Shown: one piece after another, positions 1-64,000 of the stretch
Numbering within the stretch: the first letter of the stretch is position 1
Layout of the letters: each line of letters opens with the position of its first letter
NCBI RefSeq assembly: GCF_900142175.1
Contig: NZ_FQZX01000001.1
Location: 744,001 to 808,000 of the forward strand
Source of the DNA: Maribacter aquivivus
GTDB lineage: Bacteria; Bacteroidota; Bacteroidia; Flavobacteriales; Flavobacteriaceae
Direction: 5' to 3'
Length of the DNA: 64,000 bases
The notes under the pieces: generated by a model
What the model was told of the DNA's origin: nothing
What the model saw: the letters and a program-made list of their open reading frames with translations, nothing else
Database searches by the model: none
Program-made: the position numbers and the translations under genes

Positions 1-443
1 ATTAAGCCCAAACCTAATGCTATTGCAGGACCAGCAATAGAAATTTTGGCTTTCTTGGAAAGACTTTTATTTAAAGGGTGCAGCAACATAAATCCACTAT
101 CTGCAAATACAGGTATTGATACAATATAACCGATAATACCCATTGCCGTGGGCACTCGTTTTCTACCTATTAAACCCAATACTTTTTCTGCAATGGCAAA
201 TGCACCACCCGTATGCTCAAGAAACGCACCAATGATTACACCAAGTACTATAATCAACCCTATCTTACCAAGTGTACCGCCAAAACCTTCATTGATAGAT
301 AAAATGATATCTGCATAGGGCATACCAGCAAATATTCCGTATAAAATTGAAATGATGAACAATGCCAAAAAAGCATGGATCTTAAGCTTTGTCGTCATTA
401 TAATTATGGCAATGACTGCGATGAGTAAATAGAATATTTCCAT
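1..443 (-). CDS. GntP-family permease, N-terminal part (cut by window edge)
   Basis: The left edge of the window cuts this gene. About 147 N-terminal residues remain, from the ATG at 443. The protein is almost entirely hydrophobic, with membrane segments near residues 3-16, 23-40, 58-75 and 100-120. The block GTLGKIGLIIVLGVIIG (56-72) followed by PVFADSGFMLL resembles the gluconate:H+ symporter (GntP) family, which imports gluconate, glycerate or related hydroxy acids through the inner membrane. The substrate cannot be told from this fragment. No sugar-acid kinase is visible downstream, because the next gene starts in the same direction only beyond the edge. Confidence 0.75.
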   Translation of the reverse strand, partial: MEIFYLLIAVIAIIIMTTKLKIHAFLALFIISILYGIFAGMPYADIILSINEGFGGTLGKIGLIIVLGVIIGAFLEHTGGAFAIAEKVLGLIGRKRVPTAMGIIGYIVSIPVFADSGFMLLHPLNKSLSKKAKISIAGPAIALGLGL

Positions 444-515
444 GATCGGTGGTGGTAAAAGTGGTTAAGGGTATTTTTACTGGTTTAAGATAGCCAAATA
501 AATAGCAGGATGTAT

Positions 516-986
516 TTATTGAATGCCAACTATAACCAGCTCCTTACCATTAAAACTAAAAACATCGCCAACCGCTTTACCAAAAACAAGCTTACCAATA
601 GGTGTTGCGGCAGATATACAGTATACTGATTTAGGTTTACTATTAAACTCCCCTGCTGATATAGCAATATAATACACAAATGAATCTGTAACGACCAAAC
701 TACCTAAACCTACCGTTGGGGCATTTCTGTCTTTTGGCACTTTTGAAAGTAGTTGTTGGGTTTTTTCTAGTTCTGCAAGTTGTTGACCCAGTTTTTCACG
801 CTCTAACTGAATCATAGCACGACCGGTTTCGTGTTTATCTCCAGCACTACTTTTTGTTTCTGACGTGAGCGCAGTTTCAAGCTCTTTAATTTGATTCTGT
901 ATTCTTGTCAACCTATCGTTCACAAAAAGTACACAAAAATCGTAAGCCTCTTTTTTTAAAATATCAAGTGATTCAGTTTCCTTCAA
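516..986 (-). CDS. GreA/GreB-like protein
   Basis: A 156-residue protein with a charged, probably coiled-coil N-terminal half (1-85) and a C-terminal half (90-156) that looks like the FKBP-like domain of GreA/GreB transcript cleavage factors. The stretch SAATPIGKLVFGKAVGD (125-141) matches the GreA block that normally reads SPIGKALIGKKVGD. The coiled coil does not show the acidic tip I would expect in genuine GreA, so it may bind RNA polymerase without cleavage activity. Its start overlaps the end of the upstream lipoprotein gene by 14 bases, so the two are probably co-transcribed. Similar flavobacterial proteins are often misannotated as 3-oxoacyl-ACP synthases. Confidence 0.7.
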   Translation of the reverse strand: MKETESLDILKKEAYDFCVLFVNDRLTRIQNQIKELETALTSETKSSAGDKHETGRAMIQLEREKLGQQLAELEKTQQLLSKVPKDRNAPTVGLGSLVVTDSFVYYIAISAGEFNSKPKSVYCISAATPIGKLVFGKAVGDVFSFNGKELVIVGIQ

Positions 987-1584
987 TATGGTACAGATCT
1001 GCTAGTTTATAGATCAAGTAATTTACAATTTGATTATCACTTTCACCAGCACTTATCATCTTTTGAATCTCTATTTTATTTTCAGCTTTAAAATAATCTA
1101 AATCACCAGAACGGTCATCACTAAATATGTTCCAAGATTTAAGTCCGCTTAGCATTGCCTTATGTGCTTCATAACGTTTTGTAATAGACTGTACTCTCTT
1201 TTTGTCAACCTTTACGCTAGCTTCTTCATCATGCAATAATTTATAGTCTGCAGTGATTTTGGTATCAGCTTTTTCTGCTTCGGTAATGATTTTGAAATAT
1301 GCCTTAGACACTAATGATTCATATGTTTTATTGAAACCAGCATCTATAATCTCATCTTCAGCTAGAACAACATCGTTATCTGTACTTGCGTATAAATCGT
1401 CGTTGTCATATGAATTATCAGCTATTAAAGATTTTTTCCATGCTTCACTTTTAATATGCTCTTTCCAGACTTTTGCATATTCTCGTTGGTAGTCCGTTTT
1501 AGATACACCACAACTGGTAAGGCAAATACTAGCTATTACAACTGTTAGCACAGCTGTAGCAATTCTTCTTAAAAGTGTTCTCAT
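973..1584 (-). CDS. hypothetical lipoprotein
   Basis: I do not recognise this family. A start at 1611 is possible, but the methionine at 1584 gives a proper signal sequence: MRTLLRR, a hydrophobic stretch, then the lipobox LTSC with the lipidated cysteine at residue 25. This predicts a membrane-anchored protein outside the cytoplasm. The mature part is charged, mostly helical-looking, and has no repeats or obvious catalytic motif. It overlaps the downstream GreA-like gene by 14 bases, which suggests translational coupling, though the pairing of an exported lipoprotein with a transcription-factor-like protein makes no obvious functional sense. Confidence 0.6.
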   Translation of the reverse strand: MRTLLRRIATAVLTVVIASICLTSCGVSKTDYQREYAKVWKEHIKSEAWKKSLIADNSYDNDDLYASTDNDVVLAEDEIIDAGFNKTYESLVSKAYFKIITEAEKADTKITADYKLLHDEEASVKVDKKRVQSITKRYEAHKAMLSGLKSWNIFSDDRSGDLDYFKAENKIEIQKMISAGESDNQIVNYLIYKLADLYHIEGN

Positions 1585-1757
1585 ATAGTTTATTATGCTA
1601 TTACAAACCATCTCAAAAGCCTACTGTTCTAGGTAAACTGATAAGTGCATTATTGGGTAATAGTTAAAATATGGGGATGTACAATTTATAAATAAAATTA
1701 AGAGTACCGTTGTCTTTTGGGTAAGATTTAAAAAAATCAGGTTAAAAAGAGCATATA

Positions 1758-2873
1758 TTAGTTCATCAAATTAGCCAACTTCTTACCAATTGTGCTGCCA
1801 ATGGCAATGCCCATACCGCCCAGTCGTACTCCACATGCTACATTACTAGACACTTGTTTTACAATGGGTTTCTTTTGGTGACCAACACCCATAATCCCAC
1901 TCCAGCTATAATCGATTTCAAAAGCGGTATTGGGTAAAATGACTGTATTTAATAGTTGCTTTAGTTTGTTTTTCACCAAGGTAGTAGTAGCAAATTCAGT
2001 AGTTTCTTCGGTTTTAAAGTCCAAATTACGCCCACCGCCCAACAAAATACGATTATCAATATTTCTGAAATAGTAATAGCCTTCTTCTAAATGAAAAGTG
2101 CCTTTAACATGTAAGTTTTTAATAGGTTTTGTGATTAACACCTGCGCACGTGCCGGCTTCACATTCTCAGATAATAATTGAGCAGCAAAACCATTGGTGG
2201 CTATCAGTAATTTCTTGGTTATAAATTCTAGGTCATCTGTTTTAACAATTACTTCCGCTCCTGCATCTTCAAAAGAATGTACTTTGGTTGAATTTACAAT
2301 TGTGATGTTTTTTTGCTGCGCTAATTGCACTAAAGATGTCATCATCTTACCGGTATCAACTTGCCCTTCAAAAACCTGAGATATATAGTTATTATTAATT
2401 CCTTTGAAATTGAAGGTATCTGGAGTGGTTTTAAAGGCAACCTCTTTAAAAACCGGATGTAGTAACTCGTTTACCAACTTTAATTCCTTCAGACAAAGCT
2501 CATATAATTCTAAATCCTTGTTTAAAAACAATTCGTGTCCGCCATAATTTTGATACCCTATTGTTGCATCACCTAAAAGGTTGCGCAAAGAATGTATTCC
2601 ATCATATCTTTCTTGTACCAAATCAATTACCTCTTGTTCTGAGTGTGTTTTTAAGTCGGATAAAATTTCAGAAATACTCCCAAAACAGGCAAATCCTGCA
2701 TTTTTGGTACTCGCACCTTGGGGAAGTTTCCCTTTTTCTAAAATAAGAATACGTGCCTTCGGATATTTTCGCCTTAATTCTAAAGCACAATTTAAGCCTA
2801 CAATACCACTACCAATAATTGTATAATCGATATTCGAAAACCACGACGTACGTTCCCAGTAGCTTAAATTCAT
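1758..2873 (-). CDS. FAD-dependent oxidoreductase, DAO family
   Basis: A 371-residue flavoprotein of the D-amino-acid oxidase/glycine oxidase (DAO) fold. The dinucleotide-binding glycine pattern GSGIVG lies near residues 22-27 (YTIIGSGIVGLNCALELRR), followed by an acidic strand end (ILILEKG). The C-terminal block GVRLGGMGIAIGS is the second flavin-contact region of the fold. The usual reaction is FAD-dependent oxidation of an amine or amino acid, but the substrate is not readable. It is monocistronic: a terminator at 2927-2959 separates it from accC upstream, and about 146 bases without a gene follow it. Confidence 0.75.
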   Translation of the reverse strand: MNLSYWERTSWFSNIDYTIIGSGIVGLNCALELRRKYPKARILILEKGKLPQGASTKNAGFACFGSISEILSDLKTHSEQEVIDLVQERYDGIHSLRNLLGDATIGYQNYGGHELFLNKDLELYELCLKELKLVNELLHPVFKEVAFKTTPDTFNFKGINNNYISQVFEGQVDTGKMMTSLVQLAQQKNITIVNSTKVHSFEDAGAEVIVKTDDLEFITKKLLIATNGFAAQLLSENVKPARAQVLITKPIKNLHVKGTFHLEEGYYYFRNIDNRILLGGGRNLDFKTEETTEFATTTLVKNKLKQLLNTVILPNTAFEIDYSWSGIMGVGHQKKPIVKQVSSNVACGVRLGGMGIAIGSTIGKKLANLMN

Positions 2874-2926
2874 AGTAGCATTTTGATTGTGATATAAGAT
2901 AGAAAAATCAATCTAAAAAAGGACAT

Positions 2927-2959
2927 AAAAAAACTCCAACATTGCTGTTAGAGTTTTTT
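2927..2959 (-). terminator. intrinsic terminator after accC
   Basis: The stem AAAAAACTC-CAAC pairs with GTTAGAGTTTTTT across a short loop, with A and T tracts on both sides. It lies 3 bases beyond the accC stop codon on the minus strand and separates the acetyl-CoA carboxylase operon from the DAO gene. Confidence 0.75.
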
Positions 2960-2961
2960 GA

Positions 2962-4314
2962 TTAATCTTCTTTAGGTGGATTCATTTTCCAATCATTCAT
3001 AAAGGCCGTTGTGTAGTTACCAGCCAAATAATCTGGATGATCCATTAACTGCCTGTGAAAAGGAATGGTTGTCTTAATTCCTTCAATTACAAACTCATCT
3101 AAAGCTCGCTTCATTTTATTGATTGCCTCTTCCCTAGTTTGGGCAGTAGTAATCAACTTAGCGATCATTGAATCGTAATTTGGAGGAATGCTATACCCAC
3201 TATATACGTGCGTATCCATTCTTACCCCATGACCACCTGGTGTATGTAAGGTTGTAATCTTACCTGGCGATGGTCTAAAATTATTATATGGGTCTTCCGC
3301 ATTAATTCTACACTCTATAGAATGTAATTTTGGAAGGTAGTTTTTACCTGAAATCGGCACACCTGCAGCTACAAGAATTTGCTCACGAATTAAATCATAA
3401 TCAATAACCTGCTCTGTAATTGGGTGCTCTACTTGAATACGGGTATTCATCTCCATAAAATAGAACTTACGGTGCTTATCTACCAAAAATTCTATGGTAC
3501 CCGCACCTTCATATTTTATGTATTCTGCAGCCTTAACCGCAGCCTCACCCATTGCTTCTCTTAACTTATCTGTCATGAAAGGTGACGGAGTTTCCTCTGT
3601 CAACTTTTGGTGACGACGTTGTATAGAACAATCTCTTTCTGATAGGTGACACGCTTTACCGAATTGATCACCAACAATTTGAATTTCAATATGACGTGGC
3701 TCTTCGATCAACTTTTCCATGTACATACCACCATTACCAAAAGCAGCGGTTGCTTCGTTTACGGCGCTATCGAAAAGCTCTTCCATTTTGTCTTCAGACA
3801 TTACGGCGCGCATACCTTTACCTCCACCACCAGCAGTAGCTTTGATCATTACAGGATAGCCCATTTTCTTGGCTATCTTCTTGGCATCTGCAACATCTTT
3901 CAATAGACCTTCTGAACCAGGTACACAAGGCACACCAGCTTCTTTCATGGTTTCTTTGGCCGTAGCCTTATCTCCCATTTTGTCTATTTGATCACCAGAG
4001 GCTCCAATAAATTTTATATCATGCTCAGCACATATACGTGAGAACTTTGAGTTTTCTGAAAGAAAACCATAACCTGGGTGAATAGCATCTGCATTTGTAA
4101 TCTCTGCAGCTGCAATTATATTAGGGATCTTTAAATAGGATTCGCTACTAGCAGCAGGACCAATACATACAGCTTCATCTGCAAAACGCACATGTAAACT
4201 TTCTTCATCTGCCTTACTATATACAGCTACCGTTTTAATACCCATTTCTTTACAGGTACGAATAACACGCAATGCGATTTCTCCCCTATTGGCAATCAGT
4301 ATTTTTTTAAACAT
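2962..4314 (-). CDS. accC: acetyl-CoA carboxylase, biotin carboxylase subunit
   Basis: Biotin carboxylase: ATP-dependent carboxylation of the biotin on BCCP, the first half-reaction of acetyl-CoA carboxylase and the committed step of fatty acid synthesis in the cytoplasm. At 450 residues it has the normal length. It begins with [19 protein letters not shown], typical of the preATP-grasp domain, continues with the glycine-rich ATP-grasp loop ([11 protein letters not shown]), and has the catalytic block [17 protein letters not shown] and a C-terminal domain. It lies 84 bases downstream of accB in the same direction, and a terminator follows. accA/accD are not in the window. Confidence 0.95.
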
Positions 4315-4398
4315 CTTTTAAATTTTAAGTTCTTGGTTCCATAACATTCTTAAACACCATTTAACAAAGGCATTTAACAATAACTACTCAAAATTTGG

Positions 4399-4890
4399 TT
4401 AAGACGGATCTACCAAAAATAATGGTTGATCAAACTCTACTGGTGAAGAATCATCTACTAATATCTTAACGATTGTACCAGAAACTTCAGATTCGATGTC
4501 GTTGAACAATTTCATTGCTTCAATTACACATAGTACATCTCCAACACCAATAGTTTGTCCTACCTCAACAAAAACAGGTTTGTCAGGAGAAGGTTTTCTA
4601 TAAAAAGTACCAATGATCGGAGACTTTATAGTGATGTATTTATCATCTTCAGCTTTCTGCTTTTCAGCTTCTGTAGCTCCGGCTGCCGCTTGAACTTCTA
4701 CTGGTGCAGGGGCTGCTGCTGGCATAGCTTGTTGAGCCATAGGCATTGTATGCACATACGTTGGCTCAGAATTAGCTGATAAGCTTCCGGTACGAATGGT
4801 GATCTTAATATCATCCGTTTCCAGTTTTACCTCGCTAGCGCCAGACTTGGCAACAAACTTGATAAGGCTTTGAATTTCTTTAATATCCAT
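4399..4890 (-). CDS. accB: biotin carboxyl carrier protein of acetyl-CoA carboxylase
   Basis: BCCP, 163 residues. Residues 1-35 form the conserved N-terminal helix and strand (MDIKEIQSLIKFVAKSG). A linker rich in Ala and Pro spans about 50-70. The biotinyl domain occupies about 85-163, with the modified lysine at 127 in EAMKLF. It carries carboxybiotin between AccC and the carboxyltransferase. It sits between fabH (33 bases upstream) and accC in a three-gene fatty-acid operon. Confidence 0.95.
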   Translation of the reverse strand: MDIKEIQSLIKFVAKSGASEVKLETDDIKITIRTGSLSANSEPTYVHTMPMAQQAMPAAAPAPVEVQAAAGATEAEKQKAEDDKYITIKSPIIGTFYRKPSPDKPVFVEVGQTIGVGDVLCVIEAMKLFNDIESEVSGTIVKILVDDSSPVEFDQPLFLVDPS

Positions 4891-4923
4891 ATTTTCTAAG
4901 TTATAATTGGTAGTTGTTGTTAG

Positions 4924-5916
4924 TTAATAAGCCCATTTCAAATAGATAGAACCCCATGTAAAACCACCGCCAAAGGCAGCAAATACCAGGTTATCTCCTT
5001 TTTTAAGCTGTTTTTCGTAATCGAATAATAATAATGGTAAGGTTGCAGAAGTGGTGTTACCGTAGCGTTGAATATTCATCAACACTTTTGATTCGTCTAC
5101 ACCCATTCTTTTAGCGGTGGCATCAATTATACGCTTATTCGCTTGATGCGGCACTAGCCAGTCTACATCCTCTTCTGTAAGATTATTTCTATCCATGATC
5201 TTCGCTGCTACATCTGCCATATTAGATACCGCAAATTTGAACACCGTTTTACCTTCTTGAAAAATGTAGTGTTTTTTATTGGTCACACTTTCTATAGTAG
5301 CTGGCATTATAGATCCGCCACCTTCCATGCCCAAAAATTGTCTCCCGCTACCATCTGCTCTCAAATACTCATCTTGTAGACCAAGACCTTCTGTATTTGG
5401 CTCAAAGAGTACGGCACCGGCACCATCTCCAAAAATGATACATGTGGTACGATCGGTATAATCAATAATAGAAGACATTTTATCTGCCCCTATAAGTAGT
5501 ACTTTTTTATATCTACCGGTTTCTATATGACCGGCAACTGTTGACATGCCAAAAAGAAAACTGGAACATGCAGCTAATAGATCGTAAGCAAAGGCATTAA
5601 CTGCTCCAATTTCTGAAGCAACAAAAGCAGCTGTAGAAGCTACCATACTATCGGGTGTTGCCGTAGCAACTATAACAAGGTCTATTTCTGAAGCATCTAG
5701 CCCCTTCTTCTCCATTAGGTCTTGTGCCGCTTTAATGGCTAAATACGACGTACCTTCTCCTTCTTCCTTCTTTAGTACCCTTCTTTCTTTAATGCCCGTT
5801 CTGGTAGTAATCCATTCGTCATTGGTTTCAACCAAATCTTCAAGCATTTTGTTGGTCATTACAAACTGGGGAACGTAGCCTCCTACCGCGGTAATAGCTG
5901 CTGTAATTTTGGTCAT
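4924..5916 (-). CDS. fabH: 3-oxoacyl-ACP synthase III
   Basis: KAS III, 330 residues. It condenses acetyl-CoA (or a branched acyl-CoA) with malonyl-ACP to start fatty acid elongation. The Cys-His-Asn catalytic set is visible: C117 in AACSSF, H257 in VPHQAN and N287 in RYGNTTS. The N-terminus (VGGYVP, then ETNDEWI..RTGIKERR) is typical. Flavobacteria make iso-branched acids, so a preference for branched primers is likely, but this is inference. A terminator at 6094-6127 lies between it and rpmF, so fabH-accB-accC probably has its own promoter in 5917-6093. Confidence 0.95.
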   Translation of the reverse strand: MTKITAAITAVGGYVPQFVMTNKMLEDLVETNDEWITTRTGIKERRVLKKEEGEGTSYLAIKAAQDLMEKKGLDASEIDLVIVATATPDSMVASTAAFVASEIGAVNAFAYDLLAACSSFLFGMSTVAGHIETGRYKKVLLIGADKMSSIIDYTDRTTCIIFGDGAGAVLFEPNTEGLGLQDEYLRADGSGRQFLGMEGGGSIMPATIESVTNKKHYIFQEGKTVFKFAVSNMADVAAKIMDRNNLTEEDVDWLVPHQANKRIIDATAKRMGVDESKVLMNIQRYGNTTSATLPLLLFDYEKQLKKGDNLVFAAFGGGFTWGSIYLKWAY

Positions 5917-6093
5917 ACTTTATTTGCTTTCTTGTAAAAAACTTAAAAAACCTGTCAAAAGTCATGAAAATTAGTGATTTTCAACGACTTTTTGGGTAAA
6001 GTTATCGGGTTTTTGAAAAATTGCAATTAATAGCCATATCCATTTAACCCCTTAGATTATCTGAATAACAAGGCGCTAAAAAACAAATTGGGC

Positions 6094-6127
6094 TAAAAAA
6101 AACTCCCTCCTTCAAATGAAGTGGGAG
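6094..6127 (-). terminator. intrinsic terminator after rpmF
   Basis: Read on the minus strand, a GC-containing hairpin (CTCCC..CTTC pairing with GAAG.GGGAG across AAAT) is followed directly by a run of about eight T. It sits 23 bases after the rpmF stop codon and is a textbook Rho-independent terminator. It isolates rpmF from fabH. Confidence 0.85.
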
Positions 6128-6149
6128 CCTAGTATAATGTAAAAGGGTC

Positions 6150-6347
6150 TTAAGCTTCTGCTTCTTCGGTTTTGTCAACCAAAACTTGACCTCTATAATG
6201 TAATTTTCCTTCGTGCCAGTGAGCTCTGTGAAATAGGTGAGTCTCGCCAGTTGTAGAATCTGTAGCCAAAGTAGGAGCTACTGCCTTATAATGTGTTCTT
6301 CTTTTGTCTCTCCTTGTTTTGGAAATTTTTCTCTTAGGATGTGCCAT
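6150..6347 (-). CDS. rpmF: 50S ribosomal protein L32
   Basis: A 65-residue, very basic protein beginning [20 protein letters not shown], the L32 signature. It has no zinc-binding cysteine pairs, so it is the C-minus (zinc-independent) form of L32. It lies 7 bases downstream of the DUF177 gene; this rpmF/DUF177 pair is conserved across bacteria, and the DUF177 protein is thought to act in 23S rRNA or L32 assembly. Confidence 0.95.
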
Positions 6348-6354
6348 TTAAACC

Positions 6355-6885
6355 TTATTTATCCGTTAATAGTTTCTTTAATTCGTCCCAACGGGGATCG
6401 TTTTCTTCTTTATCTGATCTTTTCTCTTTTGGTTGAAGCTCGTTTAACCTGTCTAACACTTCAGATTCTAAAGTGCCATCTTCAATACCAGGATGAATTC
6501 TTTTGTGTGGAACTGCCAATACTAGCATTTCATACACATACTGCGCAATGTTCAATTGGTGTTCGTTATGCGGAAGAATTAATATTTCATCATTCTCATC
6601 ATTATACTCTTCACCAAACTTAACCACCAAATGCAAATCTCCGCTTACAGCTTGATCATACGGTTCGCTAGTTATGTCACAATCAACATTCACTGTTCCT
6701 GATGCTTCCAAATCAACCTCCATCATTGTACTTGTTTTATTAAGTACTACATCTAAATTGATGTTGGTAGCGTTGAATTCATCGTATCCAAAAGAATCAA
6801 AGAACGTATTTTCAATCTGGTAATTAAAGTTGTGTTTCCCTTGCTTCAATCCTGAGAAAGGAATATTGAACTCCTTTTGCTTCAT
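6355..6885 (-). CDS. DUF177 (YceD-like) protein
   Basis: A 176-residue protein of the YceD/DUF177 family, which is linked genetically to 23S rRNA processing and is nearly always next to rpmF, as here. I chose the methionine at 6885 (MKQKEFNIPFSGLKQG) over 6921, because the 12 extra residues do not look like the family. The core pattern VEVDLEASGTVNVDCDIT followed by a charged strand (LHLVVKFGEEY) is the recognisable part; the cysteine pair of some homologues is missing. The C-terminus ends in a conserved acidic/basic tail (DPRWDELKKLL). Confidence 0.85.
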   Translation of the reverse strand: MKQKEFNIPFSGLKQGKHNFNYQIENTFFDSFGYDEFNATNINLDVVLNKTSTMMEVDLEASGTVNVDCDITSEPYDQAVSGDLHLVVKFGEEYNDENDEILILPHNEHQLNIAQYVYEMLVLAVPHKRIHPGIEDGTLESEVLDRLNELQPKEKRSDKEENDPRWDELKKLLTDK

Positions 6886-7007
6886 CTCGTACACACTTAA
6901 ATTAACACTAATCGCCCACAAAAGGCGGGTGCAAAGATACTATAATTTTGATAAAAGACAATAGTTATCAACTATTTATCTTTATAACTTTTTAATCTGA
7001 TCAAAAA

Positions 7008-8060
7008 TTAACGTTCTCTCTTTAAACGCTGCTTTTTTAATACATCTTTTGTAAGCTCTTCGTACTCGGTTCTGTTCTTAAATATCTTCAAGGCCATGAA
7101 GACCGCTTCTTTAAACGAACTTGCGTCAGCTACCCCTTTTCCTGCTATTTCATAGGCTGTACCATGATCTGGTGATGTTCTAACTTTACTTAGACCTGCC
7201 GTAAAGTTAACTCCTTGACCAAATGATATTGTTTTAAACGGAATTAAGCCTTGGTCATGATATGCCGCTAAAATTGCATCGAACTTTTTGTAGCCATCAG
7301 ATCCAAAAAAACTATCTGCCGAGTATGGACCATATACTAAGTGACCCATATTTGACATTTCTTTTATTACCGGCTTCATTACCTCATCATCTTCTTTGCC
7401 AATTACTCCGTTATCTCCGCTATGCGGATTTATACCTAACAAAGCTATTTTTGGTTTGCGAATACCAAAATCCATCATCAGTGATTTTTCTATGGTATTA
7501 ATCTTATCGCGTATAAGTCTAGGGATTATTGCGGCAGAAACATCTTTAACCGCTACGTGATCCGTTAACAACCCAACCTTTAAGGTGTCAGTAACCATAA
7601 ACATTAAACTTTCACCATCTAATTCTTGTGCTAAAAAGTCGGTATGCCCTGGGAATTTAAATTCTTCTGACTGTATATTGTTCTTATTGATCGGTGCTGT
7701 CACCAACACGTCTATATCTCCCTTTTTTAGTGCATCTACTGCTGCTCTTAAAGACTTAATAGCATACTCGCCACCTTCTTTTGTTGCCTGCCCAAAATCA
7801 ATTCTAGGCACTTCTTTCCAAACATTTACAATGTTAATTTTATTGTCGATCGCTTTTGAAGCATCTGGTATACCATTAAAAACAATATTCAGCTTCAATT
7901 GCTTCATTTGAAAGGAAACCGTCTTATTAGAGGCAAAAATAACGGGAGTACAAAAATCTAACATTCTGCTGTCTTCGAATGTTTTTAATGCTACCTCGCA
8001 ACCTATTCCGTTCAAGTCTCCTATAGAGATTCCTAACCTAATTTTCCTATTTTCCTCCAT
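7008..8060 (-). CDS. pdxA: 4-hydroxythreonine-4-phosphate dehydrogenase
   Basis: PdxA oxidises 4-phosphohydroxy-L-threonine (with NAD) in DXP-dependent pyridoxal phosphate synthesis. The methionine at 8060 (MEENRKIRLGISIGDLNGIG) gives the normal length of 350 residues. An upstream in-frame start at 8177 would run through a hairpin-rich intergenic region and is unlikely. Family motifs include the N-terminal GISIGDLNGIG, PGHTDFLA, LGINPHSGD and the metal-ligand block AAYHDQGLIPFK. It is the first gene of the pdxA-DUF177-rpmF operon, although 86 bases separate it from DUF177. Confidence 0.95.
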   Translation of the reverse strand: MEENRKIRLGISIGDLNGIGCEVALKTFEDSRMLDFCTPVIFASNKTVSFQMKQLKLNIVFNGIPDASKAIDNKINIVNVWKEVPRIDFGQATKEGGEYAIKSLRAAVDALKKGDIDVLVTAPINKNNIQSEEFKFPGHTDFLAQELDGESLMFMVTDTLKVGLLTDHVAVKDVSAAIIPRLIRDKINTIEKSLMMDFGIRKPKIALLGINPHSGDNGVIGKEDDEVMKPVIKEMSNMGHLVYGPYSADSFFGSDGYKKFDAILAAYHDQGLIPFKTISFGQGVNFTAGLSKVRTSPDHGTAYEIAGKGVADASSFKEAVFMALKIFKNRTEYEELTKDVLKKQRLKRER

Positions 8061-8089
8061 GATAATCTGTACCTTTGTAACCCCACCCC

Positions 8090-8160
8090 AAAACCACAAA
8101 AATGGTTTTGACCTCACCAAAGGAGAGGCAATGTGGTTATCCCATTTATACATTGGGATA
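8090..8160. repeat. two small inverted repeats in the pdxA/ribE divergent promoter region
   Basis: Two hairpins stand side by side. AAAACCA (8090-8096) pairs with TGGTTTT (8103-8109), and TATCCCA (8138-8144) pairs with TGGGATA (8154-8160). The stretch between them (CCTCACCAAAGGAGAGG-like) resembles a decayed copy of the C-rich palindromic repeats common between flavobacterial genes. A regulatory role is possible but unproven. Confidence 0.4.
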
Positions 8161-8199
8161 TAAATATTGAAGCACAAAATTACTTAAATTAAACGACAC

Positions 8200-8784
8200 A
8201 TGTTTACGGGAATTATTGAAACATTAGGTAAGGTTACTTCTCTTGAAGTTAAAGGCGGTAACTTAGATATTACTATAGAATCTAGTTTAACACCTGAACT
8301 TAAAATAGATCAAAGTGTTGCACATAACGGCGTTTGTTTAACCGTTGTTAGCTTAACGGATACTACCTATACCGTAACCGCTATTGCTGAAACACTAAGT
8401 AAAACCAATCTTGACAGTTTAAAAACAAACGATACCGTAAACTTAGAACGCGCCATGATTTTAGGGTCTAGGTTAGACGGGCATATTGTTCAAGGTCATG
8501 TAGACCAAACGGGCGAATGCACTAGTGTTAAGGAAGATAACGGAAGTTGGATTTTCTCCTTCACCTACGATGCCAAAACCGGAAACCCAACCATTGAAAA
8601 AGGTTCTATTACCATTGACGGTACAAGTTTAACGGTAGTGAATTCTGGTAAGAATACTTTTGAAGTAGCGATTATACCTTACACATACGAGCATACTCGT
8701 TTTAACACTTACAAACCTGGTACTATTGTAAATCTGGAGTTTGATGTTATTGGGAAGTACGTAGCCAAGTTGATGGCCAAATAA
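8200..8784 (+). CDS. ribE: riboflavin synthase, alpha chain
   Basis: A 194-residue riboflavin synthase. It dismutates two molecules of 6,7-dimethyl-8-ribityllumazine to riboflavin and 5-amino-6-ribitylamino-uracil. Two lumazine-binding half domains are visible. The first begins MFTGIIETLGKV with the NGVCLTV block. The second begins at LDGHIVQGHVD (about residue 93) with GTSLTVV. It is divergent from pdxA, with about 140 bases between. I saw no FMN riboswitch in that gap. Confidence 0.95.
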   Translation: MFTGIIETLGKVTSLEVKGGNLDITIESSLTPELKIDQSVAHNGVCLTVVSLTDTTYTVTAIAETLSKTNLDSLKTNDTVNLERAMILGSRLDGHIVQGHVDQTGECTSVKEDNGSWIFSFTYDAKTGNPTIEKGSITIDGTSLTVVNSGKNTFEVAIIPYTYEHTRFNTYKPGTIVNLEFDVIGKYVAKLMAK

Positions 8785-8788
8785 CCCG

Positions 8789-9878
8789 CTATACCTTAAT
8801 AAATATCTTTTTCTGATATAGAATATAGCCCACAAGGCTATAAAACAGCACTACACTCAACCCATATAAAAGGGATGATGTTTCTAGTGCCAGAAAATCA
8901 TGGACATATACTGTTTGAAACAACCACCCATGTAACGAGGTATCGCCAATTTGTATTTGCCCCATTACTTTACTAATGAAGCTTGACAAGAAATAAATAA
9001 CAATAGCATTTGCCCCTGCATATCTAAATATAGAACCGAATTCTATTTTCTTTACATCGGTCATATAATAAATCAACGCCAGTATAAGATTTGCCCAACC
9101 CGCAGTTACCAACACAAAACTACTTGTCCAAAGGGCTTTATTGGATTGGAAAAACGATGTCCCAAATGTGACCTATAATTAAAAGGCTACCTCCTAATCC
9201 CATTAATATGGTTGCTTTCTTTTCCTGCTTGCTGGTTAAAATGAGACCAGTGAAGACTCCTAACAAAGAGCTGGCAATAGAAGGTATAGTACTTAACAGT
9301 CCTTCTGGATCATAATCTGCTTTGTAATTATGCGAACCGAATACTTTTACATCTATCCAGTTCGCTAAGTTGTTTGGCGCTCTTTCTAATGTTGATGTCA
9401 ATCCGTCCACAGGAACAAATGTCATCAGCAACCAATATCCTATTAATACTATAGCCGTTACCCAAATCAACTGTTTCCAATTTAGGTTGATGAATAATAA
9501 TGCCGCGAAAAAGAACACAACACCTATGCGTTGCAACACCCCTGGAAAACGAATGTCACTGAAGCTTTTAAAGAACGGAAAATGAATAATAAATGCTCCT
9601 AAAAAAAGTCCTAATGCAATTAATTTCAATGCTCTTATCGCAATCTTCTTGTAGGCTTTGACATCTACGCTTCTATTTTTATAGGAGAATGCTATTGATG
9701 TACCCACTATAAACAAGAAGAACGGAAAAACTAAATCGGTAGGCGTGTAGCCATGCCAATCGGCATGGAGGAAAGGGGCATATACATTAGACCATGTGCC
9801 TGGTGTATTTACCAAGACCATTAGTAATATGGTAGCTCCCCTAAAAACATCAACCGATAAAATTCTGTCCTTTATCAT
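8789..9878 (-). pseudogene. HGSNAT/NagX-like acyltransferase, interrupted by a one-base frameshift
   Basis: Two adjacent frames encode one protein. 9878-9138 encodes the N-terminal 246 residues (MIKDRILSVDVFRGATILLM... ending GHIWDIVFPIQ). 9115-8789 encodes the C-terminal 108 (MLVTAGWANLILALIYYM...). Between them, shifting one base at about 9143 joins FPI to NKALWTSSFVLVTAGW, exactly what the family has at this point (COG4299, membrane acyltransferases related to heparan-alpha-glucosaminide N-acetyltransferase and NagX). One extra base therefore explains the split. The intact protein would be multi-pass in the inner membrane. It lies 7 bases downstream of a sodium:solute symporter, a pairing that suggests amino-sugar or glycan use. 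Real decay or a sequencing error are both possible. Confidence 0.8.
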
Positions 9879-9885
9879 CTTACTA

Positions 9886-11697
9886 CTATAAGATGTTTCC
9901 TTTTAAGCGGTTCCAAGCTTTTACTAACAACACTCCTGCTATTGCAGAAACAACTGTTAAAACTATGGCTTGTGTAGTTCTGCCATAGATCCAATACCCT
10001 GTAGCGAACATTATAGAATAAATTAGAATTACCCCTAACAACATTGCTGTTATACCTGCGGGCACACTCCACTTTTCTTTATCTTTTACAATTTCTACCG
10101 CATCGGTTTTTGCATCGGCTACCACTTTAGACCAACCTGGACCGCCTGGTTGAATCTTCTTGTAGAAACTTCTTAAAGTATCCTTAGATTCTGGTTGTGT
10201 CATAAATGTTGCTATCAACCAAATCGCCGTAGTCAACACTACTATAAATATGTATTCTGACCAGTCTGGCAGCACTCCTGTTTCCGTTGCAAAAAGATAG
10301 GCACCTATGGGAGTTAATTTCAATATGATAGAAATAATACCTGATGCGAACATCGCAGTAATTTCACTCCACGCATTAATTCTCCACCAGAACCATCTTA
10401 GAATAAATATGAGTCCGGTACCAGCACCAAATGCTAGTAATATATCAAATAATTGAAGTGCATTTTGAAGCAACAATGCCAATGCAGCACTAAATAACAT
10501 TAAAACAACCGTTGAAATTCTACCTACCGCAACCAATCTCTTTTCAGATGCATTAGGATTTATTTGTTGCTTATAAAAATCAAAAACGATATATGAAGAA
10601 CCCCAGTTTAACTGTGTACTTATTGTACTCATATATGCTGCGACTAAGGATGCTAAAACAACGCCCAACAAACCGCTTGGCAGCTTGGTCAACATTGCTG
10701 AATATGCTAAATCATGACCTAATTTATCTGGAGTTACATTTGGAAAAGCTTCTTGTATACTTGCCAAATCTGGGTAGACCACTATAGAAGCCAATGCCAC
10801 TAAAATCCATGGCCATGGTCTTAATGCATAGTGCATAATATTAAAGAAGAATGTTGCACCAATAGCGTGATTTTCATCTTTTGCCGCTAACATACGTTGC
10901 GCAATATAACCACCACCACCTGGCTCTGCACCTGGGTACCAAGAACTCCACCATTGCACAGCTAGTGGAATTATAAATAAGGTTATCAATGCTTTCTTGT
11001 TACTGAAATCTGGCAATATATTTAATTTTGAAGCTACATTCTCATTTGCCATTAAAGCTTCTATTCCGCCAACTTCAGGTATATTAACTAGGTAATATGC
11101 AGCACCTATTGCACCTGCCATAGCTACAAAGAACAAGAGGAAATCGGTATAAACAACTCCTTTGAATCCGCCAAGGGCGCTAAAAGTCACCGTAATTAAT
11201 CCGGCACTTACAACAGTCTGCCAAGGTTCTAAGCCTAGCATAATGCTTCCTATTTTAATAGCTGCAAGAGTAACGGCAGACATTGTAATTACATTGAAAA
11301 TTACCCCTAAATAAATAGCTCTAAATTTTCTTAAGAAACTAGCCGGTTTTCCGCCATAGCGCATTTCATAAAATTCTAAATCTGTATTTACATTCGACTT
11401 ACGCCACAATTTTGCATAAACGAAAACGGTCAACATACCTGTTATCAAAAAACACCACCATACCCAGTTACCAGAAACACCGTTGGTACGTACAATATCT
11501 GTTACCAGATTGGGTGTATCTGTAGAAAATGTTGTCGCTACCATTGAAAGCCCTAAAAGCCACCATGGCATAGTACGACCCGATAGAAAAAATTCTGATG
11601 AACTTTTACCTGATGTTTTTGATACATAAAACCCTATGCCTAAGACAAGGGAGAAGAAAACTATAATAAATGTATAGTCTAACGTACTGAGTTCCAT
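9886..11697 (-). CDS. sodium:solute symporter family protein
   Basis: A 603-residue inner-membrane transporter of the SSS family with about 13-14 hydrophobic helices. Recognisable blocks are the N-terminal FFLSGRTMPWWLLGLSMVAT, the GGFKGVVYTDFLLF region and SSLVAAYMSTISTQLNWGSSY-like sodium-site residues. It probably imports a sugar or amino sugar with Na+. The length and C-terminal extension are typical of Bacteroidota members of the group. It is upstream of the frameshifted NagX-like acyltransferase in the same direction, so the two were probably one transcription unit. Confidence 0.85.
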   Translation of the reverse strand: MELSTLDYTFIIVFFSLVLGIGFYVSKTSGKSSSEFFLSGRTMPWWLLGLSMVATTFSTDTPNLVTDIVRTNGVSGNWVWWCFLITGMLTVFVYAKLWRKSNVNTDLEFYEMRYGGKPASFLRKFRAIYLGVIFNVITMSAVTLAAIKIGSIMLGLEPWQTVVSAGLITVTFSALGGFKGVVYTDFLLFFVAMAGAIGAAYYLVNIPEVGGIEALMANENVASKLNILPDFSNKKALITLFIIPLAVQWWSSWYPGAEPGGGGYIAQRMLAAKDENHAIGATFFFNIMHYALRPWPWILVALASIVVYPDLASIQEAFPNVTPDKLGHDLAYSAMLTKLPSGLLGVVLASLVAAYMSTISTQLNWGSSYIVFDFYKQQINPNASEKRLVAVGRISTVVLMLFSAALALLLQNALQLFDILLAFGAGTGLIFILRWFWWRINAWSEITAMFASGIISIILKLTPIGAYLFATETGVLPDWSEYIFIVVLTTAIWLIATFMTQPESKDTLRSFYKKIQPGGPGWSKVVADAKTDAVEIVKDKEKWSVPAGITAMLLGVILIYSIMFATGYWIYGRTTQAIVLTVVSAIAGVLLVKAWNRLKGNIL

Positions 11698-11772
11698 AAG
11701 TTGGTTTTAGGTTGATTGTTAAAGATATATTATTTTAGGACATTCTTATACCTAATACGCTAAACGTACCAC

Positions 11773-12528
11773 GTGCTTCTATCAATAACTACAGAAATTA
11801 CCCCAACCGCTTGGATCCTTGCATCAATTGCAACCTTTATCATAGGATTATCCAAAGCCGGCATAAAAGGTATTGCCGTTTTAAACGTCACTATAATGGC
11901 TTTGGCATTTGGTGCCAAACAATCTACAGGCATGGTAGTACCATTGCTTGTTCTTGCTGATATTTTTGCCGTCATCTACTATAATAGATATACACAGTGG
12001 AAGTATGTTTTTAAAGTACTACCGTGGATGATAGTTGGTTTACTCATTGGTGTTTTCATAGGAAATGAATTACCCGAGAAATTTTTTAAAATAGGCATGG
12101 CGACTATAATTATCATAACCGTAGGTATGATGTTTTATTGGGACCGTAAAAAGGATAAGAATGTACCATCGCACTGGACATTTGCCGGAGCTATTGGTAC
12201 TATTGCAGGAATTACCACCATGGTAGGTAATTTAGCAGGTGCATTTTCCAATATTTACTTTTTAGCCATGCGCTTACCTAAAAATCAATTTATAGGTACT
12301 GCTGCTTGGTTATTTTTAATCATAAATATCATTAAGCTGCCCTTTCACTTTTTCGTTTGGAAAACCATTACCCTAGAATCGCTGACCTTGAACTTAATAC
12401 TTTTACCAGGCATTCTATTAGGTTTCTTTGTTGGTATTCGTTTTATTAAGCACATTAAAGAAGCATTTTTTAGAAAGATGATTTTGGTTTTGACAGCTGT
12501 GGGTGCAGTGCTTATTATGCTTAGTTAG
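11773..12528 (+). CDS. TauE/SafE-family membrane permease
   Basis: A 251-residue protein with about eight hydrophobic helices of the TauE/SafE family, whose studied members export sulfite, sulfoacetate or related organosulfur anions. The pattern IGLSKAGIKGIAVLNV near the N-terminus and the second-half repeat GTIAGITTMVGNLAGAF are typical. The start appears to be GTG at 11773, since an in-frame stop (TAA at 11761) lies just upstream and no ATG fits. It is divergent from the symporter gene. Its substrate is not readable. Confidence 0.8.
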   Translation: MLLSITTEITPTAWILASIATFIIGLSKAGIKGIAVLNVTIMALAFGAKQSTGMVVPLLVLADIFAVIYYNRYTQWKYVFKVLPWMIVGLLIGVFIGNELPEKFFKIGMATIIIITVGMMFYWDRKKDKNVPSHWTFAGAIGTIAGITTMVGNLAGAFSNIYFLAMRLPKNQFIGTAAWLFLIINIIKLPFHFFVWKTITLESLTLNLILLPGILLGFFVGIRFIKHIKEAFFRKMILVLTAVGAVLIMLS

Positions 12529-12585
12529 GCTTAGACATGTATCTTTATATTGAATTCTTAGCATAATTAACAAATTATATAATAG

Positions 12586-13572
12586 ATGAAATTTGGATTA
12601 AAATCATTACTAGTTTTAATTTCAATACTGGCTTTTTCAAGCAGCAATGGACAAAACATTGTTGAAGAATATCAAAAGGCCAAAAACGACAGTTTAAGAA
12701 TCGGTGAACTAGATTCTGATTTTCTAAAATACATTGAAAAAGGTTACACACTGGCCACACCCGAAAATGGAACTAATATATCTGGGGTAATCATCTTTTT
12801 CGAAGGTTCAGAATTTGACAAAAAGAATATGAGTGCAAAACAATTGTATACTCAGGCGAATAAAGCAGGGTATGCTGTTTTATCTGTTTCAACACAAATA
12901 CCATTGGACTTCTTTTTTGCTGAGAACTCAATTTTAGATGCGCATGAAACAATCGAGAGGGCTTTCGACAAAAATAGTTTACCGAATAATAATGTATTCT
13001 TAATTGGTGTTGGTCTATCTGGTCATCGCGCTTTAAAATATGTTGAATATCAAGAAAAAACTAGTCCTGATTTCGCATTAAACTTATCTGGACTAGTTAT
13101 TTGCGATGCACCATTAGATTGGGTAAGACAATACAATGAAGGTAATAGAGATAGAAGAATAAATTATGACGAAGGTGCTGTTTGGGAAGGTTCTTTCTCA
13201 AACTTTATACTTGAGGAAAATCTTAATGGAACTCCAAAATCAAATCTTGAGAATTATCTTAATTTTTCAACTTACAGCTATTCAGACAAAACCGACAGAA
13301 AAATTAAATATTTTAAAAACTATCCTGTAAGAGCTTACATGGAAGTTGCTATAGAATACTGGTTAGAAAAGAAAAGAAAGACTACAATAGACAATAATGG
13401 ACCAGATATGGTCGGTCTCATTGCTCAATTAAAATTGACGGGGAATGAGAAGTCAGATTTAGTGATATTTTATCCACATGAAAGTAAAACAGAGAAAAAG
13501 AATACTGCTGCTACTTGGATTGCGGTAGATAAAAACGAGCTAATGGCTTGGATAATAACATGGTCTAAATAG
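12586..13572 (+). CDS. hypothetical secreted protein, possible alpha/beta-hydrolase fold
   Basis: 328 residues with a clear Sec signal peptide (MKFGLKSLLVLISILAFSSSNGQ, cleavage near residue 22). After it, a strand GVIIFFEGSEF and a later IGVGLSGHRALKYVEY (near residue 140) resemble the start and the nucleophile elbow of an alpha/beta hydrolase (G-x-S-x-x), and LVICDAPLDWVRQY could be the following strand. The classical GxSxG is not complete, and I cannot place an acid and a histidine with confidence. It stands alone between the permease and the GH3 gene. Confidence 0.6.
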   Translation: MKFGLKSLLVLISILAFSSSNGQNIVEEYQKAKNDSLRIGELDSDFLKYIEKGYTLATPENGTNISGVIIFFEGSEFDKKNMSAKQLYTQANKAGYAVLSVSTQIPLDFFFAENSILDAHETIERAFDKNSLPNNNVFLIGVGLSGHRALKYVEYQEKTSPDFALNLSGLVICDAPLDWVRQYNEGNRDRRINYDEGAVWEGSFSNFILEENLNGTPKSNLENYLNFSTYSYSDKTDRKIKYFKNYPVRAYMEVAIEYWLEKKRKTTIDNNGPDMVGLIAQLKLTGNEKSDLVIFYPHESKTEKKNTAATWIAVDKNELMAWIITWSK

Positions 13573-13691
13573 AACCTAAAGCTATATCCCAAAACCACTA
13601 ACCCAATAAAGTCCACATATTTCAGATTAGGGTTAATCTTTACCCCACGTAACCAGTAATTTAGCCGTACTAACCTAAAATACCGTTACAC

Positions 13692-15215
13692 ATGAATATC
13701 ATAGGAAATTTCATAAAAGGAGTTATCGATATTACCGATAAAATTACTGGTGATGATAACCCTATAGAAGATCAAAAAGCTGTTCTTCAAAATCTTTTGG
13801 AAACTGCAAAAGATACTTCATTTGGCAAAGCCTGTGACTTCAATAAAATTTTAGAAAGTGACAAACCACAACAAGCATTTCGTGATGCCGTACCTTATTT
13901 TGATTACAATCAAATTAATGAAAAATGGTGGCATAAATTGCACGAAGACCAAACCGATGTAACATGGCCTGGTAGTCCCGATTATTTTGCATTGAGTTCT
14001 GGTACTACAGGAAAAACAAGTAAACGAATTCCTGTAACCGACGAAATGATTGATGCTATTAGACAAGCAGGAATTAAACAGGTGCTAGCACTTTCTAATT
14101 TTGACCTTCCTGCAGATTTCTTTGAAACAGGAATTTTAATGTTGGGTAGTTCTACTGATCTAGTTGAAAATGATGACCATTTAGAAGGTGAAATTAGTGG
14201 TATTAGTGCGAGTAATATTCCGTCATGGTTTAGTGGCTACTATAAACCCGGAAAAGACATTGCCCAAATTGATGATTGGGACGAACGTGTTGCCAAAATT
14301 GCTGAAAAAGCTGCGGATTGGGATATAGGTGCTTTAAGCGGAATCCCTTCTTGGATAGAATTAATGCTGAAAGAGGTCATCAAAAAACACAAGCTCAACA
14401 ACATTCACGAAATATGGCCCAACCTGCAAGTGTACACTTCTGGCGGAGTGGCATTTGGTCCGTACGAAAAGAGTTTTAATGCCTTAATGGGGAAACCTGT
14501 TACGGTAATTGACACCTATTTGGCATCTGAGGGGTTTATCGCTTTTCAAGCAAGACCAGAAACTGACGCCATGAAATTGGTAACCGATAACGGAATCTAT
14601 TTTGAGTTTGTTCCTTTCAATCCTGATTATATTTTAGAAGATGGTTCTCTTTCTCAAGATGCTCCTTCACTAACATTATCTGAGGTTGAAACGGGTCAGA
14701 ACTACGTACTTATTATTAGCACGGTTAGTGGCGCATGGCGATATCTCATTGGTGATACTATTGAGTTTACAGATGTTGAGCGTGCCGAAATTAAGATTAC
14801 GGGCCGTACCAAATTCTTTTTAAATACTGTCGGCTCTCAGTTATCTGTCAATAAACTGGATGATGCCCTACAAGACATCATGGAAACTTTTGATATTGAA
14901 ATTCCTGAGTATACATTGTGTGCAAAGAAGTACGAAGATGGATTTTACCATACCTGGTATTTAGGCACCAATGCTACCCAAGACCCAAAAGAAATAGCTA
15001 ACAAGCTAGATGAATCTTTAAAAGCTGCCAATAAAAATTATAAGGTTGCAAGGTCTAAAGCTCTAAAAGGAGTGAAGGTTTTTACTATTAATCCTGATGT
15101 GTTTTATGATTGGAACGATAGTAACAAAAAGAAAGGCGGACAAGTAAAAATGGAACGAGTAATGAAAGAAGAAAAGTTTGCCGAATGGGAAGCTTTTGTA
15201 AATAAGCACAATTAA
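13692..15215 (+). CDS. GH3 family acyl-acid-amide synthetase-like protein
   Basis: 507 residues matching the GH3 fold. In plants GH3 enzymes adenylate jasmonate, auxin or benzoates and conjugate them to amino acids. The ATP-binding P-loop-like block YFALSSGTTGKTSKRIPVT lies near residues 95-113. A mid-region YTSGGVAFGPYE and a C-terminal IKITGRTKFFLNTVGSQLS are further family landmarks. Flavobacterial homologues are common, but I know of no established substrate. It is monocistronic, and the next gene converges with it. Confidence 0.85.
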   Translation: MNIIGNFIKGVIDITDKITGDDNPIEDQKAVLQNLLETAKDTSFGKACDFNKILESDKPQQAFRDAVPYFDYNQINEKWWHKLHEDQTDVTWPGSPDYFALSSGTTGKTSKRIPVTDEMIDAIRQAGIKQVLALSNFDLPADFFETGILMLGSSTDLVENDDHLEGEISGISASNIPSWFSGYYKPGKDIAQIDDWDERVAKIAEKAADWDIGALSGIPSWIELMLKEVIKKHKLNNIHEIWPNLQVYTSGGVAFGPYEKSFNALMGKPVTVIDTYLASEGFIAFQARPETDAMKLVTDNGIYFEFVPFNPDYILEDGSLSQDAPSLTLSEVETGQNYVLIISTVSGAWRYLIGDTIEFTDVERAEIKITGRTKFFLNTVGSQLSVNKLDDALQDIMETFDIEIPEYTLCAKKYEDGFYHTWYLGTNATQDPKEIANKLDESLKAANKNYKVARSKALKGVKVFTINPDVFYDWNDSNKKKGGQVKMERVMKEEKFAEWEAFVNKHN

Positions 15216-15219
15216 GCCC

Positions 15220-15849
15220 CTATTTACCTTGACTTAACGCATCTCTTTCTTCAACCAATAACATAATTTCTTCTGGAGATAAGTACAGGTTTTTAATACG
15301 GTCTACATATTCTTGTGTTAATCCTGCTTTCTTTAAAATAAACTCTTTGGTGGCAAGAATATAAGTTTCCATACCATGTGTAACGGCAAAAGAATCTGCA
15401 CGGCGTTCTGCCTCTCGTATGTAATTTTCAGAGGTTACGTATTTAAATCCGAAGCCTATTAAATTAAAACCACTTCGCTGCTGGTAATCCATAACATGAC
15501 CAAGTTCATGACCTAACCAACCAATCATAATTTCTGAAGGAATGTCTTTGGTATAATACACCGAATCAGCAATCTTTATTCTTTCACTAATTAAAATATT
15601 ATAAGACCTATTTTTCTTTGACTTAAAGACACTCCAAAATGAAGGTTGTGCCTGCATTGTTGACTTTTTGATTTCCTTTTTAAACTTGAATTCAATTCTA
15701 GTATTGGCAAGCTCAGGATAGTGAGAAAGCGCAATTTTTGCTTCTTCAGTTATTTCATTGGGTATTGTATGTTGTGCAGATGCAACCATAGTGTAACTTA
15801 ATAGTATTAAGATTAAATAGTTCAGTTTGCGTTTAAATAAGTGTTTCAT
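15220..15849 (-). CDS. secreted zinc metalloprotease-like protein (HELGH motif)
   Basis: 209 residues: a signal peptide (basic start then LILILLSYTMVASAQ), then a zincin helix GHELGHVMDY with HELGH at 114-118. A downstream EAERRAD (146-152) fits the E-x-x-A-D third-ligand pattern of M48-like peptidases. The protein is short for M48 and carries only one domain, so it may be a periplasmic or lipid-side protease of narrow role. It abuts the stop codon of the cardiolipin synthase gene upstream, which suggests co-transcription. Confidence 0.7.
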   Translation of the reverse strand: MKHLFKRKLNYLILILLSYTMVASAQHTIPNEITEEAKIALSHYPELANTRIEFKFKKEIKKSTMQAQPSFWSVFKSKKNRSYNILISERIKIADSVYYTKDIPSEIMIGWLGHELGHVMDYQQRSGFNLIGFGFKYVTSENYIREAERRADSFAVTHGMETYILATKEFILKKAGLTQEYVDRIKNLYLSPEEIMLLVEERDALSQGK

Positions 15850-17273
15850 TAAAGTAGCGGACTAAAGAATTTGGCGAGACCTTCTAAAAACTTACTGAAC
15901 GGTGATCTCTTTTTAAATTTGTCTAAATCTACCTTTGCCTCTTCTGTGCAATGTTTTAAAAATAGCTCTTCTATTTCAGAAGCTTTTTCTTTATCATACA
16001 AAATAGCATTGGTTTCAAAGTTGTGCTCAAAACTTCTATAATCAAAATTTCCAGAACCTACAGATACTATTTCACCATCAATGATTATCACCTTGCTATG
16101 CGAAAAATCTGGTCTTAGGTAAATATTGGCCCCTACTTCTAGCAAAGCTTCAAAAGTTGAAAACATACTATATTGAGCCAACAGAGAATCTGATATTTTC
16201 GGAGTAAGCAACGTAACCTCTACTCCGCTTAATGCCGCTATTCTAATTGCTTCTAAAACCGGCTCTCCAGGAATAAAATAGGGGTTAGCGATACAAATAC
16301 GTTTTGTTGCAATATTAATCATTGCAAGGTATTGCTGCATTATTGCAGGATATCTAGAATCTGGTCCGCTAGATATTATTTGTGCTACAGTGTCACCCAT
16401 AGGTTCTACTTTAGGAAAGTACTTGTCTTGCAACAACAATTCTTCCTTACCCGCAAAATGATAATCTTTTACAAAAACGCGTTGTAAACTGTTTACCGCA
16501 GGACCCTCAATTTTTAGATGTAAATCTTGCCACACACCAAGTTCAGATACCGGTTTCATGTATTTATCAGACACATTGAATCCGCCGGTGAAACCAACTT
16601 TACCATCAATGATTATAATTTTTCTATGATTTCTATAATTAAGGGTAAACAATAGATTTCCGAAACGAATTGGCATCGTGGGAAATGCCTTAACCCCAAT
16701 ATCTATAAACCGTTTTACTCTCTTGCCACGCATAGAATTGCTTCCAAAAGAATCGTATAACATTCTAATTTCTACCCCTTCTTTGACCTTTTTCTCAAAT
16801 AGCTCGTAAAACTTGTCTAACAACATGCCTTCTGCTAAAATGTAGTATTGAAGATGTATGAAATCTTTAGCCTCTTCTATGGCTTTAAATATTGATCCAA
16901 AGGCTTCTTCTCCACTATTTAATAAGGTTACATTATTGCCTTTATAAGGAGCTAAATAACTGTTTTTTCGAATGAGTGACGCTAATTTATTTCGTTTGTA
17001 ATCTTCAAATTGATGTACACTCTGTTCACCGCCTTCAAGTTCTTTATGGGTTTCTGAATACAGTCTTCTTTTTTCGGTTTGTTTTAATTTAAAGAGTTTA
17101 AATTTTCTTCTGTTAATACCAAAAAGGTAATATAAAAGTGGACCCAAAAAAGGAAAAATTATTACAGATAAAGACCAACTAACCATCTTAGTTGCTTTAG
17201 ACCCATTAAATATAATATTGACTATACTCCATAAAGTTACCGCTATGTATGCAAGCCAAAAAACAGTATTCAT
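15849..17273 (-). CDS. cls: cardiolipin synthase (phospholipase D family)
   Basis: 474 residues. It transfers a phosphatidyl group between phosphatidylglycerol molecules to make cardiolipin at the inner membrane. Two N-terminal hydrophobic helices (1-20 and 32-52) are followed by two phospholipase D modules, each with an HxKxxxxD motif: HRKIIIIDGKVGFTGG in the first and HSKVIIIDGEIVSVGSGNFD in the second. Length and layout match bacterial ClsA-type enzymes. The gene for the small zinc peptidase follows at once. Confidence 0.92.
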   Translation of the reverse strand: MNTVFWLAYIAVTLWSIVNIIFNGSKATKMVSWSLSVIIFPFLGPLLYYLFGINRRKFKLFKLKQTEKRRLYSETHKELEGGEQSVHQFEDYKRNKLASLIRKNSYLAPYKGNNVTLLNSGEEAFGSIFKAIEEAKDFIHLQYYILAEGMLLDKFYELFEKKVKEGVEIRMLYDSFGSNSMRGKRVKRFIDIGVKAFPTMPIRFGNLLFTLNYRNHRKIIIIDGKVGFTGGFNVSDKYMKPVSELGVWQDLHLKIEGPAVNSLQRVFVKDYHFAGKEELLLQDKYFPKVEPMGDTVAQIISSGPDSRYPAIMQQYLAMINIATKRICIANPYFIPGEPVLEAIRIAALSGVEVTLLTPKISDSLLAQYSMFSTFEALLEVGANIYLRPDFSHSKVIIIDGEIVSVGSGNFDYRSFEHNFETNAILYDKEKASEIEELFLKHCTEEAKVDLDKFKKRSPFSKFLEGLAKFFSPLL

Positions 17274-17421
17274 GATTAATTGTTTTGTTCCTTAACAAGG
17301 TACTATAATTTGCTGAAGCCCTAGTTTAATTAAACCTATCAAGACACTTTTAGTTTTAAACGAGTTAATTACTAGCTCTAGATGTGAGTACTTTTAAAAA
17401 AAAGTAATGGGAGTAATCGCT

Positions 17422-17814
17422 ATGGACAAAAAACAAATAACCTTATATTATAGTTCAGAAAATTCAATAGGCAAACAACTAAATGCCTATGTTGAATCTT
17501 CTGGTAAAGATCATTTAACAATAGATATCTCTAAGACGAACGTTACAGGTACGCAATGGGCAGAATTAGCTGACGGGCTCAACAAAAATATTTCTGACTT
17601 GGTGAATACCGATCACCCAGATTTTAAAGAAGCTTATGGTGAAAATTCGGTTGACCTTGATGATGACGGTTGGTTGAAAATTTTAAACAAGAACCCGAGT
17701 TTACTCAAAAATGCCATAGTTATAAAAGGTAAAGATTTTATTGAGCTTACAAGCGCATCTGACTTTAAACAATATATGGACCCTGATAGTGCAGGTATAG
17801 AAAAGCCCTATTAA
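17422..17814 (+). CDS. ArsC/Spx-like thioredoxin-fold protein without cysteines
   Basis: 130 residues from the methionine at 17422 (an earlier in-frame ATG at 17407 adds five residues). The opening ITLYYSSENSIGKQLNAYVES has the spacing of the ArsC/Spx active-site strand and helix, and NPSLLKNAIVIKGKDFIEL matches the later block that normally reads hPiLieRPIv. There is not one cysteine in the protein, so it cannot act as an arsenate reductase. It is more likely a binding or regulatory member of the family, like some Bacteroidota paralogues. It has an isolated transcription unit. Confidence 0.65.
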   Translation: MDKKQITLYYSSENSIGKQLNAYVESSGKDHLTIDISKTNVTGTQWAELADGLNKNISDLVNTDHPDFKEAYGENSVDLDDDGWLKILNKNPSLLKNAIVIKGKDFIELTSASDFKQYMDPDSAGIEKPY

Positions 17815-17898
17815 TAACAGCGATTTTAAAAAACCTACGCTCACGCTGATACATAGGGTTTGCAAAACTTCTAAACAAATTGCTTTTAAAGATACCTT

Positions 17899-19455
17899 AT
17901 GTCCAAAATTTTAAAATGGCTAGTTTTTGTTCTTATTTTCTGCGTTGGCGGCTACATGCTTGCCGAATGGAAAATGAAAAAAGAGGTTGTTAGCTTTTTA
18001 GAAAGAAAGATACCTGACCATATAGATTTTTCTTATGACAAATTGACCATAAGCCTTCTAAAAGGTAACATAGTTTTTAATGACGTTGCTGTAGTTAATT
18101 TGGGTAAGCAGACTTCCTCATGCGAAATTAAGGTGGATGCAGAAAAGCTCTCCATCAAAGGCTTTGACTATTGGAAAATTCTATTTCAAAAGTCCATCTA
18201 CATTAAATCTCTAACACTTACCAAACCTCATCTAAATTTTAAAACTTGTCCTGAAAACGCTGACAATGAAGCTGCCAATAAAACCAACCCTATCAAATTA
18301 CTAAAAGAAATTTTTGTTGAAGAAATCATATTTGATGAAGGAAGGGTTGAAATTTGGGACATTAATGAGGAAGTAGAACTTATAGCCGTTGACAAACTAA
18401 ATCTTTCCTTAAAAGAAGTAGCTACAGACCCAGATATTATAACCAAATATGTTCCCTTTACATTTTCAGAATACAACATTGAAATTCAAAACTTTAATGC
18501 TCCCTTAGGTAAATTTGAAAAGCTTGAAATGCAATCGATGGTGATAAACAATTCCACTATTGATATTACAGATATTGTACTTTCTACTGTCTACTCTAAA
18601 ACTGAGTTAAGTAGAGAAATAGTCTATCAAAGAGATTATATTAATTTATCTATTCCTACCATAAAAGTTGAAGATCACAACTATTTGGTCAGTAATGATT
18701 CCCTACACGTAAACTTCAAAGAACTTTTACTTTCACAACCTAAACTAGAAGTATACCGCGATAAATCTAGATTAGAAAATTTTAGAAACAAGCCTCTTTA
18801 TGGTAAATTATTGCAAAAATTGCCATTTAAAGTAGCAATTGACATCGTTTTCATCAAAAAAGGAGCAATAGTCTATGAAGAGAATATTCCGAATGATGCA
18901 AAAGCCGGGGCATTGAGTTTTGACAATTTAGATGCCACAATCAGTAATTTATCAAATAAAATAATAGTTAATGACCCAGTTCAAATTCAACTTAATGCTG
19001 ATTTAATGGGAACTGGAAAATTTCATCTTAATTGGCAATTTGATGTTTATGATCCCCGAAGTACTTTTCTGATTTCTGGCGGATTATCTAATTTCAATAC
19101 CTCTAGTTTAAATGATTTTCTGGTACCCAATTTAAGAACCCAAACTACAGGTACTATTGACCAGCTTTACTTTACCATTTCTGGTGATGAGTATACTGCT
19201 ACGGGAGATATTAAAATGAGGTACGAAGATTTTAAATTTCAAGTACTCAACAAAGAAAGAAACGGAGTAAAAAAAGTACTTTCATTTATTGGTAATCTAT
19301 TTATAAATGATGGGTCAAAAACAGATGAAGATGGGTATAGATATGGTGATATAGAAACTGAACGAATAAAGAATAAATCATTCTTTAATTATCTATGGAT
19401 CAATTTAGAAGACGGCCTTTTAGATGTACTGACAGGAAATGGAAAGAAAGATTAA
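17899..19455 (+). CDS. AsmA/DUF748-like membrane-anchored protein
   Basis: 518 residues with one N-terminal membrane anchor (ILKWLVFVLIFCVGGYML) and a long beta-rich region outside the cytoplasm. The start of the domain, VVSFLERKIPDHIDFSYDKLTISLLKGNIVFNDV, is typical of AsmA/DUF748 proteins, which form repeating beta-groove structures thought to act in lipid or outer-membrane traffic. No catalytic motif is visible. A terminator at 19478 ends the transcript. Confidence 0.65.
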   Translation: MSKILKWLVFVLIFCVGGYMLAEWKMKKEVVSFLERKIPDHIDFSYDKLTISLLKGNIVFNDVAVVNLGKQTSSCEIKVDAEKLSIKGFDYWKILFQKSIYIKSLTLTKPHLNFKTCPENADNEAANKTNPIKLLKEIFVEEIIFDEGRVEIWDINEEVELIAVDKLNLSLKEVATDPDIITKYVPFTFSEYNIEIQNFNAPLGKFEKLEMQSMVINNSTIDITDIVLSTVYSKTELSREIVYQRDYINLSIPTIKVEDHNYLVSNDSLHVNFKELLLSQPKLEVYRDKSRLENFRNKPLYGKLLQKLPFKVAIDIVFIKKGAIVYEENIPNDAKAGALSFDNLDATISNLSNKIIVNDPVQIQLNADLMGTGKFHLNWQFDVYDPRSTFLISGGLSNFNTSSLNDFLVPNLRTQTTGTIDQLYFTISGDEYTATGDIKMRYEDFKFQVLNKERNGVKKVLSFIGNLFINDGSKTDEDGYRYGDIETERIKNKSFFNYLWINLEDGLLDVLTGNGKKD

Positions 19456-19477
19456 ACTAAACTTCTTAAAACTTAAA

Positions 19478-19503
19478 AAGCCAGGTAGTAAACTACCTGG
19501 CTT
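19478..19503. terminator. bidirectional intrinsic terminator
   Basis: Perfect 11-bp arms (AAGCCAGGTAG and CTACCTGGCTT) around TAAA, with A-rich sequence before and T-rich sequence after. It lies between two convergent genes (the DUF748-like gene and the acidic lipoprotein) and probably serves both. Confidence 0.85.
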
Positions 19504-19527
19504 CTCTTTTCATAGCAATATTTTATA

Positions 19528-19710
19528 CTAGTTGTCATCAGTAGCATCTTCTACCGCGTCTTCAACTTCATCAGCTCCATCTTCAATTTCATCTCCAACA
19601 TCATCCATTCCTTCTTCAATCTTCTCTCCTGTTGTTTTTTCTTCCCTACAGCTTGTTGCAATGCTCATTGTTGCAAATGCAAATACAATCATTAATAGTG
19701 ACTTTTTCAT
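19528..19710 (-). CDS. small acidic lipoprotein
   Basis: 60 residues. The signal MKKSLLMIVFAFATMSIATSC ends in a lipobox with the cysteine at residue 21. The mature part is a run of Glu/Asp/Gly with repeats of about seven residues (VGDEIEDGADEVEDAVEDA), so it is very acidic and likely helical or disordered. Similar tiny lipoproteins are frequent near stress genes of Bacteroidota. No function is known to me. The terminator at 19478 follows. Confidence 0.65.
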   Translation of the reverse strand: MKKSLLMIVFAFATMSIATSCREEKTTGEKIEEGMDDVGDEIEDGADEVEDAVEDATDDN

Positions 19711-19965
19711 AATATAGATTTTAATAATTAGGTTAACATTTAAATATTTAGGTATAAAGGTTTACTTGTTAACTAAATAGTTTCCCATACCTGTTACTGC
19801 AAATATGGTGGTTTTAATAGATTCAGCTTAGTTGTAAAAAAACCAATATTAACTCATCTACTAAATGCGCATATGTGTCAATTAACATTTTAAAAGTGTT
19901 AAGGTTATTCACTTTTTTCTAGTTTTTTTGTAAAGTACAATTGCCATTGTACATAAAATAAAACA

Positions 19966-21003
19966 ATGAGAGAGTTAATCATAAATAGTTCAAAGTCAGA
20001 GGATATGTTCTCCAAAATACAGACATGTATGCAGGGGGAACTTATCAAGGACTGTGGCGAAAGTGTTTTAACTTTTATTAATACAGTTGGAAAAGGCTCT
20101 TTAAGAACCATAGATTTTAATTGGGGAATATCTCTTATTGATTGTGATATGAAACTAGCTGAAGAGGCTAAAATCGTTTTTGATACTAAAGACCTGGCAC
20201 CAATTGAATTCATTTTTATCAGTAAAGGATACTTTAAGTATAGCGAGAACAATACAGATGAATACACCAGGTTAGAGCAATTTCAAAACACAATTATATC
20301 GCATAAACGTAATGCCGAAAAGACATTTATGTTCCCAAAGGATGAACATTTAAAAATTAATTTCATACGTGTTAATCGGCAAGAATATTTACAAAAAAAG
20401 AACAATAATGTCTCTCAACTAAACCAATTATTGGTGTCATTATTTAATGATAGTGACGGGGAGGCTACTTATCAACATGGTGGTAGTTTTAGTTTAAAAA
20501 TTGCAGATGAAATTAAGTTACTAAACGATGTTGATACTACTTGCGGCATGCTAAGGTCTCTTTCATTAGAGGGCAGACTTTATTTAATTCTATCGCTACA
20601 GTTATTAGAACATAAAAATTTTGAAGAAAACATGAATTTACCTGAAGCTATTTCTAAAGATGATATTCTAAAGATTCACAAGTTAACTACCTATATATTA
20701 GAGCATATTTCTGATACCGTAACTATCACCTCTTTAAGTGCAGAATCTGGATTAAGCCCCAAGAAACTTCAAATTGGTTTTAAGATTCTGTATTCTAAAA
20801 CCGTGAATGAATATGTTAGGCAGCTGAAATTAGAAATCTCGAAAGATTACCTAAAAAATACCGATTTATCTGTTTCTGAAATTGTGTATGCTATTGGTAT
20901 TAAAAGTAGAAGCTACTTCTCTAAAATATTCTTTGAAGCCTATGGTATTTTACCTACAGACTATAGAAAGCATCTAAAAAACAAGAACGCTTCAATACGC
21001 TAA
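19966..21003 (+). CDS. AraC-family transcriptional regulator
   Basis: 345 residues. The N-terminal half is a ligand-binding type domain without a match I can name. The C-terminal about 100 residues carry the two AraC helix-turn-helix units: TITSLSAESGLSPKKLQIGFK for the first, and LSVSEIVYAIGIKSRSYFSK with FFEAYGILPTDYRK for the second, the classic AraC ending. The layout recalls PchR-type regulators. The final codons overlap the end of the convergent SRAP-like gene by a few bases. It precedes the stress-type cluster, but a regulatory link is unproven. Confidence 0.85.
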   Translation: MRELIINSSKSEDMFSKIQTCMQGELIKDCGESVLTFINTVGKGSLRTIDFNWGISLIDCDMKLAEEAKIVFDTKDLAPIEFIFISKGYFKYSENNTDEYTRLEQFQNTIISHKRNAEKTFMFPKDEHLKINFIRVNRQEYLQKKNNNVSQLNQLLVSLFNDSDGEATYQHGGSFSLKIADEIKLLNDVDTTCGMLRSLSLEGRLYLILSLQLLEHKNFEENMNLPEAISKDDILKIHKLTTYILEHISDTVTITSLSAESGLSPKKLQIGFKILYSKTVNEYVRQLKLEISKDYLKNTDLSVSEIVYAIGIKSRSYFSKIFFEAYGILPTDYRKHLKNKNASIR

Positions 21004-21692
21004 CTTTCTGGATACTCATAGGGCAATAACATGCTATCATATGAGATATCTTGATTAAACAGGTTTCTTGCAATAGGTCTTATTTCTAAATCTGTTGCGT
21101 GTGGCGGTCTTAATATCTCTTGCGCCCTTTCTAAGCTTGTTTCTCCTGAAAGCCATTCATACTTATCATCATGGTCTATAATTACGGGCATATAATCTAC
21201 TAGATTTTGGTAATTGACCACTTCTTTCTCAAGCGGACCAGTAAGTAATGAACAGGTTATAAAGCCATCATCTAGAATAGTATAAATACCTGCTAAATAT
21301 AATAGTCCTCCATTTTTACTACTTACATGGTAAGGATAAATTTCTCCGTTCTTCAACACTGAAGTAAAGAAGCCGGTTACAGGTATAATACATCTACTAT
21401 TCTCAAACGAATCATGATACCATAAATTCGTATTTATTTTTTGAGCAGAGATGGTCAACGTGTTCGTCAGCTTTTGAAAAAGCTCCCACTCATCATTAAA
21501 AGTACTTGGTAATAAACCCCAAATGGCTAAATTAACAGCATTGGGTTCATTCATTGTAATTATGGGAATAGAGACTTCGTTTAGACCACTAATAACCACC
21601 TGTGGAGTATATAAATCTGGATACTTAAACAAGGCGTTTACATCTTGTTCTATCTCTTTCATTTTTGCTGTATTCGAAATTTTAAAATACAT
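21000..21692 (-). CDS. SRAP (YedK/HMCES)-like protein lacking the catalytic residues
   Basis: 230 residues from the methionine at 21692 (MYFKISNTAKMKE); a start at 21707 adds five residues. The fold is that of SOS-response-associated peptidases, which link covalently to abasic sites in single-stranded DNA through Cys2. The family blocks are all recognisable: AIWGLLPSTF, SRCIIPVTGFFTS, YLAGIYT and DYMPVII. The catalytic residues are not: position 2 is Tyr instead of Cys, the Glu of GFYEW is replaced (GFFTS), and the His before RMP is absent (NLVDYMP). It therefore should not form the usual crosslink and may only bind DNA. It converges on the AraC gene. Confidence 0.7.
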   Translation of the reverse strand: MYFKISNTAKMKEIEQDVNALFKYPDLYTPQVVISGLNEVSIPIITMNEPNAVNLAIWGLLPSTFNDEWELFQKLTNTLTISAQKINTNLWYHDSFENSRCIIPVTGFFTSVLKNGEIYPYHVSSKNGGLLYLAGIYTILDDGFITCSLLTGPLEKEVVNYQNLVDYMPVIIDHDDKYEWLSGETSLERAQEILRPPHATDLEIRPIARNLFNQDISYDSMLLPYEYPES

Positions 21693-21829
21693 ATCAATCA
21701 TTTTCATTTAACACAAATTTCGTCAATAAAATGAAGGGCAATTGTTGCAGAACCACAAAAATATAACCCATTAAAAAAGAGCTTTTTAATTGTTGAATAG
21801 CATGTGAATATTTGAAAAATAAAGCATAA

Positions 21830-21857
21830 AAAAAGAGGCTATTAATAGCCTCTTTTT
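21830..21857 (-). terminator. intrinsic terminator after the PA2169-type gene
   Basis: A perfect palindrome with 14-base arms (AAAAAGAGGCTATT and its complement), A-tract before and T-tract after, 20 bases downstream of the stop at 21877. It can work in both directions. Confidence 0.8.
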
Positions 21858-21876
21858 ACATTCACCAAACATGTAC

Positions 21877-22326
21877 TTATCTAATATCTTCTAACATTTT
21901 AATGTTTGAAAGTCCGTTTTTAATTGCCTCTTTCTGACTTCTTAAAACGGTTGCCGTTGTAGATGGTAATGAAGTATCTTCTAAAACATCTTCATACTCT
22001 TCAATTGCAGCTTTTTCTCCTCTAATTGCCTCTTCTAACATGGCTTCCGCATTGTCTAGAGAGAATAATGCTTTTACATCCATCCAAGCTCTATGCGCTT
22101 TACCGGCCATGCTATCTCCTTTGTCAATCTCTTGACCAAAGGTTTTGATTTCTGTCTTTAGTTCATGACCAAAATCATAACGTTGCTTTGCCTTTGTTTC
22201 AAAAAAAGCTTTTAACTGAACATTATCAGTGTTTTCTGCTGCCTTTTTAAATCCTTTTTCAGCATCATATGTTTTCTCTAAAAGTTCATTTAATTTATTT
22301 CCTACTTCTTCTGTATATGTACTCAT
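21877..22326 (-). CDS. PA2169-type four-helix-bundle protein (DUF2383)
   Basis: 149 residues, all helical, of the ferritin-like DUF2383/PA2169 family: MSTYTEEVGNKLNELLEKTYDAEKGFKKAAEN at the start, then LKAFFETKAKQRYDFGHELK. In the ferritin fold the Glu/His pairs would bind two metals; Glu residues are present in both halves (for example EAIRGEKAAIEEYEDVLED), but I cannot confirm a full site. Members are typically induced by stress. A terminator follows directly. Confidence 0.8.
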   Translation of the reverse strand: MSTYTEEVGNKLNELLEKTYDAEKGFKKAAENTDNVQLKAFFETKAKQRYDFGHELKTEIKTFGQEIDKGDSMAGKAHRAWMDVKALFSLDNAEAMLEEAIRGEKAAIEEYEDVLEDTSLPSTTATVLRSQKEAIKNGLSNIKMLEDIR

Positions 22327-22375
22327 TTTATATAGTTTTGATGATGTGATTTTTATTTAAAGATGTCAATCACAA

Positions 22376-22618
22376 TTACATCTTGTAAAATTTATTTCTG
22401 TTCTTAAATTCTTGTAATTTTCTTTTTAGCTCAGTAACATCTTTACTTTTAGATGAATCTGAATACATTAATACATGGTCCATATCAATTTCGCAAAATG
22501 CATCTTCTTGATTACTGGTGTCATCATTATTGATACCGTCAACGATAAAATCTCTTAGCAATAAGCTGATGAATCCTAATCCTATAATTATCGATATACC
22601 TGCAATTAATTGTACCAT
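22376..22618 (-). CDS. small single-pass membrane protein
   Basis: 80 residues with one N-terminal membrane helix (LIAGISIIIGLGFISLLL, residues 4-21), an acidic middle and a basic C-terminal helix (ELKRKLQEFKNRNKFYKM). I do not recognise a family. It is 49 bases upstream of the PA2169-type gene in the same direction, so the two may share a transcript. Confidence 0.5.
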   Translation of the reverse strand: MVQLIAGISIIIGLGFISLLLRDFIVDGINNDDTSNQEDAFCEIDMDHVLMYSDSSKSKDVTELKRKLQEFKNRNKFYKM

Positions 22619-22797
22619 CTGTTTTGTTTTGATGACAAATATATAGTTGATTGTACATACTTTTTATCTTGAAAAATTATAGCATTAACTCCTTTGAATA
22701 GGGTTAATCTTCAAGGCTTTAAGGTTAAAAATAAATTGCTCCTGCTACACAATAAAGTATAAAATTATAGAACTTGTAGTATCAAATTAGTTCTCAC

Positions 22798-22870
22798 GTT
22801 TGTGCTACTCTAAATGATTATTTCCATCACATGGTTCTCCAAAAAACTAGCTGTGATGGAAAGCACAAAC
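22798..22870 (+). promoter_or_regulatory. long hairpin in the leader of the DUF2945 gene
   Basis: Nested inverted repeats: GTTTGTGC (22798-22805) pairs with GCACAAAC (22863-22870), and TTTCCATCACA (22821-22831) pairs with TGTGATGGAAA (22852-22862). This gives 19 pairs with a 15-base bulge on the left and a 20-base loop. It ends 16 bases before the ATG at 22887. It has no T-tract, so it is not a terminator. An RNA switch, a thermometer or a DNA operator are possible readings. Confidence 0.5.
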
Positions 22871-22886
22871 AATAAATACATTTATT

Positions 22887-23099
22887 ATGATAAGAAAAGG
22901 AACAACAGTAAAATGGTCATGGGGTAATGGTACTGCAGAAGGTAAAGTTGAAGAAACATATACTTCAAAAACAACAAAGACAATTAAAGGAAATGAAGTT
23001 ACTAGAAATGGTAGCGATGATGATAAAGCACTTTACATTCAACAAGAAGATGGTGATTACGTTTTAAAGAGCGAAAGTGAAGTAGAACGTCCCGATTAA
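22887..23099 (+). CDS. DUF2945 (HVA1 TUDOR) protein
   Basis: 70 residues. The sequence MIRKGTTVKWSWGNGTAEGKVEE is the start of the DUF2945/hypervirulence-associated TUDOR-like domain, and the rest (NGSDDDKALYIQQEDGDYVLKSESEVE) matches its second half. The domain is small, beta-rich and of unknown role; it often occurs beside stress genes. A long hairpin occupies its leader. It converges on the topoisomerase gene. Confidence 0.8.
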   Translation: MIRKGTTVKWSWGNGTAEGKVEETYTSKTTKTIKGNEVTRNGSDDDKALYIQQEDGDYVLKSESEVERPD

Positions 23100-23120
23100 T
23101 TTACAAACAAGATTTTAATC

Positions 23121-24197
23121 CTACTTCTTTACTTCTAAATTCAATAACGGATTAAAATTGGAAATTAAGTTAATCAGTGCTTTTTCTGCTGCGGTTTGGT
23201 ATTCTGAAGAAGTAGCCATCTCTACACTTTCAAAAACATCATTAAGCTCACTCTTTTCATACTTTTTAACTACAAATGGGTGCACATAATATTTCTTGCA
23301 GACATTTCTAGTATTCCCCAAAGCTTTAGCGGTATGGTCAAATGCTTTTATAACATTCTTTTTTACTTCACTTTCTACATTGGTAGGTTCATTTTCCATA
23401 AGCGATTCAAAAAATATTAACGTGCCAGACCATGTTCTAAAATCTTTCGCAGTAAAAAGTTCTCCGCTTATTTCTTGTAAATATTCATTGACCATACCAC
23501 TATCTACTCCCGTTTTTGTCCCGTCTTCATCAAAGAATTGAAAAAGATCCCAGCCAGGTATTTCTTCGCATTGCAATACTAACTTGCGTAATTTTCTATT
23601 ATTTAAAGTAATACTATGCTTTTTGCCTTTCTTTCCGGTAAACTCAAATTTTAGCTTATTCTTACTGGTTTTTAAGTGCCTTGTTCTTAAGGTCGATAAG
23701 CCATATGTTTTGTTTCTTTTGGCATATTGTTGATTACCTATACGTATATGGGTTTCTTCCATTAGCCTTACAATTAGTGCGAGAACTTTTTCTTTAGGCC
23801 ATCCATCTAACTGTAAATCTTCATCTACCTTTTTTCTAATTACAGGCAAAGCTTCCCCAAATTGATGCATTCTTAAAAATTTGGTTCGGTTTCTTACTCT
23901 TAACCATAAATCGTGATAACGGTACTGCAACCTATGTTTTACATCATAGCCTACTGCTTGTAAATGTGCGTTGGCAATCGGTGCTATTTTTACTCCTTGC
24001 CATGCTGGTGGAATCACCAATTTTTCTATTCTTGTTAATTCAGACTTTTTAAGAAGTGGCTTGTTCTTTAATAGATAATGAAATTTCTCTTTCTCCTTAA
24101 TTCTTAATATGGACAAGGCTTCCCTATTCACATACTTTAAATGCATATGCGCAGCTACATCATGTGGTTCACTTGCTAATAGTTCAGTATAGTTCAT
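23121..24197 (-). CDS. DNA topoisomerase IB
   Basis: 358 residues, the length of bacterial poxvirus-like type IB topoisomerases, which relax supercoils through a 3'-phosphotyrosine. Catalytic neighbourhoods are visible: the RIGNQQYAKRNKTYGLSTLR block with basic active-site residues, KDFRTWSGTLI, and near the end LGNTRNVCKKYYVHPFVV, where the Tyr before VHP should be the nucleophile. This enzyme is an accessory, often stress-associated protein in Bacteroidota. It is divergent from the DUF2652 gene. Confidence 0.9.
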   Translation of the reverse strand: MNYTELLASEPHDVAAHMHLKYVNREALSILRIKEKEKFHYLLKNKPLLKKSELTRIEKLVIPPAWQGVKIAPIANAHLQAVGYDVKHRLQYRYHDLWLRVRNRTKFLRMHQFGEALPVIRKKVDEDLQLDGWPKEKVLALIVRLMEETHIRIGNQQYAKRNKTYGLSTLRTRHLKTSKNKLKFEFTGKKGKKHSITLNNRKLRKLVLQCEEIPGWDLFQFFDEDGTKTGVDSGMVNEYLQEISGELFTAKDFRTWSGTLIFFESLMENEPTNVESEVKKNVIKAFDHTAKALGNTRNVCKKYYVHPFVVKKYEKSELNDVFESVEMATSSEYQTAAEKALINLISNFNPLLNLEVKK

Positions 24198-24472
24198 ATA
24201 TAAGTGGTTTTAAAAATTGCAATCGTATAAACCTATCTTCTATATTTTGTTTATACTTTTTTATACAACGTAAAACAAAAATAAGAATTCACGGTGCCAC
24301 TTTAGTGTTCTATTCAACTATTTTGTAGCCTAATAACCATCAATATTTCATCTTATTAGTTATTAAAACTAGCGCTATTGCGATATAATTTTTCTGAAAC
24401 GGATTCTTTTTAACCACAGAAGTTCTATACCTTTCCTACTATAAATACCCATTGCTTATGAAAGGAGAACCC

Positions 24473-25063
24473 ATGTTAATATGTATACCAGACATAAGCG
24501 GATTTACGGAGTTTATGAGCGAAACCGATTTTGAACTGAGTTCAAAAATCATTCCTGCGCTTTTGAACCAAATTATCTACACGAATAAAATCGGACTCAA
24601 AGTTTCCGAGATAGAAGGCGATGCTGTTCTGTTTTTTAAGACTGGCGAAATGCCAAGCTTAGAAAATCTTATAGAACAGTGTAGAAAATTTTATACCGAA
24701 TTTTATAAGGAACTAGCTTCTCTTAGAGAAAAACATATAAAGAATAAAGATGCTGAATCAATACCCGAAATTCTCGGTCTAAAGATTATACTACATTACG
24801 GTAAAGAAATAGCTTTGACCAAAGTTGGTAATAGCATAAAACTCTTTGGCGAAGATCTTATTATAGCTCACAAATTGTTGAAAAACGAAATTAACTTGAG
24901 CGAATATTTACTCTTAACAGATGGCTTAACCAATTACTATAAAGAGAATAATTTAAACGACCAGTTTGATTGGGGCTCACTAAAACATAATTCTACAGAG
25001 TATGACCACGTGGGTGAAATAAACTACTCATATATCAACTTAAAACCTTTGGTAGAAGAATAA
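24473..25063 (+). CDS. DUF2652 protein (class III cyclase-like N-terminal strand)
   Basis: 196 residues from the ATG at 24473 (MLICIPDISGFTEFMSETD), which has AAAGGAG five bases upstream. A TTG at 24452 or an ATG at 24458 are alternatives. The opening I-P-D-I-S-G-F-T-x-F pattern is shared with class III nucleotide cyclases, where the first Asp binds metal, and SEIEGDAVLFF matches the second metal-binding strand (GD). The family is known only as DUF2652. Whether it makes a cyclic nucleotide is not established. It has an isolated transcription unit upstream of dps. Confidence 0.7.
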   Translation: MLICIPDISGFTEFMSETDFELSSKIIPALLNQIIYTNKIGLKVSEIEGDAVLFFKTGEMPSLENLIEQCRKFYTEFYKELASLREKHIKNKDAESIPEILGLKIILHYGKEIALTKVGNSIKLFGEDLIIAHKLLKNEINLSEYLLLTDGLTNYYKENNLNDQFDWGSLKHNSTEYDHVGEINYSYINLKPLVEE

Positions 25064-25167
25064 GCTTACATCACTTCAAAACTGTAAAACGTTCATCATT
25101 GCCTCTTCTGAGTCAATGGCAACCTTCAATATCCCTTAATTTTGTAGCAGAATAATTAAACAAAATT

Positions 25168-25635
25168 ATGAGCTATTTAGATATAAAATCAAAAGATATA
25201 CAGCCAATCGTTGAGGAATTGAACACGTTGTTGGCAGATTACAATTTGTACTATCAAAACCTTAGAGGTTACCACTGGAATGTTTCTGGAAAGAACTTTT
25301 TTGACCTTCACATTAAGTTTGAAGAACTATATACCGATGCAAGAATTAAAATTGATGAAATCGCTGAGCGTATCTTAACGCTAAGACATAACCCAACTAG
25401 CGAGTTTTCTAAGTATTTTGAAATGTCTTCTATTAAAGAAACATCTTCTCTCATTGCAGATACTGATATGGTAGATCACATTTTAAATCAACATGAAATT
25501 TTGTTGAAGCAAATGAATAAAGTCATTAAGAAAGCCGAAGCTGGTGGAGATGAAGGAACTATTGATATGATCGGTGGCTATATTGGCGAAATAGAAAAAG
25601 TAAGTTGGATGCTAGACGCCTGGTCCAAAGAATAA
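25168..25635 (+). CDS. dps: Dps/ferritin-like DNA-protecting protein
   Basis: 155 residues of the Dps family: dodecamers that oxidise and store iron and protect DNA during starvation or peroxide stress. The intersubunit ferroxidase block is visible: YHWNVSGKNFFDLHIKFEEL (His, His/Asp, Glu in order). Length and helices are normal. It carries no basic N-terminal tail, so DNA binding may be weak. A strong terminator follows. Confidence 0.92.
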   Translation: MSYLDIKSKDIQPIVEELNTLLADYNLYYQNLRGYHWNVSGKNFFDLHIKFEELYTDARIKIDEIAERILTLRHNPTSEFSKYFEMSSIKETSSLIADTDMVDHILNQHEILLKQMNKVIKKAEAGGDEGTIDMIGGYIGEIEKVSWMLDAWSKE

Positions 25636-25659
25636 GTTTACACTAAATAACAGTATATA

Positions 25660-25690
25660 AAAAAGCACCTCTTTTAAAGAGGTGCTTTTT
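25660..25690 (+). terminator. intrinsic terminator after dps
   Basis: Arms of 15 bases (AAAAAGCACCTCTTT and AAAGAGGTGCTTTTT) around a tiny loop. A strong hairpin with a T-tract, lying between dps and the convergent small gene, usable from either side. Confidence 0.85.
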
Positions 25691-25726
25691 ACTTTCAACT
25701 AGTTTGCCAATGCAATCTGGCTAAAA

Positions 25727-25921
25727 TTATTTTACTACTTTTCGCATAATATATAACATACCAAATTTCTTGGCTGCAGAAAATGCGGTCGACACCCAGT
25801 TATACGGACTCAAATCTTCTTGTACATCTTGTTTCAATCCTTTAAGCTCTTCTAAAGCAATTTCGCGCTCTAATTTCAAGCGTTTTAAATTAAACTCTAT
25901 CTCATTAAAATTTTTGTACAT
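25727..25921 (-). CDS. small hypothetical protein, end of the YtxH/holin operon
   Basis: 64 residues. A helical N-terminal region (LKRLKLEREIALEELKGLKQD) is followed by a hydrophobic amphipathic C-terminus (WVSTAFSAAKKFGMLYIMRKVVK). It is 7 bases downstream of the holin-like gene in the same direction. Similar short proteins end YtxH operons in flavobacteria. I cannot name a function; it is perhaps a peripheral membrane protein. Confidence 0.6.
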   Translation of the reverse strand: MYKNFNEIEFNLKRLKLEREIALEELKGLKQDVQEDLSPYNWVSTAFSAAKKFGMLYIMRKVVK

Positions 25922-25928
25922 ATCTCTA

Positions 25929-26276
25929 CTAGTTAAAGAATTTATCCGACAACTTTCTTACCAACATGTTATCTATTTGACCTCTAAAAATATAGGCTAA
26001 AACCAATAATACTACAAATAAAGCACCAGCAATTAAACAAGCACCTACCATACTCTCAAGAACATTTGCCAAGAAGACAACACCAGCTACAGTTATAAAT
26101 ATAAGTGCCAAAAAAGCAAGACCACCTATAACTGCCATTTTTAGCAGCATACCGGTGGTCATTGTTAATTGTTGAAACACTTTAAGCCTGTAGTATTCTT
26201 GGGTTTTCTTATAGTAAACCTCTCCTACATCAATTGCCTTATTAGACGTTTCGTTAAGTGAATCAATAATTCCCAT
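25929..26276 (-). CDS. phage-holin-like (DUF1469-type) membrane protein
   Basis: 115 residues with two adjacent membrane helices (about 50-70 and 76-96: VIGGLAFLALIFITVAGVVF and ACLIAGALFVVLLVLAYIF), preceded by an amphipathic helix. This is the layout of the Phage_holin_3_6/DUF1469 family, which is chromosomal rather than phage-derived and usually partners YtxH. It is directly adjacent to the upstream YtxH gene, with no gap, and followed by the 64-residue protein. Confidence 0.7.
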   Translation of the reverse strand: MGIIDSLNETSNKAIDVGEVYYKKTQEYYRLKVFQQLTMTTGMLLKMAVIGGLAFLALIFITVAGVVFLANVLESMVGACLIAGALFVVLLVLAYIFRGQIDNMLVRKLSDKFFN

Positions 26277-26609
26277 TTATACTGTTTTCTGCAGTTTCTT
26301 ATTTTTTGACTTCAACTCAGACAATTTCTTCTCTAAAGTTGAAATTACGTCCTCGGTCTTATAACTTAAATCAGAAACTAAAGATTCTACTCTTGTATCT
26401 AAGGTTTCTCTTTCGTCAGACATTTTAGAAGCAACTCTATTTTTAAGGTCTACTGCACTATCTGCAAAATTATCTCTTGTTGCAGCTGCTTGATCAGCAA
26501 TTAATCTTCTTGTATTCTCACCTTTATCTGGTGCATAAAGAATTCCTAAGGCTGCACCAATGGCAGATCCTGCGATAATTGCTAATAATGTATTTCCACT
26601 ATTGTTCAT
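26277..26609 (-). CDS. YtxH-family protein
   Basis: 110 residues. The N-terminal membrane helix with glycines (LLAIIAGSAIGAALGILYAPDKG) is the YtxH signature, known from general-stress proteins of Bacillus. It is followed by a long charged coiled coil (TRDNFADSAVDLKNRVASK, then LEKKLSELKSKNKKLQK). It is the first gene of a three-gene operon with the holin-like and small proteins, starting about 195 bases from the divergent aldehyde dehydrogenase gene. Confidence 0.85.
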   Translation of the reverse strand: MNNSGNTLLAIIAGSAIGAALGILYAPDKGENTRRLIADQAAATRDNFADSAVDLKNRVASKMSDERETLDTRVESLVSDLSYKTEDVISTLEKKLSELKSKNKKLQKTV

Positions 26610-26803
26610 ATTATATATTTTAGATTAAACGTTTTCTTATACATGATAAACTATTGCTTATAATGTCATACAAATGTCTTAAATAAAGATACAACTACTT
26701 AACTCAAAACCTTTTAATATTGACGTTAACAATAGCTTAAAAGGGTTAAGAATTATTTGAAACGAATTAATGCATCAAACTGTTTACCTCTAAATTTGTA
26801 ACT

Positions 26804-28165
26804 ATGAAAGAATATGAAACTAAGAATCCGTACAGCGGTGAAATTGTTAAGACATATACACAAGATAGCACTGCCGATATAGAAAAAAAATTACAAAAAG
26901 CCCTATCTATAGAAGCCTCTTGGGCAGCTATGGAAATTGAAGATAGGTGCGAACTTCTCTCCAATGTAGCAGAATTGCTAATAGACCGTAAAGAGGAATA
27001 TGCAGAACTAATGACCCAAGAAATGGGAAAACCTTATGCTCAAGGTATTTCTGAAATTGAAAAATGTGCTTGGGTATGTGATTTCTATGCACATAACGCT
27101 GAAGATCTTTTAGCCGATGAGGTCATAGAAACCGATGCTGATGAGAGTTTTATAAGTCATGATCCCTTAGGATGCATTCTTGCCGTAATGCCATGGAATT
27201 ATCCTTTTTGGCAAGTACTTCGTTTTGCAGCCCCTACCTTAACAGCTGGTAATACTGCATTTCTTAAACATGCGCAAAATGTAACTGGTTGTTCTATGGC
27301 TATTGAAAAACTATTCTTAGATGCGGGTTATCCTGAAGGGTGTTTTCAAAGTTTAAAAGCGGGTCATGAAGAAATTGAAAAGCTTATTGCTAATGACGGT
27401 ATTAAAGCTGTAACCTTAACAGGAAGCGAAAAAGCTGGTAAATCAATTGCAGGTACGGCAGGAAAGAACTTAAAGAAATCTGTTCTTGAACTTGGCGGAA
27501 ACAATGCATGTATTGTTTGGGAAGATGCCAATTTAGATCAACACATCAATACTATGGTAACGGCACGTATGCAGAATACGGGTCAAAGTTGTATTGCTGC
27601 AAAACGCTTTATAGTTTGTGAAGATATTTATGATGCATTTCTAGAAAAATTTACCGCAAAAGTGAAATCACTTAAAAGTGGTGACCCTATGAAAGAGGAT
27701 ACGTTTATTGGTGTTATGGCGCGCGAAGATTTAGCCGAAGAACTTCAAAAACAAGTGAACGATTCTATAAAACAAGGTGCTAAAGTTGTACTGGGCAATA
27801 TGCATAAAGATGCTTATTTCTCACCCACTATACTAACCGATGTTACTGTAGAAATGCCGGTATTTAAAGAAGAAACTTTTGGACCTGTTGCTGCTATTAC
27901 CAAAGCAAAAAATAGAGAAGAAGCTATTGCCTTAGCTGCAAACTCTAGATTAGGTCTCGGTAGTATGTTATTCACTGAAGATATAGATGCCGCAATGGAT
28001 GTAATATCTACTATACCTGATGGCGCATTCTTTATAAACGACATGGTAAAGTCTGATCCTCGATTACCATTTGGTGGTACAAAAGCATCTGGCTATGGTA
28101 GAGAATTATCTAGAGAAGGCATCTTAGAATTCGTAAACAAGAAAACGGTTTATATTAAAAAATAA
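26804..28165 (+). CDS. NAD-dependent succinate-semialdehyde dehydrogenase
   Basis: 453 residues of the aldehyde dehydrogenase superfamily. Catalytic residues are present: N132 (PWNYP), E229 (LELGG) and C263 (GQSC). The short length and the MPWNYPFWQVLRFAAPTL and KSDPRLPFGGTKASGYGRE blocks fit the YneI/Sad type that oxidises succinate semialdehyde (or a related aldehyde) to succinate with NAD+. No GABA transaminase is nearby. A 56-residue membrane protein gene follows after 5 bases. Confidence 0.88.
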   Translation: MKEYETKNPYSGEIVKTYTQDSTADIEKKLQKALSIEASWAAMEIEDRCELLSNVAELLIDRKEEYAELMTQEMGKPYAQGISEIEKCAWVCDFYAHNAEDLLADEVIETDADESFISHDPLGCILAVMPWNYPFWQVLRFAAPTLTAGNTAFLKHAQNVTGCSMAIEKLFLDAGYPEGCFQSLKAGHEEIEKLIANDGIKAVTLTGSEKAGKSIAGTAGKNLKKSVLELGGNNACIVWEDANLDQHINTMVTARMQNTGQSCIAAKRFIVCEDIYDAFLEKFTAKVKSLKSGDPMKEDTFIGVMAREDLAEELQKQVNDSIKQGAKVVLGNMHKDAYFSPTILTDVTVEMPVFKEETFGPVAAITKAKNREEAIALAANSRLGLGSMLFTEDIDAAMDVISTIPDGAFFINDMVKSDPRLPFGGTKASGYGRELSREGILEFVNKKTVYIKK

Positions 28166-28170
28166 TACGC

Positions 28171-28341
28171 ATGAACAAAGAAGCAGAAGAAACAAAATTC
28201 GTTAAAGAACCAGAAGAAGAAACACAACAATACATTTTACAAAAAAATAAAAAAACTAAAGTTGGTGTAACTATACTTATAGCCTTTTTAGTACTTCTTA
28301 TTATTGGTGTAATAATTTCAAACGTATTTTTTACGAACTAA
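28171..28341 (+). CDS. 56-residue single-pass membrane protein
   Basis: A small frame starting ATG at 28171, 5 bases after the dehydrogenase stop. It encodes MNKEAEETKFVKEPEEETQQ, a lysine-rich turn, then one membrane helix (VTILIAFLVLLIIGVIISNV) and a short tail. The charge pattern (acidic then basic then helix) predicts an N-in orientation. It is followed by a terminator at 28363, so it is probably the end of the dehydrogenase operon. Confidence 0.6.
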   Translation: MNKEAEETKFVKEPEEETQQYILQKNKKTKVGVTILIAFLVLLIIGVIISNVFFTN

Positions 28342-28362
28342 AGAACACGACATAAAAATTGT

Positions 28363-28396
28363 AAAGGTGAGCATAATTTATTCTCACCTTTTTTTA
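28363..28396 (+). terminator. intrinsic terminator
   Basis: Arms AAAGGTGAG (28363-28371) and CTCACCTTT (28383-28391) are followed by a T-tract. It ends the dehydrogenase/small membrane protein transcript and marks the left border of the accessory stretch that follows. Confidence 0.85.
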
Positions 28397-28419
28397 GTTA
28401 CATCTAACTCGTAGCCTAT

Positions 28420-28827
28420 ATGCTAGTTTTATCGATTCTTACTTTCAATGAAAGTGAATACACGAAGGTTTCGATCAATCCATTAAACGCAAGAGAATTA
28501 TTTTTGTACTTTTCTAAAGTATTATTCAAAGGCATGAAACTAAGCAATTCATTTAAAGGTTCACTAAGAACATTTACTTACTTTATGGCTAGTGGAACAC
28601 ACTCCATGTTAAAAGGCATTAATTATGTAGAGCTCTATGGAAATGAACCAAGTGCGATAGAAAGAGTCTTTGCCATATATACAAATGTTATTGAATTGGA
28701 TGGAAATGGTATTGTTATAAATGACGAGTACGCTCAGAAAAGGGCTACGGATTATTTGCATTCATATTATGATTCTACCTTTATAGTTCAACCACAATTT
28801 GAAGATTGGGAAATAGAATTACATTAA
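28420..28827 (+). CDS. hypothetical protein
   Basis: 135 residues, not secreted, with no membrane helix. The block FTYFMASGTHSMLKGINYVELYG, the ERVFAIYTNVIELDG strand and the ending FEDWEIELH look like a conserved small family that I recall under the label DUF7677, often near polymorphic-toxin or accessory genes. I hold that label loosely. It is followed by the first copy of the recurring intergenic spacer (28831-28858). Confidence 0.6.
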   Translation: MLVLSILTFNESEYTKVSINPLNARELFLYFSKVLFKGMKLSNSFKGSLRTFTYFMASGTHSMLKGINYVELYGNEPSAIERVFAIYTNVIELDGNGIVINDEYAQKRATDYLHSYYDSTFIVQPQFEDWEIELH

Positions 28828-28830
28828 TAA

Positions 28831-28858
28831 TTTAAAGTTCAAATAAAGGATCATTAAA
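28831..28858 (+). repeat. recurring intergenic spacer, copy A
   Basis: Contains TTTAAAGTTCAAATAAAGG. It agrees with copy B at about 20 of 28 positions without gaps and shares the 13-mer AAGTTCAAATAAA exactly with copy D. Confidence 0.45.
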
Positions 28859-28878
28859 ATCATAGAAAAACCTGAATA

Positions 28879-29670
28879 GTGTCATATATATCCAAAGTAA
28901 ACATCGATTGTCCCCGTGAAAAGCCTTTCCCTTTTGATATATCTGCGATCAAGTATGCCAAAGACCTCGATTTTTCCAACCCTGTCACCTTCATCATCGG
29001 CGATAACGGTACTGGTAAAAGCACCCTATTGGAGACTCTTGCAGTTAGGCTACAGCTTCCGAACATGGACGGTTCTTCCTATGGAAAAAGAGGGTTTGAG
29101 GCTGCGAGGACTCTAGTGGAATTTCTTTCCATAGAATGGACAATAGATAGACCTCGAGGATTCTTTTTAAGGGCAGAGGATTTTGGAAACCTGTTGAATG
29201 GTATCCAGAACGAGGACAACAGGCAGTCCACCTTTTTTGAGGATATTAAAGAGGTGGTGCCGGAAGGTGTTCTAAAATCCATGCGCGATAATTCGAACTA
29301 TCAAATACATGCAATGCGTAAAAACTATGGTCAAGACCTCCAAGGCTTTTCACACGGGGAGGCCTACTTCAAGATAATGAATGATAAGATAAATCAACGC
29401 GGCATATATCTATTGGACGAACCTGAGGCGGCACTATCCCCCTCAAAACAGCTTTCGTTACTATATTTTATCAAGGAACATCTGAAGAACAACATGTCCC
29501 AGTTCATAGTGGCCACGCATTCACCTATGCTGATGGCTTACCCAGGAGCGGCAATATATCAAATTTCGGATGACACCATGAACAAGGTAGATTTCGAGGA
29601 AACAGAACACTATTCAATTACAAGGTCTTTTTTAAATAATCCCGATGCCTATCTTAGACATCTAGAATAA
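28879..29670 (+). CDS. AAA/ABC-type ATPase of foreign base composition
   Basis: 263 residues from a GTG start. Walker A is GDNGTGKST (41-49), a signature-like GFSHGE lies at 157-161, Walker B is YLLDEPEA (177-184, with the catalytic Glu at 181), and the switch His is in ATHSP (214). It is the COG3910-like class of stand-alone ABC ATPases, related to RecF/SMC heads without the long coiled coil. The gene is visibly richer in G and C than its neighbours (runs like CCCAGGAGCGGC), so it was probably acquired. The partner, if any, is not adjacent: the next gene is a two-helix membrane protein. Confidence 0.75.
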   Translation: MSYISKVNIDCPREKPFPFDISAIKYAKDLDFSNPVTFIIGDNGTGKSTLLETLAVRLQLPNMDGSSYGKRGFEAARTLVEFLSIEWTIDRPRGFFLRAEDFGNLLNGIQNEDNRQSTFFEDIKEVVPEGVLKSMRDNSNYQIHAMRKNYGQDLQGFSHGEAYFKIMNDKINQRGIYLLDEPEAALSPSKQLSLLYFIKEHLKNNMSQFIVATHSPMLMAYPGAAIYQISDDTMNKVDFEETEHYSITRSFLNNPDAYLRHLE

Positions 29671-29673
29671 TTG

Positions 29674-29701
29674 GCTAAAGTTTAAAATGAAGGATAATAA
29701 A
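29674..29701 (+). repeat. recurring intergenic spacer, copy B
   Basis: Contains GCTAAAGTTTAAAATGAAGG, following the ATPase stop by three bases. It aligns without gaps to copy A (about 20 of 28 identical). Confidence 0.4.
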
Positions 29702-29703
29702 TA

Positions 29704-29922
29704 TTGAATCAAAACAAAGAAAAACATACCCTTAGCTTAAGAGAACAAATTATTATGTTTTTTTTCGGCATTATATTCGTCAGTATTCTTGGTAAGCATT
29801 ATTTTGCAAATCTGGGAGGTAGTGTTGAAGATAAATCTAGACTATTGAAAGTTTATTATTTAGGCTTAGTCTTTTGGGCTTGTATCATAGGTCTAATTTT
29901 ATTTTTAGAAAATAAACTTTGA
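29704..29922 (+). CDS. small two-helix membrane protein
   Basis: 72 residues, apparently from a TTG start. A charged N-terminus (NQNKEKHTLSLREQ) is followed by two membrane helices (about 17-34 and 50-68: IIMFFFGIIFVSILGKHYF and YYLGLVFWACIIGLILFL). No family is recognised. It lies between two copies of the recurring spacer, so it may be an independent cassette-like unit rather than a partner of the ATPase. Confidence 0.5.
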   Translation: MNQNKEKHTLSLREQIIMFFFGIIFVSILGKHYFANLGGSVEDKSRLLKVYYLGLVFWACIIGLILFLENKL

Positions 29923-29927
29923 GCTAA

Positions 29928-29955
29928 CTAAAAGTTCAACTAAAGAATAAATAAT
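29928..29955 (+). repeat. recurring intergenic spacer, copy C
   Basis: Contains CTAAAAGTTCAACTAAAGAA, six bases after the preceding stop. It aligns without gaps to copy A at about 20 of 28 positions. Confidence 0.4.
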
Positions 29956-30121
29956 GTTATTGAAATGAATTTTATTGATAGCTATTTTTGCAGTGATCTT
30001 CTTAGGTTGCGAAACCGATTCGCTACCTTGTGAAGATGGGTATATAGAAGTACCAGGTCAAAACGGACCTGTTTGCGTACCTGAAGGAGAAGTAAGAGCT
30101 ATTGACATATTAACACCATAA
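29954..30121 (+). pseudogene. small cysteine-containing lipoprotein with an in-frame stop at codon 5
   Basis: The frame from the ATG at 29954 reads MLLK, then TGA (29966-29968), then ILLIAIFAVIFLGC, a good lipoprotein signal with lipobox cysteine, and a short mature part ETDSLPCEDGYIEVPGQNG. It ends at TAA 30119-30121. Replacing the TGA with an Arg or Trp codon restores a perfect signal peptide, so a point mutation (or an error) is likely. Translation could instead restart at the TTG at 29975, giving a shorter but still hydrophobic leader. The mature part holds two further cysteines that might form a disulfide. Confidence 0.6.
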
Positions 30122-30139
30122 GTTCAAATAAACTATCAT
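30120..30139 (+). repeat. recurring intergenic spacer, copy D
   Basis: AAGTTCAAATAAACTATCAT. The first 13 bases are identical to copy A. The copy overlaps the TAA stop of the lipoprotein frame and runs into the ATG of the HD/PycTM gene. Confidence 0.45.
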
Positions 30140-31349
30140 GTCTACACTAGTTTCTACAGCCGAAGAATTTGCCACTAATCAATTATCCGGCAATACTGAC
30201 CCAAGATATCTCTATCATAATCTTAGGCATACACAACGCGTTGTAGATGGTACAAAAGAGCTTATTACTGGTGAAAAAATTGGCGAAGAAGAGAGCGAGT
30301 TACTTTTAGTTACTGCTTGGTTTCATGACCTTGGGTATACTGTTTCTTATGAGAATCATGAAGAGCATAGCTGCCAGTTATCTAGAGATTTTTTAACCAA
30401 AAATAATTGTACACCATCTTTTATTACCAACGTTTGTAACCTGATTCTAGCGACGAAAAAAGGGTACGAGCCAAAAAATGAATTAGAAAAAATAATTCGC
30501 GATGCAGATTCTTCTCATTTTCATGTCAAGAATTTTATGGCAACAACCGAATTACTGAGAGAAGAGCGTGTTTTAATAAGTAAAGAAAGTATTACTTCTG
30601 CAGCATGGCGCGAAGAAAATATTGCTCTTTTACGCGCCAAACATCGTTATTATACGGAATACGCTATAGCTAATTGGCAAGAAGGGAAAGACAAGAATAT
30701 TAAGAGGCTCATCAAAGCAAAAAAGAAGAATAAAGAGCTCATTAAAAAGGAAAGTTTAAAAGCCAAATTTAAGGGAGAATTACCAGATCGGGGAATACAG
30801 ACACTATATAGAGTTACACTAAGTAATCATTTAAAACTGAGTGATATTGCCGATACCAAGGCGAATATTTTACTTTCTGTAAACGCCATTATTATTTCTA
30901 TGGCATTGGCAAACTTGGTTCCTAAGTTAGATAACCCTTCTAACGACTATCTATTCTACCCTACGTTTCTATTTATAATTTTTAGTGTAGTTTCTATGGT
31001 AATGTCTATTATAGCTACCAAACCAAATATTACTTCTGGTCAGTTTACAGAAGAAGAAGTCACCTCTAAAAAAGTAAATCTATTGTTCTTTGGTAATTTT
31101 CATAAAATGAAATTAGAGCAGTATAGTTGGGCTATGTCAGAACTTATTAAAGACAAAGATTACATCTATAGCTCATTAACCAAAGACCTTTATTTTCTTG
31201 GGATAGTTTTAGAAAGGAAATATCGACTTTTACGGTGGACGTATACCGTTTTTATGATAGGAATGATAATTTCAGTAATTGTATTTGGCATTGCACTCAA
31301 GTACTACGGTCCAGAACGAATATTAGAATTACCCGTAATGCAGCCCTAA
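30138..31349 (+). CDS. HD phosphohydrolase fused to a Pycsar-effector-type membrane domain
   Basis: 403 residues. Residues 20-180 form an HD domain with a full metal set: H31 (in YHNLRHTQRV), H63-D64 (WFHDLGY), H74/H77 and D122 (IIRDAD). Residues 220-390 match the PycTM/DUF5706 domain, with its hallmark LSDIADTKANILLSVNAIII (234-253), and three hydrophobic helices (about 243-262, 273-293, 367-388). PycTM proteins are effectors of the Pycsar antiphage system, which respond to cCMP or cUMP made by a PycC cyclase. Here no cyclase is adjacent, and the HD domain could degrade or sense a nucleotide signal. It stands on the right side of the cassette-like stretch. Inference: a nucleotide-controlled membrane protein. 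Confidence 0.75.
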   Translation: MSTLVSTAEEFATNQLSGNTDPRYLYHNLRHTQRVVDGTKELITGEKIGEEESELLLVTAWFHDLGYTVSYENHEEHSCQLSRDFLTKNNCTPSFITNVCNLILATKKGYEPKNELEKIIRDADSSHFHVKNFMATTELLREERVLISKESITSAAWREENIALLRAKHRYYTEYAIANWQEGKDKNIKRLIKAKKKNKELIKKESLKAKFKGELPDRGIQTLYRVTLSNHLKLSDIADTKANILLSVNAIIISMALANLVPKLDNPSNDYLFYPTFLFIIFSVVSMVMSIIATKPNITSGQFTEEEVTSKKVNLLFFGNFHKMKLEQYSWAMSELIKDKDYIYSSLTKDLYFLGIVLERKYRLLRWTYTVFMIGMIISVIVFGIALKYYGPERILELPVMQP

Positions 31350-31397
31350 CTAAAATGGCTGTTATAAAATTGAAGAACAATAAGTTTACTACAAAAC

Positions 31398-31523
31398 TTA
31401 GACTCCGAAAGCCATTAGAAGTATACACAATAAGATGCCGATTGCAGCAATTACAATAGTAAATTTTAAAGCTTTTGCTAAAGCTGGCTCTTTATTTTGA
31501 TCATTTACATTTACCCTGGTCAT
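31398..31523 (-). CDS. 41-residue single-pass membrane protein
   Basis: A short frame with ATG at 31523: a polar start MTRVNVNDQNKEPALAKALK, then one membrane helix (FTIVIAAIGILLCILLMAFG). The coding signal is weak because of length, but the charge pattern is what a small membrane protein would have. It converges on the HD/PycTM gene. Confidence 0.45.
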   Translation of the reverse strand: MTRVNVNDQNKEPALAKALKFTIVIAAIGILLCILLMAFGV

Positions 31524-31663
31524 GAGTGGTTATTTAGAATTATACCACAAATCTATGCCGAAACTTTCTAGAGTTTTAACTTCATAAATGAATTTCTTGT
31601 CTCCATTGCATTTTACCTAACTCATTGGTATCATGTAAAATATGATATTGCAACTAGTTGTCT

Positions 31664-33100
31664 TTAACTCATTTGTATCATTGCTTCTTTAAATGTTGCT
31701 TTTGGAGCTGAACACATTGGGCACTCATACGCATCATCAATATCTTCAAATTTGGTGCCTGCGGCAATATTAAACTCTTCATCACCAAAAGTTGCGTCAT
31801 AAACCGTTAAGCAGTCTTGACATTGATATAACGATTGTGTTGCTTCTACAACTTCAACGCTGGTTTCTTTTTCATCATCTTCTGCGCGACCCAATTGATC
31901 AAAATACATTTTACTTAACTCCATTAACAACCCAGGTAATTCTATCTTATCTATATCTTGGGCATAGGTAATATACTTTTGGCTGTTAGGATCAAAATGT
32001 TCAAAATGTAGAACATTGTACGTAGGGCGAACTTCAAATTCTTTAACAATGGTGGGCAAATTATTCTTTTCAATAATCACCGAGGCAAAGTGAGAACGTT
32101 TACCCACCTCATTGCTAATACCAAATGTTAGACCGTAGGTACTAATATCATTTTGATCAAAACTCCGAACCAAATACTTCTTTAACTCCAACGCCTCGCC
32201 ATCATCAATAGGCACATGCCAATTCATCTCTAATTGAGAATGCCTTACATTGATTCCTCTTTTACCTAAAAAGCGCTCTAAAGCTGGTCTGCTAGATTTC
32301 TTAATACCTTTTACTACAAAAGATTTCCATGGGGTAATGCAGATTTTACCAATACTATTATCTAGGCAAAAGCCGCAGAATTCTTTTAAGAAGGATAGGT
32401 CATATTTATTGTTTCTCCAATAAAGACCAAGCCAATACATATCTGAACCCAAACGGTTCATACCCTCATAATATGGAAAGGTCTGAAAAGGCACCTTAAG
32501 TTCCTTTTCCATGGTTTTGTTGTTGGTTTCTAAGTTCTTGTTCATGACAAAGAACAACTCATCTATGTCCGAAATATCTTCATATATTTCTTCGATTTGT
32601 TTGGAGATGGAATTGATATCCCAACTATAAATAAGCACCGGATAAAATTCAGATGATTTCCAGTGTGGTAGTTTAATATTCAAGTACCAATAATCTTCTT
32701 GATCAGATGCTATAAAGTTGAGGTTACCACTAAAAATAGGAACTAAGCGTTGTTTTGGATCTGTAATATTGATTTTCAATTTCGGTAAAAAATCAAATCC
32801 TTCTAGAATATAGAGATAAGTAGAACCCTTTAACCAATGGGTCATATCAAAAATATCTGCAGAGACGTAAGAGCTAACGATATTCTGAAATGAACGATTA
32901 GCAATGATATCTGTATTGAATTTCGAGATACTTTCTAGCTGTTCTTCTTTTGCATCCTTTAGCGGAAACAAAATATCTTGTCGAGACCCAAAATTGACAC
33001 TTGTGAGTCCGGCAGACTCCAGCATGGTAATAATATCTTTCAATTCACCAGGAGACGTAACACCACCTTTTATCAATATTCTATGAAGATCATCATTCAT
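31664..33100 (-). CDS. sirohaem-reductase-like half domain fused to rubredoxin (nitrate reductase companion)
   Basis: 478 residues. The bulk resembles the ferredoxin-like and substrate half domains of nitrite/sulfite reductases (GGVTSPGELKDIITMLESAG near the start, ICITPWKSFVVKGI mid-way), but I find no sirohaem/4Fe-4S cysteine set, so it probably binds no haem. The C-terminus is a rubredoxin: YQCQDCLTVYD with C-x-x-C and ECPMCSAP with the second pair, which coordinate one iron. It lies 11 bases downstream of the fused nitrate reductase, so it is the likely electron carrier or docking partner for it. This role is inference. Confidence 0.75.
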   Translation of the reverse strand: MNDDLHRILIKGGVTSPGELKDIITMLESAGLTSVNFGSRQDILFPLKDAKEEQLESISKFNTDIIANRSFQNIVSSYVSADIFDMTHWLKGSTYLYILEGFDFLPKLKINITDPKQRLVPIFSGNLNFIASDQEDYWYLNIKLPHWKSSEFYPVLIYSWDINSISKQIEEIYEDISDIDELFFVMNKNLETNNKTMEKELKVPFQTFPYYEGMNRLGSDMYWLGLYWRNNKYDLSFLKEFCGFCLDNSIGKICITPWKSFVVKGIKKSSRPALERFLGKRGINVRHSQLEMNWHVPIDDGEALELKKYLVRSFDQNDISTYGLTFGISNEVGKRSHFASVIIEKNNLPTIVKEFEVRPTYNVLHFEHFDPNSQKYITYAQDIDKIELPGLLMELSKMYFDQLGRAEDDEKETSVEVVEATQSLYQCQDCLTVYDATFGDEEFNIAAGTKFEDIDDAYECPMCSAPKATFKEAMIQMS

Positions 33101-33111
33101 GTCTCGCTGTT

Positions 33112-36100
33112 TTAATTTGCTAATACCAGTTGTTTCTTTAATAAATCTTTTATCTCGGGCTTACAACTTCCACAGCCTAAACCTGCACCTGTCTCTGAAC
33201 ATAATTTGTTGAAATCTGAGCATCCGCCTTTGATGGCATCTACAACATTACCTTCACCAACCTGACTGCAAGAGCATACCAGTTTCCCTTTTAAAGGAAC
33301 AGATGTTGAAGCACCACGCAACAATTCATTCCGTTTTTCAGATAGTTCAATCTCTTCCTCTATCAGTCTTTTAAACTCTGCAAATTCATTTTTATCGCCC
33401 AATAAAATGGCACCTTTTAACGTATCGTCTTTTACAATACATTTCTTATAAAAACGCTTACTTACATCCATTAAAATGATTTCTTCATAAGAAGCATCTC
33501 CTATGGGTGAATTCACCATACCAATACTACAGAGATCCAGATTTTCAAACTTTAAAATATTCATCAATACTGAACCATTGTAAATACTACTAAAGTCTCC
33601 AAGAATAAAGTTAGCCGCAATATCTGCTTGTTGCTCGGCAGCTGAGGTAATACCAAAAAGTGAGTTTTTAAACTCCGCAATTTCTCCTAAAGCAAATATC
33701 GTTGGATCACTACTTTGTAAATATGAATTTACCACCACACCTCTTCGGGTTTTGATTCCCGTTGGTTTTGCCAATTCTATATTTGGTCTTGTACCAATTG
33801 CATAAACTATAGCATTGCACTGAATAGAACGCCCTGTTTTTAGATTTACAGATAGGCTATGTTTTTGTTCCTTATCTTCAAAAACAGTACTTACTTCATT
33901 ATCGAAATACAGATTTATACCTCGTTCTACTACATCTTCTGCCAATAAGCGACTGGCAACATTATCTAACTGACGCTCCATTAATCGTGGTGCGCGTTGA
34001 ATTATACTTATATTAATATCTATTTTCTTTAACGCAGCAGCAAGTTCTAACCCTAAAAGCCCGCCACCAACTATAACCACATTTTGGTCTTTTGCCTGCA
34101 GTCCGGTTTCTGCGAGATATTTTCTTAATTTATCGGCATCTCCTCTTTCACGCATCGTAAAACGACCAGGTAACTGTATCTGTACATCGCTAGGTATAAA
34201 TGCCCTGCTACCTGTTGCCATTATCAGCAAATCGTAGCTATGTTCTTTTCCGTTAGAATCTAAAACGGTTTTATTATCCGCATCGATATTTTCAATACCA
34301 ATACCTTTATGTAAAGAGACCTCTAGCTTTTGTAGCTCGCCATCTTTTAACTTCTCTAAAGCTTCCCAAGAAAGTTCGTCACTTACATATTCTGGAAGTA
34401 AAACACGATTGTAAAAAGGATCTTTCTCTTTTGAAAACACATGAAGCTCATCAATACTATTTTTCTCTCTGTATGATTGTATAAACCGATATGCCGCAGC
34501 ACCTGCCCCAATAACAACAACCTTCTGTTTTTCTTTTACAAACTTTGTAACCTCAACGGCACAGTACTTAAAATCTGGCTCTTTTGAAACAGGATCCACT
34601 AAATCATTAGTCAGGTTATTTGCCCTACCAAAATCATTGTTCAATACTTTACCCCAATGCATGGGCAAGAAAACAACAGACTCTCTTATATCATAATTAA
34701 GCTGCACTTTCACCTGTACTTGCCCTCTTCTGCTTTTTACTACTGCAATATCACCTTCCTTAATTTTTCTCAAATAGGCGTCTACAGCATTCATCTCTAA
34801 ATAAGGTTGCGGTATGTGGGTCAACAATCTTTTTACCTTACCTGTTTTGGTACGGGTATGCCATTGATCACGAACCCTCCCTGAATTTAATATTAACGGA
34901 TAGTCATTATCTGTTTCTTCAGATTTATTGTAGAGGGTAGAAGGCGCATTAAAATGTGCTTTCTTGTCATTGGTAAAGAACTGACGATCTGTAAATAATC
35001 TTGGAGTACCCTTATGTGTTTTATGTGGCACTGGCCACTGAAAACTTCCTTCATTGATCAAACGTTCATATGATAGACCAGAGATATCTATTTCAGTGCC
35101 TTTTGTTAATAAGCAATGCTCATCATAGACTTCGCTGCTATTCTTATAATCAAAGCCATTATAGCCCATTGCTTGTGCAAATCTCCAAATGATTTCTGCA
35201 TCTGGCAATGCTTCACCTGGTGCATCTATAACTTTAGGCAAGTGACTAATTCGTCTTTCTGAATTGGTCATGGTACCTTCTTTCTCTAACCAACCTGCAG
35301 CGGGTAGCAAAAGATCCACAAATTTAGTGGTCTCTGAGTTATGGGATATATCTTGAACTACCACGAACTTTGCCTTTTTTAAAGCTCTTTCTACTTTATT
35401 CGAATTAGGCATACTTACCGCAGGGTTAGTACATACGATCCAAATCGCTTTTAACTTTCCTTCATCAAGGGCATCGAACATTTCTGTTGCGGTATAGCCT
35501 GGTTCTGACTGTATTTCGCCACCTCCCCAAAAATCTGACACTTCTTTTCTATGTGCCTTATCTCCTAAATCTTTATGTGCTGCCAATAGACTAGCCATAC
35601 CACCTACTTCTCTACCCCCCATAGCATTTGGCTGACCTGTCAATGAAAACGGTCCGGCACCTGGTTTGCCTATTTGCCCCGTTAAAAGTGACAAATTCAG
35701 TAATGATACATTTTTAGCTACACCAATAACACTCTGGTTCAACCCCATAGTCCACATGCTGATAAACTTCTTGGCATTACCAATATATTCGGCAGCTTTG
35801 CGAATATCACCAACGGGAATACCACATTTTTTAGCAGCTTCTTTCAGTGATAAGGTAAACGCCATTTCTTTAACCGCCTCATAATTTGCGGTGTGCTTTT
35901 TTATAAAGGCGGAATCTATTTTTCTTTTCTCAATTAATCGGCGGGCAATGGCATTGAAAAGAATAACATCAGTACCCGGTAATATTTGTAAATGTAAATC
36001 TGCCCCTGCGCACGTCTGTGTTTTACGTGGGTCTACAACAATTACTTTTACCTGCGGATTCTCCTCTTTATGTTTTTCTAATCTTCTATATAAAATAGGA

Positions 36101-36642
36101 TGGCACCATGCCGGGTTTGCACCTGCTATCAAGAAGCAATCTGCCAACTCAATATCTTCATATGAAATAGGCACGGAATCTTCACCCAAAGTTTTTTTAT
36201 ACCCTACCACGGCAGAACTCATGCAAAGCCTTGAATTGGTATCTATATTATTTGTGCCAATGAACCCTTTTGTAAGTTTATTGATGAGGTAATACTCTTC
36301 TGTTAAACACTGACCAGACACATAAAAACCAACACTATCTGGACCATGTTTGGCAATAATACTTTTAAAAACTGCAGCGGCACGTTCAAAAGCAGCGTCC
36401 CAAGAGACACGTTGCAAAGGGTGATTTCTGCTCCACTTCATTTCTGGATACAGAATACGATCTGTAGTATCTTGAGCTACGTAATTTAGATTGCGTCCTT
36501 TGCTACACAGCATTCCTTTATTAGATGGATAATCTGGATTACCATCTACTGAAATAGTTCCTTTTGCGTCAATATCTACAAGTATACCGCAGCCTACACC
36601 GCAATAGGAACATATTGTTTTATGAGTTTTATTGCTATTCAT
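33112..36642 (-). CDS. nasA: assimilatory nitrate reductase with fused FAD/NAD and BFD domains
   Basis: 1176 residues from the methionine at 36642. A start at 36681 is possible but would lie only 9 bases from the operator at 36691. Domain order, numbered from 36681: a 4Fe-4S site with four cysteines (24, 27, 31, 59), molybdopterin oxidoreductase (about 75-580), a bis-MGD-binding domain (about 600-715), an FAD/NAD oxidoreductase like the NirB N-terminus (about 720-1100, VVVIGAGAAAYRF), and a BFD-like iron-sulfur domain (about 1134-1185, VCSCSQVGEG..CGSCKPEI). It reduces nitrate to nitrite in the cytoplasm. The fused flavin module could take electrons from NAD(P)H directly. The rubredoxin partner follows, and a TACGTA-N4-TACGTA dyad precedes it. 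Confidence 0.93.
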   Translation of the reverse strand: MNSNKTHKTICSYCGVGCGILVDIDAKGTISVDGNPDYPSNKGMLCSKGRNLNYVAQDTTDRILYPEMKWSRNHPLQRVSWDAAFERAAAVFKSIIAKHGPDSVGFYVSGQCLTEEYYLINKLTKGFIGTNNIDTNSRLCMSSAVVGYKKTLGEDSVPISYEDIELADCFLIAGANPAWCHPILYRRLEKHKEENPQVKVIVVDPRKTQTCAGADLHLQILPGTDVILFNAIARRLIEKRKIDSAFIKKHTANYEAVKEMAFTLSLKEAAKKCGIPVGDIRKAAEYIGNAKKFISMWTMGLNQSVIGVAKNVSLLNLSLLTGQIGKPGAGPFSLTGQPNAMGGREVGGMASLLAAHKDLGDKAHRKEVSDFWGGGEIQSEPGYTATEMFDALDEGKLKAIWIVCTNPAVSMPNSNKVERALKKAKFVVVQDISHNSETTKFVDLLLPAAGWLEKEGTMTNSERRISHLPKVIDAPGEALPDAEIIWRFAQAMGYNGFDYKNSSEVYDEHCLLTKGTEIDISGLSYERLINEGSFQWPVPHKTHKGTPRLFTDRQFFTNDKKAHFNAPSTLYNKSEETDNDYPLILNSGRVRDQWHTRTKTGKVKRLLTHIPQPYLEMNAVDAYLRKIKEGDIAVVKSRRGQVQVKVQLNYDIRESVVFLPMHWGKVLNNDFGRANNLTNDLVDPVSKEPDFKYCAVEVTKFVKEKQKVVVIGAGAAAYRFIQSYREKNSIDELHVFSKEKDPFYNRVLLPEYVSDELSWEALEKLKDGELQKLEVSLHKGIGIENIDADNKTVLDSNGKEHSYDLLIMATGSRAFIPSDVQIQLPGRFTMRERGDADKLRKYLAETGLQAKDQNVVIVGGGLLGLELAAALKKIDINISIIQRAPRLMERQLDNVASRLLAEDVVERGINLYFDNEVSTVFEDKEQKHSLSVNLKTGRSIQCNAIVYAIGTRPNIELAKPTGIKTRRGVVVNSYLQSSDPTIFALGEIAEFKNSLFGITSAAEQQADIAANFILGDFSSIYNGSVLMNILKFENLDLCSIGMVNSPIGDASYEEIILMDVSKRFYKKCIVKDDTLKGAILLGDKNEFAEFKRLIEEEIELSEKRNELLRGASTSVPLKGKLVCSCSQVGEGNVVDAIKGGCSDFNKLCSETGAGLGCGSCKPEIKDLLKKQLVLAN

Positions 36643-37001
36643 TTTATCAATGATAAAGAATGGTTCAGAAGTATACTGCAAATTATAAAAAGTACGTATA
36701 AATACGTACTTTTTTATCGTAAATGTTCTGCGTAATATCGAGTGATCCGCAATTATTCTGCTTTAAGACTGAGAATGGATCAATAAATAGGAAATTGAGG
36801 TGTTGAAATGTTAAAGTGGAATGTTGATTGACGAAACTGTACTGAGAATACTTTTAGGCGGAATTGACTGTTTTAATTATTAACATTTCGGGAGTGAATT
36901 TTTCGAAAAATGCCATCATCGCAATAGAAATGTGGTAAATAGTTTAATTTTTCTTGGTAAAGCGTGTCATCGCTTGAACTAGTAATCACCTCTATTCTTT
37001 A
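36643..37001. other. leader of nasA and gene-free stretch
   Basis: 359 bases without a convincing gene. The right-hand part (36720-37001) shows no repeat, hairpin or small frame I would trust. The left part holds the nasA leader and its operator (36691-36710). Confidence 0.5.
36691..36710 (-). promoter_or_regulatory. operator dyad of nasA
   Basis: A perfect palindrome AGTACGTAT-AA-ATACGTACT, core TACGTA-TAAA-TACGTA at 36693-36708. Read in the direction of nasA the core is the same 16-mer as the nirB operator at 47662. It ends 48 bases upstream of the ATG at 36642. A TTTG (36679-36682, minus strand) near the expected -7 region lies just downstream. Confidence 0.75.
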
Positions 37002-37727
37002 TTAACTATCTAAATTATATTTTGGCTGTATTGAAGGTAAAACAGTCTTGAGCTTTTCGTAATAGGGTTTCCAATTGGCATAGTTTGGCTTTTCTAGTTT
37101 CAAATCCACCATTGTCTTTTTCGATTCATAATTTTTGTCATTACATAGTTTAGAAATTATCAAACCTCTAAAATTCGCATCTAGCGTACCTGCTAAAATC
37201 CCTCCATTTTTTCTATCATGCCAAAGAATGCCTTGACTTTCAAGTTCATCCATTCTTTTTAGAATGTTCAGCAAATACAAATAGTTGTTTAAAAATAGCT
37301 TACCGTCGCCATTGATGTAATTTTTTATTAGTTCAACACCTTGCTCTATTTCCTCATGAGTAGTTGCATTAAAACCAAAAGGACCTTTGGTAGTCCAATC
37401 ATAAACGGTAGGTAAATGATGACGTTTTTTCTCTTTAAAAAAATCCTGAAAATAATCTAGATCCAAAATATAATCTTCAACTTCATAATGAGTTATACCA
37501 AAACCAGAAAATGTAATGTCTCCCATATCAAAAAAATTAAAACCGATTTTGATGGCGATGCCATTTTTAAAATATATGAAGCAAGGATTACCACCTGTTT
37601 TGAATGATTTGTATCCTAAAGGTTGTAATACGGGTGATAGACTGCCGAACAATATTTTACGTTTTTCAGTATTATTCATAGAATTAATTTCTTGCGGTGT
37701 AAGTGTAATTTTGTTTTTTGTATCCAA
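37002..37727 (-). CDS. hypothetical protein
   Basis: 241 residues, soluble-looking, with no signal peptide or membrane helix. The N-terminal region (GSLSPVLQPLGYKSFKTGGNPCFIYFKNGIAIKIGF) suggests a mixed alpha/beta fold, and later YDWTTKGPFGFNATTHEEIE is distinctive, but I do not recognise a family. It lies between the response regulator and the nasA promoter. Nothing links it to nitrate use. Confidence 0.5.
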   Translation of the reverse strand: MDTKNKITLTPQEINSMNNTEKRKILFGSLSPVLQPLGYKSFKTGGNPCFIYFKNGIAIKIGFNFFDMGDITFSGFGITHYEVEDYILDLDYFQDFFKEKKRHHLPTVYDWTTKGPFGFNATTHEEIEQGVELIKNYINGDGKLFLNNYLYLLNILKRMDELESQGILWHDRKNGGILAGTLDANFRGLIISKLCNDKNYESKKTMVDLKLEKPNYANWKPYYEKLKTVLPSIQPKYNLDS

Positions 37728-37795
37728 ATTAAATCCTAAAGATATTTATCTCCGAAAATATTTTTTACCATTACAGCTAACAACCAAACAAATAT

Positions 37796-38467
37796 CTAAA
37801 TCAAATTATGCTTCTGTGCCTTTTTAGAAAGATCTATGAGATTTTTCACATCCATCTTACGCATTAAATTAAAACGATGCGTTTCAATTGTACGTTTACT
37901 GTTTTGTAGTTTTTCTGATATCTGTTGATTTGTTAAACCAGACAATACCAACTCTAATACCTTAAGCTCTTTGTTGGTTAAATCAAAAACATTGTCAGCG
38001 CTTTTACGTGGCTCTTCTTCTTTAACCACTTGTTTTTTAGCTCCCAATAAGTTATTTACCAAAACATTACTAATATCTCCACTAAAGTATTTACCGCCTT
38101 CTCTAACGGTATGTATTGCCTTAATAAATTCTGACTTGTCGGTGTCTTTTAATAGATACCCATTTGCGCCTGAACTAATAGATTTTAAAATATATTCTTC
38201 AGAATCATGCATGGAAAGTATAATGGTCTTCACCTCTGATTTACTTTTGGTAAGTTCAGCTACGGCATCAATACCGTTCATGACGGGCATCCTAATATCA
38301 ATGATTAAAAGATCAGGATTTACCTTGCCTACCAATTCAATAGCCTCTTTACCGTTCGATGCTTCACCGATCACTTCCAAATCAGATTCAGACTCCAATA
38401 AAGAACGGATTCCGTCCCTAACCAAAGCGTGATCATCTGCCAATACTATTCTTGTTATTTCACTCAA
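37796..38467 (-). CDS. NarL/FixJ-type response regulator
   Basis: 223 residues from a TTG start. The receiver domain (1-120) has D11-D12, the phosphoacceptor D57 (LLIIDIRMP) and the lysine in YLLKD. The C-terminal LuxR helix-turn-helix (LTNKELKVLELVLSGLTNQQISEK) binds DNA. It is close to the nitrate gene cluster and carries a near-perfect operator directly in front of its start (38472-38487). The only sensor kinase of the window is at 51290-53140, 13 kb away, and is its probable partner. Confidence 0.85.
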   Translation of the reverse strand: MSEITRIVLADDHALVRDGIRSLLESESDLEVIGEASNGKEAIELVGKVNPDLLIIDIRMPVMNGIDAVAELTKSKSEVKTIILSMHDSEEYILKSISSGANGYLLKDTDKSEFIKAIHTVREGGKYFSGDISNVLVNNLLGAKKQVVKEEEPRKSADNVFDLTNKELKVLELVLSGLTNQQISEKLQNSKRTIETHRFNLMRKMDVKNLIDLSKKAQKHNLI

Positions 38468-38471
38468 AATA

Positions 38472-38487
38472 TAGGTAATTATACGTA
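38472..38487 (-). promoter_or_regulatory. imperfect operator in front of the response regulator
   Basis: TAGGTA-ATTA-TACGTA, one mismatch from the perfect dyad. It ends four bases before the TTG start, so it would overlap the ribosome-binding region if the mRNA starts upstream. Confidence 0.5.
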
Positions 38488-38518
38488 CCGTGCTAAATTA
38501 CATATTTTAAAAACAACA

Positions 38519-38554
38519 ATACGGTCTACACAACCAATGCTGCATAGACCGTAT
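38519..38554 (-). terminator. probable terminator of the nrt operon
   Basis: A 10-base stem (ATACGGTCTA pairing with TAGACCGTAT) lies 24 bases after the porin stop codon on the minus strand, followed by a modest T-rich tract (TTGTTGTTTTT). Confidence 0.6.
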
Positions 38555-38578
38555 AACTAACTAAATTCTTGTAAAACT

Positions 38579-39862
38579 CTATTCTTTTTTGGTATTCAAA
38601 AACTGAGGCTTAATGGTCAACTGTACCCAAGCCCAGTTTTGGCTACTTGCTGCTAAATCTTCTGTAACCCCTTTTAGCTCATACATACCGTCTGCAGCGA
38701 ACATTTGAGAATATCCAACTGCTAACCCATAACCATTGAAAGCCTTTGAAAAGACCAAGTCAATTTCTGTACCCAATGATTTTTCTCCGCTTGGCAATTC
38801 TTGTTCTCCACTAAAATTTAAGACTTTAACCAGTAAGCTAGATTTCTTTCCTAAATCGAATTTTGCACTGGCGTGAATGTCAAATAGGCCTACAGAATTT
38901 GCATGGTTACCTACGTAGAAATAATCCATGAATCCGTTAAACTTATGATTGGTTCCGTATAGTGGAAAAAATGCCTCTGTTTTGTCTGTAGTATCCGCTT
39001 TGTTTCCGCTAATAACTTCTGTACCTAAACCTAAAGCTACCTTATCACTAGCCTTATACCCAAGCTCTAAACCTAGTAAATATGCACCGCCAACTTTTAC
39101 TTCGTTCTGTCTTTCTCCCGTTTGTAAAAATAGGTTGGCATTTGCACTAAAGCTTCCTGCTTTATATGCTAAATGTGTACCAATAGTTTGCAAGCTACTT
39201 ACTCCATCTGCAGCACCTTCAGTATCAAAATTTTGGAAACCATTATTCAATGCCAATATGCTACCGGAGAACTTATCCCATTGTTGCTTGGCGTATAGGT
39301 ATTGCATGGTTTTATATGTAAAAAAACCTGATGTATTATATGCTGTACCTACAGACTGAAACCCTGTTGGGTTATCAAAATCTTGACTAAAAGCAAGACC
39401 AACATCTAACATGAATTTATCTTTCTTATACTTTAAAAGTCCCGCATCATGGTTTCTACCTTGTTGCGCCCAATCCAATCCGCCAAAAATACGTTGGTCA
39501 TCATAAGCTATTGATTGTCTACCTAATTTTGTAGACCATCCTTTGCCTAAATTAATATTTGCCCATGCTTCAAATACTGCAAAAGAATCGTTCTGATCAT
39601 CTGGTAGAATTTGTCTGTTCTCGCCCCAAACCATTACATCTTGTATGCTTAAGTAAAACTGATACGCTTCTGATTCATATTTGGCATTTAACCGTGCACG
39701 GGTAGAGATTGCGAAACCAGCATCTGCAGCATCAGGAATTATGCTTCCGAAACCATTTCTATATTCTGTTCTTGGTCTAAACTGCCCGTCTAACGTAAAT
39801 TGGGCATAAATTGAATTTGCCGCCAGAAACAATAAGGTGATTAGTAAATATTGCTTTTTCAT
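38579..39862 (-). CDS. alginate-export-type outer membrane porin of the nitrate operon
   Basis: 427 residues: signal peptide (MKKQYLLITLLFLAANSIYAQ), then alternating beta strands ending in aromatic/hydrophobic pairs, a C-terminal strand (NWAWVQLTIKPQF), and the motif FTLDGQFRPRTEYRNGF that opens Alginate_export family barrels. It is the last gene of the nrtA-B-C-D operon (33 bases from the ATPase gene), so it is probably the outer-membrane entrance for nitrate or nitrite rather than for alginate. This substrate is inference from position. Confidence 0.8.
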   Translation of the reverse strand: MKKQYLLITLLFLAANSIYAQFTLDGQFRPRTEYRNGFGSIIPDAADAGFAISTRARLNAKYESEAYQFYLSIQDVMVWGENRQILPDDQNDSFAVFEAWANINLGKGWSTKLGRQSIAYDDQRIFGGLDWAQQGRNHDAGLLKYKKDKFMLDVGLAFSQDFDNPTGFQSVGTAYNTSGFFTYKTMQYLYAKQQWDKFSGSILALNNGFQNFDTEGAADGVSSLQTIGTHLAYKAGSFSANANLFLQTGERQNEVKVGGAYLLGLELGYKASDKVALGLGTEVISGNKADTTDKTEAFFPLYGTNHKFNGFMDYFYVGNHANSVGLFDIHASAKFDLGKKSSLLVKVLNFSGEQELPSGEKSLGTEIDLVFSKAFNGYGLAVGYSQMFAADGMYELKGVTEDLAASSQNWAWVQLTIKPQFLNTKKE

Positions 39863-39895
39863 AATTTTAATTTTAATAATTGAGTTAGTTAATGG

Positions 39896-40720
39896 TTAGT
39901 GTTCTAAAAAGTCTATTAGGTGTTTTCTATAGGTGTAATAATCATCGTTCTCTAATACGGATTTACGAGTACGCGGTCTTTCAAAATCAATGGAAAGGAT
40001 GTCTCCTATTTTTGCCTTTGGGCCACTGGTCATCATAATGACGCGATCTGCTAGAAAAATAGCTTCATCAACATCATGTGTAATCATAACCGCAGTAATT
40101 TTCTCCTTGTTCCAAATCTCTATAAGAATATCTTGTAATTCTCCCCTAGTCAGCGAGTCTAACATTCCAAAAGGTTCATCTAACAACAATACTTTTGGCT
40201 TAATAGCAAATGCTCTAGCAATACCCACACGTTGTTGCATACCTTGAGATAATTCTGATGCTTTTTTATGGAAGGCATTCTCTAGACCTACTTTGTGCAA
40301 ATAGTATTTTGCAATGTCTTGGCGTTGCCCTTTTGTTGCATGCGGAAAAACTTGATTAACCCCAAGCAATACATTCTGCAAAGCCGTCATCCAGGGCATT
40401 AAACTTGGAGATTGAAAAATAACTCCCCTATCTGGTCCAGGACCTTTTACAGGATTTCCTAAAACTGAAATATTACCTCCGGAAATTGGATTAAGACCTG
40501 CTATCATAGAAAGCATGGTTGTTTTACCACAACCTGAATGCCCTATAATCGTCACAAATTCTTCTTTTAATATCTGTAGATTTAAATCTTCTAGTACAAC
40601 ATAATCGCCCTTTGGCGTCGGGTAAACCTTTTTTAAATTAGAAAGATCTAACATTATATTGGATGGATAAACAATACCGTTTTCTGAATATGTCTGGTTA
40701 GATTGTTGTGTTGTGTTCAT
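39896..40720 (-). CDS. nrtD: nitrate ABC transporter, ATP-binding protein
   Basis: 274 residues. Walker [10 protein letters not shown], the signature [14 protein letters not shown], Walker [13 protein letters not shown] and the switch MITHDVDEA are all present. NrtD/TauB-type ATPases have one nucleotide-binding domain without the fused periplasmic-binding-like domain of cyanobacterial NrtC, and this one fits. It lies 11 bases after the companion ATPase gene, so the importer may use a heterodimer of two ATPases. Confidence 0.88.
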
Positions 40721-40731
40721 ATAATGTTTCT

Positions 40732-41571
40732 TTAGGCTACGAAGCTTTTTGGCGTAAGCTCTGGAAGTTTATATTCTACGTCAGAAACTGTTTTTCTCTC
40801 ATCACCTATATCCATTAAGTATTCGATGATGGAGTTTCTTGTTTTCTTGTACTCAGGATTATCGTTCATTGCCGTTTTATCCCTTGGTCTTTCAATATCA
40901 ATCTTAAACTCTGGACCCAAAGTGGCATTCGGACCTGGTTTCAATGGAATTATTCTATCTGCCATATAAATACCCTCATCAACATCGTTGGTAATAAGCA
41001 ATGCGGTACGTTTATCTTGACTCCAAATATTTAAGATTTCATCTTGTAAATTTCCTCTTGTCAAAGCATCTAATGCTCCTAAAGGTTCATCCATGATGAT
41101 CATTTCAGGATTCATGGCCAAAGCACGTGCTACCGCAACCCTTTGTCGCATTCCCCCTGATAATTCTTTAGGTCTCTTATTAATTGCCGGACTAAGATTT
41201 ACCATGCCTACGTAATTTTTCACTATTTCCATCAAGGCTTTTTTATTCTCCTTCGGAAAAGCTTCTTTTACCGCCATGTAAATATTTTGACCCACTGTCA
41301 ACCAAGGTAACAGCGAATAGTTTTGAAAAATCACACCACGCTCATGACTAGTATCGGTTACCGGAACTCCTTTAAAAAGAACCTCTCCGCTAGTTGGTTG
41401 CAATAGCCCGTTTATAAGATTTACTAAAGTGGTTTTTCCACTTCCGGTAAATCCTACAATAGCTACAAACTCACCTTCATCCATAGTCAGGTTGATGTTA
41501 GAAAGTACTTCTGTACTAACATCTCCCTCACCATAGGTTTTATAAATATTATTTAATTCTAAATATGCCAT
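40732..41571 (-). CDS. nrtC: nitrate ABC transporter, second ATP-binding protein
   Basis: 279 residues. Walker [10 protein letters not shown], signature [14 protein letters not shown], Walker [13 protein letters not shown] and a switch LITNDVDEG that replaces the usual His by Asn, so this subunit may hydrolyse ATP poorly and act as the regulatory half with NrtD. It lacks the C-terminal binding-protein domain of cyanobacterial NrtC, so the symbol is by position. It lies 19 bases after the permease gene. Confidence 0.82.
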
Positions 41572-41590
41572 GTTCTATCTTTTGAAAGCG

Positions 41591-42691
41591 TTATGCCATT
41601 TCATTTTTATTGAAAGAAACCATATTCTGTACAGCAAGCATCAGTCTATCTAACAAGAAACCAATGATACCAATGACGAACATTGCCACAATAATTTTTG
41701 AGTTAGAATCGTTAGCACCGTTCTGAAATTCTTCCCATACGAAAAGACCTAATCCCTGACTTTGTGCTAAAAGTTCAATGGCAATCAATACCATCCACGC
41801 CACAGATAGCGTAATACGAAGTCCCGTAAAAATTAACGGTAAAGAAGAAGGTAATATCACCTTGAATACTTTTTGAAAAGTGCCCAACTTTAATACTTTG
41901 GCAACATTGATATAATCTTTATCTACAGATGCAACACCCATTGCAGTGTTTACCAAGGTTGCCCACATGGCACAAAGACCTACACTAATAAATGATATTA
42001 CAAAGGCATTATCAGAATTGTCGCCGATATACAATGTTTTTACGATCATAAAAACCAACAGGTACCATACAACTGGCGATACTGGTTTAAAAATTTGAAT
42101 GAACCAGTTAAAGGCGCTTCGTAATGAAGGACTTAGTCCTATTACTATTCCAATAGGTACTGCGATAAACATTGCTAAAAGAAAACCGGCAAATACTGTT
42201 TTTATACTTGTTAAGACTATATCTACAAATGAGGCTCTACCTGTATATACAATTGGATCTTTACCTTGAGAAATCATTTTCTCATTAGTGACCGCCATTT
42301 TCTCTGCAAATGCCGCTTTATCTGCACGTATAACTTTATGATCCGCTATCAAAGATTGTAAGGATGCCCATACTTGAGATGGTGATGGCAAGGTATTGGG
42401 CTGGCAACTACTGTCGCCAGATTCAATACATGCGCGTTCAGCAACTGCAGCCGCTTCTCCCTGTTCTTGCAGTGCTTTTTCCACTCTGTAATTTGCCTCT
42501 TTATTGTACAGTGCCTTAGAACCCATCTGCCATAAACCAATGAATAATAGTATGGATAGAAGCGTTATACCAGTATTTTTTAAGGATTTTATAATGCCAT
42601 CTTTTTTAATACTTGGCGTAAGTTTCAAAAGCATTTGCTTCAAACTAGAAGACAAACTATTTTCGTTTTTTAAGACCATTTCTTGTTCCAT
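41591..42691 (-). CDS. nrtB: nitrate ABC transporter permease
   Basis: 366 residues. An N-terminal anchor (about 40-60) is followed by a soluble insert of about 100 residues (with IESGDSSC) and then five to six helices of the BPD_transp_1 type. The coupling motif is LPSSLPLIFTGLRITLSVAW (the EAA-like loop that contacts the ATPase). The long insert makes it larger than standard 280-residue NrtB proteins; it is characteristic of Bacteroidota homologues I recall, and may help docking of the substrate-binding lipoprotein. Confidence 0.88.
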   Translation of the reverse strand: MEQEMVLKNENSLSSSLKQMLLKLTPSIKKDGIIKSLKNTGITLLSILLFIGLWQMGSKALYNKEANYRVEKALQEQGEAAAVAERACIESGDSSCQPNTLPSPSQVWASLQSLIADHKVIRADKAAFAEKMAVTNEKMISQGKDPIVYTGRASFVDIVLTSIKTVFAGFLLAMFIAVPIGIVIGLSPSLRSAFNWFIQIFKPVSPVVWYLLVFMIVKTLYIGDNSDNAFVISFISVGLCAMWATLVNTAMGVASVDKDYINVAKVLKLGTFQKVFKVILPSSLPLIFTGLRITLSVAWMVLIAIELLAQSQGLGLFVWEEFQNGANDSNSKIIVAMFVIGIIGFLLDRLMLAVQNMVSFNKNEMA

Positions 42692-42724
42692 ACTATTTAA
42701 TTTAAGGTCAATGAATTACTTTAA

Positions 42725-44113
42725 TTATTTCTTGTCTTTGTTTCCGATCGAGAAACTGTTGATATACCCAATTGGATCCTTGGCATCATAGCTAGTACCA
42801 TCTATAAAGTCTGATGTCGCTGCTTTGTAACCATCAGTATCTGGAACATCTGCTGCTGGTATTTGACCTTCTGCAACCAAAAGATCTGCGGCTTTTTTCC
42901 ATATATCCGGTCTGTAGATATCTTTAATCGTACTTGCGTACCAATCAGAAGATTTTGATTCAGGAATTTGACCCCATCTACGCATTTGTGTTAAGAACCA
43001 TATTCCGTCAGAATAGAAAGGATATGTTGCGTTGTACTTATAGAATACATTGAAATCAGGCATTTCACGCTTGTCTCCTTTTTCGAATTCAAATGTTCCA
43101 GTCATAGAGTTTGCCAATACTTCTTTTGGTGCACCCACATATTGAGACATGGAAAGTATTTCTACAGCCTCTGCTCTATTAGAAGGTTCATCTAACCATT
43201 TACCAGCTCTAATTAATGCTTTTGTGACCGCTATAGCAGTGTTAGGATTTTGCTCTACAAACTGCTTTGTCATTACAAATACTTTCTCAGGATTGTTCTT
43301 CCAAATATCATAGTTGGTTGTTACCGGTACACCAATACCTTTAAATACCGCTTGTTGGTTCCAAGGCTCACCTACACAGTACCCATAAATAGTACCTGAC
43401 TCTAATGTTGCTGGCATTTGTGGCGGTGGCGTTACAGAAAGTAAAACCTCTGCATCTATCTGCCCTTGCACATTATCTGCTGTATACATACCTGGATGAA
43501 TACCCGCTGCAGCTAACCAATAACGTAATTCGTAATTGTGAGTAGATACTGGAAAAACCATTCCCATTTTAAATGGTTTGCCTTCATTTTTATACGAAGT
43601 AATTACCGGCTTTAAAGCATCTGCTTTAATTGGGTGAATAGGCTTACCATCTGAATCTGCAGGTACATTTGGCTTCATTTTAGACCAAACATCATTAGAA
43701 ACCGTAATTCCGTTACCATTTAAATCCATTGAAAATGGAGTAACCAATTCTGCTTGTCTACCAAAACCTGCTCCTGCAGCAATTGGCTGACCTGCCAACA
43801 TATGTGATCCGTCTAATTGACCATCTATTACACGGTCTAAAACATTTTTCCAGTTAGATTGTGCTTCTACCGAAACAAAAAGTCCTTCTTCTTCAAAAAA
43901 GCCTTTTTCTTTTGCAATGGCCAAAGGCGCCATATCTGTAAGTTTTATAAATCCAAAAGTTAATTGTGGCTTTTCAATGTCTAACATTTTAGTTTTTGAG
44001 GCTACAGCTTCTTCTGAAACCGTTTCGGCTTTCTTGCTTTTTGTATCTCCACAGGCCGTAAATACCAAGGCGAGGGAAAGGGTTAAAACAGACGAGGTAA
44101 AAATGTTTTTCAT
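42725..44113 (-). CDS. nrtA: nitrate/nitrite-binding lipoprotein of ABC transporter
   Basis: 462 residues of the NrtA/CmpA family. The signal ends in a lipobox (LALVFTACG, cysteine at residue 21), tethering it to the membrane. Family blocks are visible: [26 protein letters not shown] near the start, SHMLAGQP-like ligand contacts, and [13 protein letters not shown] with the conserved W. It binds nitrate for the NrtBCD importer. It is the first gene of the five-gene operon, whose promoter carries several TACGTA half sites. Confidence 0.9.
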
Positions 44114-44134
44114 AATCTTAATTATTTAATGTTC

Positions 44135-44150
44135 TACGTATTAATACTTA
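44135..44150 (-). promoter_or_regulatory. imperfect operator of nrtA, proximal
   Basis: TACGTA-TTAA-TACTTA, one mismatch from the perfect dyad, 21 bases upstream of the nrtA start codon. Confidence 0.5.
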
Positions 44151-44154
44151 TTTC

Positions 44155-44170
44155 TACAAATATATACGTA
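44155..44170 (-). promoter_or_regulatory. imperfect operator and -7-like element of nrtA
   Basis: TACAAA-TATA-TACGTA. On the minus strand the overlapping TATATTTG (44157-44164) matches the Bacteroidota -7 consensus TAnnTTTG exactly, so promoter and operator coincide. A further TACGTG half site is at 44184. Confidence 0.5.
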
Positions 44171-44363
44171 ACAGCATTTCCCATACGTGATATAAGCGAT
44201 GTTTAAACCTCTTTTTACCACATATTAAAACACAGTAATTAGCCATATTAGAAACTGCCAAAAAACATGTTTTACAAACAAACCATTGTTTTACAATAGT
44301 TTACATACATTAAAATTAACGGTGTTAACTACGTAAATTAGGGAATGATAGAAATACGTACTA

Positions 44364-45122
44364 TTAGCTGTCTAGGTAGAAATTGTGCTCTGATATTTCT
44401 TTTTTAAGCAATTCAATATTAGAAATACCAACTCTTTTACCTTTGGTAAGTATCAAGCCTTCTTTTTTAAGAATAGAGAACATTCTTATGACCTGTTCTT
44501 CTGTGGTACCTGCATAATCTGCATACTCACGTCTACTTAATAAAAGGGAAGAAAATTCGTTAGTTTGTCCAAACTTACGATCGATATATAATAAGGTGTC
44601 TATGACACGTTCTCTAACCGTCATTTGAGATAACGATTTTACTCGGATTTCACTACGATTAAGTTCATTCGCATAAAACAACATAAAATCATATGTAAGA
44701 CTGGGTATTTCCCTTAAGGTTTCTTGAAGTAATTCTTTTGAAAAATAACATAAGGTACAATCTACCAAAGCAATGGCACTTATGGGGTACGTCTCTTCTG
44801 TACCAAAACCTCTATGCCCAATAATTTCACCCGGCACCGCAAAACGAACAATTTGTTCTTTACCATGAAGACCGGTTCTCAATACTTTGACCTTGCCACT
44901 TAGCAAAAAAAATAGCCCGGTAACAGAAGCACCTTCCATGATAAACTGCTGCCCTTTTTTACATTTGATTTCTTTTCTAGCCTGAACTAATTTTTCAATA
45001 TTAGAAGAATGAATATTCTTTTGAATTAGGCATTTCTTATTGGTACAAATATTACAGGCACTATCAAGTAGTTCAGAATTATTGGAAGAAAACTTTGATA
45101 TGTTTGTTGTGCCTGTACGCAT
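44364..45122 (-). CDS. FNR-like Crp/Fnr regulator of nitrate assimilation
   Basis: 252 residues. Three cysteines near the start, C23, C26 and C31 (C-x2-C-x4-C), and C125 (TLCYF, at the position of E. coli FNR Cys122) are the four ligands expected for an oxygen- or NO-sensitive 4Fe-4S cluster. A cyclic-nucleotide-like beta barrel (about 45-145), a dimer helix and a C-terminal helix-turn-helix follow. In the recognition helix E209 and R213 are kept but S212 is Ile (FNR: E-x-x-S-R), suggesting a changed target. It is 12 bases downstream of narK, so both share the promoter with the perfect operator at 46611. Confidence 0.85.
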   Translation of the reverse strand: MRTGTTNISKFSSNNSELLDSACNICTNKKCLIQKNIHSSNIEKLVQARKEIKCKKGQQFIMEGASVTGLFFLLSGKVKVLRTGLHGKEQIVRFAVPGEIIGHRGFGTEETYPISAIALVDCTLCYFSKELLQETLREIPSLTYDFMLFYANELNRSEIRVKSLSQMTVRERVIDTLLYIDRKFGQTNEFSSLLLSRREYADYAGTTEEQVIRMFSILKKEGLILTKGKRVGISNIELLKKEISEHNFYLDS

Positions 45123-45134
45123 AGATAATCTTAT

Positions 45135-46562
45135 TTATATAGTACTTGGAGATAAATCAATTACAGGCTTGTTAACTGTATTCAATTCTTCTTTCACTTG
45201 TTTTTCATCTTCTGTAGAGAATTTAATAGCAAGTGTTGTTAAGGCCGTAACGACTACAAAACCACCAATTATAAAGTAACCACTTGACACTGCACCCGAG
45301 GCAGCAGCAGCTTGAGCAGCTTTCATAGCCTCTTCTCCTAAATTTGCGTTCGAAGCCAATGCATTGGTTTCTGCCAAGGATGATTTTGATTTTAGCAATA
45401 GTGCAGCTAAAAACGCACCTACATTACCACCAGCACCAACAATACCTGAGATAGAACCAATTGCTTTTTTATTTATGAAGGGAACTACTGAGAAAGTTGC
45501 TCCTTCTGCCATTTGAACCGTTATACTAAAAGCTATTAAGAATATAATGCCCATTGCAAAACTTGTGGTCAGTGAAAAGACCGACAGCATCGCACCTTCA
45601 AGTGCCAGAATTACGGTTAAGAAAAGTACTCTACCACGTAAACCCTTTAATCTACCGAAACGGTCACCAAAAAACCCGCCTAAGGTTCTTGCAAATATGT
45701 TCATTAATGCAAAAGAAAGTACCAAGTTACCAGCCGTAGACCTCGTAAGTCCGAATGTGTTCTGCAGGTAATCATCCATTGTACCATACACGGTAAGTTC
45801 CATTCCAAAAGAGGCGGCATAAACAATAAAAAGAATCCAAACACGGTAATCTTTCAATACACTTACAAATGACTCTTCATCTTTTTTAAGCTTCGGCATT
45901 TTGCCAGCTTCTTTCAATTCTTTAAAATTACCTTCTGAGGTATCTTGTGTGAAAAAATAATACACAACACCCATTAGCATGGCAATTACACCAGCTATGA
46001 TCATAGAGTAACGCCAAGCAATTTCATCTGCAACTCCAAAACTGACCACTGCAGCAGCTATTAAAGGCATACCAAGACGGTTGGCACCACCACCTAAATT
46101 ACCCCATCCTGCTGAGGTAGCATTGGCAGTGCCAACAATATTGGGGGCAAACATAATAGAAGTATGAAACTGAGTAATTACAAATGATGCACCTATAAAA
46201 CCTATAAACAATCTACATATTAAGAATTGCATTGGTGTTTGAACAAAGCCAATAAGTATTACAGGTATAGCACCTAAAATCAACAAATAGGTATAACATA
46301 ACCTAGGACCATATTTATCACATAATTTTCCAATTAACAATCTAGCGAAAACAGTACCGGTTACTGCCAGTATAATCGAATTCCACTTTTGATCAGGAGT
46401 CAAGCCTAGATCTTTTACCACATCTGGCATAAACGGTACAATTCCAAACCATGCAAAGAAGCATATAAAAAACGCTATTGATGTAATCCAAAAAGTACGT
46501 ATTGGCATACTTTTTAAATCAGTTAACTTTAAAGTGGTCGATTTTTTGGATTGATTTTCCAT
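45135..46562 (-). CDS. narK: NarK-type nitrate/nitrite MFS transporter
   Basis: 475 residues from the methionine at 46562 (46574 adds four). About 12 membrane helices of the MFS. The nitrate signatures are recognisable: GWGNLGGGANRLGMPLI in helix 5 and a second glycine-rich stretch SISGIVGAGGNVGAFLAALL in helix 11, with basic residues in helices 2 and 8. It takes up nitrate or exchanges nitrate for nitrite. Having both this permease and the Nrt ABC system suggests uptake at different nitrate levels. The FNR-like gene follows. Confidence 0.9.
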   Translation of the reverse strand: MENQSKKSTTLKLTDLKSMPIRTFWITSIAFFICFFAWFGIVPFMPDVVKDLGLTPDQKWNSIILAVTGTVFARLLIGKLCDKYGPRLCYTYLLILGAIPVILIGFVQTPMQFLICRLFIGFIGASFVITQFHTSIMFAPNIVGTANATSAGWGNLGGGANRLGMPLIAAAVVSFGVADEIAWRYSMIIAGVIAMLMGVVYYFFTQDTSEGNFKELKEAGKMPKLKKDEESFVSVLKDYRVWILFIVYAASFGMELTVYGTMDDYLQNTFGLTRSTAGNLVLSFALMNIFARTLGGFFGDRFGRLKGLRGRVLFLTVILALEGAMLSVFSLTTSFAMGIIFLIAFSITVQMAEGATFSVVPFINKKAIGSISGIVGAGGNVGAFLAALLLKSKSSLAETNALASNANLGEEAMKAAQAAAASGAVSSGYFIIGGFVVVTALTTLAIKFSTEDEKQVKEELNTVNKPVIDLSPSTI

Positions 46563-46592
46563 GATATAGTTCAATTCGTTTATAAATCAGTA

Positions 46593-46600
46593 CAAACCTA
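46593..46600 (-). promoter_or_regulatory. -7 promoter element of narK
   Basis: On the minus strand, TAGGTTTG matches TAnnTTTG exactly, 10 bases downstream of the operator dyad (46611-46626). The operator then occupies the usual -33 region. Confidence 0.55.
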
Positions 46601-46610
46601 ATCTATTTTA

Positions 46611-46626
46611 TACGTAATTATACGTA
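46611..46626 (-). promoter_or_regulatory. operator dyad of narK-fnr
   Basis: TACGTA-ATTA-TACGTA, perfect half sites. It ends 36 to 48 bases upstream of the start codon, depending on which methionine is used. A further TACGTA is at 46651-46656. Confidence 0.75.
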
Positions 46627-46809
46627 GTTTTGTATGTTTTCTATATTTACTACGTATAATTATATAATATCCATAATTGGAAGCTGATAATTATTGAATT
46701 CGCAATTTTAAAAAGACAAAAATTAATAATTTATAATTTTTATTTTGAAAGCGGGCTTGTTTTCAAAGGACACTAAGTAGGTATCAGTGTTTCTAACTAA
46801 AACATTACA

Positions 46810-47601
46810 CTAAATAGCTCCATGTAATATACGCTGCACTTCCTCTTCAAAGAAAGAAGGATGATCTGCTACAACATCACCTATTACTATAATTCCATGC
46901 ATCGTTGTATCTATATTAGGTGTATGATGATGAATACTATCTAAGGTAGCTACAACGCAGCTTTCATTTTCTGTAGTTCCATTTTGTATTACGGCTATAG
47001 GCGTCATTCTACCCCTATATTTACTAACCTCATCTACAATTTCACTAAGTTTTCTTATACCCATTAATATAACCATTGTGGTAGATGATTTTGCTGCATA
47101 TTGCAAATCTTGTGAAAATGCACCATCTTTTTTAGTGGCAGTCATTACCCAAAAACTACTGCTTACCCCTCTTTTGGTCATAGGTATTCCTTGACTAGAT
47201 GGTACGGCAATTGAACTTGAAATACCTGGTATTATACTTACAGGAATACCAAAGGATTCTACATACTCTATCTCTTCATTTGCCCTACCAAAAACAAATG
47301 GATCACCGCCTTTTAATCTCACCACATGTCCGTATTCGAAGGCATATTTGACTATCAATTCATTAATCTCATCTTGAGTATGAGAGTGTTTTCCGCATCT
47401 TTTACCCGTATATATCTTAGGAATATCAGTACGTAGTTCAGATAACAGTTCATCACTAATTAATGCATCGTATAATATAACATCTGCCTCATTCAAAACT
47501 CTCAAACCCCTTACTGTTATTAGGTCTTTTGCTCCAGGTCCTGCTCCAACCAAACTTACTTTTGCCGTTTTCTCTAATTCCATCTTCATAGTATTTAGCA
47601 T
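46810..47601 (-). CDS. cobA: uroporphyrinogen-III C-methyltransferase
   Basis: 263 residues; the start may also be the methionine at 47583. SUMT uses S-adenosyl-methionine twice to make precorrin-2, the first step of sirohaem synthesis. Motifs: KVSLVGAGPGAKDLITVRG near the start, LRLKGGDPFVFGR-like (VRLKGGDPFVFGR), and IPGISSSIAVPS. It shares a 104-base intergenic region with divergent nirB, where a perfect operator lies, so sirohaem supply is probably co-regulated with the enzyme that needs it. Confidence 0.93.
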   Translation of the reverse strand: MLNTMKMELEKTAKVSLVGAGPGAKDLITVRGLRVLNEADVILYDALISDELLSELRTDIPKIYTGKRCGKHSHTQDEINELIVKYAFEYGHVVRLKGGDPFVFGRANEEIEYVESFGIPVSIIPGISSSIAVPSSQGIPMTKRGVSSSFWVMTATKKDGAFSQDLQYAAKSSTTMVILMGIRKLSEIVDEVSKYRGRMTPIAVIQNGTTENESCVVATLDSIHHHTPNIDTTMHGIIVIGDVVADHPSFFEEEVQRILHGAI

Positions 47602-47628
47602 TATTAATTATCGAATCTTCAACAAGAA

Positions 47629-47634
47629 TACGTA
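47629..47634 (-). promoter_or_regulatory. single TACGTA half site upstream of cobA
   Basis: A lone TACGTA, 27 bases upstream of the cobA start in the shared cobA/nirB region. Confidence 0.3.
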
Positions 47635-47661
47635 ATTATTTTCATAAAATTATCAATTATA

Positions 47662-47677
47662 TACGTATTTATACGTA
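47662..47677 (+). promoter_or_regulatory. operator dyad of nirB (and probably cobA)
   Basis: TACGTA-TTTA-TACGTA, perfect half sites, ending 28 bases before the nirB ATG. In the direction of transcription the 16-mer is identical to that of nasA. Confidence 0.75.
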
Positions 47678-47705
47678 ATATTGCTAAGTAGCTAAATAAT
47701 ACGGT

Positions 47706-50264
47706 ATGAAAACTATACTAGTTGTCGGTAATGGAATGGTAGGATACAAATTTTGTGAGAAGTTTGTCGCTAAAGAAGAAAGCAAACAATTTAAACTTAT
47801 TGTTTTTGGTGAAGAACCAAGGCCTGCGTATGACAGAGTTCACTTAAGTGAGTTTTTTGAAAATCAAGATGCTAAAGCTTTAGAAATGGCTCCGGCAGAA
47901 TGGTATACAGAAAACGGTATAGATTTAATTGTAGATGAACGTGTTGCTGACATCCATAGAACCAATAAAACCATCACTACCGCAAAAAATAGAGAGTTCT
48001 CATATGACTATCTTGTTTTAGCAACTGGATCATCTGCTTTTGTACCGCCAATTAAAGGTGTTGAAAAAGAAGGTGTTTTTGTATATAGAACTATTGAAGA
48101 TTTAGAAGGCATGCTGGCGTACGCTGCTAAAATAAAGGCAAAGAACCCAAATGCTAAAGCTGCTGTTTTAGGTGGCGGACTGCTAGGGCTAGAAGCTGGT
48201 AAAGCGGTAATGGATATGGGCTTGGAACCACATATTGTGGAGTTCGCACCTAAGTTAATGCCAAGACAGTTAGATTCTAGAAGTAGTCAGGTACTACAAT
48301 TAAAACTGGAATCTATTGGTTTAAACATTCACTTGAGCAAAGCTACCAATCAAATTCTTGGGGATGACGGATACATTACAGGAATGGAGTTTGGAGAAGA
48401 TGATGTTTTAGATGTTGAAATGTTAGTGGTTTCTGCAGGTATACGCCCAAGAGACGAGCTAGGTAGAAGTTGCGGATTAGAAGTTGGTGTTCGTGGCGGT
48501 ATTGTTGTAGATAACAAAATGCAAACATCTGATAACAATATATATGCTATAGGCGAGATTGCCCTATATAATCAAATGATTTATGGATTAGTTGCACCTG
48601 GCTACGATATGGCCGGTGTGGCAGTAGACCAAATTATTGGAAAAACAGAAACTCTAATGCCTGCTGAAATAGACATGTCTACCAAATTGAAATTGATCGG
48701 TGTTGATGTAGCAAGTTTTGGTGAACCTTTTATGCCTGCTGCAAAAGGACACTCTATTATATTTGAGAATAAAACACAGCATTTATATAAAAGAATCAAC
48801 GTAAGTCTTGACGGCAAAGAACTGCTAGGCGGCATTTTAGTTGGTGATGCATCTGATTATAGTATGTTACACCAAATCTACCTGAACGGAATGGCAATTC
48901 CTGAAGATGCTTCTCAATTAATTCTACCTGCAAGTGAAGGTGGGTCTTTTGGTAGTGCTCTGGATTTACCGGACGAAGCTCAAATTTGTTCTTGTGAAAA
49001 CGTGACAAAAGGTGAAATTTGTGGAGTAATTAAAGATGGTACTTGCGAAGATTTAGCTCGTGTTATTGGTTGTACAAAAGCAAGTACTAGTTGTGGTGGT
49101 TGTAAACCAATGGTGACGGATCTAGTAAATGAAACTTTAAAATCTCTTGGTAAAACAGTTAAAAATGTAATCTGTGAGCATTTTGAATATAGCCGTCAAG
49201 AACTATACATCATTATAAAAACTAAAAAACTAACCAGTTTTAATGAAGTTTTAGATACTTGTGGTACCGGTCATGGTTGTGAGACCTGTAAACCTTTAGT
49301 TTCTTCAATATTCGCAAGTTTATACAATGTTACCCCTAACGTAGAAGATGTTACTCAAGACACTAATGATAAGTTCTTGGCAAACATTCAACGAAATGGA
49401 ACATACTCTGTAGTACCAAGAATTGCTGGTGGAGAGATTACTCCACAAGATTTAATTGTACTAGGTAAAATAGGTTCTAAATATAACCTGTACACCAAAA
49501 TTACAGGTGGTGCACGAATTGATTTCTTTGGTGCGGAATTAAATGATTTACCTGCCATTTGGAAAGAATTAATTGATGCCGGCTTTGAAAGCGGACATGC
49601 CTACGGTAAATCTTTACGTACCGTAAAAAGCTGTGTTGGGTCAACCTGGTGTCGTTACGGCTTAGATGAAAGTATCTCTTTTGCTATAGAACTAGAAAAT
49701 AGATATAAAGGACTACGATCACCTCATAAATTAAAAGGTGGCGTATCTGGTTGTATTCGTGAGTGCGCAGAAGCTCGTGGAAAAGATTTTGGCGTAATCG
49801 CAGTAGAAGGCGGCTGGAATTTATATGTTGGCGGTAATGGTGGTGCAACACCTAAACATGCCAAATTATTAGCTGAACAAATAGATAACGAAACCGTTAT
49901 AAAATACTTAGACCGTTACCTAATGTACTATATACAAACTGCTGCACCATTAATGCGAACAGCAGCTTGGTTAGATAAATTGGAAGGTGGTATTGAGGAG
50001 CTTAAAAAAGTAGTTATCGAAGACAGCCTAAACATCAATGCCGAGTTAGAACAGCAAATGGAATTTTTGATCGATGCATATGAGTGCGAATGGAAACAGG
50101 CCATTGAAAATGAAGAAACAAAGAAACGCTTCAACCATTTTGTGAATTCTGATGATCGAGATGACAATTTAGTTTTTGTGCCATTACGTGATCAAAAAAT
50201 GCCAAAACATTGGGAAGCCAAACAAGAAAAGGCTGAAGAAGTATTATTTAAAACCTTGTCTTAA
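47706..50264 (+). CDS. nirB: assimilatory nitrite reductase, large subunit
   Basis: 852 residues, cytoplasmic, reducing nitrite to ammonium with six electrons from NAD(P)H. Domain order: FAD/NAD oxidoreductase (1-400, VVGNGMVGYKF), two BFD-like iron-sulfur modules (about 420-470 and 485-535, ICSCENVTKGEI and CGTGHGCETCKP), then the sirohaem reductase half domains (about 555-800) with the cluster cysteines in SCVGSTWCRYG (about 641-648) and GCIREC (about 682-687). It forms a complex with NirD, whose gene follows after 12 bases. Confidence 0.95.
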   Translation: MKTILVVGNGMVGYKFCEKFVAKEESKQFKLIVFGEEPRPAYDRVHLSEFFENQDAKALEMAPAEWYTENGIDLIVDERVADIHRTNKTITTAKNREFSYDYLVLATGSSAFVPPIKGVEKEGVFVYRTIEDLEGMLAYAAKIKAKNPNAKAAVLGGGLLGLEAGKAVMDMGLEPHIVEFAPKLMPRQLDSRSSQVLQLKLESIGLNIHLSKATNQILGDDGYITGMEFGEDDVLDVEMLVVSAGIRPRDELGRSCGLEVGVRGGIVVDNKMQTSDNNIYAIGEIALYNQMIYGLVAPGYDMAGVAVDQIIGKTETLMPAEIDMSTKLKLIGVDVASFGEPFMPAAKGHSIIFENKTQHLYKRINVSLDGKELLGGILVGDASDYSMLHQIYLNGMAIPEDASQLILPASEGGSFGSALDLPDEAQICSCENVTKGEICGVIKDGTCEDLARVIGCTKASTSCGGCKPMVTDLVNETLKSLGKTVKNVICEHFEYSRQELYIIIKTKKLTSFNEVLDTCGTGHGCETCKPLVSSIFASLYNVTPNVEDVTQDTNDKFLANIQRNGTYSVVPRIAGGEITPQDLIVLGKIGSKYNLYTKITGGARIDFFGAELNDLPAIWKELIDAGFESGHAYGKSLRTVKSCVGSTWCRYGLDESISFAIELENRYKGLRSPHKLKGGVSGCIRECAEARGKDFGVIAVEGGWNLYVGGNGGATPKHAKLLAEQIDNETVIKYLDRYLMYYIQTAAPLMRTAAWLDKLEGGIEELKKVVIEDSLNINAELEQQMEFLIDAYECEWKQAIENEETKKRFNHFVNSDDRDDNLVFVPLRDQKMPKHWEAKQEKAEEVLFKTLS

Positions 50265-50276
50265 AAAGATATCATT

Positions 50277-50654
50277 ATGAGCGAATTACTTTCAAAATAT
50301 AAAACGGTCAAAGAAGAAGATGTTAGATTATGGTTTAAAGCTGCTCCTGTAAGCGCTTTTCCTAGTGATGGTGGATCATGTGTAAAATATAAAGATTTAC
50401 AAATTGCCGTTTTTAATTTCTCAAGACTTAACAAGTGGTATGCTTGCCAGAACTTATCTCCTGAAAAACTCGAAAATGTGTTGTCAAGAGGTATGCTTGG
50501 AGACCATAAAGGAATTCCGAAAATAGCTTGTCCATTACACAAAAGAACTTTCTCATTAGAATCTGGAGAAAATTTAAATGGAGATTTAGCAGCAATTGCT
50601 ACATACCCAGTAAAAATAGAGTCGGACTTTGTGTATGTAGGTTTTTCTGAATAG
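50277..50654 (+). CDS. nirD: nitrite reductase, small subunit
   Basis: 125 residues of the NirD type: a Rieske-like beta fold that has lost the cluster ligands. The region that would hold the cluster reads IACPLHKRTFSLESGENL, with one Cys-His pair only. It supports the sirohaem subunit NirB. It lies in the operon nirB-nirD-DUF4202-sensor kinase-met8. Confidence 0.9.
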   Translation: MSELLSKYKTVKEEDVRLWFKAAPVSAFPSDGGSCVKYKDLQIAVFNFSRLNKWYACQNLSPEKLENVLSRGMLGDHKGIPKIACPLHKRTFSLESGENLNGDLAAIATYPVKIESDFVYVGFSE

Positions 50655-50675
50655 CTTTGATTAAATTAATGACTT

Positions 50676-51266
50676 ATGGCGACGACAGATAAATTACTGG
50701 TAGCATTTCAACATTTTGACGAAGCCAATACCCAAGACCCAAATACCGAAATGTTCGAGGGAACTACCTACCCAAAAGAAGTACTCTACGGTATTCGAAT
50801 GACCGAGCGCCTAAACGAATTTGACCCAACTGCATCTGAAGCTTTACGCTTAACTGCAAGGTGTCAACATATCTGCAGATGGGAAATACCGAGAGAGTCT
50901 TATGAAATGAACCGCGAAGGGTATTTGAGATGGCGACAAGAATTAAAGAAGTTTCATGCAAAGAAAGCTGCTTCTATTTTAGAAGATGTGGGTTATGATG
51001 ATGAAACCATTGACAATGTCAAATTTCTTTTAGAGAAAAAACAGCTAAAGAAAAACGAAGAAACCCAATCTTTAGAAGATGTTATCTGTTTGGTTTTTTT
51101 AGAATTCTATTTTGAACCTTTTGCGCACAAACATCCGGAGGATAAAACAATAGATATCCTTCAGAAAACATGGAGAAAAATGTCTATTAAAGGACAAGAA
51201 GCAGCTTTAAAATTACCGCTTTCTAAATTCTCCTTAAATTTAATTACCAAGGCACTTCACGCCTAA
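50676..51266 (+). CDS. DUF4202 protein
   Basis: 196 residues, all helical. The family label DUF4202 fits the start (LVAFQHFDEANTQDPN) and the central pattern ARCQHICRWEIPRESYEM.. with a conserved WR and FHAKKAASIL, whose histidines recall an HD-like metal site. It is found beside assimilatory nitrite reductases in Bacteroidota and some cyanobacteria, so a role in nitrogen assimilation is likely, but none is established. Confidence 0.8.
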   Translation: MATTDKLLVAFQHFDEANTQDPNTEMFEGTTYPKEVLYGIRMTERLNEFDPTASEALRLTARCQHICRWEIPRESYEMNREGYLRWRQELKKFHAKKAASILEDVGYDDETIDNVKFLLEKKQLKKNEETQSLEDVICLVFLEFYFEPFAHKHPEDKTIDILQKTWRKMSIKGQEAALKLPLSKFSLNLITKALHA

Positions 51267-51289
51267 TTACAATTTACGATTCATTTTTT

Positions 51290-53140
51290 ATGGGCAATAA
51301 CGAGCAAATTATACCATTGGATACGGCTACGTTTATACGTATTCGTAAATGGTATTTGTTAGCATTGGCAGCTATTGCACTTACCGTTATTATTGCCCAA
51401 GTACTTATTCAATTGCACCTAAAAGCACAATCTGGCGATTCTGAACTTATAAACATAGCCGGTAGACAACGTGCCTTTAGTCAAAAATTGACCAAAGAGA
51501 CCTTACTTTTAAAAGACCTAAGTAATCCGGAAGATAAAAAGATGGTGCTCTCTGAAATAGAGAAGACTCTTGAAATTTGGAAAGTATCTCACGTAGGGCT
51601 TCATTTGGGCGCAGCCTCTTTTAACCTGCCTTACGAAGATGATCCTAAGGTAAAGGCTTTATTTAAAAAGCTTGATCCGCACCATTCGGAAATGGTTGGT
51701 GCTTTAGAGCATATACTTGTAACACAACAACAGGATATTAATGCATCTGTACAACAAAATGATCTGGATGCCTTGCTGAACAATGAGCGTCAGTTTTTAA
51801 GTATTATGGATCAAATTGTAAATGAGTATGATGCCCGCAGTAATGAACAGCTACAAAAACTAAAACGAAAAGAGTATTGGTTATTGGCATTCTCTTTGGC
51901 AATTCTTCTTCTAGAAATCTTTGTTATTTTCCGACCGTTATCCATTCAAATTAAAAATACCATTGGTCATTTAATGGGTAAAGATGAAGAATCAAAAGAT
52001 CAACTAGTAAAGATTCAAAGCTTATATGATGAGAAAGAACGCTCGCTCAAAGAATTGCAAGAACTAAATTTTGTTATTGATAATGCTGCTCTTTTTGCCA
52101 GTATTCGTAAAGATGGTTCCATTGTTTTTATAAGCAAGAAGTTTTTAGATTTATTAGGTCATGAGACCACACCAGTAAACAAGCCTATTTCAGAAATTCT
52201 GACCATTGAAGAAGGTCAACAATCTTATCTCAAAGAAGTACTGAAAATTAATAGGAAAAATGTGATGCGTACAGAAGAGCTCCAGGTGGTAACCACCAAA
52301 GGAACTACAATTTGGTTAGATATGTCAATAGTACCCATGCATCAATCTACCTTAGAGCAAGATATTTTAATTCTGTGTTCAGATATCACCGAACGAAAAG
52401 AAAATCAGCTTAAAGTACAAGAGTTGACTAAGCAGAATTTCGAAGAACGCATGCAACAAAAAAAGGTGCAGGCAAGTCAAATTGTTGAAGGTCAAGAAGA
52501 AGAACGCAAGCGTATCGCCAAAGATATTCATGATGGTATTGGACAAATGTTGACCGCACTTAAATTCAATATTGAATCTATTGATATTGAAAACAAGGAT
52601 AAGACGAGAGAGAAAATTGCCTATTTAAAATCACTGACATCAGACTTAATAAAAGGTGTTAGAACAGCGACTTTTAACCTTACTCCGCCAGAGTTAAGCG
52701 ACCATGGTATATTCCCTGCAATTCATAAAATGACCACTGAGCTTTCTAAATTAACCGGTAAGACGGTTCTGTTTAAAAATAAGACCGATGCTAATATTAG
52801 GTTCGACTCGCTAGCTGAAACCAATATTTATCGTGTTACCCAAGAAGCGGTCAACAATGCCATAAAATATGCAGAAGCAAATTATATTTTAGTTACCTTA
52901 AATTACTCTTATCCTATTTTAAGTGTAGTTATAGATGATGATGGCAAAGGTTTTGATGATTCTATTTTAGGAAAATTACCAAAAAATAATAGTGAAGGCG
53001 GTATGGGTCTGTTTTTTATGAAAGAACGTATAGACTATATTAACGGTCGTTTATTCATAAACTCTGAACTTGGACAAGGTACACGTGTTACCATCAATTA
53101 TAAAACAGAAGAAAACAAAATTGCAAATGGAACGGAATGA
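51290..53140 (+). CDS. NarX-like sensor histidine kinase
   Basis: 616 residues. Two membrane helices (about 18-38 and 196-215) flank a periplasmic domain whose start, LINIAGRQRAFSQKLTKE (about 50-67), resembles the nitrate-binding P-box of NarX/NarQ and PilJ-type sensors. A PAS domain follows (about 255-370), then HisKA_3 with the phosphorylated His in KDIHDGIGQML, and an HATPase_c domain (NNAIKYAEAN, DDGKGFDDS, GGMGLFFMKER). It probably senses nitrate or nitrite and phosphorylates the NarL-type regulator at 37796. It is inside the nir operon, which is unusual. Confidence 0.85.
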   Translation: MGNNEQIIPLDTATFIRIRKWYLLALAAIALTVIIAQVLIQLHLKAQSGDSELINIAGRQRAFSQKLTKETLLLKDLSNPEDKKMVLSEIEKTLEIWKVSHVGLHLGAASFNLPYEDDPKVKALFKKLDPHHSEMVGALEHILVTQQQDINASVQQNDLDALLNNERQFLSIMDQIVNEYDARSNEQLQKLKRKEYWLLAFSLAILLLEIFVIFRPLSIQIKNTIGHLMGKDEESKDQLVKIQSLYDEKERSLKELQELNFVIDNAALFASIRKDGSIVFISKKFLDLLGHETTPVNKPISEILTIEEGQQSYLKEVLKINRKNVMRTEELQVVTTKGTTIWLDMSIVPMHQSTLEQDILILCSDITERKENQLKVQELTKQNFEERMQQKKVQASQIVEGQEEERKRIAKDIHDGIGQMLTALKFNIESIDIENKDKTREKIAYLKSLTSDLIKGVRTATFNLTPPELSDHGIFPAIHKMTTELSKLTGKTVLFKNKTDANIRFDSLAETNIYRVTQEAVNNAIKYAEANYILVTLNYSYPILSVVIDDDGKGFDDSILGKLPKNNSEGGMGLFFMKERIDYINGRLFINSELGQGTRVTINYKTEENKIANGTE

Positions 53141-53711
53141 GCTTTACCCTGTATTTTTAAAAGTATCTAACCTTCATATTTTAATTGTTGGCGGAGGCAA
53201 TGTAGCCCTAGAAAAACTGACTTTCTTATTAAAATCAAGCCCTAAAGCACAGGTAGAAATGGTAGCGCCAATGTTTAGGGAAGAAACTATTGCATTGGCC
53301 AACAAGTTCAACATAAAAATGAATGTAGCGCCCTATAAAGTATCATACTTAAAAGAGAAACATATTGCAATTGCCACTACAGACAATGTACCAGTAAATG
53401 AGCAGGTATATCATGATTGTAGGGAAAGACAGATTCTAGTCAATGTTGCAGATAACCCACCTTATTGCGATTTCTATATGGGCGGCATTGTTACTAAAGG
53501 CAATGTAAAAGTGGCCATTTCTACCAACGGAAAATCACCTACAACAGCCAAAAGATTACGTCAGTTTTTTGAAGACGTAATTCCTGAAAATATTGATGAC
53601 CTCGTCAAAAACCTCAACGAATTTAGAAAGACTATAAAAGGCGATTTCGAAGAAAAAGTGGAAACCTTAAATGAGTTTACTAAAGGGTTGGTGAATAAGA
53701 AAGAGGAGTAA
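53127..53711 (+). CDS. precorrin-2 dehydrogenase / sirohydrochlorin ferrochelatase
   Basis: 194 residues from the methionine at 53127, overlapping the sensor kinase end by 14 bases. It has the Met8/CysG N-terminal NAD-binding domain (LHILIVGGGNVALEKLTFLL) and the helical C-terminal module (KSPTTAKRLRQFFE). It converts precorrin-2 to sirohaem, completing the path begun by CobA. A fused methyltransferase (as in CysG) is absent because CobA is separate. It is the last gene of the nir operon. Confidence 0.9.
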   Translation: MERNELYPVFLKVSNLHILIVGGGNVALEKLTFLLKSSPKAQVEMVAPMFREETIALANKFNIKMNVAPYKVSYLKEKHIAIATTDNVPVNEQVYHDCRERQILVNVADNPPYCDFYMGGIVTKGNVKVAISTNGKSPTTAKRLRQFFEDVIPENIDDLVKNLNEFRKTIKGDFEEKVETLNEFTKGLVNKKEE

Positions 53712-53712
53712 T

Positions 53713-54267
53713 CTAATTATCAAAACTAAGATGGGCAACATCATGACTACAGCTGTAATGCGCGTTATCTGCCGCGTAGACAGCCGAATCTGCAGAACTT
53801 TTTGCTTCTTTCATTAAGCGCTGTGCTTTACGCATGTAGAATTGTAAGTTACCTAAGTTGTTTGCCTTGGCAGCATTTTTTACATTTTCAAAAGCTTCAG
53901 TTGAAAAATCGCGAGAATCTATGGTATGTCTTTCGGCATCAATAGTATAACTCATGGCGTCTTGTAATCCGCAAGTTTGTGAATCATATTGCGCTTCTGA
54001 AGCTAAAATCACCGCTTCATCTGCAGCATTAACCGCCTGCCCCATTAAAAGCATTGCTATTTTAGTATTTTTTCGCGCCTTACTAATAGAGGCATCAAAA
54101 GAAGCGATTTCAACAGCGGTACTTAACGAATCTGAGAGCTGACTAACTTGCTGCATATAATCTTGTACATCGCTAATTTCACTTTTAAAAACTTCGCATT
54201 GGGCTTGTACATAAGTTGATGTAAAAAACAATACAGCAACTTTTAGGTAGGTTTTAATCGTAATCAT
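53713..54267 (-). CDS. hypothetical exported helical protein
   Basis: 184 residues with a Sec signal (MITIKTYLKVAVLFFTSTYVQA). The rest is alanine-rich and helical, with repeated patterns (QAVNAADEAVILASEAQ, KEAKSSADSAVYAADNAHY) that suggest a coiled coil or tandem helical repeats. I recognise no family. It converges on the met8-type gene and sits outside the nitrate operon. Confidence 0.6.
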   Translation of the reverse strand: MITIKTYLKVAVLFFTSTYVQAQCEVFKSEISDVQDYMQQVSQLSDSLSTAVEIASFDASISKARKNTKIAMLLMGQAVNAADEAVILASEAQYDSQTCGLQDAMSYTIDAERHTIDSRDFSTEAFENVKNAAKANNLGNLQFYMRKAQRLMKEAKSSADSAVYAADNAHYSCSHDVAHLSFDN

Positions 54268-54450
54268 ATTTGGGGGAAAATTGATTTGTTAAGATACTAA
54301 CTGCGTAATTCTAGAAATCGTATTATTTTTAGGCCAACTGCATAAAATAAAGAAAATTCTTGTTAATTGTACTTTAAGAATCTCATATCCATTGCTCAAA
54401 ACAATGCCTATGTTTCAATACCTTTAAAAATTGAATCGTAGTGCTATAAC

Positions 54451-55503
54451 ATGACTAAAGAATCTATCCAAAAAATACTAATTGAATTCAAGCTCAACGG
54501 AAGTTTATTGCAGTGGACACCCTTGACTAGCGGACTCATTAATGAAACCTTTATGGTTACGGAGGAGAATGGTCAACAATATATTCTTCAGAAGATAAAT
54601 ACTCAGGTGTTTAAAAATGCTAGTATTCTAATGGATAATATTCAATTCGCTTTACCTGTACTTAAAGCCGACGATTACAGCCAAATTACTTTTCTGAATA
54701 CAACAACAGGAACTAATCATTTAATTCAGGATAATGATTTCTGGCGTATGATGATCTACATACCCAATAGTACCACCTTCAATACAACAACCCAAACCTC
54801 AACTGCTTTTGAAGCAGGACGCATTATAGGCAAGTTTCATCAGCTCCTGCAACATGCAGATACGGCGCTATTTAATGATACCCTGCCCAAATTTCATAAT
54901 TTAGATTTTAGAACACAAGAGTTTCAAGAAGCACTACAGAATGCTGAATCGCAAAAAAAAGAAATTGCCCACATCGCCATTAAAAAGGCGCAGTCATTTC
55001 TTAAAGAACTTCAGTATTTAAATACTAGTATTTTACCCGTTAGAATTTGCCATAACGACACCAAACTTAATAATATTTTATTCTCTAAATCAACAAAAAA
55101 AGCATTGTGCCTTATTGATCTTGATACGATTATGAAGGGCTATTTCTTCTATGATTTTGGTGATGCCATTAGAACTGTAGTTAACAATGCACCTGAAGAT
55201 GAGCAGAACCACGAACTTATAAACTTTGATGAATCATTGTTTAAAGCTTTTGTAGATGGCTTAGCTTCTAACAGATCATTTTTAACTGCTGCAGATAAAG
55301 ATAGTCTACCCTTAGGTGCCGTTTTTATGCCATTTATTCATGGTTTACGTGCATTAACTGATTACCTGAACAATAACAGATATTACAAAGTCACTTACGA
55401 GAATCAGAATTTAGATCGTTGCAGTAGTCTCTTTAATTTTGCTGAAAAGGCACTCAAAAAGAAAGATTTTATGGCAGCATATATCGCAAAAGTTCTTGTT
55501 TAA
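54451..55503 (+). CDS. aminoglycoside-phosphotransferase-fold kinase
   Basis: 350 residues of the APH/choline kinase fold. The catalytic loop is HNDTKLNNILF (with D and N), and the metal-binding Asp is in CLIDLDTIMKG. The N-terminal lobe has LTSGLINETFMV and ILQKIN. Flavobacterial members of this group are often N-acetylhexosamine or sugar kinases by analogy with NahK rather than resistance enzymes. The substrate is unknown. It is followed by a convergent interrupted thioredoxin gene. Confidence 0.75.
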   Translation: MTKESIQKILIEFKLNGSLLQWTPLTSGLINETFMVTEENGQQYILQKINTQVFKNASILMDNIQFALPVLKADDYSQITFLNTTTGTNHLIQDNDFWRMMIYIPNSTTFNTTTQTSTAFEAGRIIGKFHQLLQHADTALFNDTLPKFHNLDFRTQEFQEALQNAESQKKEIAHIAIKKAQSFLKELQYLNTSILPVRICHNDTKLNNILFSKSTKKALCLIDLDTIMKGYFFYDFGDAIRTVVNNAPEDEQNHELINFDESLFKAFVDGLASNRSFLTAADKDSLPLGAVFMPFIHGLRALTDYLNNNRYYKVTYENQNLDRCSSLFNFAEKALKKKDFMAAYIAKVLV

Positions 55504-56069
55504 TTATTTTCTATTAAATCATCTAACAACTTGCGTACTTTTTTACTGTTCCAATCTGCAGCGCCAGTTTCTTTTATGATGATTTTTCCTGTAGCATCAA
55601 TGACATAATTGGTGGGAATGCTATTTTCTTGTAATATTTCAGGAGCTTGCATTTGCGGAAAATATATAGGTAGTTCATAATCTTTTTTGTTTATAAACCG
55701 CTGTACTTTATCTGGATCTTCTTGGGTCAATAGTATAAAATTGACTTTGTTCCCGTAGTCTTTATACAACTCTTGAATTCCCGGTAATTCTGCAATACAA
55801 GGCGGGCACCAAGTTGCCCAATAACTAATAAAAGTAACCTTGCCTTTACCAACCGATATGTTTTGTGAATTACCCCGTAAATTGACTACAGCATACTCAA
55901 ATGGAGTAACCTCATTTTGGTCCTCTTAATCTTCAACACTAGGTGACCAAACCGCAACTTTCAGTTTATTGACCGCTACTTGAATGGGTGTTCTTGTCTG
56001 CGGAATTATCAACAACAGAATGAACACCACAAATATGATATCACTAATTTTAAATTTTCGCTTTTTCAT
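55500..56069 (-). pseudogene. TlpA/ResA-like thioredoxin interrupted by a stop codon
   Basis: Reading from the ATG at 56069 gives a membrane anchor (ISDIIFVVFILLLIIPQ) and 47 residues, then TAA at 55926-55928, then in the same frame a complete TlpA/AhpC-type thioredoxin: VTFISYWATWCPPCIAELPG with the CxxC pair, then LPIYFPQMQAPEIL and IPTNYVIDATGKIIIKE. One base change (for example GAA to TAA) explains the stop. Without it the protein would be a periplasmic thiol-disulfide oxidoreductase of about 189 residues. Either a real null mutation or a sequencing error. Confidence 0.75.
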
Positions 56070-56200
56070 GTAATGTGTAAGTCGAAAAACTTGGTGACTG
56101 TTTACAGAGATTTTAATTTCACAAACAAAACAACACTATTTTACCACTTTAATGCATCATATAGACTATAAAAAGTAATATTGTTCAATTTATAGTGTAA

Positions 56201-56392
56201 TCATGAATTCTTCCGTTCTTTTAAATATCCATTCAAAATCACACCGAACAAGGCAAGCCAAATTAAGCGATACATCCAAATATCCATTTCAAATCCGAAT
56301 AACGTACCAGTATCATTGTTCTTAATAAAAGTAGATACAATGGTGACCACCGCTATTGTCATTCCTATAATTGAAATGGTTGATTTTTTCAT
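56201..56392 (-). CDS. small two-helix membrane protein
   Basis: 63 residues with two membrane helices (about 5-22 and 40-56). There is no recognised family and no motif beyond hydrophobicity. It lies in a row of small membrane-protein genes upstream of the CPBP protease. Confidence 0.45.
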   Translation of the reverse strand: MKKSTISIIGMTIAVVTIVSTFIKNNDTGTLFGFEMDIWMYRLIWLALFGVILNGYLKERKNS

Positions 56393-56436
56393 AATTTTTG
56401 ATAATGTGTAATTTATTTTTACTGAAATTTCATTTC

Positions 56437-56679
56437 TTAATTTCTGGAATCTAACTCCTTCTTCAGCGCATTCATATTCTTAACATTCAAAGGTATAATT
56501 ACTGATAGCGCTAACGGAACTGCCAATAACGGAGTAAATCCATCTTGTATAGAAACATAGATAAAAAAGAATAAAACTCCGGTTAATACAATTGCCAAAA
56601 GCCATACCATAGTTTTTGCTGCCGTATGCTTTTTAAGCAGTTGTTCTGTACTCAATTTAGAGAGCGATTCTTTATTCAT
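56437..56679 (-). CDS. small two-helix membrane protein (redox-active disulfide protein 2-like)
   Basis: 80 residues. The start LSTEQLLKKHTAAKTMVWLL and the stretch YVSIQDGFTPLLAVPLALSVIIPLNVKNMNALKKELDSRN look like a flavobacterial family sometimes called redox-active disulfide protein 2, though this copy has no cysteine. It lies 20 bases downstream of the CPBP protease gene. Confidence 0.5.
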   Translation of the reverse strand: MNKESLSKLSTEQLLKKHTAAKTMVWLLAIVLTGVLFFFIYVSIQDGFTPLLAVPLALSVIIPLNVKNMNALKKELDSRN

Positions 56680-56699
56680 GTTCTTAAGTTAAGATTTTA

Positions 56700-57338
56700 T
56701 CACCAGTTTCCTTTCTCGTATAAATCTAAGAAAGCAGCTGCTGAAACGCCAAAAAAATCCACTAAAAAATGAGAAAATATAGTCCAACGTAAGCTATTTG
56801 TCTTTTTGTAAACCCATGCCCAAACAATACCCATAATCAGGGTAGAAATGACCAATTCAAATCCGCTGTTGACGACGGAGTTGACTCCGAATGCCGCATG
56901 ATTAATTGCAAACAGAATCCCTGTAAACAATACTGAACCCCAATTAGACCACGTTTTGGTGTAATCTAAAAGCAGTCCGCGCCAATAGAATTCTTCAATA
57001 AAGGGGTTAAATAATGCAAGTAGAATCCATGGTAACCAAATGGTCCAATGATCTAGTAATTGATAGTGCATTAGAAAAAGTGGCAACGGAATTAATCCGA
57101 CAATTACCGCTATTAATTTCCAACCGAAGGCTCCCCTAACTTTCATTAGCCAATTGGTGATTGACTCTTTTCCTCCGTATTTAAAAATAAAGAAAAGCCA
57201 AAGTGCCCAACCTATACCAATCATGGGTATAAATACCCATTTTCCCATGAACTCGCCGAAACCAAATGCAACCGCAAAATTTACGGCAATAATCAAAAAA
57301 GGTGATGCAATTACTAGCTCTCTTTTAGTTAGCGCCAT
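56700..57338 (-). CDS. CPBP intramembrane glutamic endopeptidase
   Basis: 212 residues with about seven hydrophobic helices. The CPBP/CAAX-like catalytic pattern is visible: IEEFYWRGLL (Glu-Glu-x-x-x-Arg) and a later NHAAFG with its His. Members cleave within the membrane; some process peptide pheromones or bacteriocin leaders. Target unknown. No bacteriocin-like gene is adjacent, only two small membrane proteins. Confidence 0.82.
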   Translation of the reverse strand: MALTKRELVIASPFLIIAVNFAVAFGFGEFMGKWVFIPMIGIGWALWLFFIFKYGGKESITNWLMKVRGAFGWKLIAVIVGLIPLPLFLMHYQLLDHWTIWLPWILLALFNPFIEEFYWRGLLLDYTKTWSNWGSVLFTGILFAINHAAFGVNSVVNSGFELVISTLIMGIVWAWVYKKTNSLRWTIFSHFLVDFFGVSAAAFLDLYEKGNW

Positions 57339-57354
57339 AGTTTTCCTTAAAAAT

Positions 57355-57888
57355 TTAATTGCAGTTCGCTTGTGTTGCCTTATTCCTCCATTGAATCCAG
57401 TATTCTTGTAAGCCTTCTGGTGTGGTTTTCAAATCACTAATATGCAGTGCATCATCAGGCAGTAAAACATTGCTTAATTCTTTCTTTCTAGTAGCTAATG
57501 ACGGGGCATGGCTCCAACCTCCAACATGGTCAAAAGAAGTAAAGGCATTGCATGGTTCGGTCACTGAAATAAAAGGAATTAGCAGTTTATAGGTAACCGT
57601 ACCTGAGCCCATACCCAATGTGGTCATTTCAATACTTGAAAAATCAACTTTGATATATACGCCGTTGTTATAGCATTCTTTTAATTTATCGCCAACTTTA
57701 TGCGACATTGTATTGGAGAACTGATGGGCAACATCAGACCCGTTTATAAATTCCGGTCCATAAAACGTACCCTTGCAACCATTTTCATCACATTCAATAG
57801 TAGTAGTACTTATATCATTAGCCTGACCATAAACCATAGTAGACAAGCAGCATAAAATAAAGGGTAACAACAGATAATATCGTAACAT
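57355..57888 (-). CDS. hypothetical secreted protein
   Basis: 177 residues with a Sec signal (LLPFILCCLSTMVYGQ). Six cysteines in the mature part (for example CDENGCKG, KECYNNG and a C-terminal ANCN) suggest disulfides. No family is recognised. It is 16 bases upstream of the CPBP gene in the same direction. Confidence 0.55.
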   Translation of the reverse strand: MLRYYLLLPFILCCLSTMVYGQANDISTTTIECDENGCKGTFYGPEFINGSDVAHQFSNTMSHKVGDKLKECYNNGVYIKVDFSSIEMTTLGMGSGTVTYKLLIPFISVTEPCNAFTSFDHVGGWSHAPSLATRKKELSNVLLPDDALHISDLKTTPEGLQEYWIQWRNKATQANCN

Positions 57889-57917
57889 AGAAATCCTTTA
57901 CTTAAGCTTCATTAATA

Positions 57918-58190
57918 CTATTGCTCGTTCTCTTCTTCTTTAGACTTATTGTATTTAGTAAACTCCACTTTTTTATCTTCCAAAATTTTATAAAAACGGC
58001 GGTGAGATATTTTCAGATCTTTGGTTATTTGAGCTACCTTCTTCTTTTTCTTCTTGTACAGTTTTATCTCTGCCGTTACGGCTTTGTTAAAGTAATATTT
58101 GTGAAGCGCATCTACTACCTCTAGTTCTGTTTTGCCGTTAGTGCTAACTAACTGGTCAATTTCAGATTTTATCTCTTGTAAGCCTTTCAT
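57918..58190 (-). CDS. small basic protein with a helix-turn-helix-like segment
   Basis: 90 residues. A helical start, a lysine-rich KLYKKKKKKVAQITKDLKIS and then HRRFYKILEDKKVEF form a helix-turn-helix-like unit of the Fis type (ITKDLKISHRRFYKIL). A DNA- or RNA-binding role is likely but the target is unknown. It lies 29 bases upstream of the secreted protein gene. Confidence 0.55.
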   Translation of the reverse strand: MKGLQEIKSEIDQLVSTNGKTELEVVDALHKYYFNKAVTAEIKLYKKKKKKVAQITKDLKISHRRFYKILEDKKVEFTKYNKSKEEENEQ

Positions 58191-58198
58191 ACAGTTAC

Positions 58199-58375
58199 TT
58201 ATTTTTCAGGCACAGTAGCTGAGAACTTATTTATAAGATCAGCATACTTATCTAAATCTTCTAGAGAATGATTACCGTAATCATTAACAACGTCGAACTT
58301 TATATTGTTGTTTGCCAAGAAAGTGGCTACTCTTTCAAGCTCTTCGGGGGAACCTTTTATTTCAATTTTTGCCAT
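58199..58375 (-). CDS. 58-residue hypothetical protein
   Basis: A short frame starting ATG at 58375, sequence MAKIEIKGSPEELERVATFL and so on, with a strand-helix start as in small ferredoxin-like or binding domains. The coding strand is acceptable and the frame ends 8 bases before the next gene, so it is probably the first gene of the downstream operon. Below the usual length cut-off, so it may be unannotated. Confidence 0.5.
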   Translation of the reverse strand: MAKIEIKGSPEELERVATFLANNNIKFDVVNDYGNHSLEDLDKYADLINKFSATVPEK

Positions 58376-58812
58376 TATTACAAATGCATTTTATTAAGTG
58401 TTTGCCTAATTTAAGATTATTCTTTTGAATTTAAGCAGTAAAATAACTTAGCTACTTATATTCCTTTTAAAGTTAATCGCTTTATTACAGTTTTCGCTGC
58501 TACGCAGTCTAGTCAATGAATTATGTTGAATATTAATTTTTGATTTTTACCTGAATGAGGTAATTGTAAGGTAAGAAGTCTTTTTTTTATCGGCTGCAAT
58601 AAAAAAAGCCCAATAATAAATAGCAACACTAATGAATTCTAGGGGAACTTTAGTATACCAATATTAAGGGCTGCCTCAATTTAACATTTTATTAGGAAAT
58701 ACAGAAATCAGTTTTTTGAATTCAATTTAATGTAATTGTATATAAACTACCTAAAAACCAAGAAAGCAGCCTTTTAGGCTGCTTTCTATTATCTAAAAAT
58801 TTTTCAATTTAC
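58376..58812. other. 437-base stretch without a gene
   Basis: No frame longer than about 40 codons looks coding. The stretch contains the terminator at 58761-58787 and a weak AGCCC...GGGCT pair near 58610-58675. I see no tRNA, insertion sequence or riboswitch. Confidence 0.5.
58761..58787 (-). terminator. intrinsic terminator after the lipoprotein gene
   Basis: Arms AGAAAGCAGCC and GGCTGCTTTCT around a TTTTA loop, 26 bases beyond the stop at 58813. The T-tract is short but present. Confidence 0.7.
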
Positions 58813-59574
58813 TTAGTCACCTACAAAAGTGAAGGTCGTTAAGTATGTTTCGCTATCGCTACCATCAGCAGATGCTGATGAAACAGTTGCTGCAGTAGGA
58901 TAATCACCATCATAAGTATATGACATGTTTATGGTGTATTCTATATCACCTTCTTCATTTTTGTACACTATTTGCGACGGATTGTTATTTGGGAACAATG
59001 CTTTTGCTCTTACAATTTCTTCTGCCTGTGGAGCTGCTGCAAAATTTAATTTAATTTGATCCAAAACATCGATCATTCCTGCTGATTCTGCAGTTTTGTA
59101 AAACGGATTTGGTTTGTTGTCATAAGAGATTTCTGCTGTGTAATACACTACTTCTTCTTCACCAGTCATATAATCATAATCGTACTCTATAAATTTGATT
59201 ACAGACGGATTACCATTACTATCATATTCTTCTATTTGTCCGGTTTCAAAAGCATCATATGGCGATTCATATAATTCTTCTACATTACCGTTATCTACGT
59301 TACCGGTTACATTACTTAAATTTCCGTCTTCATAGGTAAAATTAGTAGTGTCGGTTCCGTCAAAGACAGAGGTTAATTGTAAATCGTTATTGTATGAAAA
59401 TAAAATGTTTCCGTTATCTTCTGAATCTTCGGCAGACGTTACATTTATTGAGCTAATAAGCTTTGTTTCTACATTTCCGTTAACTTCTTCAAACTCTTCT
59501 GAGGTTGACTTTTCACAGCTAAAATTAATAACTGCAATAGAGGAAAGTAATAATAATTGATTAAATGTTTTCAT
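58813..59574 (-). CDS. hypothetical lipoprotein
   Basis: 253 residues. The signal ends in a lipobox (AVINFSC, cysteine at residue 20). The mature part is rich in Asp, Asn and Tyr with repeated beta-strand patterns (LFSYNNDLQLTSVFDG, TAEISYDNKPNPFYK, MSYTYDGDYPTAATV), as in surface-exposed DUF4595-like RHS-type lipoproteins of Bacteroidota. The family is uncertain. It is isolated between two terminators. Confidence 0.6.
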   Translation of the reverse strand: MKTFNQLLLLSSIAVINFSCEKSTSEEFEEVNGNVETKLISSINVTSAEDSEDNGNILFSYNNDLQLTSVFDGTDTTNFTYEDGNLSNVTGNVDNGNVEELYESPYDAFETGQIEEYDSNGNPSVIKFIEYDYDYMTGEEEVVYYTAEISYDNKPNPFYKTAESAGMIDVLDQIKLNFAAAPQAEEIVRAKALFPNNNPSQIVYKNEEGDIEYTINMSYTYDGDYPTAATVSSASADGSDSETYLTTFTFVGD

Positions 59575-59731
59575 GGTGATTTTGATTTTAAAATGTTTGT
59601 TAGGTCTATACTTAACAAACCGATTTTAAAAATATTGTACGTCTATTTATTACGGTTTTCCGTAATATTTACGCTACGCCAATAACCATGGTATTTGTAG
59701 GAATATTTATAGAAAAAAGTTTTTTGAAAAT

Positions 59732-59764
59732 AAAAATACCCATCAAAATTTGATGGGTATTTTT
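59732..59764 (-). terminator. intrinsic terminator after the M14 peptidase gene
   Basis: A 16-base perfect palindromic stem (AAAAATACCCATCAAA and its complement), 45 bases downstream of the stop at 59810, with T-rich flank. Confidence 0.75.
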
Positions 59765-59809
59765 TAATAATTAACTGTCTAAATAAACAATAGACTAGAC
59801 TTATTACAA

Positions 59810-62425
59810 CTACTCTGCAGCTCCTTCAAAAATGGAGTTGAAAATAAGCTTGTACGTACCTCTTGGTTGTGCTCTAAATTGAGGTCTGAAGGCAAACAAT
59901 ACTACAGCGCCTTTGCCATATTTCGCTTTTACCATAGCTGGCTTTTTAGCGATATACTTTTTCTCACCCATTGCCCAGCCGCTCATTAACAAATCTTTTT
60001 CTGCATAGTTAGCAATAACCTCAACTTCTGGCATTGGAGCATCTTTGATATCTTCTGTACCACCTTCTCCTTTTTTACTTTGCTTATCTATAACAAAAGC
60101 ACGACTCTTATTAAAAGAAACCGCTACCGTGTCTTGCATACCAAATGCTAACGGATGCGTAGTATCTATTCCAGCTTTAATCAATGAACCAGGTATAAAG
60201 AACTCTGTACTCTCCGTACCTTCTGTTGCATCTTTTAATGGCAAACCAAATTGCTCTATGACATAGTTACTAGCTTCATCGAACGCTATTAACGTTCCGC
60301 CATTTTTTACATAATTGCTTAGTGCTACCGACCCTTCCAAACCTATACCACCAGTAAATTTCTCTGGCATTTTCAAAGGCGAATTACCGTGTAAAATTGA
60401 TTTTGGTCGTTGCGACGGTAGTATCAATACATCATACTGCGACAAATCTTTTGTTTGAATATCGGTATCATGAAGAGTATCAGTCTCGAACGAATATTCG
60501 TCCATTATAAAACGCGTCCATCCTTCATCCATATTAGAAACCCATGATTTGTACAACCCTACTTTTGGCGCATGTACTTTAGTTAGTGCTACTTTTGGTT
60601 CTGCGGATAATCCTATTACTTCTAAACCATATTCAGAAGCTAAATCTTCAACAGAAGCACTACCACCAGAAACGATATAAGCACCTGCCGGATATGTTGT
60701 TTTTCCAGATTTAAAGGATGCTTTGGTTTTATATGCCGTACCACCTGCTTTTAATACTTTGTTGGTTACAATTACAGATGCGTTACTGTTGGCACTTAAC
60801 AAATACCCGTAGGAAGCATTCCCTCTTACATCACCTTCATAATACGATGCTTCGTCTAATACCTTCTCTGTAGCTACCTCAAAAGGTTTTGCAATTTTAT
60901 CTACAGTGATCCCCATTTGCATAGGTAATGTCCAACCTGCTAAGTCATACGGAGTATCTGGTGGGCCACCTGGATATTGAAAACGTGATGGGTAATTCTG
61001 TTTCTCTAACAAATCCATCAAGTACGGTCTAAACGCTTGTGCAGTATAAATTACATAAGCACCTTTCTCATATTTCTTTCCGTTGACCTCAAAACTTTTG
61101 GTAGTTTTCTCAATTTCAATTCCGCCTTTAAGCAACACATTTACCAAGTTTACAGACTCAAAAGCATCCCATTGATCTTTACCGATTACGTATGCAAACG
61201 GACCTTCTTCTTTCGACTTCTCAATTGCCGAAGCTCCCATTTTATAAATGTTATATAAATAGTTACTCTTACGATCTGCTGCTAAATCTAAAGTTGCCCA
61301 TGTAGCGGTCAACATATAATCTACAGCATCACGAAAATGAGACTCACCACCTTTCCATGGATCTGGATACATGATATCTGTACCATCGGTTGGGGTACCG
61401 CCAGCAACGGTTTTAGGCAATTTCTCTGGATCATAGAATCTTGGTGTTGGCGATGTATGTCCCGTTTCCGTTAAAATTCCGATCATGTTATGGTAGTAAG
61501 GCACAGTACGCCCGCCACCGTTCCAGAACATGGTATAGAAATTATCGGCAATAGCACCCGGCATATTCTCTAACGAAAATCTTTTGGTCATTGCAGAACC
61601 TAATTCACTGACACCCGCAGTAATAGCTGGGTGAATTCTTGGGTTAACTGGATCTGCATATGGTGGTAAAGATATTTTTGTCCAAGATGGAGAAGATTGG
61701 TGGTGGTTATACACAATCTGTGGATACCACTCATTGTACAAAATCTTAGTCACATTATACGTCTCTGGCATGGTGTTCATAAACCAATCTCGGTTGTTAT
61801 CATGACCCATGTAGTAGTGATATAAAATTGGGGGTCTTGATGTTTCATAAGCGGTACCTAAATTCTTTTTGTACCAATCTACAACTATGTCCAACCCATC
61901 AGGATTCATTACAGGCATCAATATCGTAATGACATTCTCCCTAATTTTTTTCATTTCTGTAGTTTCAGAAGTGGTCAAAGTATATGCCAATTCAGAGGTC
62001 ATTTGACCATGAGCCAACTCCGTAGAGTGCATACCACCATCAATCCAAACCACAGCTTTACCTTCTTCAGATAGCTTCATAGCCTCATCATTTGAAACCT
62101 GAACACGAGCTAGTTTAGTACTAATGTCTTTCCACTTGTCTAAATCTTTTAGGTTCTCCTCACTAGAAATAAATAAGATGTACATTTTTCTACCGAGCAC
62201 GGTGGTTCCTATCTCCACTTTTTTAACACGTTCAGAAGAAGCGTCTAGTTTAGAAAGGTAGTCTTCAATTTGGCTGTAATCTGCCAATTTATAGTCGGCA
62301 CCAACTTTAAAACCGTAGACATCTTCTGGAGAAGGTACAGTTTGCGCCATCGTCACAGATATGCACGAAATAGCAAGTACAAGGGTCAGCAATGCCGCCT
62401 TGCACCAAGAGTTTTTTGTAGTCAT
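59810..62425 (-). CDS. secreted M14-family zinc carboxypeptidase-like protein
   Basis: 871 residues with a signal peptide (LLTLVLAISCISVTMAQ). Residues about 45-350 are an M14 domain: the zinc pair is in GGMHSTELAHGQ (H-x-x-E) and a later His occurs in a VYNHHQSSPSW region. A long C-terminal part (about 430-870) is beta-rich and includes GATase1-like strands (YDVLILPSQRP, NGGTLIAFDEAS). It probably degrades peptides or modified peptides outside the cytoplasm. It is the only gene of its unit. Confidence 0.8.
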   Translation of the reverse strand: MTTKNSWCKAALLTLVLAISCISVTMAQTVPSPEDVYGFKVGADYKLADYSQIEDYLSKLDASSERVKKVEIGTTVLGRKMYILFISSEENLKDLDKWKDISTKLARVQVSNDEAMKLSEEGKAVVWIDGGMHSTELAHGQMTSELAYTLTTSETTEMKKIRENVITILMPVMNPDGLDIVVDWYKKNLGTAYETSRPPILYHYYMGHDNNRDWFMNTMPETYNVTKILYNEWYPQIVYNHHQSSPSWTKISLPPYADPVNPRIHPAITAGVSELGSAMTKRFSLENMPGAIADNFYTMFWNGGGRTVPYYHNMIGILTETGHTSPTPRFYDPEKLPKTVAGGTPTDGTDIMYPDPWKGGESHFRDAVDYMLTATWATLDLAADRKSNYLYNIYKMGASAIEKSKEEGPFAYVIGKDQWDAFESVNLVNVLLKGGIEIEKTTKSFEVNGKKYEKGAYVIYTAQAFRPYLMDLLEKQNYPSRFQYPGGPPDTPYDLAGWTLPMQMGITVDKIAKPFEVATEKVLDEASYYEGDVRGNASYGYLLSANSNASVIVTNKVLKAGGTAYKTKASFKSGKTTYPAGAYIVSGGSASVEDLASEYGLEVIGLSAEPKVALTKVHAPKVGLYKSWVSNMDEGWTRFIMDEYSFETDTLHDTDIQTKDLSQYDVLILPSQRPKSILHGNSPLKMPEKFTGGIGLEGSVALSNYVKNGGTLIAFDEASNYVIEQFGLPLKDATEGTESTEFFIPGSLIKAGIDTTHPLAFGMQDTVAVSFNKSRAFVIDKQSKKGEGGTEDIKDAPMPEVEVIANYAEKDLLMSGWAMGEKKYIAKKPAMVKAKYGKGAVVLFAFRPQFRAQPRGTYKLIFNSIFEGAAE

Positions 62426-62611
62426 TTTTCGAATTAGTTTGTTTGAACTAGTAAATTAAGAAATAGAACAGAGTTGGGTAAATCTAACTAAGAAAGATTG
62501 TGTTAAAAGAAATGTTAATTTCTGATTGCGTGATCTGATGGGGGTGTTGTTGAGGAATCGGTGGTTGGTTTTAAATAAATGACGTCTACTTAATTGTAGC
62601 TATCATTTATT

Positions 62612-63049
62612 TTACTCTTCCCTTATCATTCGATTAACTTCTTTAAATAAGTTTTCTAATTGTTCAATAGTTTCGGTAGAATATTCAAATTTGTACTTGA
62701 TTATCTTTATATTTTCAATTGCCAAAGTATTTTCTAAATATGAATATTTCTCAATGAAATAATCCAAAGGCTTAATTTTAAAATCATCTCCAATAATTTC
62801 CCAATATTCATTTAAAAATAAGTTCTCGATAAATTCAGTCTTACTTTTAAATCGTGAAATGCGTTGATTAAGCTTACCCTCAAAAACTGATAAAACAACC
62901 TCTTTGCTTAAATTTTTGATTTCAGGTAAATCCTCTGAAACTCCAATTATACCCAACTGCGGACAATTAACTACTAAGTCATTCTCTTCAGTATAATAAA
63001 GTAGTTGTACTATGGCTTCAGCTTTTTTCATATTTACTTTCAAACTCAA
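62612..63049 (-). CDS. hypothetical protein
   Basis: 145 residues; the start may also be the methionine at 63031 (MKKAEAIVQLLYYTEEND). It is soluble and charged, with a helical C-terminus (TIEQLENLFKEVNRMIREE). I do not recognise a family. It is isolated, with a gap of about 185 bases to the M14 gene. Confidence 0.45.
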   Translation of the reverse strand: MSLKVNMKKAEAIVQLLYYTEENDLVVNCPQLGIIGVSEDLPEIKNLSKEVVLSVFEGKLNQRISRFKSKTEFIENLFLNEYWEIIGDDFKIKPLDYFIEKYSYLENTLAIENIKIIKYKFEYSTETIEQLENLFKEVNRMIREE

Positions 63050-63171
63050 TTTTAATGTACACTATAAAATTAATCAAATGGTTTTCAATACTTCTATATA
63101 AATATTCATGAAATGACTCAACATAGAACTTGTTAATTATTGAATAGTGTAAAACGGCATAACTCTAAAAT

Positions 63172-63208
63172 AAAAAAACCTCTCAAAAACAGATGTTCTG
63201 AGAGGTTT
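63172..63208 (-). terminator. intrinsic terminator of the tRNA gene
   Basis: Arms AAACCTCTCA and TGAGAGGTTT just downstream of the tRNA on the minus strand, followed by a T-tract (A run at 63172-63178 on the plus strand). Confidence 0.8.
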
Positions 63209-63212
63209 AATG

Positions 63213-63286
63213 TGGTCCCACCTGGACTCGAACCAGGGACCACCTGATTATGAGTCAGGTGCTCTAACCAGCTGAGCTATAGGACC
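63213..63286 (-). tRNA. tRNA-Met (CAT anticodon; tRNA-Ile with modified C34 not excluded)
   Basis: A complete cloverleaf read on the minus strand: acceptor GGTCCTA pairing with TGGGACC, D arm GCTCAGCTGGTTAGAGC, anticodon stem CCTGA/TCAGG around CTCATAA (CAT at 63250-63252), T arm CCTGGTTCGAGTCCAGG and discriminator A. It has an elongator-type D arm and no initiator-type mismatch at position 1. Elongator Met and the Ile (CAT) tRNA cannot be told apart by eye. Confidence 0.9.
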
Positions 63287-63360
63287 GGTTATAATTTTGT
63301 AAAGCGTATTCCGATTAAAACCGGTAAGACTAGTGCTCAAACTAGCTGCGTTACAAAACC
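63287..63360 (-). pseudogene. decayed tRNA-like copy next to the tRNA
   Basis: Read on the minus strand, 74 bases starting GGTTTTGTAACGCAGCTAG match the 5' half of the neighbouring tRNA at about 24 of the first 34 positions (D arm GCAGCTAGTTTGAGC). The 3' half has drifted, without a T-loop. It abuts the 5' end of the tRNA, as a tandem copy in decay would. Confidence 0.45.
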
Positions 63361-63493
63361 CGCAAATTGCGGATGCAATATTACTACTTATTTTTAATCG
63401 ACACAAGATTTTTATGCATAGTTCGTGGAATAGTTTATTTGGATTAAACGAGCAATTGTTAAATGCCCTAGAGAAACGTGCTAACGCACTAGG

Positions 63494-63606
63494 TACTTCG
63501 ACTGCGCTCAGTGTAACATATCAACATTATTTCTGTAAACGTAATCGCCTATGTCAGTTCGAGTGAAATGCTATTTTCAGTATTTTGTATCGAGAACCTT
63601 TCTTGT
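63494..63606. repeat. flavobacterial intergenic repeat (REP-like), degenerate copy
   Basis: Contains TTCGACTGCGCTCAGTGT (63497-63514) and, about 45 bases on, CAGTTCGAGTGAAATGCT with TGTATCGAGAACC. These segments recur between genes in many flavobacterial genomes, as I remember them, and are non-coding. A reading frame through it (63333-63566) is therefore not credible. Confidence 0.5.
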
Positions 63607-63631
63607 TCGAACATTTAAATAAAATAAATCT

Positions 63632-64000
63632 TTACTCCCTAATTTCTTGACACAACTCTACCAAAACCCCGTTTGCAGTCTTTGGGTGAACGAATGCAAC
63701 TAACTTATTATCAGCCCCTTTTTTGGGCTTTTCATTGAGCAGTGTAAATCCTTCTTTTTTTAAACGTTCCATCTCAGCAACAATATCTTCTACCTCAAAT
63801 GCTACATGATGTATGCCTTCTCCCTTTTTTTCTAAAAATTTGGCAATGGGACCGTCTGGTTCTGTGGCAGCCAAAAGCTCTATCTTATTAGGTCCGTTTT
63901 GAAAGAAAGAAGTCATTACTCCCTCAGAAGCTACTTCTTCTTGTTTATAGGGTGCAACACCCAACAATTTCTCAAAAAGAGTATTAGAGTCTTCCATGTT
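63632..64000 (-). CDS. mce: methylmalonyl-CoA epimerase, truncated by window edge
   Basis: About 123 residues remain; the first codons (about a dozen residues, expected to contain the IEHIGIAV strand) lie beyond the right edge. Glyoxalase-fold landmarks are EDSNTLFEKLLGVAPY, GVMTSFFQNGPNKIELLA (metal Glu in IELL), EGIHHVAFEV (metal His) and NGVLVELCQ (metal Glu). The enzyme interconverts (R)- and (S)-methylmalonyl-CoA in propionate metabolism. Confidence 0.88.
   Translation of the reverse strand, partial: NMEDSNTLFEKLLGVAPYKQEEVASEGVMTSFFQNGPNKIELLAATEPDGPIAKFLEKKGEGIHHVAFEVEDIVAEMERLKKEGFTLLNEKPKKGADNKLVAFVHPKTANGVLVELCQEIRE

Follow-up and report, generated by a model that had tools for sequence, protein, structure and literature searches.

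A conserved 16-base palindrome as the predicted operator of the nitrate assimilation cluster in Flavobacteriaceae

The promoters of the nitrate assimilation cluster of Maribacter aquivivus share a 16-base dyad, TACGTA-N4-TACGTA, which is conserved across Flavobacteriaceae and, judging from the sequences compared, is a real operator. It is highly probable that this operator belongs to the cluster's own two-component system, composed of a sensor histidine kinase (51290-53140, plus strand) and a NarL/FixJ-type response regulator (37796-38467, minus strand). All coordinates refer to the window, i.e., the 64,000-nucleotide stretch of contig NZ_FQZX01000001.1 (positions 744,001 to 808,000) that was analyzed. 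The preliminary description of this DNA had proposed an operator shared by the nitrate genes and read, as an FNR-type site, by an FNR-like protein encoded at 44364-45122; the shared, conserved operator stands, while the FNR-type reading is not supported.

Perfect dyads lie upstream of nasA (36693-36708, minus strand), upstream of narK-fnr (46611-46626, minus strand) and between the divergent cobA and nirB genes (47662-47677, plus strand), exactly where they had been placed before, and the copies at nasA and nirB, each read along its direction of transcription, are one identical 16-mer, TACGTATTTATACGTA. The imperfect copies described earlier were likewise recovered, with one mismatch just 5' of the response regulator's own start (38472-38487) and upstream of nrtA (44135-44150, TAAGTATTAATACGTA), and with two mismatches 20 bases from the nrtA dyad (44155-44170), all on the minus strand. 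Two additional, previously unlisted dyads with two mismatches are found at 46651-46666 (minus strand), 40 bases 5' of the narK dyad, and at 61187-61202. Allowing up to two mismatches, the window holds eight dyads, a number reached in none of 100 shuffles; because 1.84 (sd 1.36) are expected per window, a single two-mismatch copy, such as those at 44155-44170 and 46651-46666, is not significant alone. The earlier impression that perfect dyads are confined to the three promoters holds for the entire genome (4.58 Mb), which contains three copies, all in the cluster, compared with approximately 0.53 expected from base composition alone and one match to a reversed control pattern. The degenerate form TAMGTA-N4-TACKTA occurs five times genome-wide, four times in the nitrate cluster and once inside a large ORF, versus eight occurrences of its reversed control; the total is not high, and it is the clustering that is unusual.

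Across 80 loci from named relatives within the family, a dyad with at most one mismatch is present upstream of nasA in 53 of 59, narK in 64 of 79, nirB in 65 of 70, cobA in 49 of 49 and nrtA in 32 of 39 cases, and it stands at fixed places. Gene matches below 40% identity, with a start past residue 40 or with coverage of less than 12% were excluded from both tallies, as well as from the spacer and hexamer counts and from the count in genomes lacking the FNR-like protein. Upstream stretches shorter than 100 bases were also excluded from the promoter count and from the dyad count in the latter genomes, and identical promoters were counted once in the tallies of fixed places, cobA distances and -7 boxes. 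In these same loci, 259 dyads with at most one mismatch fall within 48.6 kb of cluster promoters, as opposed to 35 within 1546 kb elsewhere. Both spacer and hexamer are specific: 118 perfect TACGTA pairs are spaced by N4, compared with 0-20 for other spacers, and other palindromic hexamers give at most five perfect pairs. Moreover, TACGTAT-N2-ATACGTA occurs 63 times in the 80 loci, the remaining spacings from 0 to 12 giving 0-8 occurrences. In 40 further, mostly more distant stretches (gene matches below 40% identity excluded), dyads at nasA are weak (10 of 35 within one mismatch), a point against the two-component explanation, and at narK they number 6 of 21 within one mismatch but 20 of 21 when two are allowed. 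A second conserved block was seen upstream of the dyad. As TACGTA is its own reverse complement, perfect copies cannot separate a direct from an inverted repeat; diverged sites often read TAAGTA-N4-TACTTA, which is inverted, and a direct repeat was rejected.

We propose that the PilJ/P-box domain of the membrane kinase detects nitrate (or nitrite) and that the kinase governs the phosphorylation of the conserved receiver Asp in the response regulator. The LuxR-type domains of the regulator would then bind as a dimer to TAMGTAT-N2-ATACKTA, an inverted 7-2-7 repeat, at the promoters of nasA, narK-fnr, nrtABCD, cobA, nirB and often the regulator itself, which would make up one dedicated nitrate regulon.

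Of 299 family genomes, 77 encode an orthologue of the regulator (66% identity or more), and the same 77 encode NasA, regulator matches below 48% being excluded from this count. The protein combines a receiver with a GerE/LuxR-type helix-turn-helix (Pfam PF00072, E 6.7e-29; PF00196, E 1.1e-16), its structure model shows a receiver and a four-helix domain (pLDDT 83), and the receiver residues D6, D7, D52, S80 and K102 (alignment numbering) are invariant in 16 sequences; with these domains and phosphorylation residues, it is a member of the NarL/FixJ response regulators. Its best PDB sequence match is NarL (1a04, E 2.7e-34), LiaR and VraR are among the first fold matches of the model, and NarL ranks 18 and 19. 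On the curated models it scores below both cut-offs, with 148.1 bits versus 250 for NarL and 138.3 versus 343 for NarP. The dyad in the regulator's own promoter is present in just 28 of 63 relatives, a point against the regulator as its reader. The recognition helix, RTIETHRFNLM, aligns with RTVEVHRANVM of FixJ. In a tally over 120 loci, excluding those that had no readable helix or no site and using a search pattern that fixes positions 1, 2, 4, 5 and 6, C predominates at half-site position 3 in loci with ETHR-type helices (323 of 410 half-sites) and A in those with EVHR-type helices (142 of 194). On the tree this switch amounts to a single event (regulator matches below 47% excluded), and the covariation was rejected as independent proof.

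The kinase has the layout PilJ-PAS-HisKA_3-HATPase, the domains expected of the Bacteroidetes nitrate-sensing kinases (narHK), and neither HAMP nor GAF was detected in it with Pfam. Its P-box, INIAGRQRAFS, contains the G-x-x-R motif. Among 63 loci with a matching kinase, 61 carry a P-box of the INxAGxxR type; in the other two, L072 and L104, the kinase match is partial. From this layout the kinase is a putative nitrate sensor, with nitrate binding predicted.

This pair resembles NarX-NarL of Escherichia coli in its PilJ-type nitrate-sensor kinase, its NarL-type regulator and the inverted TA-first heptamers 2 bases apart. It differs in the heptamer, TACYYMT there versus TAMGTAT here, position 4 being G rather than C or T in all promoter copies in the window. 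It also differs in the regulator's score on the NarL model (148 bits, below the cut-off of 250), in the kinase, which has PAS and showed neither HAMP nor GAF, and in an assimilatory regulon. An engineered NarL 7-2-7 site, TACCCCTAAAGGGGTA, has 10 of 16 bases in common with the nasA site, a point for the two-component explanation, and agrees with the dyad consensus at just 6 of 12 positions, a point against it. Nothing on NarL contact residues was found in the literature searched. FixJ of Sinorhizobium meliloti, which answers oxygen through FixL, is alike in its EVHR/ETHR-type recognition helix and 16-base site; its site is asymmetric, whereas ours is a near-perfect palindrome and lies in nitrate genes. 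In the available excerpt of PMC4999443, that site is TAAGTA-N4-CCCTTA and the SELEX motif GTAMGTAG. Compared with TAMGTA-N4-TACKTA, the fixK site, TAAGTAATTTCCCTTA, agrees at 10 of 12 positions. According to the part of PMC8199190 at hand, narHK kinases lack HAMP and GAF-like domains, sometimes carry PAS, and are drawn in nitrate gene neighborhoods together with a response regulator, narRR. Our pair shares the PilJ-PAS layout without HAMP or GAF, the accompanying response regulator and the nitrate genes; neither a DNA site nor a regulon of narRR is given in that part of the paper, whereas an operator is proposed here.

That the FNR-like protein (cNMP and HTH_Crp_2 domains; 44364-45122, minus strand) reads the dyad under low oxygen is very unlikely, even though its gene lies inside the cluster, behind narK, and its orthologue is confined to NasA genomes in the family draw (56 of 77; 299 genomes). 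The 5-4-5 layout (ACGTA-N4-TACGT) is that of FNR-type sites, and it reads equally as 7-2-7. FNR-type half sites are TTGAT-N4-ATCAA, and a padded FNR consensus agrees with that of the dyad at 2 of 12 positions. Of 38 genomes searched, 28 lack the orthologue (scored as missing at a best match of 34% identity or less), and in every one of these 28 a dyad persists with no more than one mismatch, in 18 of them as a perfect copy. The fnr-like gene is dispensable for the site, and the FNR-type reading was rejected as the main explanation. A different family-wide regulator, be it another Crp/Fnr protein or another NarL-type regulator, would be an unlikely reader. Distant Crp/Fnr homologues (~30% identity) are common, and receiver and NarL-type proteins are numerous (39 matches in a single genome, L034), so that some of the latter could read the dyad. 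Among six genomes searched for HTH_Crp_2, one (L045) has a single match and one (L065, a 3.6-Mb MAG that is possibly incomplete) has none, and both keep dyads. These counts only weaken the case for another regulator, and the NasA co-occurrence covers the cluster regulator and the FNR-like protein. It is this co-occurrence, together with the FixJ comparison, that favors the NarL/FixJ-type regulator.

A transcription terminator or RNA hairpin is an extremely improbable explanation of the palindrome as a whole. In genomes without the regulator, TACGTAT-N2-ATACGTA lies between convergent genes in four of eight loci read, and some copies outside the cluster are likely to be of this kind; the cluster dyad, on the other hand, lies between divergent cobA and nirB starts and its last TA coincides with a -7-like box in nearly all nirB promoters, and the reading was rejected for the cluster sites. 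Among 76 genomes that have the regulator, 24 hold a total of 37 exact 7-2-7 words; among 80 that lack it, 12 hold 17, which counts against the two-component explanation (reversed control, one in each set). Of 24 loci fetched from the former set, 19 have nitrate-cluster genes beside the word. Since the word is also found at the ends of genes, this whole-genome contrast is weaker than that of the promoters. In three of the eight loci from regulator-less genomes (L139-L141) it stands just behind the 3' end of a NarL-type gene whose product is 29% identical to the cluster regulator and has the helix EKHR; with no promoter position, these words were rejected as operators of that gene and read as terminators. 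NirB searched at E 1e-150 gave no match in the 80 regulator-less genomes, an empty result that by itself shows nothing.

The position of the dyad relative to promoter elements varies among its predicted targets. The last TA of the nirB dyad begins a -7-like box, TAATATTG, a coincidence found in 64 of 65 distinct nirB promoters. In the narK-fnr promoter the -7 box TAGGTTTG follows the dyad, its TA lying 18.5 bases from the dyad center, and upstream of nrtA the dyad is downstream of the -7 box TATATTTG, which the weak copy at 44155-44170 overlaps. At cobA the dyad lies upstream, with TAnnTTTG 39.5 bases from its center in 23 of 46 distinct promoters. Because the distance between dyad and -7 box takes several values, a sigma-factor promoter element was rejected. 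The frequent placement over the -7 box suggests repression at some promoters; at nirB, nrtA and some narK promoters, a dyad over the -7 box or start region favors blocking of RNA polymerase, while the upstream position at cobA is compatible with activation. NarL itself can activate or repress, with frdA being repressed from a site at -4/+6 (PMC4549865, in the part available). Sites in repressor-like positions are hard to reconcile with simple induction by nitrate, which counts against the two-component explanation. More tentatively, and with some doubt, the nitrate two-component system of Flavobacteriaceae may govern all of the assimilation cluster and almost no other genes via an operator whose end forms part of the -7 box; a single phosphorylated regulator would then both block and permit transcription, depending on position.

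Marine waters are rich in flavobacteria, whose use of nitrate matters for the nitrogen cycle. The literature searched yielded no published regulator site for this process in flavobacteria; with a 16-base operator and a named kinase-regulator pair, the question becomes testable. The dyad is a candidate DNA site for the narRR regulators, as far as these are described in the excerpt of PMC8199190, and can be used as a bioinformatic marker of the nitrate regulon. If the reading with the operator end in the -7 box is true, a nitrate switch descended from the NarL/FixJ line, with a word resembling that of FixJ, would here be used in assimilation.

Inspection of the window confirmed the positions in the preliminary description of three perfect TACGTA-N4-TACGTA dyads, at nasA (36693-36708), narK-fnr (46611-46626) and nirB/cobA (47662-47677), and of the imperfect copies at the response regulator (38472) and nrtA (44135 and 44155). 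As claimed there, nasA and nirB share one identical 16-mer when read in the direction of transcription, and the absence of perfect dyads outside these promoters extends to the whole 4.58-Mb genome, which contains exactly three perfect copies. The genome contains five matches to the degenerate form TAMGTA-N4-TACKTA (the three perfect dyads, the nrtA copy and one copy inside a large ORF) and eight to its reversed control. The total for the degenerate form is therefore ordinary; the location of four of the five copies in one cluster is not.

The proposal that the dyad is an operator common to the nitrate-cluster promoters was borne out by its retention across related Flavobacteriaceae loci. These were collected in a single scan with NarK, yielding 80 named loci (the best 80 of 451), many of which are mutually close kin (Maribacter, Arenibacter, Aquimarina); of the named relatives fetched, Maribacter stanieri, with a 99% identical NarK, is the closest. 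When at most one mismatch was allowed from 400 bases upstream to 60 bases inside each gene, the dyad was found in these best 80 of 451 loci at nasA (53/59), narK (64/79), nirB (65/70), cobA (49/49), nrtA (32/39) and the response regulator (28/63), and in none of 30 stretches upstream of fnr, which lies downstream of narK; the cobA and nirB counts derive mostly from one common spacer. In the promoter alignment the dyad columns are nearly invariant and the flanks variable, the sites having been chosen at no more than one mismatch, a selection that favours the dyad columns. Over the 1.59 Mb of the best 80 of 451 loci, 118 perfect TACGTA pairs are separated by 4 bases, each other spacer from 0 to 20 gives 0-20 pairs, and other palindromic hexamers at spacer 4 give at most five pairs each. 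The 150-base cluster promoters of the same loci (48.6 kb) hold 111 perfect and 148 one-mismatch dyads, compared with 7 and 28 outside them (1546 kb).

Several other features of these loci were apparent. In the narK promoters of L045, L068, L081 and other fetched loci, three TACGTA-like words with a 10-base period form two overlapping dyads. The nrtABCD and fnr block (39896-45122 in the window) is present or absent between close kin, for example in Zobellia and Maribacter, and a DUF4202 protein (50676-51266) is encoded between nirD and the kinase gene, likewise in many of the best 80 of 451 loci. A second conserved block, 10-20 bases upstream of the dyad, is A-rich and TGATAAAA-like before nirB (47640-47661) and reads TTAYSA before nasA (36709-36735; 21 of 48 promoters have it at -15); these blocks are perhaps another regulator's site.

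A further 40 stretches, from genomes with a mostly more distant regulator (47-64% identical), were searched in 250-base windows. When up to one mismatch to a perfect dyad was allowed (in parentheses, up to two), the dyad was present at 10 (13) of 35 nasA, 6 (20) of 21 narK, 11 (17) of 18 nirB, 6 (9) of 11 nrtA, 2 (2) of 4 cobA, 2 (5) of 12 fnr and 20 (27) of 39 response regulator genes. Drift to TAAGTA-N4-TACTTA is frequent in these stretches, and this mirror-image change shows that the site is an inverted repeat and contradicts a direct repeat of TACGTA. The consensus, TAMGTAT-N2-ATACKTA, has spacer ends that are mostly T and A; half-site positions 3, 7 and 8 were free, the remainder being fixed by the search pattern. 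It matches the 7-2-7 layout described for NarL sites (PMC4549865).

Among 76 genomes with the regulator, 24 contain the exact word TACGTAT-N2-ATACGTA, with 37 copies in all; among 80 regulator-less genomes, 12 contain it, with 17 copies. The reversed control turns up once in each set. The word itself adjoins nitrate-cluster genes in 19 of 24 loci from the regulator-bearing set. In four of eight loci from the regulator-less set (L138-L141) the word lies between convergent gene ends and is terminator-like; in L139-L141 it closely follows the 3' end of a gene for another NarL-type regulator (29% identical, helix EKHR). In each of four Flavobacteriaceae genomes TACGTA-N4-TACGTA is present in 16 to 41 copies (G114, G170 and G165, which lack the regulator, and G292, which has it); among the places listed for G114, five of seven are TACGTAGTTCTACGTA or its complement. 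These copies look like another dispersed palindrome. The operator is not described in the titles and abstract openings of the open-licence papers listed on nitrate assimilation with NarL and Flavobacteria, Bacteroidetes regulons, narHK/narRR, or TACGTA and nitrate.

Two candidate readers were weighed. The FNR-like protein encoded behind narK (44364-45122, minus strand) had been put forward initially, and its orthologues (at least 60% identity) are present in 10 of 38 genomes, nine of which have the dyad with at most one mismatch (five perfect). The other 28 give no match above 34%, yet every one of them retains the dyad, with no more than one mismatch, at nasA, narK, nirB, cobA or nrtA (18 perfect), leaving an FNR-type reading unsupported. 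An HTH_Crp_2 search of six genomes returned one match for L045 and none for L065 (a MAG, possibly incomplete), both with dyads. All 14 genomes searched for the response regulator (37796-38467, minus strand) encode it at no less than 56% identity, 12 of them outside the fetched stretch. In a family draw of 299 genomes, in which the regulator (at least 49% identity, E 1e-45 or better), NasA and the FNR-like orthologue were compared, the regulator and NasA (at least 66% identity) have the same distribution, both occurring in one set of 77 genomes, with seven further genomes whose NasA-like matches reach only 32-38% excluded from the NasA count. Fifty-six genomes, all among the 77, also have the FNR-like orthologue (E 1e-60 or better).

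The regulator has receiver and GerE domains, and its phosphorylation residues are invariant in 16 orthologues. Its best PDB sequence match is NarL; the first fold matches of its predicted model (pLDDT 83) are LiaR, ChrA and VraR, with NarL at ranks 18 and 19. Because it scores under the curated NarL and NarP cut-offs, it is filed as a NarL/FixJ-family regulator and not as NarL. Taken by itself, the HTH is closest to those of EsrB and SsrB, FixJ coming fourth. The rows compared all share one recognition helix, RT-x-E-(T/V, once A)-HRF. Half-site position 3 is C in 323 of 410 half-sites with ETHR-type helices (47 genomes) and A in 142 of 194 with EVHR-type helices (another 47 genomes), and A in 5/6 in the one genome with EAHR. 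FixJ has an EVHR helix like the EVHR-type regulators here; its SELEX motif is given as GTAMGTAG, and the fixK site TAAGTAATTTCCCTTA (PMC4999443) agrees with TAMGTA-N4-TACKTA at 10 of 12 positions, as do 130 of 400,000 random AT-rich 16-mers. As the tree has a single ETHR/EVHR switch, this pairing counts as one observation, and FixJ as a second.

The flavobacterial -7 box is described as TAnnTTTG at -12 to -5 (PMC9723704). Among distinct promoters of the best 80 of 451 loci, an exact box lies near the dyad at nasA (18/49), narK (60/71), nirB (34/67), cobA (23/46), nrtA (35/35) and the regulator (23/38), compared with 35 of 359 shuffled promoters. In the same best 80 of 451 loci the box (TAnnTTTG or TAnnATTG) begins with the dyad's own last TA in 64/65 nirB, 34/68 narK, 16/47 nasA, 11/35 nrtA, 1/18 regulator and 0/46 cobA promoters. 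Judged from boxes rather than mapped starts, the dyad centre would lie near -18 where these TAs coincide, near +10 in 24 of 35 nrtA, near -30 in 21 narK and near -51 in 23 cobA promoters. In the window, exact boxes occur at narK and nrtA, nirB has TAATATTG, one base off, and no exact box was found near the dyad at nasA or cobA.

The kinase (51290-53140, plus strand) has PilJ, PAS, HisKA_3 and HATPase domains, and an INxAGxxR-type P-box is present in 61 of 63 loci. A PDB search with its N-terminal part gave a sole match, the chemotaxis transducer domain 6gcv (E 0.12), which we take to be McpN. The kinase's domain layout is the one reported for nitrate sensors of Bacteroidetes, with genes labelled narHK and narRR (PMC8199190). 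The PilJ-type domain of McpN is reported to bind nitrate, but that of the PilJ receptor itself did not (PMC6381276), so that nitrate sensing by the kinase is likely, not certain.

Derivatives of the ogt promoter are activated by NarL at -44.5, -67.5 and -77.5 (PMC7419079), and frdA is repressed by NarL at -4/+6 (PMC4549865). On that scale the dyad positions at nirB and nrtA suggest repression, and that at cobA possible activation. A repressor that bound in the presence of nitrate would fit assimilation poorly; hence the kinase may be opposite in sense, or binding may not be simple blocking. Altogether, the dyad is a real, conserved and dedicated operator, its reader most likely being the cluster's NarL/FixJ-type regulator, which is predicted to bind it.
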